Positions 1-64,000 of a stretch of DNA of 64,000 nt are shown piece by piece (position 1 is the stretch's first letter; each line of letters begins with the position of its first letter). The notes below the pieces were generated by a model. It had not been told where the DNA came from. It saw nothing but the letters and a program-made list of their open reading frames with translations, and ran no database searches. Origin of the DNA: Zygaena filipendulae (taxonomy: Eukaryota > Arthropoda > Insecta > Lepidoptera > Zygaenidae); contig OU015655.1 in the NCBI GenBank assembly GCA_907165275.2, positions 6,336,501 to 6,400,500 of the forward strand, read 5' to 3'. The position numbers and the translations under genes are program-made.

Positions 1-877
1 TAAATTAAAAAAAATACTTCGTTAATATGCCTTTATATTTTTTGTACGATAATCTAAGTTTATTTCAGTTTTTCTATGTTATAAGTCGATTAGTTATTGA
101 ATGCGCTCACTTACCCTATTGCGTCTACTTGCCCCACAGGTGTACGCACACTTACCCGCAATATGGGTCAAGTGTCCGCATTCCGACTTATTATCAAAAT
201 GTTGATTTTTTTTTGTTAATTATGGAACGTGATGTTTTATGTTTTGTTTAAATTTATAGCCTAATAAATATTCTTTTCGAAACAATAATTTTATTTCCCA
301 AATTCTGCTTTAGTTCTGCACAGTGAGGCTGAAAACAGTAAAGTGCGCGCACTTGACCCGAACGACTCTATGAGTGTGTATCCATGTATTGAGTGTGTGT
401 GTATGTGTAAGTATGTGTTGTGTATGTAGGTATATGTCGGTATATATCAGATATTTATATTTATTTACATGCGCTCATGTCACTTTTTGAAAGTATATAT
501 TTATGTATTTGTGCGTGTACATGCTCTGACCTTTTATTGAACAATTTGGTATAACTATTCATGGTTATAAATTACATAGCAGTCAATTAATGGCTTTACT
601 ATTGTATCACTTCTAAGTCTTAAGAAATTGTTTTGTAAAATGCTGTTGACTGTAATAAATAAATAAATAAATAAATAAAATAAATAAATAAATAAATTTT
701 TAATGTTATATTTTACAAAATATCTCAAATTATCTAGTATTTAAGTGGCTTTGGAGAAAGGAAACTCCTCACCTCACCCCCTATTCTCCTGTCCTCTTTT
801 TCAACCTGTGTATAACTAGAACATTGCCATGGTTTTTAATATAGTTACCCAATTTCTTGCTTATTATGTAAACGTAC
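1..877. other. intergenic, no gene seen
   Basis: AT-rich sequence with TG-rich stretches around 370-470. I looked on the minus strand for a second exon to follow the first exon at 878-973 and saw no convincing acceptor with coding sequence, so the rest of that gene probably lies beyond the left edge. Confidence 0.5.
648..698. repeat. TAAA microsatellite
   Basis: About eleven near-perfect TAAA units with one slip in phase. A similar short TAAA run occurs at 44252-44270. Confidence 0.9.
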
Positions 878-973
878 CTCGTTTCCGTTAAATATGGCAC
901 CGATTTCTTCGAACGGTTTTTTGTGATGTTGATGATGATGTCCTTTAGCATCTTTTGCTTCACCTTTGACCAT
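878..973 (-). CDS. first exon of a gene related to the 2.8-9.9 kb cluster (partial)
   Basis: An ATG at 973 opens 32 codons that end at a consensus donor (GAG|GTACGT) at 878/877. The peptide is Lys/His-rich and contains K-P-F-E-E-I-G near its end, then G-N-E. The same F-E-E-I-G and G-N-E spacing opens the exon at 9901-9383, so this is probably the start of a further paralogue of that cluster. Later exons were not found in the window. The exon lies downstream of the gene at 2793-3395 in the direction of transcription, so it is not part of that gene. The function is unknown. Confidence 0.5.
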
Positions 974-1339
974 TTTTATAACCATACAGATATACAGCAG
1001 AAAATTTTGTAAAGTGTGTGAACTAAGTATATGAAGAAAAATTTTCAGGTGCCTCTACAGTCGTTAAAAATAATTAAGATTCTTTTAGACGATGTCAAAC
1101 ATATCTCATAGACTAAGTATAGTGGTTAAATTCTCTTTGGACATTAGTTCCTCAGTTTTAGTTCTAGAAAAAGGTCTGACTGTCACGTGTTGAAACAGGT
1201 TGTATTTTTATTTTGTTGAATATTGTACCTCCGTCTTTTTTAACCGCGAATGCGAACAGATATGCAATAGGTAGGTATAGTATTCAGATTATAATATATA
1301 TATATCGAGGAACTTGCAGACATGAAAAATCTAATCAAT

Positions 1340-1580
1340 ATTGGTTCAGCCGTTCGGGGCACATATCACGGACCTGTATAATTATTAATATCTCATTGTA
1401 TATAGCACCATCTGTTCTTACGTAAAAAAACAAACACTCATTTTTCATTGCCTGAAAACGCGGATAACACCACGTTTTCTAAAAATTAAACTAGCTAGAT
1501 CGGTTAATCGCTCCCGAAATCCCCTAAATGCCAAATTTCATGAAAATCGTTGGAGCCGAACGGATCTCGTAACAAAAGGA
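1340..1580. repeat. dispersed LINE/SINE-like fragment
   Basis: Shares strings such as 'cattgcctgaaaa', 'ctagctagatcg' and 'atgaaaatcgttggagccg' with 45410-45610. It looks like a decayed copy of an abundant lepidopteran repeat. Confidence 0.6.
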
Positions 1581-2224
1581 ATTAATTATAAGTCAAATTT
1601 TTATTTTTAAATCTTGAGTAGATACTTACATTTTTATTTTATCAGATAATGTAGGTATTATCAAACATACATTATAATAGATACTCACTTAGATTATTTT
1701 GACTTATACTAGTTTCATTTCATTGGGTTTCGTGATTTTCTCCGGAGCGGGGTAAAAGTATCGTAGGTATGTGTTTATTGTTAATCTAGAATTTATTAGG
1801 TCTTTCATTGAAATCCGTCCGGGTAGCCGTCCAAACATCTTCAAAAGTTTTCACATTCAAATTAGAAAATTCTTGTAAAAGCTTCCGCGGTAAGCGTATT
1901 ATAGGATTTTTAAGTACCTGTTATAGGATTCCGCGGCATGTTCGCTTTAACTCACAATGATATTTAAGTTCCTGCCTTTCATTATATTTAATTTGCTTAG
2001 GTAGGTACATTAAATTTAATACTTACTTATAAAATCAATGATTGCTATTAAGTTTCTAAGGGTTTCATTTTCAGAAAGAAATAATTAACGATTACTAAAC
2101 AAATTTTTTCTCTTTTTTTTATTACTCCGCAACAAAATAATGATCAAGTAGGTACTACGCGCGTATTTATCATGGTCGGCCGCCGGTAGTACCTAATGTG
2201 ATAAAAAAAGTACCTAATAGTCAG

Positions 2225-2450
2225 AAATCCTTACTAATACTAAAAATGTGTGCGTAAGTGAGTTTGTTTGTTACGCTTTCACGCCTTAGCGACTCAATCG
2301 ATCATCATGAAATTTTGCATGCACGTTGTCAGGGGCTCTTGGAATTCTGGCGGGACCTCCAAAATTTCCGTGGGTGAAACCGCGGTGAATAGATAGTGAA
2401 TTATATTTTAGTAGGTTTTTCTTCAAATTAACGCGGGTGAAATCGCGAGG
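2225..2450 (-). repeat. dispersed 'ccgcggtttcaccc' repeat, reverse orientation
   Basis: Carries the 'gtgagtttgtttgttacgctttc' type tail at one end and 'gtgggtgaaaccgcgg' at the other, in reverse order relative to the copy at 4145-4465. Confidence 0.65.
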
Positions 2451-2512
2451 CACAATTTGTACTTAAATATCATTGCTGTGACATTTCTCACAGCAACCAT
2501 GTCTAGTATCAT

Positions 2513-2545
2513 CTCAGAACAATAGCATTTATTTATTCTTCTGAG
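2513..2545. mobile_element. tiny insertion, family Q, 33 bp
   Basis: The insert begins ctcagaa and ends ttattcttctgag, so its ends are near inverted repeats. It lies between two perfect copies of the 8-mer agtatcat (2505-2512 and 2546-2553). Confidence 0.7.
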
Positions 2546-2792
2546 AGTATCATATTGCAAAAGTCAGAGAGAATAAATTGCTACAACAACACTATGTAAA
2601 AACTTTTTATTAGCTCCAATTATATTTATAATAGAATGTCTTTCGTTAGCTCTTATCAATTAATACTTCGGTATTCAGTTAAATAATACTGCGATATATT
2701 TATACGATTCAATTTTTTAAATTTTAGCTATGAAAAGATTTATTGTTGAAAACATCTGGGAGTCAATTAAGGAACCCGTTTTTTTTATAGTC

Positions 2793-3395
2793 CTATTTTT
2801 TCTTCTTCTTTGTGGACTTCATGCAACAGCACGGCGGGGGTTCTGGGTCGCACTGGGTCTCCCGGGTGTCCAAGCGACTGGGCGCCTTTTTCTCAGGACC
2901 TTTGGGAGTTACCAGTTCTAATTCCATTTTACAGCGACGATCACCCTTAGGTCCAACTTTTGCCACCTATAACAATAAAAAAAAACTAAACAAAAACTGT
3001 TCTCGCGACTTCGTTTGGGTGATCATACAGAATATTTCAAGTAGCTAAGTAGCTCGACTGACGATGTAGTAAGTATATTATCATTCAAAGCCTTTGAATC
3101 AAAGGTATTGTGAATAAATTTAGAATCAAAGAAAACATTCTTTTAGAAAGATATATCCGAATTAAGATAAGACCAACCTGAGAGTAAATTTAAAAATGGT
3201 ACATGTTTAGTCTGATAATACCTTCAACACGAATACATCTTTCTTGGGATGCAGCACAGCCTGCGCGGCTCCGGCGTCGGGCACGTTGGTGGGCACCATG
3301 TTGCACCGCCAAGGGCAGGGGTTCCCCAAGCCATGCTTGCTATGTCTCTGCTTCCCTTGTACCTGGGTGCTCTTGGTCACTTTCAAGTGCGACAT
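2793..3395 (-). CDS. small Lys/Cys-tailed protein, cluster gene A (two exons)
   Basis: Exon 1 (3395-3222) starts at ATG 3395 with an in-frame stop just upstream. It ends AAG|GTATTA. Exon 2 (2966-2793) follows the acceptor TATAG and ends in TAG, giving 115 residues. The joined text reads D-V-F-V-L-K|V-A-K and then C-K-M-E-L-E-L-V-T-P-K-G, the same motif as the uninterrupted exon at 9901-9383; this confirms the splice and shows an intron absent from that paralogue. The tail is Cys-rich (P-P-P-C-C-C) followed by five lysines. No signal peptide or membrane segment is visible. The role is unknown. An extra upstream exon cannot be excluded. Confidence 0.65.
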
Positions 3396-3580
3396 TATGG
3401 TGATTCTATTCAAATTTTAACTAATACAACTGGAATTTTCAAATTCTCCACAAAGATCTGCATCGATGTACTGTCATCGTGACAAGGATTAATGAAAATT
3501 CTGGCCACAGAGAATAAATAAAATCACTAGGTACCGCGATCACTAAGAAGAAAACGAAGTATCTACCTAGGTAATTGGTT

Positions 3581-3641
3581 GTTGATCGCTTTGGTTGATC
3601 GCACGTAGTGGTTAGGTATATACCTACTCTTTGGTTGATCG
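3581..3641. repeat. three copies of gttgatcg split by two tiny inserts
   Basis: The 8-mer gttgatcg occurs at 3581-3588, 3594-3601 and 3634-3641. The gaps are 5 bp (ctttg) and 32 bp (starts cacgtagtggtta, ends tactctttg). The longer gap reads as the reverse of the family P variant at 24290-24310 with extra internal bases. The shorter gap equals its last five bases. Confidence 0.65.
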
Positions 3642-3655
3642 GTGGAGGTCGTAGC

Positions 3656-3674
3656 CAGAGAGAAGGTAATCACT
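3656..3674 (+). mobile_element. tiny insertion, family P, 19 bp
   Basis: cagagagaaggtaatcact lies between two copies of gtagc (3651-3655 and 3675-3679). Other family P members have longer flanking repeats, so the right edge is uncertain. Confidence 0.55.
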
Positions 3675-3679
3675 GTAGC

Positions 3680-4144
3680 GAGTGAACGTCTGTCGCGTTA
3701 TTCGATATTTTCACCACTGTTTAGAAATACGTACATTCGCAGAATGAAACGGGATAAATTGCGATAGATTGCCATAATTGAAGAAAAAGAGGAAGAGATA
3801 AAAAATCGTATTTTTTAAATCTTTGTTCCCAGTTTGTTTTTTTTCGTTCATGGTGAATATCCCAATAGTTCTATAGAACTACAACTAGGATGCACCCACC
3901 TCAACGTTTTTAAAGATTTCTCTAAAACTGTGAACTTTTGATAAAAATACATATACTTACCTAAGTGAAATTTTTGTATAAGATGATCACTTAATCTCTT
4001 TTGGCCAACTTTTAACTAATTTGTTGTAAAGCTCTATCATAATTTCTTGGAAGCTAACTTTAAAAGTCATTGCGTGTGTATGTATGTAGTATATCTGGTG
4101 GGATTGTGGGAACAAAGGTCGCAAAATATGATTCATGTGTAGGT
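3680..4144. other. intergenic, nothing recognised
   Basis: AT-rich, with no coding frame or repeat that I can name. Confidence 0.4.
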
Positions 4145-4465
4145 ATACAAGCTGTTCCCCGCGGTTTCACCCTCGTTAATTTCAGAGTTCCCGCAGAAAT
4201 TCCGGGTAAAAGAACACTATATGTCTCTAGTCTTGACAACGATAAGGCGTAAAGATACCTAACTGAAAGACAGACACACACAGTAACTTTTGCGTTTATA
4301 GACAGTTTCACCCGCGAAAAGTTTGGAGTTCCCGCGGAAATCCCGGGATAAAAAGTACCCTATGTCTGTATCCCTGACAACGTGTACATGTAAAATTTCA
4401 TGATGATTGGTTGATCCGAAAGCGTAACAAACAAACTCACTTTCGCATTTATAATATTAGTAAGG
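4145..4465 (+). repeat. dispersed 'ccgcggtttcaccc' LINE/SINE-like repeat
   Basis: Contains two tandem-like copies of the module running from 'tttcacccgcg' through 'gagttcccgc' and 'ccgggataaaa' to a tail of the type 'aacaaactcac...tataatattagtaagga'. Similar decayed copies occur at 6110, 11690, 13305, 21130, 22690, 42395, 42870, 44165, 45620, 55025 and 63050. Confidence 0.75.
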
Positions 4466-4467
4466 AC

Positions 4468-4487
4468 CTCAGAAGAATAACTAAAGC
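4468..4487 (+). mobile_element. tiny insertion, family Q, 20 bp
   Basis: ctcagaagaataactaaagc lies between two perfect 9-bp copies of agtaaggac (4459-4467 and 4488-4496). The duplicated sequence is the tail of the preceding dispersed repeat, so the insertion is younger than that repeat. Confidence 0.8.
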
Positions 4488-4659
4488 AGTAAGGACCAAG
4501 TGGGACCAAGTAAAACGTTCACTCTCGTTCGTTCATTTATTCATTCATCTCTCGTTCTTTATGTAACTTGTATTTTCAAGATGACATAAAATACCTACTT
4601 ATGAATTATGATATCCATAATAAACCATACGTTGTCGGTTTTTGCCGATGCTCATTAAC

Positions 4660-5612
4660 AAAAAAATTAAAACCGACTTCCAAAACATAAAACCAAAAAG
4701 CTAAAAATAAAAAGCTATAAATAACAAAATACAGATTTAATCCAAAAGACAAAAACACACGTAATATTATTATTGGTTTGTGCTACCACTGATAGATAGG
4801 TTCGAATTCGGTAACAAGCCCGCTGGTGTCTGCCCACTTGGGTTGTTCTGCTTCAGAAGAGCTGGTGGCGGGAGTCGACTGAGCCCATCTACCCCCTCCA
4901 TATTTGGCTTGTCACCGACTTCATACCGATCAGTGGTAGCATAAACCAATAATAATATTACGTGTGTTTTTGTCTTTTGGATTAAATCGGTATTTTGTTA
5001 TTTATAGCTTTTTATTTTTAGCTTTTTGGTTTTATGTTTTTGTTTATTTCTCACTTTTAAGTGACATAGTTCGTAATTTCTCTAAGTTACAATAGCCTAA
5101 TGTCAACTGCTGATCGCCCTCTACAAAATATTGCTTTTCCCGACGCAGGGACGTTAATTATTGAGGAGTTCTCCTAGTACATCACCAACAGTTCCATTTC
5201 ACCATATTCATTGTAACGAGCATAAATTGTTTAGAAACCATATTAAAGTTAACGATTTGAAACCCGTGAAATACCTATTATTGAGTAGTTCTGATAACCA
5301 TCTGTGGTTTTCATCATCAGTTCCACTTCTTCAAATTTTGCTTTCCGAAAGCAAATACACGATTTACTATAAAAATACAAAAATTGCTATAGGTGTGCCT
5401 ATAATTTTTGAAGAGTTCCCTCGATTTCTCCAAGATCCCATCATCAGATCCCGGTTTGGTAGCAATGGGACCTACTTGGGAGTATACCCTTTCAAACAAA
5501 AAAAGAATTTTCCAAATTGGTCCAACCGCCTTCGAGTAATCGATGAACATACATAAAAAAAAAATACATACAATCGAACATAGAACCTCCTCCTTTTTGG
5601 AAGTCGGTTAAA
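4660..5612. repeat. lepidopteran repeat with ~115-bp inverted arms, plus a linked fragment
   Basis: 4680-4795 and 4937-5045 are inverted copies (arms include 'cgtaatattattattggttt' and its complement) around a loop of about 140 bp. 5330-5612 is a second module ending 'cctcctttttggaagtcggtt'. Both modules recur in the same order at 61085-61870. 26580-26606 carries just the terminal piece in reverse. Confidence 0.75.
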
Positions 5613-5814
5613 AAGCGCCTCAATCTGAGCTGCTCGCGCGGTGTGAACGGATGTAACGATGCTCGCGAGCCAGAGCAAAATAAAAATGTATAAAGAATGT
5701 ATTCGTTTAACATAATTCTACATTGATACCGTAGGTACTATTGATTACCGTGGTGTAATTTGTTGAACCAGAGTTTTCGTTTTTGTCTTCGTTTTTTTAT
5801 TATATTTTATTGTT

Positions 5815-5945
5815 TTAATATATAGCCAGTTCCCATCCCCGTTCCAGGTCGGCAACGCACCTGCATGCCTTCTGGTGTTGCAGATGTCTATGGGCGGCGG
5901 TAATCACTTACCATCAGGTATACGACTTGCCCGTTTGCCCCCTAT
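5815..5945 (+). repeat. LINE-like 3' end with A tail
   Basis: Runs from 'agttcccatccccgttcc' through 'ggtaatcacttaccatcagg' to 'gcccgtttgccccc' and an A-rich tail. This is the 3' end of a common lepidopteran retroposon, by general recollection. Confidence 0.65.
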
Positions 5946-6109
5946 AACATAAAAAAAAAGAAAAAAAGGCAACATGAACATGAACAACAGAAACTAAATG
6001 CTCAAACTGGCTCACTTTGGCTCACAAGGTCCATGCACAATTTTTTCAAATTGCCTTGGGTGCCACGGCTCGCGAGCGAACGGACGACCGTCTGTCTGAA
6101 CGCGGCTAT

Positions 6110-6410
6110 TGAATCTTTACATCACTACATATTATCAACAAAGTACACCGCCGCGTCTGTCTGTCTGTTCGCGATAACTTAAAAAAACTACTGAACGGAT
6201 TTTCTTGCGGTTTTCACCAATAGATAAAAAGGTGATTCATGAGGAAGGTTTAGGTATATGATATTTCAAGGTTTTGTGTAAATTGGTTGAAATATAACGA
6301 TAAAATTTCATCAAATTTTTGCATAAGTTACACGTTTTCAGGACAGAAAAGGACATACGGTACTTTTACCCCGGATTCCCGCAGGAACTCCAAAATTGAC
6401 TCTAATTTAG
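6110..6410 (-). repeat. decayed dispersed repeat
   Basis: Contains 'cgtctgtctgtctgttcgcgata', 'actgaacggattt' and 'ggtttt.cacc', the reverse-oriented part of the 'tttcacccgcg' family. Confidence 0.55.
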
Positions 6411-6960
6411 AACTAATAGCATAACATATTGTTAGGTTAGTGAGTTTATTTTTACTTAATACATTTTCTGTTTTAATTACGCCTACTTAACAAATCTTGA
6501 AGACTTAATGTAAAAATATTAATAGAATGGCACAAAGATAGCAATATATAGGTAAATCTACTGTAGGTAGGTTCATCGACTACGGAAACACCAAGTTCAG
6601 CAGCAGTATCTTCGTGATTTCTTAGTCCTAAATAGAAATCAAATCATTAGTAATTGTATAAGGAGGGTGCAAAAAGCCGTGCTAACCATGTCGAACCGTG
6701 CGTTGTCGCCTTCCAACAAATTGCTTGATGAAAAAAAAGAAAACGTGTGCTTATTTCATGCATATTTTTAATGATATAGATTCAATGTTATACATTCAAT
6801 GTCTTTTTATTTTATTGATCTTATCAAATTCAGTCACATATTGTGAGTTTTGTAAAGTGGGGACGATACCGATATTTGTAGGTACTTCTTTACTACTGCT
6901 GTATTTGTATAAGTGATTAGGTTAGGCAATATTATTGATATTGAACGAGAATTTTAACGT

Positions 6961-8627
6961 TTATGGGCAGCAGGTGGAGCAACTACTCTTGCAGCATTTA
7001 GGTTTACACGGAGCGATCGAGCAGCACTTGCGAGGCGGGCAGGGCGGGATGCCGCAGCAGGCGAGGCACGGCCCGGGCATGCTGCGGCAGCGCACCACAG
7101 GACACGTTTTAGATCGATTGCAGCAAGGCGATATTCTCTTTCGACGAGATTTCATTTTAGGTTGACTGCGAGCCTTGCGAGTCTTTTTATAACTCACGGG
7201 GCACGGTCGCAGACACGGCGAGCTCTTGCACGGCATGCTGCACGGACTGCTGCAACAGGGTGGCGAGCATGGAGCCACGCAAGGCGAGGGAGGGCAAGGC
7301 CTGCACTTGGGCGGGGGCGGGCACGGCTTGCACGGCCGACATGGTTTCCCGCAACAGGTTGACTTGCAACACTTCTTGCAAGGCACAGCTCGACAAGGCA
7401 TCGGTCCACATGGCTTTTTGCACCCTTTTACGCAGCATTTTGGTTTGCAAGGTGATGGGCGACAAACAATCATTTTACATTTTATAGGGCGACAGGCTCC
7501 GGGTGGTGAACACGGCTTTGGACACGGTGGCCCACATGGCGGCGGTCGAGAAGGCGGTGGAGTCCATTCCAACAGTAATTCATTCTTCGCTAGAGGAGCT
7601 CCGGTCATTCGTCGAATTACTAGTTCAAATACGCCTCGTCTTGGATTAGTCATTGTTGACACTTTAACAGGACCTTGCTCCTCGCCTGATAAAGCAACAA
7701 TGCATTTAGGTCCTTGGCACGGCTCTTTTCCATGCACTGGACATGGTTCTCTAGGCCCAATTCTTATGTGGGATACAGTTGCGACCATATCTCCTTTAGT
7801 TCCAGCTAATGCTGGACATGGTTTCTCATCTTTGATTGAGACTGCCCTTCCTGTTAGAGTCCCCGCAGAAGATCCCTTCGCTCTGGTCTGTGCAGCAGTA
7901 GTACTGCTCGGAGACTTGGCTTGTATCGAAGCGTTGCCTATTATCTTTGCGCTACTTTTATTAAGCTTAGCATGTGAAGATTTTGCACTTCCCATCCCCG
8001 TTTTACTAGATTTAGCTTCTACTTTTTTTCTTCCAAAAAAGTATACATCTTGATAACGTACACCTTGCTTCACGTGTTTCTGTATATCAGTAGGTGCAAG
8101 ATATGTATTAAACGTTGAACAATGATCAGAGTATGCACTCGTACTACTGGGAGCATACTGCGAATCACAACGGACTTGAAGACATTTATTGACTGAAGCT
8201 GTGGCCTGTGTTCCTGAGGTGCGATGGCGATCAAAGTTATTAAAAAGAGACATATTATACACAGTAGTTTCCTTTTTACCAAATAATACATCACATGGCT
8301 CTTCATTTTCTTGGCTACGGCAATACTTTTTTTTATCATAAGTTGCCGTATCGGAGAAAAAACTTAATTTCTTTGACTTAAAAGTCGATAGTGAAGAAAA
8401 TGAACCATGAGAACTTCTTTTGGATGTCGACAAAATAGATTTCTTTGTTAATATCACGTTCATTCCGACGTTTGAAACTGCTTGACTCCCGATTTCCTTG
8501 TGTTCACTCCGATTCATCACATTGATTATAACGTGGTTACCAACATGTAAATCTTTGCCTGTAGTCTTAATTTCCAGTTTCCGCTCTTCTGATAATTCTT
8601 GGTACAACGGCAAGCTCGGCAGATTAC
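6961..8627 (-). CDS. Cys/Pro-rich protein, cluster gene D, terminal exon
   Basis: One long open frame of about 555 codons ends in TAA at 6961. The N-terminal edge is probably the acceptor GTAG| at 8629/8628, since no ATG fits and an in-frame stop lies upstream; a first exon is therefore missing. Order of parts: an opening segment with V-G-N-H-V-I-I-N-V; a long Ser/Lys-rich low-complexity middle; G-P-R-E-P-C-P-V-H-G; then V-F-E-L-V-I-R-R-M and L-L-L-E-W-T-P-P-P, which fits the cluster module; and about 180 residues dominated by C-x-P-C, C-C and Lys. The GC-rich Cys/Pro tail resembles structural proteins of sperm or cuticle, but that is only a compositional remark. It may belong to an uncharacterised insect DUF family; I cannot name it with confidence. 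Confidence 0.65.
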
Positions 8628-8809
8628 CTACGACCAGTTGGACGACACTTTATTCATGTTATTTATGAATTCGTAACACATACTTATTATTTTACATTAA
8701 AATTCGGATGTGTATACTACAAAGTTGTTTAAAATAACAACGAACTTGAAATCATATTAATTTAATAAAAAAATAATAATAATATATAAAATAACAAATA
8801 TTTAATAAA

Positions 8810-9224
8810 TCAAAATTTACGTTTGCCAGATTTAGCATTACAACAATAATTAGTACAACATGGCACACACTGAGCTGTACGCGTATCGTTAACGGGCACT
8901 TCTTTCTCGTGACTGATCACTGGAGTTATAAATTGGTATTCCAGCCTCGATTTACGCCCCGGCATTTCGATATATTTCCCGATACGCAATTTGATCACTT
9001 GCTTGGGAAAGTCGTAAACGACCCCAGGATAGTCTTCCGCTGTGGTCGGCATCAGATGTCCCGGCTCGTCGCGGGCCATGTCACCCACTCCATCAGATGT
9101 GAAGGTAAAGTGAGCTCGCTGCTTGTGGCCATTGCCGCACGAATCCGTTGGCACTTGGAATATGACCTTGTTACCCGTCGGGCAGCAATCTGCACAATTT
9201 GTTTTCTTGTCAGACCAGGCATTA
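8810..9224 (-). CDS. Cys-tailed cluster gene, terminal exon
   Basis: An open frame runs from a probable acceptor (TTAG|T at 9226/9225) to TGA at 8810, about 137 residues. It contains P-T-G-N-K-V-I-F-Q-V-P, then V-I-K-L-R-I-G-K-Y, S-R-L-E-Y-Q-F-I-T-P and a C-V-P-C-C..Y-C-C tail ending in basic residues. The same order of elements is found in the genes at 9383-9901 and 2793-3395, so this is a diverged tandem paralogue. The codon read as GTG at 9154 is not a plausible start because the frame continues upstream. The first exon was not located. ATTAAA follows the stop within about ten bases. Confidence 0.6.
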
Positions 9225-9382
9225 CTAACATAATATGGAGGATTACTTATATTACGGATTAGTTTTTATAGTAATATAATAAACACATAATATTAATATA
9301 GAACTGTTATTTTTCAATAATAATAATAAAGTACAATGCTTTATTTCATACAAAACAACAGACACAAATCAAATAAAGTGGT

Positions 9383-9901
9383 CTATCGAAACTTCTTTTT
9401 TTTTGTTGTCTTTTTCTTGAACACGCAGCAATCGCAATCTGGGTCTGATTGCATTCGCATGTTAACTTTTCGTACCGGAGGTTTTTTGTCGCCACCCTTT
9501 GGCGTAACAAGCTCTAGTTCGAGTTTACATTTCGTGTCTCCTTGCATCGCGGTCTTAGCCACTTTTAAAACGAAAACGTCTTTATTGGGAAGTTCTTGTT
9601 GAGGTTTGGCGTCACCGTATGCTTGTTGGTTATGCTTTGTGGCTTGAATGCAGCCTTCTGTGGTGCAAGTAAATTGGGTATCAGCAGGTCGGGCCCCATG
9701 GCAGCAGGTTGCTTCTGTTGGGAGTGCTAGACTTATTTGATTTTTTCCACATGGAGCTTCACAAGGACCACCATCTTTCCCTTTAGTAAATGGGCATTGC
9801 ATTGCACAGTGAGTCTGGCTAATTTTCTTAATGATAGAGGCACTCGCTGGCACTTTAATCTTGAGTTCGTTGCCACCCAGAGTAGTTCCTATCTCTTCAA
9901 A
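9383..9901 (-). CDS. Lys/Cys-tailed protein, cluster gene B, terminal exon
   Basis: An open frame ends in TGA at 9383. It begins near 9901 after AACAG, where F-E-E-I-G is followed by G-G-N-E-L-K-I-K-V-P. The middle has paired cysteines. The end reads D-V-F-V-L-K-V-A-K, then L-E-L-E-L-V-T-P-K-G, D-C-D-C-C and a run of lysines, closely matching gene A (2793-3395) but without its intron. The opening matches the lone first exon at 878-973. The acceptor has a poor pyrimidine tract, so the 5' edge may be wrong. Location and role are unknown; no signal peptide is visible in this exon. Confidence 0.65.
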   Translation of the reverse strand, partial: FEEIGTTLGGNELKIKVPASASIIKKISQTHCAMQCPFTKGKDGGPCEAPCGKNQISLALPTEATCCHGARPADTQFTCTTEGCIQATKHNQQAYGDAKPQQELPNKDVFVLKVAKTAMQGDTKCKLELELVTPKGGDKKPPVRKVNMRMQSDPDCDCCVFKKKTTKKKKFR

Positions 9902-10332
9902 CTGTTTACTGCGACCTGGCCATTAACAAATTGGTACTCATGGAGGGTTCAGATGTCGTGAATAATTATTTTCAAGTTAAAATCAATATTCCTATTTTTC
10001 TTTGTTGTATGTCTAACACTACTAGGTAAAATAGTGACTACACAAGCATGTTAAAAATTTCTACATGAAGACTTTCAATTAAACTAAAGACCAAATATAA
10101 GAAGATATCTTCGGTGGATTTAATGTAAGTATGGGAAACTTATTACCACATTCGGAACTTTGAAAATCGGAAGTAGATTTGTTGATAGAACTCGTAATGG
10201 GTTATTTGACTTCGACAACACGCACTCACAGATATAGACTCACAGTGCTAGTTTTAATTAGAACTTGATATTAATCACCGATTGGAGTTATAAATGATTG
10301 GAGGAAAATTACCTAATACAATTTTTTTTAAG

Positions 10333-11376
10333 TCACATTTGCAAATTGGGTATACGAGTAAATGTGCACGGATAATAATTTGTTTTATAACCGCATTCCA
10401 TTTTTAGATAACGTTTCTCACCTTTTGGTACGTGTAGACAATATTGATCAGTGTTCCTGCAAGCCATCGCTTGCTTTGATTGTGGTTTAGGTCCAGAACA
10501 ATAGCATGGATCATCTGGATCTTGACATGGCATACTATCATAAGTATCATGAGCTGTAAGAAAAATCATAAAGTAATTATTATAAGTACCTACTGGTGTG
10601 TAAAATTCTACTCTTATCTTTTAAATAAATGAATTTATTAATATTATGATCATACTTGTAGGGCAAACGCCAAATCCGCCACCTCCAGAAGGTCCACCCA
10701 TTCCCCCACTGACGCCCCCAGCGCCTAATCTAGCGGCGCCGCACGCACAAGGATCATCTTTGGTCTGAAAGTCTTTTTGAGGGTTGCACGATCGGTCTAC
10801 AATTGTGGAGCCACCTCCTGTCGCTCCTAAATTTGGAGGACCACCTCCACCCTGAAATCTAGTAATAATTAACTTGCCAAAACAAGAAATTCTTAAAAAC
10901 ATCACAACTTCACCAGACTCTGCTCCATCGGGTCCAACGATACGAAACGAATCTTTCAGAGCTTGATAACTGACGCTAGTTGGGTCTTCAAGAAACTTCT
11001 TTCGAGCTTGCACGAATTCTTTGGTCATGTCAATTGTAGCTTCTCCCATTATAATTTTGGTTGGGAGACACCCGCATGGCAGTGACTTGTAGACCGTTAT
11101 TTTTATAGGAAACTTAGACATGGCCTTGGATATATCAGCTTCTTTAAGTGAGAAAAGGCAGGATTTGCCATTATTAAAGGCCTTAACAAAAGGCCCGCCG
11201 CTCTTAGCGATACAAGCTCCAGGATCATCATCGCATATCTCAAGAGGTTCAACCGACGGACACTCTATGTTCACACAGGTTCTAAAGTCCTTATCAGAAA
11301 AGCATGGACTTTTCACAAAAACTATTTTGTCGATTAGTACTTCGAGAAGAAAGAGGCCATCGTCCTGCTTCGCCAT
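10333..11376 (-). CDS. protein with N-terminal C2-like domain and Gly/Cys-rich tail (two exons)
   Basis: Exon 1 (11376-10656) starts at ATG 11376 and ends in phase 1 at donor GTATGA. Exon 2 (10553-10333) follows TTCTTACAG and restores the frame, ending in TGA; the total is 313 residues. Residues about 5-180 look like one beta-rich globular domain: it opens G-L-F-L-L-E-V-L-I-D and closes V-V-M-F-L-R-I-S-C-F-G-K. By recall this is similar to the C2-like domain at the N-terminus of MAP10-type proteins (DUF4497), which I cannot verify. A Gly-rich linker and a Cys-rich C-terminus follow. It lies directly upstream of the paralogous cluster and shares its Cys-rich style, but not the cluster module. 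Confidence 0.6.
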
Positions 11377-11514
11377 CGCTGGATATGCCTGGGGATGGGA
11401 TTTTAAAATATTTTTCTGTTTTTTGTTACATATGTAGGTACTAAAATTTTTGACAAATTAAACAAAAGAACGACGGGTATATTTCTTCTTCTTTAAAATG
11501 TTAGCGTAACTGAC

Positions 11515-11537
11515 CAGAGAGAAGGTAATCACTACGT
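11515..11537 (+). mobile_element. tiny insertion, family P, 23 bp
   Basis: The insert begins cagagagaagg and ends tcactacgt. It lies between perfect 9-bp repeats gtaactgac (11506-11514 and 11538-11546). Confidence 0.8.
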
Positions 11538-11627
11538 GTAACTGACTTTATTACGTGGCGGCGACAGAATTAAACCTTCTTTAAATTGTTCATATTGCAA
11601 ATCCTTAGTCCTTACTATCACTACGAG

Positions 11628-11650
11628 CAGAGAGAAGGTAATCACTACGT
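11628..11650 (+). mobile_element. tiny insertion, family P, 23 bp
   Basis: The same 23-bp insert as at 11515, only 90 bp away. It is flanked by actacgag (11620-11627 and 11652-11659), with one extra t on the right. Confidence 0.75.
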
Positions 11651-11689
11651 TACTACGAGTACATAGTATAAAACAAAGTCGCTTCCCGA

Positions 11690-11865
11690 TGTCTGTCTGT
11701 CCCTATAAATGCTTAGATCATTAAAAATACGCAACGAATTTTGATGCGGTTTTGTTTTAACAGATTGATGTGATTCAAGGGGAAGATTTATACGTATAGT
11801 TTATCCTGGAATTCTCGCGGGAACTCCGAAATTACCGCGGGTGAAACTGCGGGGGACAGCTAGTG
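11690..11865 (-). repeat. decayed dispersed repeat
   Basis: Contains 'atgtctgtctgtccctata' and 'attaccgcgggtgaaactgc', the reverse-oriented 'tttcacccgcg' family. Confidence 0.6.
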
Positions 11866-12533
11866 TATTTATAAATGCGATTGTGAGTTTGTTTATTATC
11901 TATGCTTTCGCACTTCTTTCGCACCTTAACTATTCAACCGATCCTCATTATCATATCCAACCGATCCATCCTAATTCGCAAAAATTATAGTTAATTAACA
12001 TAATATTATGCAGCTTTTATTAAATTGCGTATATCTACGAAAAATATTAAATAGTTATTTGTTATACATGAGTGCAAAGTTACTTTTAACCGCGTACCTA
12101 CTCATCTTTGATAACCGAAACCTGAGCGTTAGCGAAGGAATCAAAAGAGCACAAGGTGAAAAAATTTTGCACTCGAGTGCAACACGTAACTTTTCATCCC
12201 CCCTCAGCGAGGAAATGACTAAATGCAAAATAAAACATTTACAATCACAAGATACTTTTATTTTAGTTTAGGTACCTACATATTATTAACTACAACATTA
12301 TGATAGGTAAGTATTACAGAAAAATATTTATATTATGTATTACAAATAATACTTAGGTAGACCTACAACCTCAAGCGGATAAAAACGGCTTTTGCGCTCA
12401 GATATCGAATACCAAAAATACCATTTCCGAGGTGGGGGGATGAAATAGTACATTGTTATCCTCGGGAGAAAGACTTATTTAGTCCCTCGATCTATTGGCT
12501 ATCGATCGCTACGCTCGGGCGCCAAACCCCGTC

Positions 12534-13099
12534 TCGGGACTAAATAAGTCTTTCTCCCGAGGATAACATTGTGCTTTTCATTACGAATGCAAGGAAAGTC
12601 AAAATAAAAATAGGAATTAGCTAAAGAAAAAAATGAGTGAATTTTATTTTACATAAATCAACCATTAGGTGTGCTACTGGCCAGTAAGTATGCCCCCTAT
12701 GACATAAAAAAAAAACTTGAGTTTCTGCGGTACCCAGCTGTCAGTTGAAAGCGATTCTTTCCGAAAGTAGGTCTGAAGTTGCCTGAGAATGATATTTTTC
12801 ATTACTCATACTCGGAAAGTAGGTCTGAAGTTGCCTGAGAAGCGGGTTGAAAGTAACCCTTTTCAGCCCTAGGGAGAATCGCTTTCAACTGACAGCTGGA
12901 TACTGCAGAAACTCAAGTTTTTTTTTATGTCATAGGGGGCATACTTACTGGCCAGTAGCACACCTAATGGTTGATTTATGTAAAATAAAATTCACCCATT
13001 TTTTTCTTTAGCTAATTCCTATTTTTATTTTGACTTTCCTTGCATTCGTAATGAAAAGCACAGTGTTATCCTCGGGAGAAAGACTTATTTAGTCCCTCG
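12534..13099. repeat. fold-back element with ~224-bp inverted arms
   Basis: 12534-12757 and 12877-13099 are near-perfect inverted copies (arms include 'gtgctactggccagtaagta' and its complement). The 120-bp loop contains a direct repeat 'gtaggtctgaagttgcctga' at about 12766 and 12818. A third copy of the arm end occurs at 12455-12510, facing 12525-12575. This is a non-autonomous palindromic transposon or a MITE derivative. No coding sequence is visible. Confidence 0.8.
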
Positions 13100-13304
13100 A
13101 TCTATTGGCGCCTCGATATAAGTTACTTTCACCCCTAGGACACCGATGTACTATTATTTCTTTGCTTAATAACTTCTTCCCTGCATGAGATTCAGTTTTG
13201 CTGTCATATAATTTATTTTTTATTTTTTAAATAACAAAATATTATGTCTAGAATTAAACACTTCAAACGGAACCGCCCATTCTCATTTCTTATTACATCA
13301 TACT

Positions 13305-13500
13305 AGCTTGCCCCACGGTTTCACTCGCGTGAGTTTTGGGATCAAGAACATTTGCGGACACAGGCAGAACAACCCGCCAAAGTTGCATTTCAATCGGACC
13401 AATGGTTTCGAAACGCATAGAGGACAGACATACGTTTGTATGTCTGTTTTTCTACGTAAGAACAGATGGCGCTACACACAACGAGCGAAGCTCGGTGACC
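13305..13500 (+). repeat. decayed dispersed repeat
   Basis: Starts 'cttgccccacggtttcactcgcgtg' and runs to 'aacgagcgaagctcggtgaccca'. The latter string also occurs, in reverse complement, at 45411-45440. Confidence 0.6.
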
Positions 13501-13563
13501 CAGATATTAAGGTTATTGAAAAGTTTATTAAAACATAATTATCTACAGGGTGGTTACAACAAT

Positions 13564-16500
13564 TTATTTAGAAAATTTCCGTAAAATACACTCGTATTTA
13601 ACTGTAGGATAATTCTCATTGTACCACTTGCATGCCTCGTGCTGGAAAGGACGGCCCACTCTGAAACACAATTTTCATATGACTGAGATTATGGTTTTTG
13701 AAGTAGGTAGATAGGTACTTACATAAAAACCTTGTTTTATGATTTTAGGCGCAACTTTTATTTACGCTTGCAAGTAATATTTTTCATGTACTTATTAAGT
13801 TGTTGCACTTTTTTATTTATTTAAAAAAATATTTCATTGACGCGACGCTTTACGTAGGTATCTGGAGACATAGGACTCTCGTGAGCAACACGACGTTTAC
13901 CACTTGAGTTTCAGTAACAAAAAACGCTATTAGAATTGGCTACTTGACAATTTTTTTTTTTGGTCCGTCGTGTAGATTAGTAAAAAATATTGGACGTACG
14001 TAATAAAAAAATAACGACGATACAATGAGTTAAAATTTCGCGTGACGTCACAACCCGGTGCAGTTTGTACGGGGCTTATACTGGATAATGACGTCACGAG
14101 TCCCCCACCCAAACTTTAATGCGCCTTATCTATGTTTATTTTCATTGATTGGAAAAATCAAAAAATACCTACGTGTTTATTATTTTTTCATTTTCTAACT
14201 GACGGACTAATTAGAATTTTGATTTTCATACCCTGGAAAATACTTAATTAAACGTTTTTTTGGATTTTCAGTGCACTCGTAAAACTCGTACCTAACAGGG
14301 CCCTTATTCACAATAACGCGTCGCGTTAAGATAAGGCGCCACTTAAATTGCTTTTCCCTCGTGTTCAAATAAGTTTCACTTAAACAAAATACATTTTTAC
14401 AATGTTTCTTTTATCATAAAGAATATAAATTTCCTATATATTTTTGCATTTGGAATGTTTGGAATTGTGTTTTTGGGACGCGCGTTATGGGCAAGGAATG
14501 TTGTTGGTCATAGTGAATAAGGGCCTAAGTATTCTCATTTCTCGTTATCGTTACCTCGATCCGTAGTGACACAGTGACCAGTAGGCCGCGAGTATTAACC
14601 CTTTATGGCGCAAGGTCATTATTTATATTAAGTTTACACAAACTAGGTTGCAAATAGGGATTTATTAGGGGAAGGAGGGGCATGATGGGGTAGCTAAGGG
14701 AAATAACAAAAATACAGCATAATCACTGTGTTTATTACTCTTATAAAATTATAACACGTTAGTTCATTAATCTAACTATGATTTGGTACAGTCTTTGAAG
14801 TATCAACTTATCACATTTTTTAATAATTAATCATTAATAAGAACATTATGAAAAACCATCTTGCCCCATACTATGGGGTATGATGGGGTAGTGAAATTGG
14901 GGCAAAATGGGGAAGGCTAATCATTCTCATAAAACAAACAAATGTGTATTTCCTTCCGATCTTCATTGTCCACGCCTTTTGTCTTTCCATTTTTAACTGC
15001 CAATTGATATGGTAGACGTTCCAGTTCATTAGTTATTAGTCCAAAAAGATGGTTTTCCATATATTTCAGATATTCTTCTATTTCGTCTTCTTCATCAGGT
15101 GTAAATGTATTTTTTTTCGAGATTAAAAGGTAAACTAATAGTAACTTCACCACTTTCCTTCAGTTTCTTATCATATTGCTCTAAAGTAGTCTGAGCCACA
15201 TTATATGCAGAAGTAATTTTTTGTATCCCATCTCTTTGCTTAAAACTTTACCAATAGCTGTTTTAATAGCATCTTTCGACAACTCTCCTCTTTTGGTTTT
15301 TTTCTTGTAAGTACTTACCATGATTTAACCTAAAAGAAAATTAACCAATGTTATTTATTTTGAAATTTAAATGAACCCAGACCCACAACCCCATTTTGCC
15401 CCAATGCCCTATCATGCCCCACACCAAATACCCCATCTTGCCTCAAAAGGTAAATTTGAACAAAAATAAATTTTACTAATAAAATGTTTAACGGATTCAT
15501 ACAAACAACATACCATATCAAAATAAACAATACTAGTAAACAAAGATCAAAAAGACATAAATGTGGTGATCATAATTACCTTAAAATAATGACGTTTGAC
15601 CTTACACAAAATTGGATCGTCAAAACGTCAAAACAGTTTTCCGTTTCGCACTCCCACTTACAATTTCTCTCGCGCTGACCGTTGGTCGAATGAGGCTTCC
15701 CATTGCCTTATTGCTTTCTATCCACAAACGTCTGGTTTCTTGTATATGTGCAGTACCCCGTCTTACCTCGAGACCCCGTCATGCCCCCCCTTCCCCTAAT
15801 GGGAAAAATAATTTAAAAAATCTCATTACAAAATAAGTATGTATTATTCCAAAAAAAACACGAGTTGCAGGAATACAACATTGGTTCATTAATGCTAATA
15901 ATGTAAAGAAAGTTATGAATTTTTTTAATTTTTTTATTTTTTTTAATTTTTTTAATTTTTTTAAAAAGCTAACCCCACATTTTTCGCAAACTGTCTACGT
16001 ATACCCTGTGCAGCCTGGAAATTTGCACCTCACTCTTTTATTTACCCAAACTGGCCAGTGCCCGTATTGGTCCAACCTCACATCTTTCGGAGGAACATGT
16101 TGAGCTGGACCGTTCTTCTTTGTAATGTGAATAAGACATTCAATATCACTTTTACGCTTTGTACGATTATATATTTGCATAATGTCTCTGATTTAGCTAC
16201 ACTAAATTCAGCAGAGTTGAGAGTTTTACTGCTACCACCCTCTGCAGCCTTTATTCTTCGGTATAAAAGCCATGAATTACACATAGTCATGTCTAAAAAA
16301 TGATAAAAAATTCGTAAACACCAACGTTTACTACGAAGTTTGATCTTATAGTGGCCCATCACAGAATCTAAAAGATCGACACCATCCACATTATGTTCTG
16401 CTACGACAAAAGGACGTTCAACAGAAATGTATTGCTTTCCAGACTTGTCCCACCTTCTTACTACAGATGTGGGATGTTTTCCAGCGAAATTGGATGCCAG

Positions 16501-19500
16501 AGTGACAATTTTGTTATCTCTCCAAGCTACTACAGCTACATCCACATTTTGGGTTTATTAGCATCTTTCTGGACAGAGTACAAAATAAGTCTGGTCTCTT
16601 ATGAGGTTGATAATATCTTCAGTAAATGAAAATGAAAATACCTCAAATGGAGTGTCTAAACTAAATATTTCTGCAGGTAACCTGTCAGATCCATTAAAAC
16701 GTAGTTGGTCATCATTTATATTCAGGCTTTTCGTTTTCCATATGATATTGGTCCTAGGTCCACGGTTAGATGTACTTTGAGCTGCTGTAGAACTAGTACT
16801 GGGAGAAACGATTGACGGATTGGACGACGAACTTGGATCCGTTGCAGTACTACTGAACTGAGTATTTATGGATGTAGCTTCTAGGGTGGTGGCTGCAGCC
16901 TGAACTTCATTTTGAAATTCAGGTTCCTTTGGGTCCTCATCAAAGCTTTTGTACTCATTCGGCCTGAAATTATATGTTGGATAGGCGACATCGTCGTCAT
17001 CAGAAAAATCTAAGCCATCTCCACTGTCTTTCCATTCTCCTAGTATTCTCTCAGGATCAATCCTGAAAAAGAAATATCCCATATTCAAATAACGGCAAAA
17101 AATCCATCACAAACGCGCAATGTTGCATTCATGCAACCAAACAAAATTAGTCCAAAAATTTAAAAAATACTTGAATTTGCAAAAAAATATTATTTATTAT
17201 GGAAATCTATCAACTTACCTTTTACTCACATCAATTTGAATAACTAAATATAAGTATTTCAACAATAAATCACTTTTCGAAAGCAAATTCAAAGAGAGGT
17301 AAACCAGTTTGTACACGTTCATCACTTCAATACCAACATAACAAAAGGTGTCGCCATCTTTAGCTGATTTGTTACTAAATCGTTATACTGTTGCCGACGT
17401 ACAATACCGAGTACAATACAATACAATACGTGGCTCCATAAAGGGTTAAGTAGGTATAGGACTAACTCATCCATCCCTTTTCTTATTTCCTCATCAGTGA
17501 GCGCGGCTGACACATCTGGATAGTAACGCCATCTTTTTTGACCAGGATCTTTGGCCCATGCCAGCTGGAAAGGGGTCAAACCCGGCGTTTTGTAATACCG
17601 GCAATCGCGGCAGTGGGAGCTGACTGGTTTCTGTGAATAGAAAATGAAGGAAACCACCTTATAGTTATTGCTTTCGTCAGTATCTACAAAACATTAAGCT
17701 TCCTTCATTGTTCTTGTACATGATAATTCTCAGATAGTTTTTCTTTTTAACCAGATCAACAAAAAAAAAACAGTTTCTTTTTGTGTGTACCTACCTACGT
17801 TAAGTAAACGATTTCTGAAAAAACAATCCACACTTTCCAATCATTATTGGTCCATAAACATCATTTGAAATATATTTAAATAATCTTGGATATGCATCAA
17901 AAAATTCTTACTTTCAACCAAACTTTGTAGGGTAAAATTACTGAAATCTATTAAAATAACTCCCTTCGTCTATAGATGGGTAGGACTACTAGAATAGGGT
18001 AGTTTCCGGGGTATGAAAATCAAAATTCTATTTAGTCCGTCAGTTAGATAATAAAAAATAATAGACCTGTATTTTTTACTTTTTCAAATTATTGAAAACA
18101 TACTAAGATAAAACGCATTGAAGTTTAGGGGGTGGGGGCTCTTTGGATTTTTCGCCCACTCCCACATAATACTTCCTCTGAAATATTTCAGGTACTATTC
18201 AAGGGGGAAAGGTTTTGCAGACCAATAGTTACATTGTGACAAAAGATTACATTGCATGTTGCTTTTGATTATTTTCACAATTTTATATCGCCTTAACCTT
18301 ATTCTCCACTTTACAAGGAGTCTGTCAAAGAGACATGAGATATTTACCTAGCTATAATTAGGTATGGATACCTAACTACCTTATCAGGACCATCTGGTTG
18401 ATTCATCCCATCACAAGCGCGCATGCGTCTATACTTGACACAGTCTACGTCGTATTGATATGAACGCGGGAACACATCCTGGTGTGCTGAGATAGACAAG
18501 GACAAAAACGATTGCGTTGTGAATTCTGATGAAGATTATAATTGTACTACATGTAGTTGAATTGTAGAATCCGCCACATTACTAAAATACTAGCTGCTTA
18601 ACCAATGCAGTTTTGTAAAACTTTGCAACGCTGTCAACAATATGTTTAGCCTAATTAGGTATCTATTGTCTTTTGCGTAAAGCATTAAACGACGGTGTTT
18701 AAAAAGACGAGAATATCTGAATGTGTAACGGAGTTGATAGGATTTTTTCATCATATCTGTTCGAAGATAGTATTATATTATCTGTGACATCGCAGACTCC
18801 TCGATAGGCTTGAAATAGGAAATAGAATTTTGTAGTTACCCTCTAATTTCTAAATATCATAATAAAATTTGGTTTATTAGAATAAATTGTTTATAATAAT
18901 ATGTTAAGTTTATATTATTCTTGATATGTTACTGATCTCAGCAAGATCATGATTTATAACAATTTCCTTACGGTAGGTATTTATAAAAAGCAGAAACATA
19001 AAACTTATTGCGAGTGGCATCAGCGCACCATTGAACAGCACAGGCAACAGTCGCACCACTTAGTTCTATAGGTATATTAAATAAAAAAGCCAAAATTAAT
19101 GACTCACAACATTATATTATGTGGTTAATACAAATTACAATCTAATCCTTACGCTGTCGGACCGTCTCCGTGGTCATCTCGTACTCATAATACGCATCAG
19201 TAAGTGCGTACGCGTTGGCGCCTGGCTTGTCGACCCAGAATGCCTTGTCTCTTTGCACCATATTATCAATCACAGCTTCGGGTAACTCATCCACTGTTGG
19301 TCTACCATTAAACGTTAATCAGTTAATAACAACAAATAAGTAGGTAGGTACTATTTCACTGACGAACTTTTATGCTACTGCTACACCTGCGTGTTAACGC
19401 GTAAATTAGTGCGCTAATTAAGGCATTACGTAGATGTGGCCAACATTTTAGCGGGTTAACTTACTAACGGCATTACTAATGACGTTAAACGTTAAGCGAT

Positions 19501-21431
19501 AGCTCGGGTGTCGGTTTTTTGGACACATCAAAGGGTTTTAGCGCGTTATTTAGCGCAGTAAGCGGTGTTGGCTACTACATTAACGCCTTCTCATTCTGCG
19601 TGGCGCATGCGCGGAGCAAGACCGTACTTACTTTGTTTTGGCGGGAACAATAAAAATACGACAATGGAATGGTCTAAAATTACAGCTGCTTCTACCTCCA
19701 TTGCAAAAAAACAGCTGTTTGAAGCTTCGACCTCAATTTTGTGTTAACGCGTTATTTCACTAGAAATTAACGCTTAACGGCACGTTGCAAACTAAATGTA
19801 GCCATCACGTATTTTAATGCCTTAATTAACGTAGTTGGACATTAACATCAACGGTAACGTTAACGCAGGTGGAGCAGTAGCATTAGCTTTGCGATAGGAA
19901 ACTTCATTGCAGAGGTGCGTGAATTGTACCAAGATCTAATACAATTATGGCAATTATCAACAACTTACTTATATTTTTATCCTCACAAAACAATCTTTGC
20001 GTTGATCATTAAAAACGATCTTTATAACGTTCGGCTGCCCTTCAGTAAAACAAAGTACCTAATTGCAGATGAATAAACTTTATATAGGTAACAGGAGAAG
20101 CAAAAAACCGGAAATCGCTTTAATAAAAACAAATCTTTCATAGTTTAACTATTTTCTTAATTTTAACTTCTCTAAGACTAAAGCCTTAACAAAATATTTT
20201 TTATTTATTATTATTTATTATTTAAGACTTAAGCCTTTTTGATGGTTGTGGGTAGCAAAGTCCGTAATGCATGAAAGAAGGCAAGGATACAAAAAAACTC
20301 ATTTCGAAAAAAATTGTTTACCTACTCCGTAGAGCAGCCGCGTTGTTGATCATCATTGAGTAAATACCTTTTAATGATACTTCACCTACTACCAGTAGGT
20401 AAATAAGTGGGAAATGATAGACGCACAGATGATATAGGTAGGTACTTAGGTACCTGGAATAGATTACTACGTAACCCAAGTGTTTGAAGTTACTTAGCAC
20501 TTTTTTCCTTGTAGTTAATTGCAACCTCAGACGAAATAAAAAGATTGCAACTTGAAACAAACGCGTTCTGTGTTGGCTCGCTTTACCATGTTTCCAAAAT
20601 ATACCTAGTAGGTAGAATTTGTAATAGGTACCTACATTTCAGTATTTACATTACAAATACAAAAATTTGCCTTCTTTTCTGATCCTCATCTTTATCTTCA
20701 CTAAAACGTGCAAACGATATATAAATATGCTATTTCCCATAAAGTTACTTTTGGACTACTTATACATTCTTTCACGTCCATGGTAATTTTGGTATTCGAC
20801 AAGGTTTTTGAGAAAACCGTTAGTGAAGAGTGAAACTCGCGTTCTAAATACCCACTAATAAGTGTAGGTACCTACCTACAATACTTGACTGAGATCGCGA
20901 ATTTGTGACTTTTTCACAATTTAAGTAAATTTTATCTGAACATTCTGAACATACCTCGGAGGTACTTCAACCAGCTCTCTGGTGAGTGGTTGAAGAAATT
21001 TCCCGATGGTTCGCTGAGTTAAGCATGGAGCCCGACCCGGCGTCAATGCCTCATCAGTTAGCACCGTCAAAGGGACTTTGTCCAACGCATACCTTGGATA
21101 GTATAAAGGCAGTTTTAAATAGCCTTACATATTATAAGACAAAGTCCTCCGCCACGTCTGTCTGTTCGCTATAAATTTAAATACTATTGAACGGATTTTC
21201 ATGCGGTTTTCACCCTTATCTATTGTTAAGAGTGATTCAAGAAGAAGATTTATAGGTACGTATATTTTATCCTGTAATTCCCGCGGGAACTCTGAACTTT
21301 TGTATTTAACACGTGTAGAGTAAAGTCGTATCTTACTTGTTAGGATCATATCCACCGAATTTCGGTACATTACTGTGCGGGTCGCCAGGGTGAGGTTTGT
21401 TCTCTACATCATTCATGTTACTCATTTTCAT
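13564..21431 (-). CDS. unrecognised 249-residue protein, six exons
   Basis: Exons: 21431-21337, 21092-20955, 19301-19153, 18486-18380, 17630-17467 and 13660-13564. All junctions have GT/AG, and the phases agree throughout (split codons K, R, P, none, E). The start is ATG 21431; the stop TAA at 13564 overlaps AATAAA. The protein is Pro/Tyr/Asp-rich, with no signal peptide or membrane helix and about eight scattered cysteines. Visible strings include V-P-K-F-G-G-Y-D-P early, A-L-T-D-A-Y-Y-E-Y-E in exon 3 and C-K-W-Y-N-E-N-Y-P near the end. I do not recognise the family. Exon 5 can be read on past its donor (GTTAGT), but only the spliced form keeps frame with exon 6. Introns 2 and 5 carry transposons. 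Confidence 0.75.
14105..14250 (-). repeat. MITE-like repeat, reverse copy
   Basis: Ends with 'gaattttgattttcatacc' near 14231, the complement of the string opening the copies at 18012-18160, 31795-31995 (duplicated at 40300-40500) and 44359. Confidence 0.6.
14302..14525. mobile_element. short TIR element (MITE)
   Basis: Begins 'gggcccttattcac' and ends 'gtgaataagggcc', inverted termini about 220 bp apart. It holds no coding sequence. A fragment with the same end lies at 42576-42665. Confidence 0.7.
14668..15796 (-). mobile_element. pogo/Tigger-like element nested in the piggyBac element
   Basis: Inverted termini begin ggggaagg and end ccttcccc, bounded by TA (14666-14667 and 15797-15798). 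Subterminal motifs of the type 'ccccatcttgcc' and 'catgatggggta' repeat several times near both ends. The interior holds a decayed transposase start on the minus strand. Confidence 0.75.
14917..15321 (-). pseudogene. broken pogo-type transposase N-terminus
   Basis: ATG at 15321 opens a basic stretch (K-K-K-T-K-R-G). A frameshift is then needed to read the helix-turn-helix (Y-N-V-A-Q-T-T-L), and another to reach F-T-P-D-E-E-D-E-I-E-E-Y-L, which resembles the segment after the psq-type helix in pogo transposases. No DDE domain is present, so it cannot encode a working enzyme. Confidence 0.6.
16078..17088 (-). pseudogene. piggyBac transposase with central catalytic region deleted
   Basis: 17088-16558 encodes the acidic, Ser-rich N-terminal part (D-P-E-R-I-L, then runs of D/S/T) up to the start of the transposase domain. 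16545-16078 encodes the C-terminal part, with V-V-A-W-R-D-N-K, N-V-D-G-V-D-L-L-D and W-C-L-R-I-F-Y-H-F-L-D. Only 12 bp and a stop separate the two, so roughly half of a normal piggyBac transposase, including most of the DDD core, is gone. A splice acceptor near 17060 may precede the first piece. Confidence 0.8.
17985..18160 (+). repeat. MITE-like repeat
   Basis: Contains 'tatgaaaatcaaaattctat', 'ttagtccgtca' and 'aagataaaacgcattgaagt'. The same order occurs at 31795-31995 and, reversed, at 14105-14250. It lies in intron 4 region of the 249-residue gene. Confidence 0.6.
19373..19882. mobile_element. TIR element of about 510 bp with TTA duplication
   Basis: The inverted ends are 'tgctactgctacacctgcg' and its near complement at 19863-19882, bordered by TTA on both sides (19370-19372 and 19883-19885). 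A 3-bp TWA duplication suggests the PIF/Harbinger superfamily. The interior carries many 'gttaacg' repeats and no transposase. It lies in intron 2 of the 249-residue gene. Confidence 0.7.
21130..21320 (-). repeat. decayed dispersed repeat in intron 1
   Basis: Reverse 'tttcacccgcg' family: 'gacaaagtcctccgccacgt', 'gaacggattttcatgcggttt', 'attcccgcgggaactc'. Confidence 0.65.
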
Positions 21432-22417
21432 TTAAAAATGCCAAATAGGTATATTTATTTCTGAATTTTAATTCTACATTTTTAGTCCACGTTTTACTTG
21501 AAAATTTAGAAATTTGACATAAACCTTACTACGTGGTTTGATTGTACATTAGAAAATATGTTTTACTAAGAGAATATAGTCGCTGATGTTTTACAAATAA
21601 TCAACAAACTAATATAACCACTACCTTCCAAAGCTACCTACTGACGTAAACAAAGAGAGAATATAAACACCAAATAAACACTGCGTAGTACTAATAACTC
21701 AAGACTGTGACGTAAATCAAACCCAAAGAGAATTTATTCACCTGTAATGATAATCAATTATTATGATAGTTTTTTTTCTAATTCTTTCAATATCCTCAAT
21801 TCAACTAATGAAGGCGTACAATAGTAAAATGCAGATCTAAAAGATATTCCGAAACAAGTTTCCACAGCTAAATCTACCTACTCTCAACCTACTGTACTAT
21901 ATCTACACTAACATTATGAAATAGGTAGGTACTTATATTATAAAGTTTGACAGTTTTAAGTTTGTATGTAGAAAAAAGTCTCTGCAACTAATGAACATCA
22001 GATTCTGATAATTCTTTCACTTATGGATGAAAGCTATGGTGGGTATCTCTGAGTATTATAGAATACTTTTTAGTTTCCGAGGTAGTCCCTAAATTCAAGC
22101 GCAGGAAACCGTGGGAAACTACTTATAGCTATTAATACAAATGCGGATGGGAGTTTGTTTTACAAGGTGGTATACTTGTCTATGTGGCCCCTGAGTGTGG
22201 CCCACTGTACACTGTGCACTGTACACGCGTCAAGAGTAGTTAGACAGAAAAGGACATAATATATTATGGCACTTTTTGTCGCTGAATTCCCGCAGCAACT
22301 TCGTAATTAACACGTTTGAAACCACGGAAAAATTACGTATAGGTATTTATAATAGTAATCTGTAATTCTGTAATAAAAATTAACACACAAAAAAAAAGAA
22401 ACAAAAATACAAAATAT
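21432..22417. other. intergenic between the 249-residue gene and the TSP1 gene
   Basis: AT-rich; presumably holds the 5' flank of the 249-residue gene. No coding exon or clear promoter motif was recognised. A weak repeat fragment lies near 22270-22330. Confidence 0.4.
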
Positions 22418-23748
22418 TTATTCCAAATCATGTAGGTCATCGGTGAGGGGCGTGTCACCGTAGCACGGGGCTCGAGTGCAAGGCCTCCGTTGCTCTTCGA
22501 GCTCGTGGGGGGCGCAGCGCCCGGACACGCACAGCCGCCGGCGCACTATCACTCCATATCCGCATGTCACCGAGCAGTCACCCCATTTGCCCCAACGACT
22601 CCATATTTTACGTGATCTTAATGACTCCTCGTCATTGTACTGCTCTTTTGTGGTGAAAGCTACCCAAGAGAAGAATATAAATTGGACCACACAATTCGAA
22701 CTAGCTGTGCCCCGCGGTTTCACCCGCGTGAAACGTTTTTGTATGACAACATTTTTTTCTTCCGACATCCGATTTGAATGAAACAAAGTCTATATGTAGC
22801 TCCAGGTTTCGCTTATTCTACCTGTGAAAACCGCATAAAAATCCGTTCGGCAGATTCGAAGATTATCGCGAACAGACAGACCGAAAAGAATTTTAAAAAC
22901 TCTTTTTTTGTGGTTGGTTACTCTTATCACTCACTCCCTGTCAAAATTTGTCAAAAATATTCAATGTACGGAATCGCGGATTCTACTCTTTTATATTAGG
23001 ATTATAGTAGGTATACATGTACATAGGTACCTTGGTATAGAAGTATATTTAAAGTTTTCGTTACGTCGGAAATGACAACGTCCTAATTTTTTTGTTATCC
23101 TTATTCCTTACAATTATAAAACAAAGTTCTCCGCCGTGTCTGTCTGTTCTCGATAAACTTAAAAGCTACTGAACGGACTTCTGAAATAATTACCAACTTA
23201 CCATAACCTTGTGAGACATAAAATAAATAGCAACCCATTGCTTTAGGTGAAAACTCTAGGATACTGAATTGGGTACCAGAAATATATACAGTTAATACCT
23301 ACTATTTGTTTGTAAATACATACATAAATCACAATGTCCTTAATACACATTACACAGTCACGCTACAAACAAAAATGTTGATCACGTGTTACCCTGAACG
23401 GAACTGTCAAACCTGCGTCAAGTTCGCAAGCACTAAACTAACGGTGCTGGCACACTGATATACCTACCTAGGTACTTGAAGTGATTGAAACTACCAATTA
23501 CCAACGAGCGTAGTAGTTTTTGCTAGGTCCGGAGCACCGCCGCTCTCGAGTGTGCGTTTATGTTGGATTTCAGCAGTGGGCGCTTTCCCTCGCATCTGCT
23601 CTTCGAGAATGAAGTCTATGAGCTCAACCGGCTTCAACACCAATGCGCCTTCAGATCCCTCATTTGTGCAATCTTCACTACACACTAAAACTGCGTGCAT
23701 GGTAAATATTAAAACCAATATTTTAGACAACGACACAAGTTTTAGCAT
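22418..23748 (-). CDS. secreted protein with one thrombospondin type-1 repeat (two exons)
   Basis: Exon 1 (23748-23502) starts at the first in-frame ATG and ends GTTG|GTAATT. Exon 2 (22659-22418) follows GGGTAG, and the split codon reads Ala. The product is 162 residues. Residues 1-23 form a hydrophobic signal peptide ending V-L-V-C-S. A charged linker follows. Residues 102-150 are a TSP1 repeat with W-S-R-W-G-K-W-G-D-C-S-V-T-C-G and six cysteines in the usual order. The tail is short and acidic. The stop overlaps AATAAA. TSP1 repeats usually bind matrix glycans or other extracellular proteins, so an extracellular role is inferred; no further domain is present. The intron contains two dispersed-repeat fragments (22690-22995 and about 23125-23190). 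Confidence 0.8.
22690..22995 (+). repeat. dispersed repeat, intact-looking head
   Basis: Starts 'agctgtgccccgcggtttcacccgcgtga' and runs through 'aaaatccgttcggcagattcg'. It lies immediately beside the exon 2 acceptor of the TSP1 gene. Confidence 0.7.
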
Positions 23749-23969
23749 CGATTTCAATGATTATTTTGGTTCTGAGTTTGACTAAATATAAAATCACTAT
23801 CTAAATATCTGACTGGTGATGAATGATGTTCAACAAAGTGATTTATATTCTTTTTGCCAAAGACATTCTATATAGTAAAGATATCATTACTTTTTGCACT
23901 ATACGATACAAGTTCCTTTCTAATTTGTGGTTGAGAGAAACACAGTGTATAATGTATGCTTTGGTTTTA
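23749..23969. promoter_or_regulatory. 5' flank of the TSP1 gene
   Basis: AT-rich region upstream of the TSP1 start codon on the minus strand. I see no clear TATA box and initiator pair. Confidence 0.3.
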
Positions 23970-24147
23970 TGGCGCACCCAGAGAGAAGGTAATCACTGCT
24001 TTAGTTATTCTTCTGAGGTAATCACTACGTTTGCACCCAGAGAGAAGGTAATCACTACGGGCGCACCCAGAGAGAAGGTAATACCAGAGAGAAGGTAATC
24101 ACTACGTGTTAGGCTCAGAAGAATTAGGTAATACTACGTGGCGCACC
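23970..24147. mobile_element. nested pile of family P and Q tiny insertions
   Basis: The whole block lies between two perfect 9-bp copies of tggcgcacc (23970-23978 and 24139-24147). Inside are at least four complete or partial family P units, with gcacc-type repeats between them. One family Q unit of 19 bp (23998-24016) is set inside a P unit and is itself flanked by a perfect 10-bp repeat ggtaatcact. A short Q fragment (ctcagaagaa) lies near 24114. This looks like repeated insertion into earlier insertions. Confidence 0.75.
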
Positions 24148-24199
24148 AATTTTGACCTTGACGCCCAAAGATAATATTGTTGACCCCCAAATGCGCACC

Positions 24200-24222
24200 C
24201 AGAGAGAAGGTTATCACTACGT
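24200..24222 (+). mobile_element. tiny insertion, family P, 23 bp
   Basis: Differs from the 11515 copy at one base. Perfect 8-bp flanks tgcgcacc (24192-24199 and 24223-24230). Confidence 0.8.
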
Positions 24223-24289
24223 TGCGCACCCAGAGTATACCTATTAGATTATAATATCTTTGGAGTATAAAACCAAACGCAGTGGTTAT

Positions 24290-24310
24290 CAAAGAGTATA
24301 TAACCACTAC
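24290..24310 (+). mobile_element. tiny insertion, diverged family P, 21 bp
   Basis: Begins caaagagtata and ends aaccactac. It aligns without gaps to family P with about five changes. Perfect 8-bp flanks gtggttat (24282-24289 and 24311-24318). Confidence 0.75.
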
Positions 24311-24320
24311 GTGGTTATAT

Positions 24321-24342
24321 TCAGAGAGAAGGTAATCACTAC
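24321..24342 (+). mobile_element. tiny insertion, family P, 22 bp
   Basis: tcagagagaagg...tcactac lies between perfect 8-bp repeats ggttatat (24313-24320 and 24343-24350). Confidence 0.8.
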
Positions 24343-24350
24343 GGTTATAT

Positions 24351-24383
24351 CTCAGAAGAATATGCTTTAGTTATTCTTCTGAG
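24351..24383. mobile_element. tiny insertion, family Q, 33 bp, palindromic ends
   Basis: Starts ctcagaagaata and ends ttattcttctgag. It follows directly on the previous insertion and uses the same target: a third ggttatat is at 24384-24391. Confidence 0.8.
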
Positions 24384-24462
24384 GGTTATATACTCTTTGA
24401 TATAACTACTACATGGACGCACCGCAGTGATGTGAGTTGTCAAAGAGAATGTCAGTTTTGCA

Positions 24463-24476
24463 CTCAGAAGAATAAC
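24463..24476 (+). mobile_element. tiny insertion, family Q, 14 bp
   Basis: ctcagaagaataac lies between 6-bp repeats tttgca (24457-24462 and 24477-24482). The identical 14 bp occur in reverse at 49380-49393. Confidence 0.6.
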
Positions 24477-24487
24477 TTTGCATAACC

Positions 24488-24520
24488 CTCAGAAGAATAT
24501 GCTTTAGTTATTCTTCTGAG
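24488..24520. mobile_element. tiny insertion, family Q, 33 bp
   Basis: Identical to 24351-24383. Perfect 8-bp flanks gcataacc (24480-24487 and 24521-24528). Confidence 0.85.
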
Positions 24521-24551
24521 GCATAACCAGTGATTCAGAATTTCAGAATAT

Positions 24552-24584
24552 TAGACGATTAGACGCCATTATTAAAGAAGAAGA
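24552..24584 (+). mobile_element. 33-bp fragment of the GAA-tailed retroposon
   Basis: Contains gacgccattattaaagaag, the same 3' end as the element at 24785-25049. It lies between 10-bp repeats ttcagaatat (24542-24551 and 24585-24594). Interpreted as an extremely 5'-truncated copy. Confidence 0.7.
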
Positions 24585-24749
24585 TTCAGAATATTTAAGC
24601 TTTCCATACCACTATACCAGTTATAAGTGGCAAGGAAGTAGTATTTTCTTTTTATATTGTGGCAAAATTAACTGCAAATATTTACATAGCTGGAAGTATA
24701 CGTTATAGCAAACAGGATAAGTGAAAACATAATATTATGAGTTCTGTAG

Positions 24750-24775
24750 CTCAGACGAAATATTGTTTCGTCTGA
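24750..24775. mobile_element. tiny palindromic insertion, 26 bp (R)
   Basis: ctcagacgaaa...tttcgtctga: perfect inverted ends around a 4-base centre. Flanks are the 9-mer gttctgtag (24741-24749 and 24776-24784). Confidence 0.75.
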
Positions 24776-24784
24776 GTTCTGTAG

Positions 24785-25049
24785 TTCTTCTTCTTCTTCT
24801 TCTTTAATAATGGCGTCTATAATTATAATTTGCCAATGACAATGTTTCTTAATAATAACAATCTCTTCATCTACTTCTTCAATTATGGCGAATCGCCAAT
24901 GACAATGTTAGATTTTTCCCCAAGTTAAAACATGGCTCTTTTGAAAGTCAGTTTCCTGCTCAGGGTCCAAAATAGATGCTGAAAAGTGACTGAAATAACG
25001 AAAAACGTGACAAACGTGTTTTCGATACGGCTTTCACTCGTCAACAACC
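24785..25049 (-). mobile_element. GAA-tailed retroposon, about 265 bp
   Basis: Flanked by 11-bp direct repeats gagttctgtag (24774-24784 and 25050-25060), both followed by tt. Read on the minus strand it ends in about six GAA units after gacgccattattaaa. A simple-repeat tail plus a long target duplication is typical of target-primed reverse transcription, hence SINE-like or a truncated LINE. No open frame is visible. A further 48-bp insertion lies inside it. Confidence 0.65.
24847..24894 (-). mobile_element. 48-bp insertion inside the retroposon
   Basis: Flanked by perfect 15-bp repeats gccaatgacaatgtt (24832-24846 and 24895-24909). Read in reverse it contains cgccataattgaagaag, similar to the retroposon's own 3' end. 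Confidence 0.7.
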
Positions 25050-25067
25050 GAGTTCTGTAGTTTTCAG

Positions 25068-25089
25068 CGTAGTAATTACCTTCTCTCTG
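25068..25089 (-). mobile_element. tiny insertion, family P, 22 bp, reverse orientation
   Basis: Reads cgtagtaattacc...ctctctg on the plus strand. Perfect 8-bp flanks gttttcag (25060-25067 and 25090-25097). The left flank overlaps the end of the retroposon's target repeat. Confidence 0.8.
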
Positions 25090-25099
25090 GTTTTCAGAA

Positions 25100-27860
25100 T
25101 TTCAGTGGTGATTATGAGTGATATGGTAATGATTCTGAAGTAAACAAATTCACTTCGGTGATTTTATCCACACGATAGACACTAGAAAGACACTAATATT
25201 AGTACTAGTATGTTTGAGCTTTTAAAAAGCTGAAAAACGGATCGGTGTGGGTTCAGTATTCTTGAAATTATCTCTCATTCATGTTTTGTTTTATTCACAA
25301 CCTAACAGATGTGTAACAATAAATTCAAACACAAGTTATTAATATTTCAATGTTTATTTATCTATTTTCAAAATGCATACAAGAGAATCTAATTCTGCAT
25401 TGATACGGTCAGCGCACACGATGTAGAAAAACAGGTTAGTTAAGCGGCAACACTTGTAAACTGTTTTGACTAGAATAGAACGACACGACAGTGTTACAAT
25501 GACAAATATCTATCTAGATAGATAGATATTATCTATATGTTTAACTCAAAAAGAGAGATGGAAGTAAGGCGCGGCGGGGCGGCATTGTGTATCAGTAGAA
25601 TGTTACTAACACGAGCAAGACAAAATTAATCTTACTTAAAAATGCCTTAAAGCAAGCAGTTTTCCGCAGGTGTGCACTGACCTTAACACAATTGACACTA
25701 TCGTAGAACGTCTTTGAGTGTTTTGGACATCTTTAAATATGGCGTTCATTGTTAAGGTTAATGAAGAAGTAACGTTGTAGGGTTAAAGCAGCTCCTCATG
25801 ACAAATCACGTCAAACCATTTCAACCTTATAAACTCTCGATAGAGTCGAATTACAATGAACGAAATTAGGATGTTTTTAATACAAATAAACTTTTCCTAC
25901 ACATCACAGTATTTGTGTTTTTACAATATTAAAATAGTGTTTTGAACACAATTCACAAGGAATTTCTACTGTGTGTGTAACAAAGAGATATTCAAGCAAC
26001 TTGTGACTATATTTGACGAAGTTCTACGAAAGTGACGAATTTGGTAGTTTTCTCTAAACATGTCACTCTGTCTCCAAGCCCATGATAATCATAACATTAC
26101 ACACGTGGCGTTATAAACGAGTCATGCATGTACTTAATATTTAGTATTTGACATACCTACTACATGTAAAAATATACAATAATTAATGAATAAAAGTGAA
26201 GGTGTTCTTTAATTAAAATTTAGAATAATTTTCATCATTTTAAAAATTACATAAATAATAATTCATTTAAATAACACGCACGCGACGTACGATATAGGCC
26301 TAAAATTAATGAACACAAATAAACATGTACCTATTAGTAACATACAAAACATTATTTGTAATTCGATACATTCCTGCAAGTGTGTAAATAGAAGCATTGC
26401 TTCATACAAATGTTAACCATTAACTAAGAAATTTGATTCTTCAATTTTCAAATCTTAAGTTAACAAAAAACATATTTTTTCTAGCATCAAGATCAAGAAA
26501 CTCGTTATTTTTGATGTTTTTACTTTCATATTTCGTAAAATTTACATTGTTTAAAAATACAAACAAAGAGTCTATACTTTTTAACCGACTTTCCAAAAAG
26601 GAGGAGGTATTTTTCTAGCTGCTTACTGTCTACTAACACAAGGAATGTATCAAATTAAAAATAATCCTGTATTGTCTATGTGCATTGTGATACATCGTTC
26701 ATAATAATTTACCAATTTGTGGGGCGACGGGAGACGGTCACTTACGAAATAATAATATAATAATTATTCTAACAACCGGTGACAGGCAGGTAGGTCACTT
26801 TGACAATCAGTGATTTACAAAAAAGTTTCACAATATAATAAATAATAATATATATGCATGTGCTAACGTTGAAAGTACTTTCAACATCAAAAACGAATTA
26901 AAAAATTTATGTTTTTTCAAATTTTGTGTTATATTTTTGGGTAGGTATAACATAATGGATAAATTTAATTAAAATAGCTGAGCTTCAGCTCAGCCTTAAA
27001 CAAGAATAGTGAGATATAAGTAAATAATTAAAAATATAGGTACATAAGCACAACAAAATATAAAAGTTGACCTACTTATTAAATTGTTAACGTACCCAAA
27101 ACGTACCTAAGAGTTTGGCATGCAGTAAATCTCATGTCTACGACAAGATTGTATTCTATCCTGCCCCCTTAGCCAAGTTGACAATTTACATTCAACGCAT
27201 AGAAAACTGAGAAACGAATCGTAATATTACTTGGTCACGTTCCTTAGTTACGATTGTAGATTGTTAGAACTTAGCAGAGGGGCTGCAGTTTTCATATAAT
27301 TATGGAATAATGTAAGCATGATATAAATTTCTATCGTTCCACTTTTGAAAAGTTTTAAGATAGGTATTATATTAAGAAATTAGTGTTTCTATCGGCGGCA
27401 GCCAAAGGGATCAATTAGTTCTATTAAACAAAAATCGAGCACCGTTAATTTTTATAAAATCTACCAAAATTATACATATATTTACACAAAACATAAATGA
27501 CGAAACCACCTATGGTCCCCGCTAAAAGAAACTTATAGATCGGAAGATATAAAACTCTTGGTAATGTGTTACAAGTATGGCGACCTTTAAAATAGCCTTT
27601 TTGTGCCTCGCAAATTTACTATCATGGTTCAATTCTTTACTTTTGATGTTGATTTTACATAACAAGAAATTATTATGTTAATTATTTAGGTAGTAAGGTA
27701 AAAATTACAATGGTAAATAAAAACATGAACTAGATGAGTACAGAGACAGACTTATTCACTCACGCGCACAGGCTTCTGTGGAATGGTAATCGTTGTGTGC
27801 GTGGTCAAAGGGCCGATCCAGCTCACACAGAATAGTGCACAATACAACACCGCACCGCGC
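25100..27860. other. long AT-rich intergenic region
   Basis: I found no exon I would defend. A short palindrome 'aatatctatctagatagata' lies near 25506 and a repeat fragment ('ccgactttccaaaaaggagg') at 26583-26606. Confidence 0.5.
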
Positions 27861-27865
27861 CTGCA

Positions 27866-27979
27866 CTTATAAGGGTGTCCCCACCACGGTCCGCGTGTGT
27901 ACATCGTGACAGCCGAGGGAACCGAGCCGTGTTTAGTATACGATTTAACGTAGCACCCAAGTTTCCGTCAAGTTCCGTA
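27866..27979 (+). promoter_or_regulatory. possible promoter and non-coding first exon
   Basis: A TATA-like 'cacttataagg' near 27866 is followed about 30 bp on by a GC-richer stretch that runs to a very good donor, AGTTCC|GTAAGT, at 27979/27980. This would be a 5' UTR exon of a plus-strand gene whose coding exons are not visible here. Competing reading: a 47-codon minus-strand frame (27904-27764) ending at GTGAGT. Confidence 0.3.
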
Positions 27980-28984
27980 AGTTATTCTTTGTTATTTTTT
28001 ATTTATATTTTTATAAGTTACGTCTATGCATGAGTTATCGAGGGTTCGAATAAGTCTCTCGTTTAACCTTAGACTCTGTGGAGTCTGGAGAGATTTTCAA
28101 CGATGCTGGGGTGAGAAGTGGTGCGGTTTCATATTCTGCGTGAGTTGAATCGGTGCGCATGCGACACGAGCTGTTGCACTCCGGGCACCCACACACCGAC
28201 AGAAGCACTTGCGTTTATGTGTATATTATGCAGATTCGTTTAAAGCAAACCATATTAAATATGGAGGGGCACATTTCATTAATGTCTAGGCATGCATGTA
28301 CCAACTGCAACTAAGTTGTCAAACTTTTTTTCTAATTTCTATTTTTTTTTAATACACAAAATTATAAAGATAATATAATTGAAATTTGATTTAAACGCTA
28401 ATACACAAAAAAAATACATTGCAAACATTTAAAATGTATTTATTTACATAGGATTTCAATCCTGGATTGTATATTCAGACTTTAGAGCAACGTTTTCATT
28501 GGGTCACTAAAATATTTCAATTAACTTCAAATGAACACTATTCCAAATAAACTATTAAACTATTTAAATTTTTGATTTAAATATTGTTTTATTTTATAAA
28601 TTCCAATAATTTAACAACTACGCAATATAACTTGTCGTACAAATTACTTTTCCTTGTTATTCGCAAATTGCGATGTAATATAAAGGTTGTTGTTGTAACT
28701 GTCCAGAAAATGGAAAATACTTATATAATTTTTTGTTCTTATACACATTGATTGGACATACGTATAATACAAAGACTTCCTGAACTTTGGATGAAAATTT
28801 TATATTTAAGACCTGCTAGCTAAGATGCGCGCCACGACATGTTTATCGAACGAAAGATAAAATTGTAGATACAACAAATATTTGTGGGCGTCCGAGCAAA
28901 AAAAGTAGTGGGGTATTGAGTTAAGAGTAGATTCGGTCAAACATTTTTTACTGCCATGTTAGGACTGGTAGACAAAACGATATA
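27980..28984. other. intergenic, nothing recognised
   Basis: Mostly AT-rich. No coding frame or named repeat. Confidence 0.4.
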
Positions 28985-30673
28985 CACTTGCGAGCAAAAC
29001 TATGGAATCGCTGACTTGTAATTTGCTACGAGCGATTTTAAAAACTAAATGACTAATGAAGATGAATGAAAATGACACCATTTGAAAGCTATACTGTAAA
29101 CTTTTAATTAATACCATATTAATTTAAAATTGTTCCCATATTTCAGGAGCTGTCCTGGTTTGAATGAAGGAGAAAGGAAAAAGTTCAAACAAAACTTTAG
29201 AGAATAATCTTTATTTGGTCTTGAATATACGGTATCAATATTTTGTGTGGCCTCCCCTAGCCCTAATTACAGCACGAGGACGATTCCTCATGAACTTAAT
29301 CAGCTTTTTGATGGAATTTTGTGAGATACCTTCCCACTCTTCTAAGCCGATTTCAGCTCATCAACACTTGAAGGAGCCGGATTTCTGGATCGAACTTTCT
29401 TTATTTTTTTTATTTTTATTTTCGTTTATTCAGGACAACAACAGCTACAAAAACATATAATAGATTTAGATTACAAGATTATTATTATTCTTTTTCAGCT
29501 TATCCCACAAGTGCTCGATAGGGTTCATGTCGGGGCTGAGCGCTAGCCAGTCCAATATGGCGATACTGACTTCACTTAGGAACTTAGTTGTGGCACGTGA
29601 GGTGTGGCAACGGACGTTATCGTGCATCAAGAGGAAGTTATCACCCAAATATCCCGCATAAGGAACGACATGTTCCAGCAGAATATCGGCGATCTATCGT
29701 TCTGATGTTACACCACCTCCTCGTCCCCCACCAGGCAAGAAAACAAGCTCCGTTTTCCCGTCAAATGAAATGCCGGCACACATCATACAGGAACCACCCC
29801 ATAGGCTACTGTTTCAGTATAACAACATCGAGCGAATCGCTCTCCAGGCCGCCTGTAGACCCGGTTCCTTCGGTCTCTACCATGCAAGCACATTCTGCAC
29901 TCGTCTGAGAATAGAACTCGCCCCAATTGCTCAACTTCCCAATCAATATGGCGCGAGCAAATCAAACGCGTGCTTGTCGGCGATCTGCCGTTAGTTTTGG
30001 GCCTGTGGCAGGCCTTTTTGAAGTCAAGTTCACTTGCTTGAGTCTTCGACGAACTGTCCACTCACTGACAGCCACCTCACGAACTGTCTGAGCTCCTGAT
30101 GAACATCGAAACCGCTCAAAAGACGATTTCGAAGTGAAGTTGTCACGATAAAACGATCATCTCTGTTTGAAGTGCACCGGCGCCGTCCAGATCTTGATCT
30201 CGGAATGAAGCCTCTAGTCTCCCGAAAGCGTTTGTAAACTTTCGAGGCCCAAGACTGGCTTATGTGGAGCTGCCGTACGACAACTCGCTGGCTATGCCCT
30301 TGTTGAAGTAGGGTAACAATTTGTGCAGCTTCCGTTGGTGTGGTATCCATTATGGTCCAGTCACAGGACGAGATATGTACTGGACTACGTGTAATAGGCG
30401 ATTGATAAGAAAATTTTGATACCATGTGCTTTTATAGTGCATCAATGCGCGCCAGGATTCGAAAATTGATATTGTGTTTTTTCTTTTTCCTACACTAAAA
30501 TCAAGTCAGCTTCTGATATACAGGTACAGTTTTAATGAATATGGTATAATTCAAAGTTTACAGTGTAGCCTTTCAAATGGTACCATTTTCATTCATCTTC
30601 ATTAGTCATTTAGTTTTTTAAATCGCTCGTAGCAAATTACAAGTCTGCGATTCCATAGTTTTGCTCGCGAGTG
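28985..30673 (-). mobile_element. Tc1-like DNA transposon, inactive
   Basis: Inverted repeats of about 137 bp (28985-29121 and 30537-30673) begin cac[t]tgcgagcaaaactatgg and are flanked by TA on each side (28983-28984 and 30674-30675). A transposase reading right to left lies between them, broken by frameshifts. About 1.69 kb is normal for this class. The right-hand 233 bp are duplicated at 38947-39179. Confidence 0.85.
29466..30425 (-). pseudogene. Tc1-type transposase, frameshifted
   Basis: Three blocks in different frames. 30363-30030 carries the N-terminal helix-turn-helix (H-S-Q-R-V-V-V-R-Q-L). 30061-29783 carries F-S-D-E-C-R-M and R-R-P-G-E-R-F around the first catalytic Asp. 29648-29466 carries H-D-N-V-R-C-H-T and S-P-D-M-N-P-I-E-H-L-W-D, with the second Asp and the final acidic residue. 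All three catalytic positions survive, but the frame is broken at least twice, so no functional enzyme is expected. Confidence 0.8.
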
Positions 30674-32260
30674 TAATATGTCGACGAGAATCGATAAAAT
30701 GGCTCGATAAAATTATTATCGCGTTGCGCATCTTAGCTCTGCTGGGAGACAGAAATGGAACAAGTTGATGTACTTTCACAAATGTGATTTGCATGCTTTC
30801 ACAGCCTGGTGGTAATTTTAAAAGAAGTTTACTAAAATTTAACGAGTAGTGCGTAAAACACAACTCCTATAAATCTATTTTAGGATAATTTAATTTTTCA
30901 CTAAAAATAAAACTATCTACGTCTTAAAAAATAATAAAATCTTACTGCAACTCCATTGCACATCAAGAATTTGTAACTATTATCAGGGTTATGTATGTGT
31001 TGTGGCCCGATATTAAAATTGATCATTTCATGAAAATATAATCAATTCTAAAATCAGGCTACGACAAATACATAATGATGTTAGATTTTGGGCGCACTGT
31101 TCGAATCAGTTTAAGTTTGTATTTTCATTTTCTGGGTTCCCCCTGTATATAGGTATTATAATTCCTTACTAACGACTTACGTTACTAGGCGATTTTGCCA
31201 CTGAGTTTTATCGACAAATACACGTCATAGTTAATTTGAAAAGTTAAAAATTAAATCTGTAACTCAACAACCTTAACTCAAGTTAAAGATTAATTGCGAT
31301 CAGTTAATGATCGGAGATAAGCTTCAAGGTTTAGTAAATTAGTTCATGAGAGTTTTATAAACGAACGAACGAATGCTCAATTTATTCTACACTATATATT
31401 GGGTTATAAAGGATTACCTTCAGCATTCGTCTGCCAATTTGGAAGTCTTATATCACTCAATAACTCGACGACGTGACGCTTATAAAACACAATGAATACT
31501 TAATTAAATCTACCTAATGACTAGTTGTTCAGGTCACAACGATAGGTCACATGATGTGACAATGCCCATTAATTATTCGAGACGCTATATCCGTTTCAAC
31601 TCTTATATTGATTATTAATTTGTTAATTATTGTACTACTTACGCGGAATGACTTTTCAATAAAAAAGTGCCTGGATGATTATGTCAAATGAGCACAGATA
31701 AATGAGGGGTATAACTACTGTAACTGACCAATGTAGTCCAGTCCAGTCACCCCAAGAGTACTAAAGTATCAATGGGCATGATGCCTGGGTATGAAAATCA
31801 AAATTCTATTTAGTCCGTCACTTACATAATAAAAAAATAATACACACATAAGTTATCTCTTTTTTAATGTATTGAAAAAATGATATACCTACCTACTTAG
31901 ATAAAACGCATTCAAGTTTGGGAGTTTGTGACGTCATAACTATGTAGATATAAATTGCACTTTGGCGTGACATGAATGTAGGTACATATTATGTGAATGT
32001 ATCGCCGTTATTTTTTGATTACGTAAAAAAAGGAAAATTACTTCTTCAATGTTTTTTTTATTAATCTACACGGCGCGACGAATTCAAAACTAAAATTTAT
32101 TCAGCTAGCCCTTTGTAAATGTTTAAATAATATAAACTCTAGTAGGTATCATTTTAACTACCAGTTGCACTACTCAGTACTATTGTACTAAGGTAGCTAA
32201 GGTTTCTAGTCGTTAAGCAAGTAATAATATGTTTGGTTTATTTATTACGAATAAAGTATT

Positions 32261-32517
32261 TGTTGAGGACGGCGGCCAGGAATAAAAAAAACTAATACTA
32301 AGAAAAAACAATAGCGCGGGGTAGGTATTTGTGGCGAGCGTTGGAAGCTAACTGAACAAATTTTATAATGCAACCGTCACATTAATATTAAGCACTGCTA
32401 CCCACATGATAACAATAATAAAAATATTTAGTTACATAGTTTATAAAACAACGTATATATTAATTAATTAAGTGTGATTTTATGTTTCAAGTGCTTGGCA
32501 GTGGCGCGTCCTCAACA
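32261..32517 (-). repeat. 3' LTR of the BEL/Pao element
   Basis: 257 bp, starts TGTT and ends AACA. The last ten codons and stop of the polyprotein lie inside it. On the minus strand a purine-rich stretch (agggcggaggc) directly precedes the LTR and may serve as the polypurine tract. Confidence 0.9.
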
Positions 32518-35500
32518 GCCTCCGCCCTAGTGTCGCTCTCGCGACACTCATCCTTCGTCGGAAGTAGCGCCACTCGTGTCGCCGGTCTCTTCATCGTGCC
32601 TTTGCTCGTCTTCACTTCGACCACTCTAACTCTGCCGTCGCTCCCGGTGTACACCTTCTCGATCATGCCCATTGGCCATGAGTTCCTCGGCATAGCGGGA
32701 TCTACCACCACCACGAGGTCGCCTTCGCGAAGAGGTGTCGTTTCTTCGTTCCATTTTCTACGCGGCAGTAGCGTGGGGAGTTCTTCCTTTAGCCAGCGTT
32801 GCCAAAACATATCACCCAGTCGCTGTACAGTTCGCCACTGTCGTCGAAGGTAAAGGTCGTCGTCGTTGAACACTCCTATCGCGGGTAAGTTAGACGACGT
32901 GCCAAGGAGAAAATGGTTCGGGGTCAGCGCTGCGGTGGCACGCGGATCGACGGACACGTGAGTAAGCGGTCTGCTATTAACAATGTTCTCCACTTCGGCC
33001 AGAAAGGTAAGCAGCACTTCCTCGCGGGGAGCTCGTTCCTTCATTATAACTTTCAGGCTCGTTTTAATAGATCTTATAAGCCGCTCCCAGGCTCCGCCCA
33101 TGTGTGGGCTTCCAGGTGGGATGAATGTCCAATCTACTCCTTTATTAACGGTAGCTGTAGATATCTTCTCGTTATCTAGTTCTTTCATGGCTTTTTTTAG
33201 TTCGGTATCGGCGCCACGTAGGTTAGTGCCGTTATCAGAGTAAATAACTCGCGGCCAGCCTCGACGGGCTGCCATTCGCCTCAGAGCCATAATCAGAGAA
33301 TCGGTAGTTAGTGTAGCTGCAAGCTCCAGGTGCACAGCACGGACCGTCAAACAGGTAAATATCACTACGTACCTCTTGAGTCTCTGCCTGCCCGCAGTAA
33401 TTTCGAGCGGGCCAAACAAATCTATGCCACAATAAGTGAAGGGTCGCTGATGATGCATCATCCTGGCTTCCGGTAGGTCACCCATCCGCGGCGGCGCAGG
33501 TTTAGCTTTCCGGATACGACAAGCTACGCATCGCGCCGCGACGGTGCGCACGGTGGGTCTCAGGTTCACTATCCAGTATTTTTGCCGCAATTCATTCACT
33601 ACCATCTCGTTACATCCGTGTGCAGCTTGTTCATGATAATATTTCACAATCAGTCGTGATGTAATATTTTTACCGTCCAAAATCACTGGATTTTTGATGT
33701 CGTTCGAGACGGTTTTCAAAGCGCCGATGCGGCCGTCAACACGCAGCAACTCGTACACATCCAAAAATGGCGATAATGTTCTTATGCGGCTATTACGTTC
33801 TATTTCTTTGTTTGATTTTAGTAAATTGATTTCACTTAAGAAGGATTCCAGTTGTGAGTTCCGCAATAACAGTCTTTCCGCCCTTTGCATAAGGTCGCAA
33901 TTAATTTGACGTATTTCCGTCTTCTTACATTTTTCGATAAACAATAAAACCATTGCTGTGCTACGTAATAACCGTAACCACGACGAGAATCGACTGGCGT
34001 CGGGCAGCGCTGCGCTTAGGCTGCATTCTTGTATAAAGTGCGTATGATATACAGCGTGATTTACTTCCAAATTTGTTTCGTATGAATCTTTTCTAATTTC
34101 ATTTTCTGACGGCCATTGCTCGCGGTTATTATATAAAAATTTGGGTCCTGTGATCCACTCGCATTCATTGTCTAGCTTGTAATTATTTATTTTGGTCGCT
34201 AGGTCGGCTATGTTCTCTCCTGATGGTATGTAATGCCATTCAATTGTCTCCGTCAACTCGTCAATCTCACCGAGGCGGTTGGCGACAAAGGTTTTATAAT
34301 TTTTAGTATTGTCTCTAATCCAGTACAACACAGTAGTCGCATCGGTCCAGAAATATCGCTTATTGACTTTAACTTTTTGTTCACTCTGTATAGTGCGTGC
34401 GAGCCGGCACCCAAGTACTGCGGCTTGAAGTTCTAGTCGGGGCACAGATACGTCTTTCACAGGAGCAACACGACTTTTACTCGCAATGAATGATACACTG
34501 ACTTTTTCAACACTCTGTATATCATTATGCATTACTATTATCTGTCTGAAGTAAGCCACGGCTGCGTATGCGGCGGGGGAAGCGTCGCAAAATACATGCA
34601 ATTCTAGTATGGAAGTACTTCTATCTATGCATGCGTTTGCTGTCACTGTCTCGGTGGGCAAGCTGCCGTGCAAGTTTGATCCTTCAGCTTTTGGAACAAA
34701 GTACCATCTTGGTATGCGTAAGCTTTCAATGGTTTTCAACTGTCTTACCCACTCACGAAATAAATTGAATAATTCATTTGTTATTTCTTGATCCCATTGA
34801 ATCTTGTTTTTCCATGTAGCTCGCATTAATATTTTAGCTTTTATTGTGAAGGGTGCGAGTATTCCAAATATATCGAAAACTGACATGATGACTCGTAAAA
34901 CTTCACGTTTTGTAGGTTTTCGTTTGAAATGCAAAATCTCAGCTGGTACGTGTTTTAAAGATAAATCGAACCCAAAGGCGTCTATATCAGGGTACCACAT
35001 TAACCCTAGGGTTCTCTCTGCATGATTTTCGATTTTGAATCTTACTGCCTTTTCATTTAAAGCTTCTTTTGGAATATTTTTTAACACTTTTTCACTGTTG
35101 CTCATAAAGTTTCGTATCTCAAAATCTCCGTGTTTATGTATTTGTATGACCAAATTTATGATTTCTATAGCTTTATTTTCTGACTCATAGCTGGCTATAT
35201 AATCGTCCATGTAATGCTCTTTCACAATGGCTTCTACGGCTTCTTTAAGTAAGGTTGAAGACTGCATGTCTGTGCTTTTTTCTGAGAATGATTTTGCGTT
35301 CTTGTTTTTAATGAATTGCGCTACGAATGGGGAGCAATTGGCGCCAAATATTAGTGATGTCATACAGTACTTGTTTACTTTATCACCCGGATTTTCTCGC
35401 CATAGAAATCGTAAGGCGTCCTGGTCGTCGGGTCTTATTTTAACTCTCAAGAACATATCCTTTATGTCGCCAATCACAGCTATTCGTTTTTCTCGAAATC

Positions 35501-38153
35501 GCATCATGATGCCCAGTAGTGGTTGTAATAAGTCGGGTCCTTGCAGTAGGTAATCATTCAAGGAGTAGCCGTGTGAGGCGGCTGCAGCATCGAACACGAG
35601 TCTAAGCTTTTTCTTGTTTGGATTGTCGACGCCAAAGTGCGGTAGGTACCAAGTGCGAGACGCAAGCGCGTGTGTATCATGGATCTTGCGCGCATAGTTG
35701 TTTACAAACAGATGATTTATTCGATCTTTATAGCGTTCAGCGTACTCGTCGCCAGCAGACAGCTTTTTTTCTACACATTTCAATCGTCTATAGGCAGTGG
35801 GGTATGAGTCGGGCATTTTAGTATCATCTTTCCATGGTAACCCAACTTCCCACTGTCCATTCACCAGCTTAGAGGTATTTTCCAATATCGATAATGCTTT
35901 TTCTTCATCTGCATTCTTCCGTGGAGCGCACGTAACTCCCAATGCATCCAAAGCAAATGATTGTTGTATTATTTGCTGCAACTCGGTGTCGTTGTGTGAG
36001 TGTGTGCAACACATAACTGACGCTGCACCAGCGCCGTCGGTGAGTGAAGAACTAGCGCACTTCTCATTAAGACACTCGTGTGAGTTAGAACGAGATAGCA
36101 TAGTGTCCGTCACTCCGTTCGTTAAACACACTCTCCCGTGCACGCACCATCCCAACTGTGTTCTAGTTGCATAAGGTTCATTTTTTCGTCCACTGATGCA
36201 CTCTAGGGGTTCGATAAGATGGTAATTGTCTTGTCCTATTAATAACTTAGGTTGCACGTTACCGCTGTACATATAAACAAAATCTTTATCGCACAAATGT
36301 TTATAGGTTTTTATGTCATTTTCACTCAATCTTTGAACTGGCAAGCTAAGTTCACTCATTTTTCGCGCCGTTAACTCGAATTGTTCACCCGTATTATTAG
36401 AAACTGTGAATTTAACGTTCTCAACAGAGCACACTAATTGTCCCGCGTCCCACGCACTACTAAAATGCATGTTCACTGATTCGCCGCGTAGTCCTGCTTG
36501 ATTAGCGACGTCAGCTGATAACAACGTCACCGTCGCGCCGTCATCGAGCAGAGCATACGTCATCACACTACTATGCGGTCCATGTACAGTAATTGGCACA
36601 ATTTTTAATAACACGGAACTTGAGTCAATATTTTTCACTGTGTTTACAACATCGCCATTCGAGTCGATGCCGTTTTCTTGCTTCTTCACTAAACTTAACG
36701 ATTTTTTTGGAACCCAATGTAGCAAGCGATGATGAGCTTGGTTGCAGCCGTCGACGTCACACGGTGTCGCAGAGCAAGCGACTTGGTTATGCTTAGATAT
36801 TAAACATTTGTAGCATAACCCATGAGTTCGTGCGAAGCTCCAACGTTCTCGCCGCATCGCTCGCTTAAATCTCGAACAGTCGGGTAGGAGGTGTTTTGAT
36901 TTTTTACAAAACTTGCACAACTCGTTTATTGCAGTAGGTATTTTTTCTTCGACAATGTTTATGTGGTTATGAGGTTTTTTTTCATCCGTTTTTTTTCTGT
37001 TATCCGATTGACTGTAGATGTAAGTAATTCCGGCTGCGGCTATCTTGTTCGCTTCGCACAGTAGAAACTCGGAAAATATTTGTAATTTTGCCTTGCATTT
37101 ATCCTCGTAACTGTACAGATAGTCTGCCCATTTTGCAATCAGTGCTGATGGGCACTTAGATAACACCATAGCTGTTAACTCTGGACTTCTTAGATAGTCG
37201 TTTTGGTTTAATGCTTCTACTGCGGTTACAAAGTTTTTTATTTTCACAGAAAAAACCACAATTTCGTTGTGATGCGATGCCGATAGGGGAGGTATCTTCT
37301 TTAGTTGTGACACGATTTTAGATATAATTATTTCCGGTCTGCCGTATCGTAACTCGAGAGTGTCCATGACGATTCCAGGTGTTGCGCCGCTGATGAGCGA
37401 TGCGGACACGGTTTCTCTCGCCTCGCCTCGAAGACATTTACGTAGCCTCCACATGTTTTCGGCATCACTATATTTACACATTCTTGTCGATTCTGTGTAT
37501 GCTTGTTTGAAGTTGAGCCATTCCATGGGGTCACCGAAAAATAGCGGTAAATCTTTACTGGTGCTTATTCGCGTTAAAAGCTCGTGATATTTAACTTCAT
37601 TTGCAGCGGAACTAACGGCGTCCTTGAGTGCGCAGGCCAGCAGCTGGATGTCGGTGGGGGCGGCCGCCGCTTGTTGCGACCCGCGTGCAGCCTGTGGCTG
37701 CTCCGGCTCATCCTGCGCACTGCGCTCTAACCACTGCTCCACTTTGTTGTTAATATCAGACATCTTTGTGCTAGTGCGACTTTTTTGTGACCTGCACTCT
37801 TCCAGTTGCGCGATCTCAGCGGCCAGTCTCTTTTCTATGAGCTCTTTCTCGATTTTAGCTTTAGCTTCGGCTGCCTCCAATTCGAGTTGCTTCCTGCGCG
37901 CAGAGAGTGATGATTTACTCGACTTTTTAGAGCACACAATATCCTTTTTTTCTTTGTTATCACTTATCTTACTACCCTCTGTTTTCGGTCGAGGTGTGAG
38001 ATGAGCCTCAAATTTTCTCTCAATTTCTATGTTTTCCGATTGTACGTCACGGATTGGTACTTCTTTTGTCCACGTAGACTTCTTTTCAAGCTCCTTCAGT
38101 GTATCTCTGCGGGTTTTCATTTTGTGCGGAGGTGGAGTTCTCGCGGCGAACAT
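32487..38153 (-). CDS. BEL/Pao Gag-Pol polyprotein, 1888 residues
   Basis: A single frame from ATG 38153 to TGA at 32487. Domain order (residues approximate): coiled-coil Lys/Glu-rich segment 70-125; Gag (DUF1759-type) 200-380; Cys/His clusters 413-480; aspartic protease with L-L-D-D-G at 535-539; reverse transcriptase 790-1060 with D896 and Y-M-D-D at 981-984; RNase H 1185-1320 with F-C-D-A-S and F-W-T-D-A-T; integrase zinc finger (H1507, H1512, C1542, C1545); integrase core D1578, D1640, E1690; and a C-terminal domain to 1870. All catalytic motifs I know for this class are present. Gag and Pol are in one frame, usual for BEL/Pao. No envelope gene follows. It should support copying through virus-like particles. 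Confidence 0.95.
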   Translation of the reverse strand: MFAARTPPPHKMKTRRDTLKELEKKSTWTKEVPIRDVQSENIEIERKFEAHLTPRPKTEGSKISDNKEKKDIVCSKKSSKSSLSARRKQLELEAAEAKAKIEKELIEKRLAAEIAQLEECRSQKSRTSTKMSDINNKVEQWLERSAQDEPEQPQAARGSQQAAAAPTDIQLLACALKDAVSSAANEVKYHELLTRISTSKDLPLFFGDPMEWLNFKQAYTESTRMCKYSDAENMWRLRKCLRGEARETVSASLISGATPGIVMDTLELRYGRPEIIISKIVSQLKKIPPLSASHHNEIVVFSVKIKNFVTAVEALNQNDYLRSPELTAMVLSKCPSALIAKWADYLYSYEDKCKAKLQIFSEFLLCEANKIAAAGITYIYSQSDNRKKTDEKKPHNHINIVEEKIPTAINELCKFCKKSKHLLPDCSRFKRAMRRERWSFARTHGLCYKCLISKHNQVACSATPCDVDGCNQAHHRLLHWVPKKSLSLVKKQENGIDSNGDVVNTVKNIDSSSVLLKIVPITVHGPHSSVMTYALLDDGATVTLLSADVANQAGLRGESVNMHFSSAWDAGQLVCSVENVKFTVSNNTGEQFELTARKMSELSLPVQRLSENDIKTYKHLCDKDFVYMYSGNVQPKLLIGQDNYHLIEPLECISGRKNEPYATRTQLGWCVHGRVCLTNGVTDTMLSRSNSHECLNEKCASSSLTDGAGAASVMCCTHSHNDTELQQIIQQSFALDALGVTCAPRKNADEEKALSILENTSKLVNGQWEVGLPWKDDTKMPDSYPTAYRRLKCVEKKLSAGDEYAERYKDRINHLFVNNYARKIHDTHALASRTWYLPHFGVDNPNKKKLRLVFDAAAASHGYSLNDYLLQGPDLLQPLLGIMMRFREKRIAVIGDIKDMFLRVKIRPDDQDALRFLWRENPGDKVNKYCMTSLIFGANCSPFVAQFIKNKNAKSFSEKSTDMQSSTLLKEAVEAIVKEHYMDDYIASYESENKAIEIINLVIQIHKHGDFEIRNFMSNSEKVLKNIPKEALNEKAVRFKIENHAERTLGLMWYPDIDAFGFDLSLKHVPAEILHFKRKPTKREVLRVIMSVFDIFGILAPFTIKAKILMRATWKNKIQWDQEITNELFNLFREWVRQLKTIESLRIPRWYFVPKAEGSNLHGSLPTETVTANACIDRSTSILELHVFCDASPAAYAAVAYFRQIIVMHNDIQSVEKVSVSFIASKSRVAPVKDVSVPRLELQAAVLGCRLARTIQSEQKVKVNKRYFWTDATTVLYWIRDNTKNYKTFVANRLGEIDELTETIEWHYIPSGENIADLATKINNYKLDNECEWITGPKFLYNNREQWPSENEIRKDSYETNLEVNHAVYHTHFIQECSLSAALPDASRFSSWLRLLRSTAMVLLFIEKCKKTEIRQINCDLMQRAERLLLRNSQLESFLSEINLLKSNKEIERNSRIRTLSPFLDVYELLRVDGRIGALKTVSNDIKNPVILDGKNITSRLIVKYYHEQAAHGCNEMVVNELRQKYWIVNLRPTVRTVAARCVACRIRKAKPAPPRMGDLPEARMMHHQRPFTYCGIDLFGPLEITAGRQRLKRYVVIFTCLTVRAVHLELAATLTTDSLIMALRRMAARRGWPRVIYSDNGTNLRGADTELKKAMKELDNEKISTATVNKGVDWTFIPPGSPHMGGAWERLIRSIKTSLKVIMKERAPREEVLLTFLAEVENIVNSRPLTHVSVDPRATAALTPNHFLLGTSSNLPAIGVFNDDDLYLRRQWRTVQRLGDMFWQRWLKEELPTLLPRRKWNEETTPLREGDLVVVVDPAMPRNSWPMGMIEKVYTGSDGRVRVVEVKTSKGTMKRPATRVALLPTKDECRESDTRAEAVEDAPLPST

Positions 38154-38189
38154 GGAAGTGTATTCCTGGCGTAGGTGCTAGATTCTATC

Positions 38190-38209
38190 AAAATCCGCTC
38201 GAAGGACCA
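38190..38209 (-). other. primer binding site of the BEL/Pao element
   Basis: On the minus strand, one base after the 5' LTR, reads tggtccttcgagcggattt. By recall, insect tRNA-Tyr ends ...CGGCTCGAAGGA plus CCA; the match is perfect for 13 bases and then needs one missing C. tRNA-Tyr as primer is therefore likely but not verified. Confidence 0.6.
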
Positions 38210-38210
38210 C

Positions 38211-38467
38211 TGTTGAGGACGGCGGCCAGGAATAAAAAAAACTAATACTAAGAAAAAACAATAGCGCGGGGTAGGTATTTGTGGCGAGCGTTGGAAGCTA
38301 ACTGAACAAATTTTATAATGCAACCGTCACATTAATATTAAGCACTGCTACCCACATGATAACAATAATAAAAATATTTAGTTACATAGTTTATAAAACA
38401 ACGTATATATTAATTAATTAAGTGTGATTTTATGTTTCAAGTGCTTGGCAGTGGCGCGTCCTCAACA
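38211..38467 (-). repeat. 5' LTR of the BEL/Pao element
   Basis: 257 bp, base-for-base the same as 32261-32517 by eye. It would hold the element's promoter; a ttataaa-type motif occurs within it on the minus strand. Confidence 0.9.
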
Positions 38468-38946
38468 GTATTGATTTAATTTTTTTTTATTTCACTGCTA
38501 CTTTTGGAGGCTCTAAAAACATACCGACAGAAATATTTTATAGTAGGTATCTAATCCCCTTATACGATTATGCGTACAATTATAATTTTTTTTGTAATTA
38601 ATTTGGTATCAATATATCATCAAATGATCTATATAAACGTATTAGTTTGATAATTTGTCATTTTTATATCGGTAAGAAGTTATTAATAAAACCTATTTAT
38701 AAATAGATAGGAATGTTGATAACTCTCGCGCTCGATGCGTCATACCACGAATTGTCTGTGTGAAATGTGTTATATTTATCTACACATAACTTTTTTACAC
38801 GAATAATAATTAATTTAGACATCGAACACCAAGGAGATAGAAACTTTAATATTTATCATAGAAGAGGCACTGGATATTACTGCTGTGCAAACAATGACTA
38901 TCATAAGCGTATATTATGTATATTGAGGAACAATGAACACTTTTTG

Positions 38947-41239
38947 ATCAATGCGCGCCAGGATTCGAAAATTGATATTGTGTTTTTTCTTTTTCCTACA
39001 CTAAAATCAAGTCAGCTTCTGATATACAGGTACAGTTTTAATGAATATGGTATAATTCAAAGTTTACAGTGTAGCCTTTCAAATGGTACCATTTTCATTC
39101 ATCTTCATTAGTCATTTAGTTTTTTAAATCGCTCGTAGCAAATTACAAGTCTGCGATTCCATAGTTTTGCTCGCGAGTGTAATATGTCGACGAGAATCGA
39201 TAAAATGGCTCGATAAAATTATTATCGCGTTGCGCATCTTAGCTCTGCTGGGAGACAGAAATGGAACAAGTTGATGTACTTTCACAAATGTGATTTGCAT
39301 GCTTTCACAGCCTGGTGGTAATTTTAAAAGAAGTTTACTAAAATTTAACGAGTAGTGCGTAAAACACAACTCCTATAAATCTATTTTAGGATAATTTAAT
39401 TTTTCACTAAAAATAAAACTATCTACGTCTTAAAAAATAATAAAATCTTACTGCAACTCCATTGCACATCAAGAATTTGTAACTATTATCAGGGTTATGT
39501 ATGTGTTGTGGCCCGATATTAAAATTGATCATTTCATGAAAATATAATCAATTCTAAAATCAGGCTACGACAAATACATAATGATGTTAGATTTTGGGCG
39601 CACTGTTCGAATCAGTTTAAGTTTGTATTTTCATTTTCTGGGTTCCCCCTGTATATAGGTATTATAATTCCTTACTAACGACTTACGTTACTAGGCGATT
39701 TTGCCACTGAGTTTTATCGACAAATACACGTCATAGTTAATTTGAAAAGTTAAAAATTAAATCTGTAACTCAACAACCTTAACTCAAGTTAAAGATTAAT
39801 TGCGATCAGTTAATGATCGGAGATAAGCTTCAAGGTTTAGTAAATTAGTTCATGAGAGTTTTATAAACGAACGAACGAATGCTCAATTTATTCTACACTA
39901 TATATTGGGTTATAAAGGATTACCTTCAGCATTCGTCTGCCAATTTGGAAGTCTTATATCACTCAATAACTCGACGACGTGACGCTTATAAAACACAATG
40001 AATACTTAATTAAATCTACCTAATGACTAGTTGTTCAGGTCACAACGATAGGTCACATGATGTGACAATGCCCATTAATTATTCGAGACGCTATATCCGT
40101 TTCAACTCTTATATTGATTATTAATTTGTTAATTATTGTACTACTTACGCGGAATGACTTTTCAATAAAAAAGTGCCTGGATGATTATGTCAAATGAGCA
40201 CAGATAAATGAGGGGTATAACTACTGTAACTGACCAATGTAGTCCAGTCCAGTCACCCCAAGAGTACTAAAGTATCAATGGGCATGATGCCTGGGTATGA
40301 AAATCAAAATTCTATTTAGTCCGTCACTTACATAATAAAAAAATAATACACACATAAGTTATCTCTTTTTTAATGTATTGAAAAAATGATATACCTACCT
40401 ACTTAGATAAAACGCATTCAAGTTTGGGAGTTTGTGACGTCATAACTATGTAGATATAAATTGCACTTTGGCGTGACATGAATGTAGGTACATATTATGT
40501 GAATGTATCGCCGTTATTTTTTGATTACGTAAAAAAAGGAAAATTACTTCTTCAATGTTTTTTTTATTAATCTACACGGCGCGACGAATTCAAAACTAAA
40601 ATTTATTCAGCTAGCCCTTTGTAAATGTTTAAATAATATAAACTCTAGTAGGTATCATTTTAACTACCAGTTGCACTACTCAGTACTATTGTACTAAGGT
40701 AGCTAAGGTTTCTAGTCGTTAAGCAAGTAATAATATGTTTGGTTTATTTATTACGAATAAAGTATTGATTTAATTTTTTTTTATTTCACTGCTACTTTTG
40801 GAGGCTCTAAAAACATACCGACAGAAATATTTTATAGTAGGTATCTAATCCCCTTATACGATTATGCGTACAATTATAATTTTTTTTGTAATTAATTTGG
40901 TATCAATATATCATCAAATGATCTATATAAACGTATTAGTTTGATAATTTGTCATTTTTATATCGGTAAGAAGTTATTAATAAAACCTATTTATAAATAG
41001 ATAGGAATGTTGATAACTCTCGCGCTCGATGCGTCATACCACGAATTGTCTGTGTGAAATGTGTTATATTTATCTACACATAACTTTTTTACACGAATAA
41101 TAATTAATTTAGACATCGAACACCAAGGAGATAGAAACTTTAATATTTATCATAGAAGAGGCACTGGATATTACTGCTGTGCAAACAATGACTATCATAA
41201 GCGTATATTATGTATATTGAGGAACAATGAACACTTTTT
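38947..41239. repeat. tandem duplication, copy 2 (empty site)
   Basis: Begins abruptly within Tc1-like sequence ('atcaatgcgcgccagg') and ends where similarity to copy 1 stops, after 'gaacacttttt'. It lacks the BEL/Pao element and has a single gtatt at 40762-40766. The first 233 bp are a truncated Tc1 end with no left partner. Confidence 0.85.
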
Positions 41240-42137
41240 ACACAAAACATACCCATATTATGTATACGGTAAATTATTCATTTTAATGGGCACGTAGTAA
41301 CTTTCACAATTTTACTAGCCACATTACAATTGATTATTATAGTAACGTCATAATTATTAACCGATTTCAAAAACAGAAGGTTCTCCGTTTTTTCAAAAGT
41401 TTAAGTATGTCTTTTTTCAGAAACTATACACGACCGATTTTTATGATTCATATCCTGGCGTAGTTCCTATCTTTATGGGAAAGTACTCATGTACCTATAA
41501 AATATTAATATAAGAGTTGTCCCATAAAAACTTCAGTTAAGATCGGACGAAAACTTGGAAACTGTTTCCAATCGTACAAGTTTTTTAAATTATTTCATTT
41601 TTATACAATAGACTTAGGAGTCACACCAGGCCCCTGTCAACCGTTTGCTTTTCGTACAACAAATTTGATATTTTAATTAGCCCTTTACATTCAGTCCTAC
41701 AGCTTCGATCGGCTACAGAGTCGGTATGGCTTTTAGTGGAAAAAATGATTGTGAGTTCAATTTGAAGTTTCTATGGCCTGTCTGATTTACTTAATACTAA
41801 ACTCCTACGGTCGTCTACGAAACTGGTTTCGATAGACTTTTTTCCATTATAATAATTAACATTTAACAATAATTACAAAAATGTGCGTCGAATTGCTGTG
41901 TCACACTTTGTAATAATACAATTGGATTTTATCATGAGGATTCTGGTCTAGAATAGATCGGTTTTATGTCGACGGTGCGCCACAATATTGTTTTTAACCA
42001 CAGGAAAAAACATAATCATTCTAGATGTTTTGACGCTTAAAAACCCCGCTGAGTTCCATTGCAACGGCGAGCGTTTCCACTCCCTGGATTATAGTAAGGT
42101 TTGACTAGATAAGGTAAACGGATTTGTGACGTTAATC
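41240..42137. other. 3' flank of the MAGUK gene
   Basis: No exon seen. A repeat-like string ('aaccgatttcaaaaacagaagg') lies at 41359. Confidence 0.4.
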
Positions 42138-45100
42138 TTACTGGACCCAGGAGGCAGGCACCCACAGCGGCTCAGACTGCACCCTCCAAGCGGCCTTTAG
42201 CAGCTGCGTGAGCGCACTCGCTAAGTCATCATTCACTATCTCCTCGTCGAACATGTAGCCGTACAGGAAATTGATACGATTCGACGAACGCAATATGTCA
42301 GCAAACTCTTCTTCCTGCAAACAAAATCGATGAGATTGAATAAAAAATAAAATAAAAAACACTTCACTTACTTCGTTCATTACAGTTTTATTATGATATA
42401 CCAGCGGTTTCCCGCAACTTCGCTCGTGTCAATTAGGAAACGTATTTTTTTTCTTCTTTTACGTTATCAAACAATAAATAGGTAAAAAGGGGAACTTTTT
42501 ATTCGGAAATTGCCACGGATACTCCGAAATTACCGCGAGTGAAACTGCGGGGGACAGCTATTTCTAATATTTTGGCAACTTAACGTTTGGGATTGTTTTT
42601 TTTTTTTGGGACGCGCGTTATGTATGGGCAAGGATTGTTGGCGGTCATAGTGAACAAGGGCCCTGACCGTGAACGCCCTGGAGCTCTCCTTGTCGAAGGT
42701 GGAGCGCGCGTGCGCCGCGGTGCGTGTCTCCGCGAGCCGCTGCATGGGCGGCGCGCGCACGAACACGATGTACGGCCGCAGCCGCGCCGTGCGCAGCATC
42801 TTCAGCGCCTGCCAGTGCGGGCTCAGCACGCACACGCGACCTGAGCGCACACGCACACGCACACACATCTATATCTATACATATAAAATGCTTTGTCATG
42901 AACGACTGATGGATCAACGCCCAAGCCTAAACCGCTGATCGTAGAGACCTGAAACTTAGAGTGTGTTCTCGGGCGTTGGGCATCCGATAAGAAAGGATTT
43001 GGAAAATTCAACCCCTAAGGGGATGAAAAGGGGTTGCAAAGTTTGTATAGAACAATTCCGCGGGAAATTCGAAATTATCGCGGGTGAAACCGCGCGGGAC
43101 AGCTAGTCTATCTATCTATATAAGTAAAAATAAATCGCTGAAATATATATTATCGCATAACTTCCAAACGATTGCACCAAATTTGATAATTCTTTTTTTT
43201 GTGTTCGTTATTGTCAGAATAAGGTTTGTATAAAAAAAGTTAGGGAGTTCCTGCGCGAATTCAGAAATTCACGAGCATTGAATCTTTGAAACGGTTAGAC
43301 CGATTTGTTCGGAGCCGCGTGAGTTCGGAATTCCCGCATGGAACTCCAAAGTCGTTTCATAAGAACCTTCTCCTTACGATAACAAACACAACAAAAAAGG
43401 ATTACCGAAATTGGTCCAGCCGTTCATGAGTGATCTCATGACCAAGAGAAATAGGGAATAAGTTTTATATAAATCGATATACGGTGATTCTACAAGCAGT
43501 CCCGTCGACATTGAAAAGGATAACTAGTCACGAAAGTCTATGTAAGAGCAAACAGTAACAGTAAACAAAACACTTAAACAACTTATTTATAAAAATAAAT
43601 TTTCTGACTTACCAGAGTTGATGATAGTTTCCACACTCTCTGCGGATGTTCCATAGAGGTTGCCTTTATATTCGCCGTGCTCTATGAACTTTCCATCCCC
43701 AATGTCTTGTTCCATTTTCTCGCGGCTCACAAAGTTGTAGTCTTTGCCGTTCTGCTCGCCAGCCTTCTGCGCTCTAGACGTGTCTGTCGGCGAAGAGCAA
43801 TCAGTTCAGACCAAACGTCAGATGTTACTGAATAAACGACTGTATTACCATTGTTTAAGTTTAAGCACCCCGAGAGAAAAATAGGGGCTTGTTCGGTAAA
43901 GTTCGCGACCGAAAAGTTCTCCATCGAAGATTGGTCAACGGCATTTCTGCTACCAGTGTTCGGTTGGGCACCAAATTTGGTCAGTATACACTCCCGTAGT
44001 TTGCACATTGTTGACACCGTGCGGGGTCGGTCACTGTGCCTGCTGGTCAGTGATATTGTGACTAATTTCTCAACGCGTTTCCCCGACTCTGTGAGTCGAA
44101 TTTTGTACTTATACCTTGTTTTGTTGCTAAGTGTATAATTCAATCGTAAAAATGTTAATTATAATACTGGTAGTCTCTCCCGCGGTTCCACCTGCATGAA
44201 TTTCGGTATTCCCACGGGAACTCTTTTGTACCATGATGTGCATAAAGTTTAAATAAATAAATAAATAAACTCTTTTCTCCGAGACAAAAGTACCTATCCT
44301 ATGTCACTCAAGGATCCTGCAGTTTCCATCAGTGAAAGAATAGGCATGATGCCTGGGTACGAAAATGAAAATTCTATTATTTTCTTCTAGTTAGTAGTTA
44401 GGAGACGGAGTTCGTGACGCCATAACCCAAACTATAACCCTTTCGGCAAAGCATGCAAGAGATAAATGCCTATGAATTTAGATTAGGCACTTGTTTGTTA
44501 GTTTGTTTTAATGTGTTGTGCTAAATGTAGTTTCTTTATTTCTTTCTATATAAACTGTACCAAATTCGTGACGTCACGCGACATGAAATTCGTGTCCAAT
44601 ATTTTCCATTAGTTTCCATATGTCCAGAGATTAACAACTACATCCGAATTTAACCTCTTCATACTATAGATGGCGTTACTATAACTCACAGGGTATAGGC
44701 GTGACGAACTTTTCGGGGTCAGTCGCGATCAGCCTCCGGCGCAGCTCGTTCCTGCCGACGCCGGGCGCGCCCACCAACACTATGGGCCGGATGGACCCCG
44801 GCCGCGGGTACAGCCTGGCGACCTCTTCGTACGTGGGTATCATCTCGCGGTCGAAGTCATCGTTCTCGGTGATGTCGTAGATGATCTTCTTCACTTTGGG
44901 CAGTGTCTTGCATGGCAGCAAAGCGGTGGCAGTGGGCGACGGGGAGCACGGCGTCTTCGGCGAACATTCAGTACTGGCGGCGGTGCCGCTGCACAGAGCC
45001 GGTTTACCTGCATCGGACAGCGATCCTTTTTTTTTAGGTATATATATTTTTAATCACCTTTATAAAATAAATTTTATATGCCAGTCCCATTATATTATAT

Positions 45101-48100
45101 TACACAAATAGTTAATTTTAAGGAGACAAACGGTCAGCGATCCGTTTCGTCAATACGGTACTCATGCGAAGTGTATATTCAAAGTCACCCAAAGTGCAAC
45201 GGAGACAACCATAGGAAAATAAATTGAGGAGATCGGTACCCAAATAGGTATATTATTACAATAAAAAAACAGTATAGTAATTAAAGTTTTACATCTATGA
45301 GTACAAAATATGTGCTTGGTAAGATAGAAGATATTATCTTAGGAATATTTTTTCATATAAATTTAAAATTAAAATTCGAACAGCGCGCGCGGTTTAATGA
45401 TTAATATCTGGGTCACCGAGCTTCGCTCGTTGTGTATAGCGCCATCAGAGTTGTTAAGTAGAAAAACAACACTAATTTTTCATTGCCTGAAAAGACTCAT
45501 AAAACGTTTTCTAAAAATGAAACCTAGCTAGATCGATTAACCGCCCCCGAAACCCCTTGCATACTAAATTTCATGAAAATCGTTGGAGCCGTTTCCGAGA
45601 TTCAGATAATATAATCTTATCTTAATATATACGTGTCACGTTGTTTGTCCGCGATGGACTCCGAAACTACTGAACAGATTTTGATAAAATTTTGTAAACA
45701 TTTATAATATGGTCCAACTTAAAAGATAGGATAGTTTTTATCCCGGAATTCCCGAGGGAACTCCGACACTAATGCAGGGAACAGCTAATCACCGTAAACT
45801 ACTGTCGGGGTACAAAGAAGGACATAAAGTACTTTTTTCCCGCAACCTCCGCGGGAACTACGAAATTATCCCCTGAATTAGTCCCATGGGAATTCCGGGA
45901 AAAAGTAGGTACTCTATATCTTTCTATGCACCCCTGATAGTAGTTCACGGTGATTAGCTGTTCCCCGCATTAATTCCGGAGTTCCCGCGGGAATTCCTGG
46001 ATAAAACCTATCCTATCTTTTAAGTTGAACCATATTATAAATGGTTACAAAATTTTATCAAAATCCGTTCAGTAGTTTCGGAGTCCATCGCGGACAAACA
46101 ACGTGACACGTGATTTATATATATTACTAGCTGTCCCCCGCGATTTCATCCGCGGTAATTTCGGAGTTCCCGCGGAGGTTGCGGGAAAAAAGTACTCTAT
46201 GTCCTTCAGTTCCCGAGGGAATTCCGGGATAAAAACTATCCTATCTTTTAAGTTGGACCATTTTATGAATGGTTACAAAATTTTATCAAAATCCGTTCAG
46301 TAGTTTCGGAGTCCATCGCGGACAAACAACGTGACACGTGATTTATATATATTAGATAAGATAAGATAAGAAAGATATAGAAATAAACAAGAATTGCTCG
46401 TTTAAAGATAGTAGATGACAATAATTGACAAGTATTGTGCTATGAATGTTATTATTTCCTTGCCGTCTTTGCTTGCTATTCCATATCATATAATTGATCA
46501 CATATCGCTTAACTTAATTACATGCAGCCATTGTTGTTTATATGAAGACAATTATAGTGGCCCAAAATTTTTTTTTAATAGAAACGCAAGTATTATACAC
46601 ACAGTTCGCTATAAAATTCGCTTTTGCTTAAAATAAATTTATTAATATCATTACTATTTCTTAAATTCTCATAAACATACCATCCAATGTTTGCGGATCA
46701 ACCATCCTCTCGTGGATTATGCGACCTTCCTGCAGTGCCCTCGAAGGAATCAAACCCGCCCTCATCACTCGGTCACCCTCACGACGCGCTTGCCACCTAT
46801 AAAAAGGGATAGTAACCAAAAGGAAACAAAAAAAAAGAATTAATTAAAAGATAAGAGAGAGGAGAACATACATTAGCATAAGATTAAACAAAACTATTAT
46901 GGTTAGTTGGAGACAAACTGACAACAAACACAAATGACAATACACAAGTGATTGCTAATCAAACTTGATACACTCTCAAGTATCAGTTTGTCTTCTTCAT
47001 TTTCCAGCACAATGAGCAAGACAGACATCAGTGTCAGTAGTGTTCATTAAACGGGTGGTCTTAGATAGTATATTGTTTATAATAGTATTTGTTTTATAAA
47101 CCTAATAAATAAACCTAGTTTGTTTGACCTAATTAACTAATGACTTCTTAATGTCACATTATATTTCATTATTAAGCGGTTCTTTAACTCCTGTTGCTAC
47201 AAACCTTAACTTTTTTTCAATTTTCTTCTTATTGTGTAATCCTGAATAGTGTTTCTGAAAACTACTGCTTAAAATTTAAGTATTTTCCAATGAAGTTTTC
47301 GAAATTATTGCTTTCGTCAGTTTTAATGACCGTCTTTTTTTTTAAATAGCCATAGCAAAGATTTTTATATTTTTCTGTTAACAGCTGTTATGACTTAACC
47401 AACTTAATCACCTGGTTCTGGCTTGACGTCGATTTACGGGACACCTGTATATTCCGTGCATCTTTGTGTTTCAGTATTTTATTTTTACTTTTTAGTGACT
47501 TGTAGTGCATTTTTGTGTGTTTTGAAGTCGATTTAATTTTTTTTGTTAAAATTTTGTTTTGTGTATTTAGTGGACGACTTAATATTTAATCCCCTTAGGG
47601 CCGATTTTTCAATCGTCAAATAACTCGACTAATAACTAACTAGCGAATAAATTTATCTGACTGATAAAAGGACAAATAAAACTGTTGCATTTTTCAATGG
47701 CTAGATAGCAAGCGAATAGCTAACCGTGGATTTTTGTTGCCAACTTCACTGTAATACTGTAGGAGCGTGAAAGACGCATACGTCGTACTGTGTGTTAGAA
47801 GAGGATAGCAAATCCAACCTTTTTTCGTGGTGCATCCCGTTGCCTAGCTGCTAACTTACTATTATTTATTGTAAAAATTTGCTGGACTTTACTTGTGTTT
47901 CGCGTATAATTTTATCCCTTATCAGGGGAAGCAAATATAGTAGGTACAGATTCTTTTAAGTCTGAAACGGCTATGAATTTCTTTTGAATCCCACATAGCA
48001 AACTGGTCCGGCCTTGGTCTGACTACTCTTTATTTCCTTTCAGTTTTAAATGTTCATACATTATAGCCTCTTCTTCGATTGCGGGATCGTCAACAGTATC

Positions 48101-51100
48101 GAAAACTTTCATAATTTTCATATTACTTTAGAAAAAGAAGAAATAACCTCAAACTCAACGTCAATGGATCTGTTTTATCTATCGAATAGCCGCCTATCTG
48201 GCCGTCAAACCGGCAGATAGATTTATTCCTCAGTTAGGGCCCTAATTGCCCAGATAGAGCCTATCTGACGATTGAAAAATGCAATATTTTGCTATCTGTC
48301 AAATAAGTACTATCTAACTGTTTATCTGAGGATTGAAAAATCGGCCCTTAGTGGACGACTAGACACTTCGTTAGTTGTAAGTTGTATTATGTCAAGCGTT
48401 TCGAAGTCATTTGGTGTTCTGTCCAATATACGCACTTACCAATAGGCGTCATCTTGCGACACTATGTGCAGTACATCGCCTTTCTTAAAATTAAGTCCCG
48501 CCTCTTTACAGGGTATGTATGGGTCTTCAGCCGAGTCATAGTTGAAGAGCGCTCGCACTCGTACCTTGCTCTCCCGAGAACCACCCTTGCCAAACGATGG
48601 CACCAATTTAAAGGTAATAGTCCCTTCCGAGCTTTGCTGAAAAAAAAACGGACGATGTATTATGGGATTAATTTTAAAGAAAATCGGATCACGTCTAGAA
48701 CACTTGAACGGAGAAATTGATGCCAGAAATTAACGCGCCTTCATACAATATAAATACTCTACACAAAATCTTATAAGTTTTGATGTAGGGGCAATCTCTT
48801 GAACTATTATACCGATTCTAAACATTCTTTCATTGATTTCTTTCCGGTCAATGAAATCCGGGGTAATCCCCTGAGTGACATAATTTTTAGCGTTCCCGAG
48901 GGAGTCGCGAAATTGAAACTGCAGGGGAACAGCTAATAATATAAAGGAAATTGATTGATTGATTAAATTAAATTATTGAATAGTTAAACAATTTGCAAAG
49001 CAAATAATTTATGTCTATTTTTTTACCATCTAACTGAAGGAGTAAATAGAATTTTGACATTTAATCCTGTCATCATGCCCAATCGATGAATAAAAAATGC
49101 CAGTCAATGAACTTTATTACTGTTGTAAGAGAAGTTTTATACACATCAGACCACTTCGAATATTCCGCGCAAATCTAAAGTTAGAAAAACGTCTCACAGA
49201 AACGTTTAAGAATAGTTCACCTCGCTAAGCGGGGCCAGTTAAAAAGGTTCTAATGAGATCAAAAATGAAGTTTTCGATGACAGTCACTGGGGGCACTGTT
49301 TGAAGGCATTTTGTGGAGGCACAGTTTTTTGACAGAGAAACAAGGAACGTACCCATGTTGACATTACGCCATAGGCAGAGTTATTCTTCTGAGGGCAGAC
49401 CCGACTAGCGTTTGGAAGGAAGTACCTATGGAATTTGGACAGAGTCGCAATAGAAGTAGGTACCTACATGCTTTTTTCGAATTAAACAAAGATAAAAAAG
49501 TATGCTCTGATGGCAAGCAGTAGGTATGTACGCCGACCTGCGAATAAGACATTCGACCCCAAATACACTAAATGGATGGTGGACAATGACAGTGAAAACA
49601 TTAAAATTTGGGGTTGTTTTTCTAGTTATGACGTAGGACTTACTAGGCTGGTAAAAGGCAAGATGGACCAATACTAATACAAACAAATACTCGAAAAATG
49701 TATGTTGCCATACGCAAATGATTTTATCTTTCGGTAATAAAGACATTTCAGCATGATAATGATCCAAAACACAGCTTACTCACTCAGACCACTACCATCC
49801 ACTACTAAAAACTACCTTGACAGGCAAGTGGTAAAAGTGTTTGATTGGCCACTAAACAGTCTAAATCTTAATCCAATTGGACATATTTGGTGTCAATAAA
49901 AAAAAGATATCAAACAAACGTTCTGGTAAGATAAATAAATAACTTTTAAAACACTTTTTAAATTAAAACCTGTCAGTAGTTAATAGCATCCATGATGCGC
50001 CGTTGTTATGCAGTTATCTGCAGTTAAAAAAATGCTACAGAATATTAATTTATGCCCCCTTATAACAATTTTTCCTGTTTTATTTTATTGAAAAACAGTT
50101 GTCAAATTAAATCAATTGAAGCCATACCTAAATTCTTAAATTATCTTTAATATTATTTAAAAAAAAAATGTTTCGTTCTTAATTATTTGTCCAGCCTCCG
50201 AGCTACTGCGATGTTACCAATATTTAATTGTCAACGAATTAACCGGTAAATTAAATATTATTTCCTGTTTTTATTACAGATTATGTTAGCCTTGTCAACG
50301 TTGAAACTAATGGTATATTCATTATTTTCCAGGAAGGAGTGAAATCTTTGTTATAAACATTTTAATTTCAGTATGAGGTCTACATATAAATCGTTCTTAA
50401 TTATATGACCACCACTATATGTGTGTATTATATATTTAACGTACTAGAATAGCCAAGACATCAGCCGGCGTTTTATTCTCCACGCTGATCCCATTCACTT
50501 CGATGACCTCGTCTCCGGCGTGGATCAGCCCGGAGCGATCAGCGGCCCCGCCGTGCATCACCCGGGCTATCACTATTTTACCCGTCTCTTCATCCGTCTT
50601 TATAGTAGCGCCCTATAAAAAATTATATAGATTTATTATTATCAGCTTAGATCAGTGGGTCGTTAAATTGGTAGATGAGAGCATCAGTTTTGGTGTTATT
50701 GTAATAACTAAAAGTTACTAAGTGTCCTGTCTCTAAGAGTTATTGATCACCTATGAAGGATGCGGCAATCTAGAAAACTCTTTAGTCAACTCATCCCGCT
50801 CCAAACATATCTCGCGGGATGCCAGTTGACTAAATAATATAACTAATTTTATTATTTTTGTTTAGTCAACTCATCCCACTTCAAAAAAAATGTATTGTAT
50901 TATTTGAAAAATACTTGTACAGTGTACACACGTGAACAAAAATCATTGAGGAAAAGAATGACACACCTTGACTTGGTTATACCGATATGTATATTAAAAA
51001 ATCACAGTTGTTTGATTAATAAACAGAAAAGGAAATCTAAATAAGTAGTATAACTTTAAACAAATTTATACTACTTATTTAGATTTCCTTTTCTGTTTAT

Positions 51101-54100
51101 TAATCAAATTTCGAATTTTGTTTGTGTATATAAAAATCATAAAATGTATCAGTGGGATGAGTTGCCCGATTCAAACATACATTATGTCAACTCATCCCGC
51201 AGGATGAGTTCCAACGGCTTTCCGTACTCCTTCGCTTTGGATGTACCTAGTTATAAATCATAGATACCTAAATATAACATGAAGGAAACCAAACACATGG
51301 CATACGTATACTTAAGTTAATTTTATGTTTACATAAAAATATAAATTTTAAAGCAATGTGTATTGTGCGGGTTCAGAAATTCAAATGAACTAGACTGTTG
51401 CCAATTGTCCACTAAATGGACGAATAATAATTAATCGTCCGCTAAACGCAAACTATATTGATCTTTCCTAAAGTTCTTTTTTTGTTACGAGATTTGCACG
51501 CCGATTGAAAAACCTTTTTGTATGATATACAATTTTAGCCTAAAATAAATTGTTATGTTACTGTCAAATTGTAAATACCGTTAGACTATAATCTATCTAG
51601 CGAGATTGTACCTAAATTGTCAAAAGATCGTGAACCGTAACTCTGTCTTTAGCACATCGCCGGCCGCTGCCGCGGCACACTCGCTACGCTCGCTTGGTTC
51701 GCGCGACTTGTCAGCAGTACATACCTAACCTAACCATAATAATTATAAACTACCGAAAAATTATGCGTTAAATGTATTAAATTGTAAGCAGTATGTAACG
51801 GTTCACAATGTTTTGACAGTTTACAATCTCACGATTACAATTTTACGGTGATGTATTTACAATATATCTATTGACCTCTTTTTTTAACTTATGTAGCTTA
51901 GTGGACGACTAATAATAATCCGCTTAGTGGACGACTAGACAATTTGAATCAAATAATGAAAATTAAATGACTACTTAGTTAAATTTTGGATGAAAAAAAT
52001 GGCGGGTGGTTGCACTTGCAGCATAAAAATAACACAATACAAATTGGGTAACATCTAGAGATAGCAGCAATCAACATTTATTTGTAATAAACTCTTTACT
52101 TATTTGGGCAAATAAAAGTATAACTAAGTAAACATAACTAAGAAAAAATACACAAATTATATTATGTTGTAGATAAGTAAAGAAAGGTAAACAAAGATCA
52201 CAATGAGTAGCAGAATAAAATTCAAGAAATTAACTTACCACTATCGGTTCAGCACTGGTAGCTCCACCCTTTTAATAGAAAAAATTATTCAATACATTCT
52301 GTGTGCTCATTGATTCACTGTAACCTTTTGTGTTTCTTTAAATGATAATGTAATACGTAGGTAATTAAAATAAACTAAGTTGAATTGGCATAAGAACTAT
52401 ATTATTTAAAACACTTAAGTAGCCAAAATAAGTTAGCTTGTATAAGTGATAAAATCATCACAGTATTTTAATAATAAAAATGAAAATTATAATAAACTTT
52501 ATACATATTTTTATGCTTTTGGGCCAAAGATCTTTTTCCGAAACAACAAAGTGCTCAATTTAGAAAAATATTAGCGTTAGAAAAAAAAGTTAAATGTTAC
52601 TACATAAATAGTAGGAAATTAGATTAAATTGAGTAAATATTAATGAAAATAAATGTAGCTGCTATTTCTAAACGAAATAAGATATTTTTATGCAAACCAA
52701 AATATTGTAGGTACATGATCAATAACTTACTTCTTTAATTTAGAATTTATTCAACAGAGATTGAGAATGAATTACGTTGAATGACATTAAAATAATCAAA
52801 TTTCTGGTACCTATATCTACATATTATATACTACACATAAAAGTGTTCGAGAAGATTGTACACTGAAAATATTAAAAAAAATATGCAGGGTGTTCTAATA
52901 TAAGCAGAAAATTTAAAACAAGGATTTCAGTCTGTTTGTGTAACACACAACACAAAAACTACACCACCACATTAGGCCAAATTTTCAGTTGGCTTTGCTT
53001 AGTCTAATTTACAACACTTAGCTTTGTTTCTTCACAATTTAAAATAAAATTTGAATTAAAAGCATCATGTAAAAGGTACAACAGTCATATGAGAGCACTT
53101 TCATAAATATACTATGAAAGCAGAGCTGCTGGAATCAGGTAATTCAACTAAAAACTAAAACACACAAATAAAAACTTTTTCAAATGTAAGAGAATAATGT
53201 ACAGTTTATTGAGTTCAGATTATATTATTTTCATTCTATTGAAACATGAATAATAATTTTTTTTTATGCCAGCTTGTCTGTCCAAGCTAATCTTTGGTTG
53301 AATGAATTTTTAACAGACCTCAAAAAAGGAGGTTTGACAGTATCTGTCATGAAATTTGGTGCATACCTACTTAACATTCAGGACACAGGATGTTTTTAAT
53401 TTTATTAAAATGTAAGTTCCCAAGGAAATTGTAAAATCCACCTGGGAACAAATGGTTTATAATTAATTGTCATTTACATACCAGTGGCTCATCACTTTTG
53501 ACAAGTTGTACAATTTTAACTGTTTCCTCCTCTTCATCAGCGTCCGGTGGTACATCGGGAAGATGGGGATAATAATCTTTTTGAGCCACTGCGTCATGGG
53601 TGCACAGGATTGCCTGGTTGAATAACACAGTAAATTATTTATCTGAATGATATATCATCTAAATATCAATAATATTAAGCAAGAATAAAAAAAGAACTAC
53701 TAACTTGAAAGTGTGGCTTTTGTAACAGACTAAGTAGTTCTTCATATTGTTTAGAAATACTAATAACATCCCCCAGTACATCCAAAACTTCTAGAGTAAC
53801 TTGCATTGCATTAGAAAGCAAAGGATAGAACTTGTCATCTTTGCCCTTTGCTACTATTTTATTATGAACCTGAACGAGAGCATGCAGTTGTTTAGACTGC
53901 AGTAACTCACTCAGAAAGGCCACATCCTCCCCACTCGGTTGAACTTCTTTGAGAGAAGTCAGTAAACGAGTCAATGCTATAAATATAAAACACAATATGT
54001 AAACTATTGCAAATTTTATTAGAGAAAAATACACAGTGAATAAATAAATGCTGTTAAATTGGCTATTTTAGGATGCTAAAAATTATTAATCATTGATTAA

Positions 54101-55544
54101 AATAAAGAAAAGAAAAATAATTTACTTTCTTCTTTTGATCACATGGTGAAAGAACACCCCTACTGCAGCAGATGGTAGTAGTCACAAACCAAATGATGGT
54201 CATCAAATGTTTTATAGTTTTTTGTGTAACTGTTATCAATTGCATGTATCCTGTCTATAGTAGATTGTTGGTGACAGGTCTGATGTAAATTTTTTTCTTA
54301 TGTCGTTCTGGATGTGCCCATTGTTTTACATAATAAGCAAGGATTTTCAGCAGATTTTTTGTTGTTTAGATAAACATCTAAATGAAATGGTGGTTTAAAC
54401 TTAGATTATTATTTAAAAAATTAAGCCTGTTTTGTTTCGTTTTGAAGTATTGACATATTATGAAAAAAATGTCTTCCAACTAGTTGTATCGATTTCTTTA
54501 AGGTCCCACACAATGATATTTTATGGTAAGTTCACACGCGTGCGTTCAACTCTACATTCAACGTGCACATTCACATTCACGAGCGTGTAAACGGTACGCC
54601 CGAGCCCGTGAACGCGCCTGTGAACGTGAATGCCGCGAATCGGGCAAGTGTCGGTTTTTTGACAAAGTTCAAAGGATGAATGTGCGGGCGCCCGGTGACT
54701 GTTTACACGCGCGCGGGCAGTCAGTCTGTCCCGCGCTTTCGCGACGAGTGGATCTTCATTCAACGTTGCTAAGAAAGTCGCTACGATCGGATATTACAAT
54801 CGTTCATAATTTTGTTCCTTTTTCCAATAAAAATAAGTTAAGCCAAAGGATATGGCAGCAACAACACCGAGATCCTCGCTGCTCGCCATTCTGGCACTGA
54901 CTGACACGACGGCGTGCGTGTAAACAGCTTGAATGTCCGCCGGCCCGGGACGGGCTGCATGCCGCGCAGCCCGCCAGGCAGCCCGCCGGGCTGCACGGCG
55001 CGCGTGTGAACGTAGCATTAGTAATGACTAGCTGTCCCGCATGGTTTCACATGCGATAATTTCGAAGTTCGCACGGAATTGTTCCATACAAACTTTTCAA
55101 CCCTTTTTACCCCCTTGCAGGTTGCATTTTCAAAAATCCCTTATCGAATGTGTATGTCATACAAAGGACACACCCTCCAAGTTTCAGGTCTCTATGATCA
55201 GCGGTTCAGGCTGTGTGTTGATCCATCAGTCGTTCAGGACAAAGCATTTGATATGTATAGATGTCAATAAAATCCACTTGAGAACCCAATCTAAGTTGGA
55301 TATCAGGCAACAGTCTATAGAGCTGTGCATCAGTCTTAAGTTTTGTAAAGCCTCTTATCTAATCTGCTTCCACGACGATGCTACTTGGAAAGCTGTCAAC
55401 GCCTTTCTACCCAGAGCTTAAACACATATATAATACTGAGAGATTTAAATGTAAACGCAGGTATTGTAACTAGTCAAAATAAAGAGGAGGAACATATTTA
55501 AGCTTTAACTTACCGGGATCCCAGTTTTCAGTTGAAGTTTCCAT
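42138..55544 (-). CDS. p55/MPP-type MAGUK scaffold protein, 11 exons (MPP7/Metro-like)
   Basis: Exons: 55544-55514, 53976-53705, 53613-53482, 52268-52239, 50612-50445, 48636-48440, 46796-46681, 45007-44690, 43783-43613, 42840-42668 and 42314-42138; phases agree throughout, giving 594 residues. Order: two L27 domains (exons 2-3), PDZ (P-L...G-A-T-I-K, then [14 protein letters not shown]), SH3 (R-A-L-F-N-Y, W-W-Q-A-R), and a guanylate-kinase domain ([20 protein letters not shown]) ending W-V-P-A-S-W-V. Such proteins assemble Lin-7/Dlg/Crumbs-type complexes under the membrane at junctions and synapses; the kinase fold normally binds phosphopeptides rather than acting on GMP. The L27-PDZ part resembles MPP7/Metro most, but the hook before the kinase domain is Cys/Ser/Pro-rich, not polybasic. 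Orthology is unproven. Confidence 0.9.
42395..42560. repeat. decayed dispersed repeat in MAGUK intron 10
   Basis: 'ccagcggtttcccgcaacttcgctcg' to 'attaccgcgagtgaaactgc'. Two partial copies face each other. Confidence 0.55.
42576..42665. mobile_element. MITE fragment abutting a MAGUK splice donor
   Basis: Shares 'gggacgcgcgttat', 'gggcaagga' and the terminus 'catagtgaacaagggccctg' with the element at 14302-14525. Its end supplies intron positions +3 onward of the exon 10 donor (GT at 42667-42666). Confidence 0.65.
42870..43480 (-). repeat. several dispersed-repeat fragments in MAGUK intron 9
   Basis: 42875-43110 matches 55030-55262 in reverse ('ctgatggatcaacgcccaag', 'gtagagacctgaaact'). 43125-43480 holds two more pieces of the 'ttcccgcg' type. 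Confidence 0.65.
44165..44320 (+). repeat. dispersed-repeat fragment in MAGUK intron 8
   Basis: 'cccgcggttccacctgcatgaatttcgg' to 'aagtacctatcctatgtc', interrupted by a TAAA run. Confidence 0.55.
44345..44445 (+). repeat. MITE-like repeat in MAGUK intron 8
   Basis: 'ggcatgatgcctgggtacga', 'aaattctatt', then 'ttcgtgacgccataac', the same order as at 31778-31945. Confidence 0.5.
45400..46370. repeat. cluster of dispersed repeats with a fold-back
   Basis: 45625-45815 and 45930-46125 are inverted copies ('gtccgcgatggactccgaaac' and its complement). A third copy (46130-46365) follows in the same direction as the second. All carry the 'tttcatccgcg/ttcccgcgg' body and a common end 'acgtgacacgtgatttatat'. 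It lies in MAGUK intron 7. Confidence 0.75.
47598..48347. mobile_element. TIR element of 750 bp with TTA duplication
   Basis: The ends gggccgatttttcaatc and its near complement are bordered by TTA (47595-47597 and 48348-48350). This fits PIF/Harbinger-like MITEs. It has landed in a 'tagtggacgact' repeat, pieces of which flank it (47567-47580 and 48350-48361). It lies in MAGUK intron 6. Confidence 0.75.
49380..49393 (-). mobile_element. tiny insertion, family Q, 14 bp
   Basis: gttattcttctgag between 6-bp repeats ggcaga (49374-49379 and 49394-49399). Reverse complement of 24463-24476. Confidence 0.6.
49480..49905 (+). pseudogene. decayed Tc1/mariner transposase in MAGUK intron 5
   Basis: On the plus strand the remnants read I-W-G-C-F-S-S-Y near 49610, H-D-N-D-P-K-H near 49755 and [11 protein letters not shown] near 49840, separated by stops. 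These match the middle and end of a Tc1-type DDE domain. It is much older than the element at 28985-30673. Confidence 0.75.
50775..51215. mobile_element. element with repeated 'gtcaactcatcccgc' ends
   Basis: 'tttagtcaactcatccc' occurs at 50781 and 50861, and forms of it in both orientations at 51150-51165 and 51186-51200. It is non-autonomous, and encloses the 43-bp hairpin at 51011-51108. Confidence 0.5.
51011..51108. repeat. perfect 43-bp inverted repeat (hairpin)
   Basis: 51011-51053 and 51066-51108 are exact reverse complements, with a 12-base spacer. It could be a recent template-switch event or a small fold-back element. It lies in MAGUK intron 4. Confidence 0.9.
51411..51946. mobile_element. 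TIR element with 'tagtggacgact' ends
   Basis: Left end 'aattgtccactaaatggacg', right end 'cttagtggacgactagacaatt', inverted. The right end has an extra internal copy. It has a GC-rich stretch with several gcgcgacttg-type words inside and no coding frame. It lies in MAGUK intron 4. Confidence 0.65.
52239..52268 (-). CDS. 30-bp micro-exon of the MAGUK gene
   Basis: Flanked by AAAAG and GTAAGT. It encodes ten residues ([10 protein letters not shown]) and is phase 0 on both sides, so it can be included or skipped without changing frame. It falls inside the PDZ ligand-binding loop, between E-P-L and G-A-T-I-K. Confidence 0.7.
54527..55013. mobile_element. GC-rich TIR element in MAGUK intron 1
   Basis: Ends 'gttcacacgcg' and its complement at 55000-55008. 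The inside has a GC-rich block of gcccgcc/ggcagc words and short frames (M-N-E-D-P-L-V, M-A-S-S-E-D) that may be remnants of a Harbinger-type gene. Non-autonomous. Confidence 0.6.
55025..55265 (+). repeat. dispersed repeat
   Basis: 'actagctgtcccgcatggtttcac' through 'cccttgc' and 'ggtctctatgatcagcggttc'. Reverse counterpart of 42875-43110. Confidence 0.7.
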
Positions 55545-56200
55545 TATCACATAATTTTATCAACAGTCAGACTTAAACTTGACTATTTGGTTTACTTACT
55601 AAATTGACTAAAAACATTTTAAGACTCGCATTTTCGTAAAGTGACATCGAATTATTCAATGCTGAAATAAAGGATGAAGTTAATAATATCCCCAATTTTG
55701 TGGTATTGTAGGTAATGTTTCAAAAGCAATGGTTTTTTTAATCAGTTAAACCAAACTCGCCTAATTTTGCAAAAAATAGATATATTTAACGTCATCTTAC
55801 AAATCATTTTTCTACACATCCAATAGGTACACTTCTCTCTATTTCTACAATCTACTTTTCCAGTAAAATTATTATCTCGCTGCTGTCATCGCTTTAGGGG
55901 GTTGGGTGGAGGATAGAAAAATCAATAGGTTAGTAAGTAATTGTAGTTGGTGGGTCGCCGGTCGGTCGGTCGGTCGGTAGGAGGCTGGTAGGTAGATAGA
56001 TAGGTAAAGATTATGGTGCAAAGAGATTTAACCACTATTCTATGCAGAAGTAGGATGACTTTATTTTTTTTTACTCCGACTCGTCACCGAGGCTTTTTGC
56101 GTGTGAGGAAAAGAGATAAAATATACACACTTTTTTTAGAGCAGTTAGACTAGTAATAATATGCCAATGTCTGGGACACGCTAATCTGACGAAAAACACA
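55545..56200. other. 5' flank of the MAGUK gene
   Basis: No TATA box recognised. Contains a short GGTC tetranucleotide run at 55958-55976. A non-coding upstream exon is possible. Confidence 0.35.
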
Positions 56201-56247
56201 TTTAGTAATAAGTGTCGTCACTCGTCTGTGTCACTACTCAGTACTCA

Positions 56248-56432
56248 CTGTCGTGTCGTGTTGTGTCGCGACAGAAGCAAATTTGTTTCAAACATTTAGT
56301 ATGGAGAGACGCACCACAACAGAACGTATCACAACACGACACAACATATAAAATATTATATATCTCTATCCATCATTTACTATGGAACCAATATTATGCT
56401 TCTGTCGCGCTCGCGACACAACACGACACGAT
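56248..56432. mobile_element. short TIR element (MITE), about 185 bp
   Basis: 'cgtgtcgtgttgtgtcgcga' at the left and its complement at the right, with 'cagaagca' just inside each. Confidence 0.7.
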
Positions 56433-56525
56433 ACATAAGTGTAGGTGTCTAGTAGTAAGTGTTTATGCCTACGTGTTCGATTACAAATCACTATTATCAA
56501 AAGATAAAAGATATAAGCACGGAGC

Positions 56526-56555
56526 CTCAGAAGAATAACTAAAGCATTCTTCTGA
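56526..56555. mobile_element. tiny insertion, family Q, 30 bp
   Basis: ctcagaagaataac...attcttctga between perfect 9-bp repeats gcacggagc (56517-56525 and 56556-56564). Confidence 0.8.
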
Positions 56556-56879
56556 GCACGGAGCAAATAAAGGTACCTACCTACAACTCTTGCAACTCGC
56601 AATGCAATCTCACATTAGTTGTATGGAGGGTAGAAGTAAGGAGGACCATCTCAGTGTATTAAAAAGTGTCCGTTGAAAGGGAGCAAATAGGGTACTTGCA
56701 TGAAATTTATTATAAGAAATTGTGTCAATATTTCAAAAACAGAGCCTTAGAAAAGCGTTATCGTGAAAGATTTACTAAATAATTTTCAATAGTTTCCAAA
56801 ATATTCAACTTTTAATTTTGTGAAACGGAACGTTGCATCGAAACACCAATCACAGCCAAGCTTGACACATGACGTCACG

Positions 56880-57065
56880 TAGGAAACATTTACCTCTTTC
56901 AGAGAAGGCAAAAGAAACTAAGTGCATACAATCAACGCATATTTTCCTTTTTCTGAAGTTTTTTACTTTAAAATGCATCAGCAAGATGCATTTTTTCGAT
57001 TCTTTACTGGAACTTTTGGAAGCAACTCGACATAGTTCAACCTTAATTTCGCTTTTGGATATTGA
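56880..57065. repeat. local repeat, copy 1
   Basis: Shares 'gagaaggcaaa', 'tcttctgaagtt'-like text, 'aaatgcat', 'gatgcatttt' and 'ggaacttttgg.agcaa' with 58070-58205. The TIR element at 57640-58056 ends just before copy 2. Confidence 0.6.
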
Positions 57066-57639
57066 AGTTATGTCTGTCAGTGTCACATGACCCTGTCAAT
57101 ACGACAGTGACATTTCTATCACAGATTAATAAGGCGTAATTTTGAACTAGTGACGTCATGCCACGTTTTGGCGGTAAAGTCTAATGTAGGAACTTTGAAA
57201 CGCTCTATTTAATTAATTTATGCATATATTTTTTTCTTTTTCTTGCTTTAGTTAAGTAGGCCATATATCTTGAGAATAGACTAAAAAAAAATTCATACAA
57301 GTACCCTAAGGTGGCGCGATAGTAGCATGTGGAAGAATTTTAAAAAGAGCGCAACAAACTATTAGAGTAGGATACTAAATAAATTAAAAAAGGAAAGAAG
57401 AGTTTCCGGTTTGTTAAAGCGCATTTTTATTAAATTTTTCCACTCAGCACACTTCACTCTGTTTATAACTGCTAAGTTCATATCATATCCGCATCTACAC
57501 TAGCTCTATTTCGGTGAGTGTTTGAACTATAATTTGCTGTTTACCACTGGACACTTTTTCAACTAATACGAGATGGTTCTTCTTACTTCTACCCTCCATA
57601 ATTAGTTGCCAACATTTTTTTTTTGTTTAAATTAACACC

Positions 57640-58056
57640 CCGTTCCCACTTGTCGGGTGTCAGGTCCGGATTTTAATCGGATGCTCCAGTGGCAGAACAT
57701 TTTATATGGAGCTATTCACACTAATTGTCGGAAACCGATCTTGTGTCATCGCTGACAAAAAATGTTAGCTGTTTTGCGAGCTCTCTACGTCCAAAAAAGT
57801 CGTGTTGGATGGCGCTGTTCACATTTGTCGGATGTCGGGGCCGACAATCCTCTCCCTGCTACCTCTTGTTCCGACCGGCGGTGGCGCCCGTGCGTGCGTC
57901 GCCTCACTACCATCGCGCGCCATAATTCGCGGCGCGCAAGCAGAGTTGTTGTGTTGGCGCCAGCTTCGACCGTGTCCGACAGCTAACAAGTGTGAGCAGA
58001 GGCGCCGACACCCGATTAAAATCCGGATGCGACGTCCGACAAGTGGGAACGGGCTG
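57640..58056. mobile_element. TIR element (MITE), about 415 bp
   Basis: Left 'cccgttcccacttgtcgg' and right 'ccgacaagtgggaacggg', with about 50 bp of imperfect inverted repeat (ccggattttaatcgg inside). The interior is GC-rich with no convincing gene. Confidence 0.75.
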
Positions 58057-58069
58057 TTACCCCAAGCAA

Positions 58070-58205
58070 TGAGAAAGGCAAAGAAAGCTAAATCCGTATT
58101 TTTCTTCTGAAGTTATTTACATCGAAATGCATTGGTGAGATGCATTTTGATGCTTTACCGGAACTTTTGGCAGCAAATCTTCACAGTTGAACTTTAATAG
58201 ATCAC
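58070..58205. repeat. local repeat, copy 2
   Basis: Partner of 56880-57065, more diverged. Confidence 0.55.
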
Positions 58206-58959
58206 TATTATGCAAAATCCACAACGTTTACACAATATTATTATACGATAAACTAATGTGTAAAACAAGAAATAAACTGACGTCAATTTCTGCTAAAATG
58301 CCGCCAAAAGTCCCGTAAAATAAACGTAGGACTAGGTAGGTATCGGATTGTATTTGATTTACTCTTTGGTTAAAAATTTATGTCAGTAGTGTGGTCAAGA
58401 GTTATTATAATATTCTCTTTTAACTTTTACCGGTATTGTAGTAACCCAAGGCATTTGTTGTTTTCATAATATCAGCTTACTATTAGGTTCAAGTGTAATA
58501 AGTTATATTCAAAAGTTACTATAAAACCCTAAAATCACTATCAAAAAAAGTTTGTCAATGTAACTTCCGTCCTAGAAAATACCATTTGTTTTGGAACGGC
58601 CTCTATCTTGAATCTTTTTGACACAAATTTTGATCCAACTATCTTCGGCAAAAGAACACTAGAGAGCGCTCACTTCGACGATAGAGCTGCCTCTATATTT
58701 CACGCACGATCCCTAGATCGATCGATTCGAAATATAATCCTATACTCACCTATACCGATATCCGATTATTTACTTATAATCGACTAGGCACATCACTAAG
58801 TTAAAAAAGTTATCGATCGTCGGAACGTACTTTTCGCAGTGCCGATTGTTTACCTAAATTCCATATTTTCTTAATTACCTAAGTTTAAAGAATCAAATCG
58901 TTATGAATGAACAAAAACTGAAAAACTATTTTAAAATGGCGTAGGTGGATTACAGAAGT

Positions 58960-59094
58960 GGTGATCATTTATTTGAGGATAAGTTTGTAATTTGAGTAGA
59001 AGCGAGTGTGGTAGATATATTCCGTGAACAATATAGATCGAAAAGGTGTGTAAATAAAATAGGTCTTGTTTTGTGTTTCAAGACGCCTTTTAGG
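58960..59094 (+). promoter_or_regulatory. possible non-coding first exon on the plus strand
   Basis: An AT-rich stretch ends at a good donor, TTTTAG|GTAAGT, at 59094/59095. It would be a 5' UTR exon of a gene running off to the right. No coding sequence supports it. Confidence 0.2.
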
Positions 59095-61084
59095 TAAGTT
59101 AAAAACATATTTTGTGTAATCAACGTTAATAAGATCTATAGGAAGAATTTTTATGCAATAAAGATACTATACGCTGTTTAATAGGGTAGTTGGGATAATA
59201 AGTTGTTCATAGTTTGTACCTATGTTTATGGGGTCTGATTCTGACTGTGCACTGATATTTCTTCATTATTTTTCTAGTACTTGCATAATAGCATCTAAGA
59301 GTGATTATTAACAGCAGCAGTATATTGGTAAATAATTGAAATAATTTAATAAGCATATGAACCTACAAAATATAACTAAATGTATTGTGTTATTAACTGG
59401 AAACCATACTACCAAATTAAAACTCCTGACCTAAACCAGACTACAATTATGTTTTCTGAGAGGTTCTCATATTTTTTATCACAATTATAGTATTTGCATA
59501 GACATGAACAAATAATAATACAATTGTTATTATTTATCTATGCTATATTCTTGTTGTTTATCGCTGATATTTGAATTGAGATTCATGATCATGATGTTTA
59601 TTAAGCCTGGGCACAATCTTGGGTATTTATTAATAGCTTCATAAATATAAAGCATGTACACACTACACATTTACCATCAGTTATTGTAGCATAGAACAAG
59701 GATTGCCTGTTTCCTAAAAGGTGTCCCTTTACCCTTATCTACATATTCTTTGGGTTATGGTGGTAGTTGGATTTTTTTAAGTAGGTACCTATTATGTATG
59801 AATATGGGTAAAATAGTTTAAATAACCTCTAAGTGAGCCTTATTTTATTGGTAAAACTCTTAAACTGTTAGTTGGTATTATGCATATCTTGACTAGATAG
59901 TTAGGTAGGTAGTAAAATTTGGTGAGTAAACTGCTGTAAATAGCTAGTTTAACTTTTTAGAGCAGTTTGCTCACCAAATTTTACACCACATCATCTGCAA
60001 TATAATTTACAGAGAATGTGGGGTAAAATTCCAAAACATTCTTTGCTAGGTATAACAAAAAAATTATCATCAATTTGGGAGGGGAGGCAAAAAGGGAGCA
60101 ACCCACACATATAGAACATATCTTAAAAACATACCACCTGAAAAGGTAGGTATACATTTTCTTAATGCTGTTTTAAATGCTGAAAGTTTATGTTGTGTAC
60201 TGAGATTTACACCCAGCATTATAAAACTCAAGGTTCAACCCAAGAACTTTTTGTTTGCTCAACATAAACAAAATGGCTGCTGTCTGGTAGCTACAAGAAT
60301 GAGTTTGTGCATTCGATACAACTTTCTTCCCATGGATTACAACAGTTTCTATGCTTTTATTACAGGCTGAGACAGTCAGGGTGAAAATAATGTTAGGTAG
60401 GTAGTATGTATAATTTTCGGGTGTCCTGACTCCTGCCCATACCCTGCCAACCTCATGATGATGTGAGCTATGGTAACAAACACGACAAGTCGCGGTTGTA
60501 TGGTTGCTAGGTTGCAAAAACGATTAAGGAGAGATTTCGTGTTAAGGCCCTGTTTTAGCCACGCGCGGACTCGCGAATGTTGCGCATGGTCCATTTGTGT
60601 TCCGTACGTAAAATGTTTAGCCAGTGCGGTGCGTACCATCCGCTTCACAATAAAACGATATGTAACGGTCAATACATTCAGCGCGGACCGCCCGCGGAAC
60701 TGTGAAACCAGCCAAGTACATACAGCAAAAATTTTTGCAGACGACGTAATGCGTATTAATTACGTATTTTTGTAGGTTTGCTTTGTCGTGTTATTGCAAA
60801 ATTTAGTTTGTACCTACCTTATATAAATGTAATGACAGGTTTAGATAATTCGGGGCTACTATTGAGGAGCAACCATTGTGGAGACTGGAGACTTAAACCA
60901 TAGGATTTTTTATAGATATATGTACCTACGCAGTAGCTACATTGGCTATTTTTAACCGACTTTAAAAAAGAAAGATTTATTTAGAGTTATACACCAGAAA
61001 ATACCTATCTCGGGAAGTCTACGACCCCGCAACAGAAGTCACGACAAGTGAATCCAACAGCTAATCGTCAAAGAAAGAAAGTTC
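59095..61084. other. intergenic, mostly featureless
   Basis: AT-rich. GC-richer block at 60440-60720 without a defensible frame. A 24-bp inverted repeat lies at 59912-59984. Confidence 0.4.
59912..59984. repeat. 24-bp inverted repeat
   Basis: 59912-59935 and 59961-59984 pair with one mismatch across a 25-base spacer. Confidence 0.85.
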
Positions 61085-61870
61085 TTAAAAAAATTAAAAC
61101 CGACTTCCAATAACCCAAAAATGTACTATACCTACTAAAAAGCTCAGCTAAAAAGCTAAAAATAACAAAACACCGATTTAATCCGAAAAAGACAAAAATA
61201 CACGTATATTATTATTGGTTTGTGCTACTACTGATCGGTTTGAATTCGGTGCCAAACCTGCTTGTCTGCCCACTTAGGTTGTTCTGCTCACGACGAGCTC
61301 GTGGCTACCCATCTACTCACTCCATATTTGGTTTGTCACCGACTTCAAAATCAAATCGATCAGTGGTAGCACAAACCTCAATAATATAATATTACGTGAA
61401 TTTTTGTCTTTTGGATTAAATCGGTATTTTGTTATTTTTAGCTTAGTGCATTTTTGGGTTTATAAGATAAGATAAGATAAACTTTATTCAGCAAGAACAA
61501 ACACATACACAACGCAACAAACACTTTACAATATAAAGGTAAAAAAAAAAAATAATATAATATGGTGCAGTGCCTTGCTAAAAGGGACTCCACTCAGCAG
61601 CAAATAATCGATTTACTATAAAAAATACCCAAATCGCCATAGGTGTGCCTATAATTTTTGGATAGTTCTCTCGATTTCTCCAAGATCCCATCATCAGATC
61701 CCGACTTGATGATAATTGGACCAACTTGGGAGCATAATACCCTTTCAAACAAAAAGAATTTTCCGAATCGGTCCAACCGTTTTCCAGACTCCAGTAATCA
61801 GTGAACATACATAAAAAAAATCTTATATACAGCCGAACACAGAACCTCCTCCTTTTTGGAAGTCGGTTAA
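61085..61870. repeat. second copy of the 4660-5612 repeat
   Basis: The same two modules in the same order: inverted arms around 'tttgaattcggtgcc', then a 270-bp piece ending 'cctcctttttggaagtcggtt'. Between them is an extra 'ataagataagataa' run and a 100-bp stretch. Confidence 0.75.
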
Positions 61871-63049
61871 TTATAGGAACTGTAAACGCAAAGAACATCA
61901 TACATAGTTTGTTGTATTTGTTTTTTCTTGTTGGAATTTTAATGAGCAGTAACATTACAATAGTAATGGGTATGATATCAGTGCTAGTAGCGTGTGATGT
62001 CATACATTATAAATTCTACTACACTGAAGAACGTATTGCCTCGCATACGAATTGCAGCGCGTGATAAACATCATAAAATTCGAATATATTTTAAACCTTT
62101 TTGTAATATCGGTAAAATTTTGTAAAGTATAAAATAAATGAGAAATGAGTCGAAAATAGATTTTACAATGAAATAAGAAATGTGATCAAATACACAGAGA
62201 ATATAATATCATCAGTTAAAAATAAATAAATGGAGAAGGAAATCCAGAGAGATTTAGCCAAGCAATAAAATCCATAATCGGGCCTTGATTCTTGATTAAA
62301 ATCAGTAAAACGGTAGGTAATTGACGGACAATGATCTATATGCTCTATAACTACTATAATGTACCTACTCGTATCCTTATACTAATAGCTATTCTCCATG
62401 GATTCCCTCGGGAACTTTTAACATTGTCATGATTTCTGATCTATCGTCTGGATTTTAGTGACGTCAAAAAGTTTTTATTCCGGTTAAGTTCTTTAAGGAA
62501 TCGTAATATTTACGCGAAAACGTAGGTATATTTTAGGAACATTTGTATAGGCGTGATGTACCGTGAAAAATAAGTTACGTTTTTAATTAGAATGAAAATT
62601 GGTTTAAAAATCAACATTTCTTCTTCTGGATAGTAATTTAAACGGTTGATCTTATTATAAAGTCCAAAGCAAAGTCTTGATGCTGAACGTACACAAACAA
62701 CTTTTAACCGTGGTTTTAACCATGAGGTTTTATACTTCCGTTTAAGACAGTGCTCTGTATGAATATAGGTATCGATTGTGCCATGTCTAAATATGCATAA
62801 TATAAGGATTTTTAATTTGTATAGATATCTATATATAATATTATGACCTTTGTGGGCTTTGTGTCAGAAGGTCATATCGTGCGCTTCTGCCATGTGAACG
62901 TCTGGTGACTCAGATTTCAAGTGGTTATAGGTATATAATTATATAAGCTATGTTGCCATGTGGTACGTAAGTATATATATATAGTCCTTTAAATGTTTAT
63001 TCATCGAGAAATAAAATGATGCACTGCGGTTATTACGATTTATTAACAA
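61871..63049. other. intergenic, nothing recognised
   Basis: AT-rich with no coding exon I can support. Confidence 0.4.
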
Positions 63050-63545
63050 CTAGCTGTGCCCCGCGGTTTCACCCGCGTGAGTTACGGAATCCCCGCAGGC
63101 ACTCCAAAGTTGCGTAATTTACTGCTTATAACATCACCTAATTAGCAATGAAAGTCCCGTCTAAATTCGTGCGACCATTTCGGAGATTCACCCGCGTGAG
63201 TTTCGAAATTCCCGCAGGAACTCCAAAGTAGCCTAATTTACTTCTTATAACATCAGCTAATTAGCAGTGAAAGTTCCGTCCAAATCGGTTCAACCGTTTC
63301 GGAGATTCACCCCCGTGAGACTCGGAATTCCCGCACGAACTCCAAACTTCTTTTATCTGATCTTGGGAAAAAAAGAAATTTAGTGCAGTCGTTTGGAAGT
63401 GCGCTTAGCGTCACATTGGGCAATTAATTTTTATTTATTTAGATTATTTCGGAGTTCTCGCGGGAATTCCGGGTTACAATATAACCTATGTTTTAAAATC
63501 GGTCCCGTAGTTTTTGAGTTAAATCGTGACAAACAAATAAATCAA
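63050..63545 (+). repeat. dispersed repeat with internal tandem units
   Basis: 'agctgtgccccgcggtttcacccgcgtga', then two more units of 'ggagattcaccc.cgtgag' at about 63180 and 63300, then 'gttctcgcgggaattccggg'. Confidence 0.7.
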
Positions 63546-64000
63546 CAAATAAACAAAAAAATCAAATGTTTCCTCTTTATAATATATGATAGATGTAAAT
63601 ACTCTACTTATAGATGGTTTAAACCCGGTGCTTGGATTTAAACCCGCTAACGTTTAGAAACGCTAATTACGGGATTTTATCGGACTTACCCAAGCACCTG
63701 GTTTAAACCGGGTTGATTGCCGATCCATAACTCTACTAGATTTTGCATACCTTAGTAATAATACAAAATAATACATAAACGAATATTTCTACAGCAGTTA
63801 TTCTAAGCATAATACCAATGTACCTACATGAGTTTTGGAATAGTGTAATCGCAAAAGTTTCTATCTGTTCCAAACAGTTTAGGATAAATATTTAGGTACA
63901 AATAGAATGAAGAATAAACGTTGACTTTTCAATAACCTACCTATCTATTTATCGATTATAGTTTTTGTATTGTATTTTATAATTCAATTTTTTTTTTATC
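63546..64000. other. window edge, nothing recognised
   Basis: Contains a short inverted pair 'ggtttaaacccgg' near 63616 and 'tttaaaccgggt' near 63700. No gene. Confidence 0.4.

Follow-up and report, generated by a model that had tools for sequence, protein, structure and literature searches.

How does a sequence of some 22 bp come to stand at several unrelated places in an insect genome, each time between direct repeats of its own? The initial annotation of this locus had listed five copies of such a sequence, which we call P (CAGAGAGAAGGTAATCACTACG), together with two weaker members, in the 64-kb window (that is, the whole stretch of DNA analysed here). All five are present with their private flanks gtaactgac, actacgag, tgcgcacc, ggttatat and gttttcag, the start of the copy at 24321 being re-read as 24322. 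Specifically, a search of the window gave exact matches to P at 11515, 11628, 24038, 24085 and 24322, and near-matches with one mismatch at 24200 and at 25068 (minus strand), two mismatches at 23979 and three at 3656; the earlier list is thereby extended by two exact copies (24038 and 24085) and by partial ones at 23979 and 24068. Shuffling the window 40 times gave on average 0.0 matches to the 22-mer at three or fewer mismatches, as against the nine observed. Once low-complexity sequence is filtered out, the two 11-mers that recur most often in the window come from P (9 places) and from a second sequence, Q (12 places). The window contains at least three ultra-short families, which we call P, Q and R.

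P and its relatives

Five of the nine matches to P have a flush repeat of at least 7 bp of their own. The 24-bp copy at 11515–11538 (plus strand; CAGAGAGAAGGTAATCACTACGTG) lies between copies of TAACTGAC at 11507–11514 and 11539–11546, a repeat that can also be read as 9 bp, and the 24-bp copy at 11628–11651 (plus) lies between copies of ACTACGAG at 11620–11627 and 11652–11659. The remaining three are a 23-bp copy with one substitution at 24200–24222 (plus), which is flanked by TGCGCACC and has another CAGAG directly after the right copy of this duplication, a 22-bp copy at 24321–24342 (plus), whose duplication GGTTATAT is common to the adjoining Q at 24351, and a 22-bp copy with one substitution at 25068–25089 (minus), flanked by GTTTTCAG. 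The identical 22 bp of P occurs at three sites (11515, 11628 and 24322) with a different scar at each. The CARAG edge of the unit is flush, the opposite edge is ragged by 0–3 bases (AC, ACG, ACGT, ACGTG or ACGTT), and the scarred copies of P are all 21–24 bp long.

Both of the weaker members are also present. One is P cut to 19 bp at 3656–3674 (plus), with a 5-bp repeat, GTAGC, parsed by eye; the other is a long relative of a variant that we call P2, a 32-bp unit (CAAAGAG...CACTACGTG) at 3602–3633 (minus) with the 8-bp duplication GTTGATCG, a third GTTGATCG lying 5 bp further left beyond a stray CTTTG. Further relatives are a 21-bp P2 (CAAAGAGTATATAACCACTAC) at 24290–24310 (plus; duplication GTGGTTAT), apparently within a reversed copy of itself, a diverged 20-bp relative of P2 at 21566–21585 (plus; duplication ATGTTTTA, readable as 9 bp) and a diverged P-like unit of 58 bp, starting CAAAGAGAGAATAT, at 21651–21708 (plus; duplication GACGTAAA). 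We saw no full palindromic P with a scar in the window, and an apparent hairpin at 24277–24312 that was considered as such can be read as one unit inserted in a reversed copy. The old copies at 1118 and 56019, which lack scars, are similar, as judged by eye, over the same size and no further; since the similarity ends at the same place, we rejected the idea that P is one end of some longer element resident there.

Two-ended families Q and R, and units with one terminus

Q consists of CTCAGAAGAATA, a spacer and TATTCTTCTGAG, 33 bp in all (31 bp at 56526), and R is the 27-bp sequence CTCAGACGAAATATTGTTTCGTCTGAG. Copies of Q lie at 2513–2545 (33 bp, with a diverged spacer and one mismatch in the ends; duplication AGTATCAT), at 24351–24383 and 24488–24520 (33 bp each, with 12-bp perfect inverted ends; duplications GGTTATAT and GCATAACC, respectively) and at 56526–56556 (31 bp; duplication CACGGAGC), and R lies at 24750–24776 (27 bp, with 11-bp perfect inverted ends; duplication TTCTGTAG), all on the plus strand.

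Beside these two-ended units there are shorter ones. A half-Q of 21 bp (CTCAGAAGAATAACTAAAGCA) comprises one 12-bp Q terminus and 9 bp of spacer, the other terminus being absent. It is found at 4468–4488 (plus; duplication GTAAGGAC), where it stands in the end of a dispersed repeat; a second copy of this repeat within the window (2334–2228, minus) continues through the target letters without an insert. The same 21-bp unit recurs at 23997–24017 (minus; duplication GTAATCAC), nested in a copy of P. The inner edge of half-Q is identical at both sites, and the same 9-bp Q spacer is present at 24351, 24488, 4468 and 23997. A half-R of 18 bp lies at 20526–20543 (plus; duplication ATTGCAAC). With its one flush and one ragged edge, P is similar to these half-units. 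In addition, a 14-bp Q tip at 24463–24476 (plus) is followed by the 6-bp repeat TTTGCA, and the same tip at 49380–49393 (minus) has the 6-bp repeat TCTGCC, both as parsed by eye. Terminal inverted repeats are present in Q and R and absent from P, half-Q and half-R; on folding, a Q copy and the R copy form perfect hairpins (z −5.8 and −6.7, respectively) and P, half-Q and half-R form none.

The absence of any fold-back in P, half-Q and half-R means that a two-ended mechanism does not explain them. They could be products of one-ended insertion, in which transposase attaches one tip alone to a target cut with a stagger and the remainder is trimmed during repair, an explanation that would suit the flush CARAG end and variable opposite end of P, the single terminus of half-Q and half-R, and the Q tips of 10–14 bp with 5–6-bp repeats that we noted by eye at 24114, 24463 and 49383. 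We regard this as unlikely: the stub is not random, the inner edge of half-Q being fixed at both sites and scarred P staying within 21–24 bp, and the two-ended Q and R are left unexplained. The initial annotation had remarked that only one terminus is present, which is true of P, half-Q and half-R; complete two-ended units of 27–33 bp stand beside them.

The flanking repeats behave as 8-bp target duplications

We tabulated the flanking repeats of 12 copies in the window (eight of P and four of P2), with edges set by the family consensus and free to shift by 0–3 bp at the right edge and by 1 bp at the left. This set omitted the diverged copies near 21.6 kb and the copies at 23979 and 24068; the copy at 23979 lies in a tandem locus (23971–24147) where GGCGCACC recurs. 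A repeat of at least 7 bp was found in 7 of the 12 own flank pairs (those at 11515, 11628, 24200, 24322, 25068, 24290 and 3602), as compared with 2 of 132 swapped pairs and 0.26% of 20,000 random sites. At the other copies the longest repeats were 5 bp (24038), 2 bp (24085, 3656 and 56019) and 1 bp (1118), and the four copies without a repeat beyond 2 bp count against the explanation that we favour below.

For the two-ended copies of Q and R, an exact 8-bp duplication was found in five of five, and none of 20 swapped flank pairs matched above 3 bp, in a test whose edges were set from the inverted ends and whose repeats had already been seen beforehand. A scan for inverted ends matching at 8 of 10 positions inside an exact 8-bp repeat, at lengths of 18–3000 bp, returned 19 pairs in the window, and the five pairs of 60 bp or less were exactly the five Q and R copies; 20 order-2 shuffles gave 1–7 pairs each and none of 60 bp or less. 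A general repeat scan (106 pairs versus 42–49 in five shuffles) includes duplicated retrotransposon sequence, and we do not use it as proof.

Taken together, identical 8-mers flank 17 sites, in a set where right edges were shifted by up to 2 bp and the right edges of P were chosen with the repeat in view. Cross-matches between sites number 2 of 272, both from the site common to one P and one Q, and the ninth base also matches at 7 of the 17. The unit is 18–33 bp long at 16 sites and 58 bp at one. Fixed units are found at many unrelated targets, with 8 bp duplicated and with inverted ends in Q and R. That these are independent insertions with target duplication, as the initial annotation had proposed, is supported by the rarity with which swapped flanks match and by the like behaviour of Q and R, again with 8 bp.

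The combination of one flush and one ragged end does resemble a retroposed tail, and ultra-short retroposed tails had been suggested for P. Retroposition by LINE or SINE machinery leaves a duplication of variable length and a 3′ tail; what we observe is 8 bp at 17 sites, apart from chance extension, with no tail and no variability in scar length, and inverted ends that are perfect in Q and R. Retroposition of tiny RNAs accordingly fits worse, and we find it scarcely credible; the same holds for an assembly artefact and for a linker artefact, and the latter, against which diverged old copies and nesting speak, was rejected.

Copies are clustered and nested

Our hand catalogue holds 29 copies and fragments in 64 kb, with 16 neighbouring pairs within 150 bp; 20,000 draws gave 1.9 such pairs on average and never more than 8. 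Of the 17 scarred sites, 9 fall between 23.9 and 25.1 kb. Several insertions lie inside or flush against earlier copies: we counted 8 of 18 in such positions (p 1e-8), a figure that serves as a guide only, since the counts were made by eye and ignore local duplication. In the tandem locus, parsed by eye at 23979–24139 (plus), there are three P-derived inserts with four (G/T)GCACC copies between them, namely a P with the half-Q nested at 23997–24017, a P at 24038–24059, and a P at 24068 within which another P and the tip of a Q are nested; over 23971–24147 the three inserts thus stand between copies of one GCACC-type target. At 24282–24391, P2 is followed by P and then by Q, each bounded by (GT)GGTTATAT, and at 24192 and 3594 the scar adjoins a further CAGAG or CTTTG. 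These arrangements suggest that existing copies either attract insertion or are the places that tolerate it best. The array that consists of P only may have been produced by local duplication, which does not readily give the order of P and then Q.

Clustering, with several inserts inside or against older copies, is also what might be expected if staggered breaks had been filled in, giving the 8-bp repeats, and patched with a short stretch copied from a nearby copy. Such break repair predicts random ends and varied repeats; at sites spread between 2.5 and 56.5 kb, the ends are fixed and the repeats are 8 bp long. The suggestion that repair drew on one template therefore fits worse than insertion, with ends constant at sites up to 54 kb apart, and we consider it highly improbable.

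A search for longer parents

The initial annotation had proposed looking for a longer parent with a matching end. We searched the window from 67 left ends for an exact 8-bp repeat out to 8 kb, and three pairs longer than 60 bp had a family-like right end (63, 81 and 3736 bp). The 63- and 81-bp pairs are neighbouring short copies. The third, at 56019–59754, comprises 3736 bp between TTATGGTG repeats, with left end CAAAGAGATTTAACC and right end ATATTCTTTGGG; it may be a long relative of P2 or may be due to chance, since its right end only resembles the family. The search also returned several unrelated long repeats, about as many as are expected by chance. One possible long relative apart, the window holds no convincing longer version of these units.

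These results bear on the idea that long hAT-type elements shrank in place, losing their interior by hairpin or microhomology deletion or by abortive gap repair with their duplications intact. Shrinkage would account for the 8-bp scars while respecting known end requirements (PMC10368747, as excerpted), the hAT MITE Mar is proposed, in the available part of PMC3517528, to have arisen by internal deletion, and the 3736-bp unit at 56019 is a candidate parent. The yield of three pairs from 67 left ends, two of them neighbouring short copies, argues against it, as do identical P units and identical Q spacers at unrelated sites. In particular, identical P at three different scars and the same Q spacer at four sites are not what repeated decay of long parents would give, and we judge shrinkage to be quite unlikely.

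Other elements in the window

No hAT transposase was found in the 10 of 36 listed window ORFs that were scanned against Pfam; these 10 contained a Pao/BEL retrotransposon, a DDE_Tnp_1_7 fragment, an HTH fragment and cellular domains. The MAP10_N ORF at 10621–11457 (minus) has lepidopteran proteins as its matches: the best named one, from Anticarsia gemmatalis, is 83% identical across 86% of the query, and two others reach 88–90% over 76–78%. The host is accordingly a moth or butterfly. A long open Pao/BEL frame (Peptidase_A17, DUF1759, DUF5641, integrase zinc-binding and RT) occupies 32487–38177 (minus), and sequences at about 30.6–32.3 kb recur at about 39.1–40.6 kb.

Several other repeats were noted in passing. 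A candidate DNA element of 979 bp at 56614–57608 has inverted ends that match at 10 of 10 positions (TATGGAGGGTAGAAGTAAGG...) and the 8-bp duplication ATTAGTTG. At 24560–24819 a 32-nt inverted repeat (TAGACGCCATTATTAAAGAAGAAG...) surrounds 196 bp, possibly a MITE that hosts R. The stretches 14452–14510 and 42590–42650 have in common GGGACGCGCGTTATG(TAT)GGGCAA between GGA(A/T)TGTT repeats and possibly represent another repeat family, and 12763–12841 contains a 27-bp direct repeat with its copies 25 bp apart.

A proposed cut-and-paste model for ultra-short units

The constancy of the 8-bp scars, the inverted ends and the recurrence of fixed units are pointers to a transposase of the cut-and-paste kind. 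Reading these sequence patterns, we put somewhat better than even odds (roughly 55%) on P, Q and R being ultra-short non-autonomous DNA transposons of about 18–33 bp that went in at this size through a cut-and-paste transposase, an enzyme with an 8-bp stagger that is most probably hAT-like and encoded elsewhere. In this model, in which we infer both the agency of a transposase of hAT-like nature and movement at the present size without later shrinkage, the enzyme would cut its target with an 8-bp stagger, leaving an 8-bp duplication around the 18–33-bp unit, and transposase held at a resident end might steer new insertions to the flanking 8 bp. More tentatively, and with a confidence well short of even, we suggest that P, half-Q and half-R might move as 18–24-bp single-ended units that next target the scar adjoining a resident copy, giving rise to growing arrays of scar, element and scar. 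To our knowledge, a single-ended unit of 18–24 bp would be the smallest transposable unit known, and if this single-ended reading is true, transposition would proceed without the need for two ends on one molecule.

If the cut-and-paste model is true, the occurrence in an animal of 22–33-bp units with clean 8-bp scars would lower the size floor of such transposons, the smallest in vivo size for bacterial cut-and-paste transposons being given as 64–70 bp in the available text of PMC3464196, and it would have to be asked how a transposase can grip the two ends of a duplex this short. Such units would also constitute a size class of mobile DNA that escapes any annotation with a lower limit of 50 bp (PMC9033116, as excerpted). 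If they are frequent, gains of 30–40 bp, made up of the insert and its scar, would supply lepidopteran genomes with small insertion variants from a source that goes unnoticed.

Comparison with known systems

The superfamily that usually leaves 8-bp scars in insects is hAT, whose inverted ends follow YARNG and whose scars follow nTnnnnAn in Ac and Hermes and nnnTAnnn in Buster. The CAGAG of P, which is like the start of hobo and Hermes, and the CAAAG of P2 fit YARNG, and the CTCAG of Q and R does not. Of 16 scars, 12 have A at position 7 (p 0.0004; 32 tests, uncorrected), 9 have C at position 8 (p 0.0009), 7 have T at position 2 (p 0.23), 5 have T at position 4 and 3 have A at position 5; the counts at positions 2 and 8 are weakened by the two-ended copies having no true orientation. 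Compared with the Hermes target pattern nTnnnnAn (PMC2803484 and PMC10368747, both as excerpted), A at position 7 is half of the pattern and C at position 8 lies outside it. The resemblance to hAT noted in the initial annotation is borne out only in part, by the 8-bp scars and by A at position 7; T at position 2 is unremarkable.

Like members of the hAT superfamily and its MITEs (for example Mar, Hermes and hobo), Q, R and P have 8-bp target duplications, and the inverted ends of Q and R are short, at 11–12 bp; unlike them, P is without clear inverted ends, and a transposase is linked to none of these units. The lengths differ as well. The ends needed are 200 and 150 bp for Tol2 and about 100 bp for Tag1, with a left-end limit of 140–190 bp for Hermes, according to the available text of PMC10368747, so that the hAT elements studied have 100–200 bp or more per end, as compared with 18–33 bp for the whole unit here; PCR fragments of Mar are about 270–450 bp in the part of PMC3517528 at hand. 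We conclude that the families work like a transposon with an 8-bp stagger, and we do not file them as members of hAT, given the published end requirements and the CTCAG ends.

Lepidopteran MITEs are likewise non-autonomous, with inverted ends and target duplications. In Helicoverpa, annotation by MITE Tracker accepts 50–800 bp (PMC9033116, as excerpted), a range that excludes units of 22–33 bp and that 16 of the 17 sites here fall below, at 18–33 bp; the unit at the remaining site is 58 bp long. Among the matches listed in the open-access literature we found no description of animal elements of 20–35 bp; a query for ultrashort or solo-TIR elements listed, for such sizes, a Paramecium paper only, and literature containing the family sequence strings included none on transposons by title. 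In collections that do not hold insect genomes, the P 22-mer had no match in viral contigs and its degenerate form none in genome contigs, and half-Q and P2 had none in viral contigs. Palindromes of Q and R in two and one viral contigs, respectively, were set aside as chance hairpins, their flanks having no 8-bp repeat.

Introners, as described in the available part of PMC9860276, are likewise small transposon-like units inserted many times; they act as introns.

The internal eliminated sequences of Paramecium are bounded by TA, are mostly single-copy and are removed from the somatic genome, whereas here an insect has repeated copies with diverse 8-bp scars, and the flanks are varied 8-mers. 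These transposon-derived sequences have a sharp minimum of 26 bp, below which P lies at 21–24 bp, and a peak at 26–28 bp that accounts for 35% of them (PMC3464196, as excerpted), and they provide the nearest precedent for excision of the transposase type at such a size.
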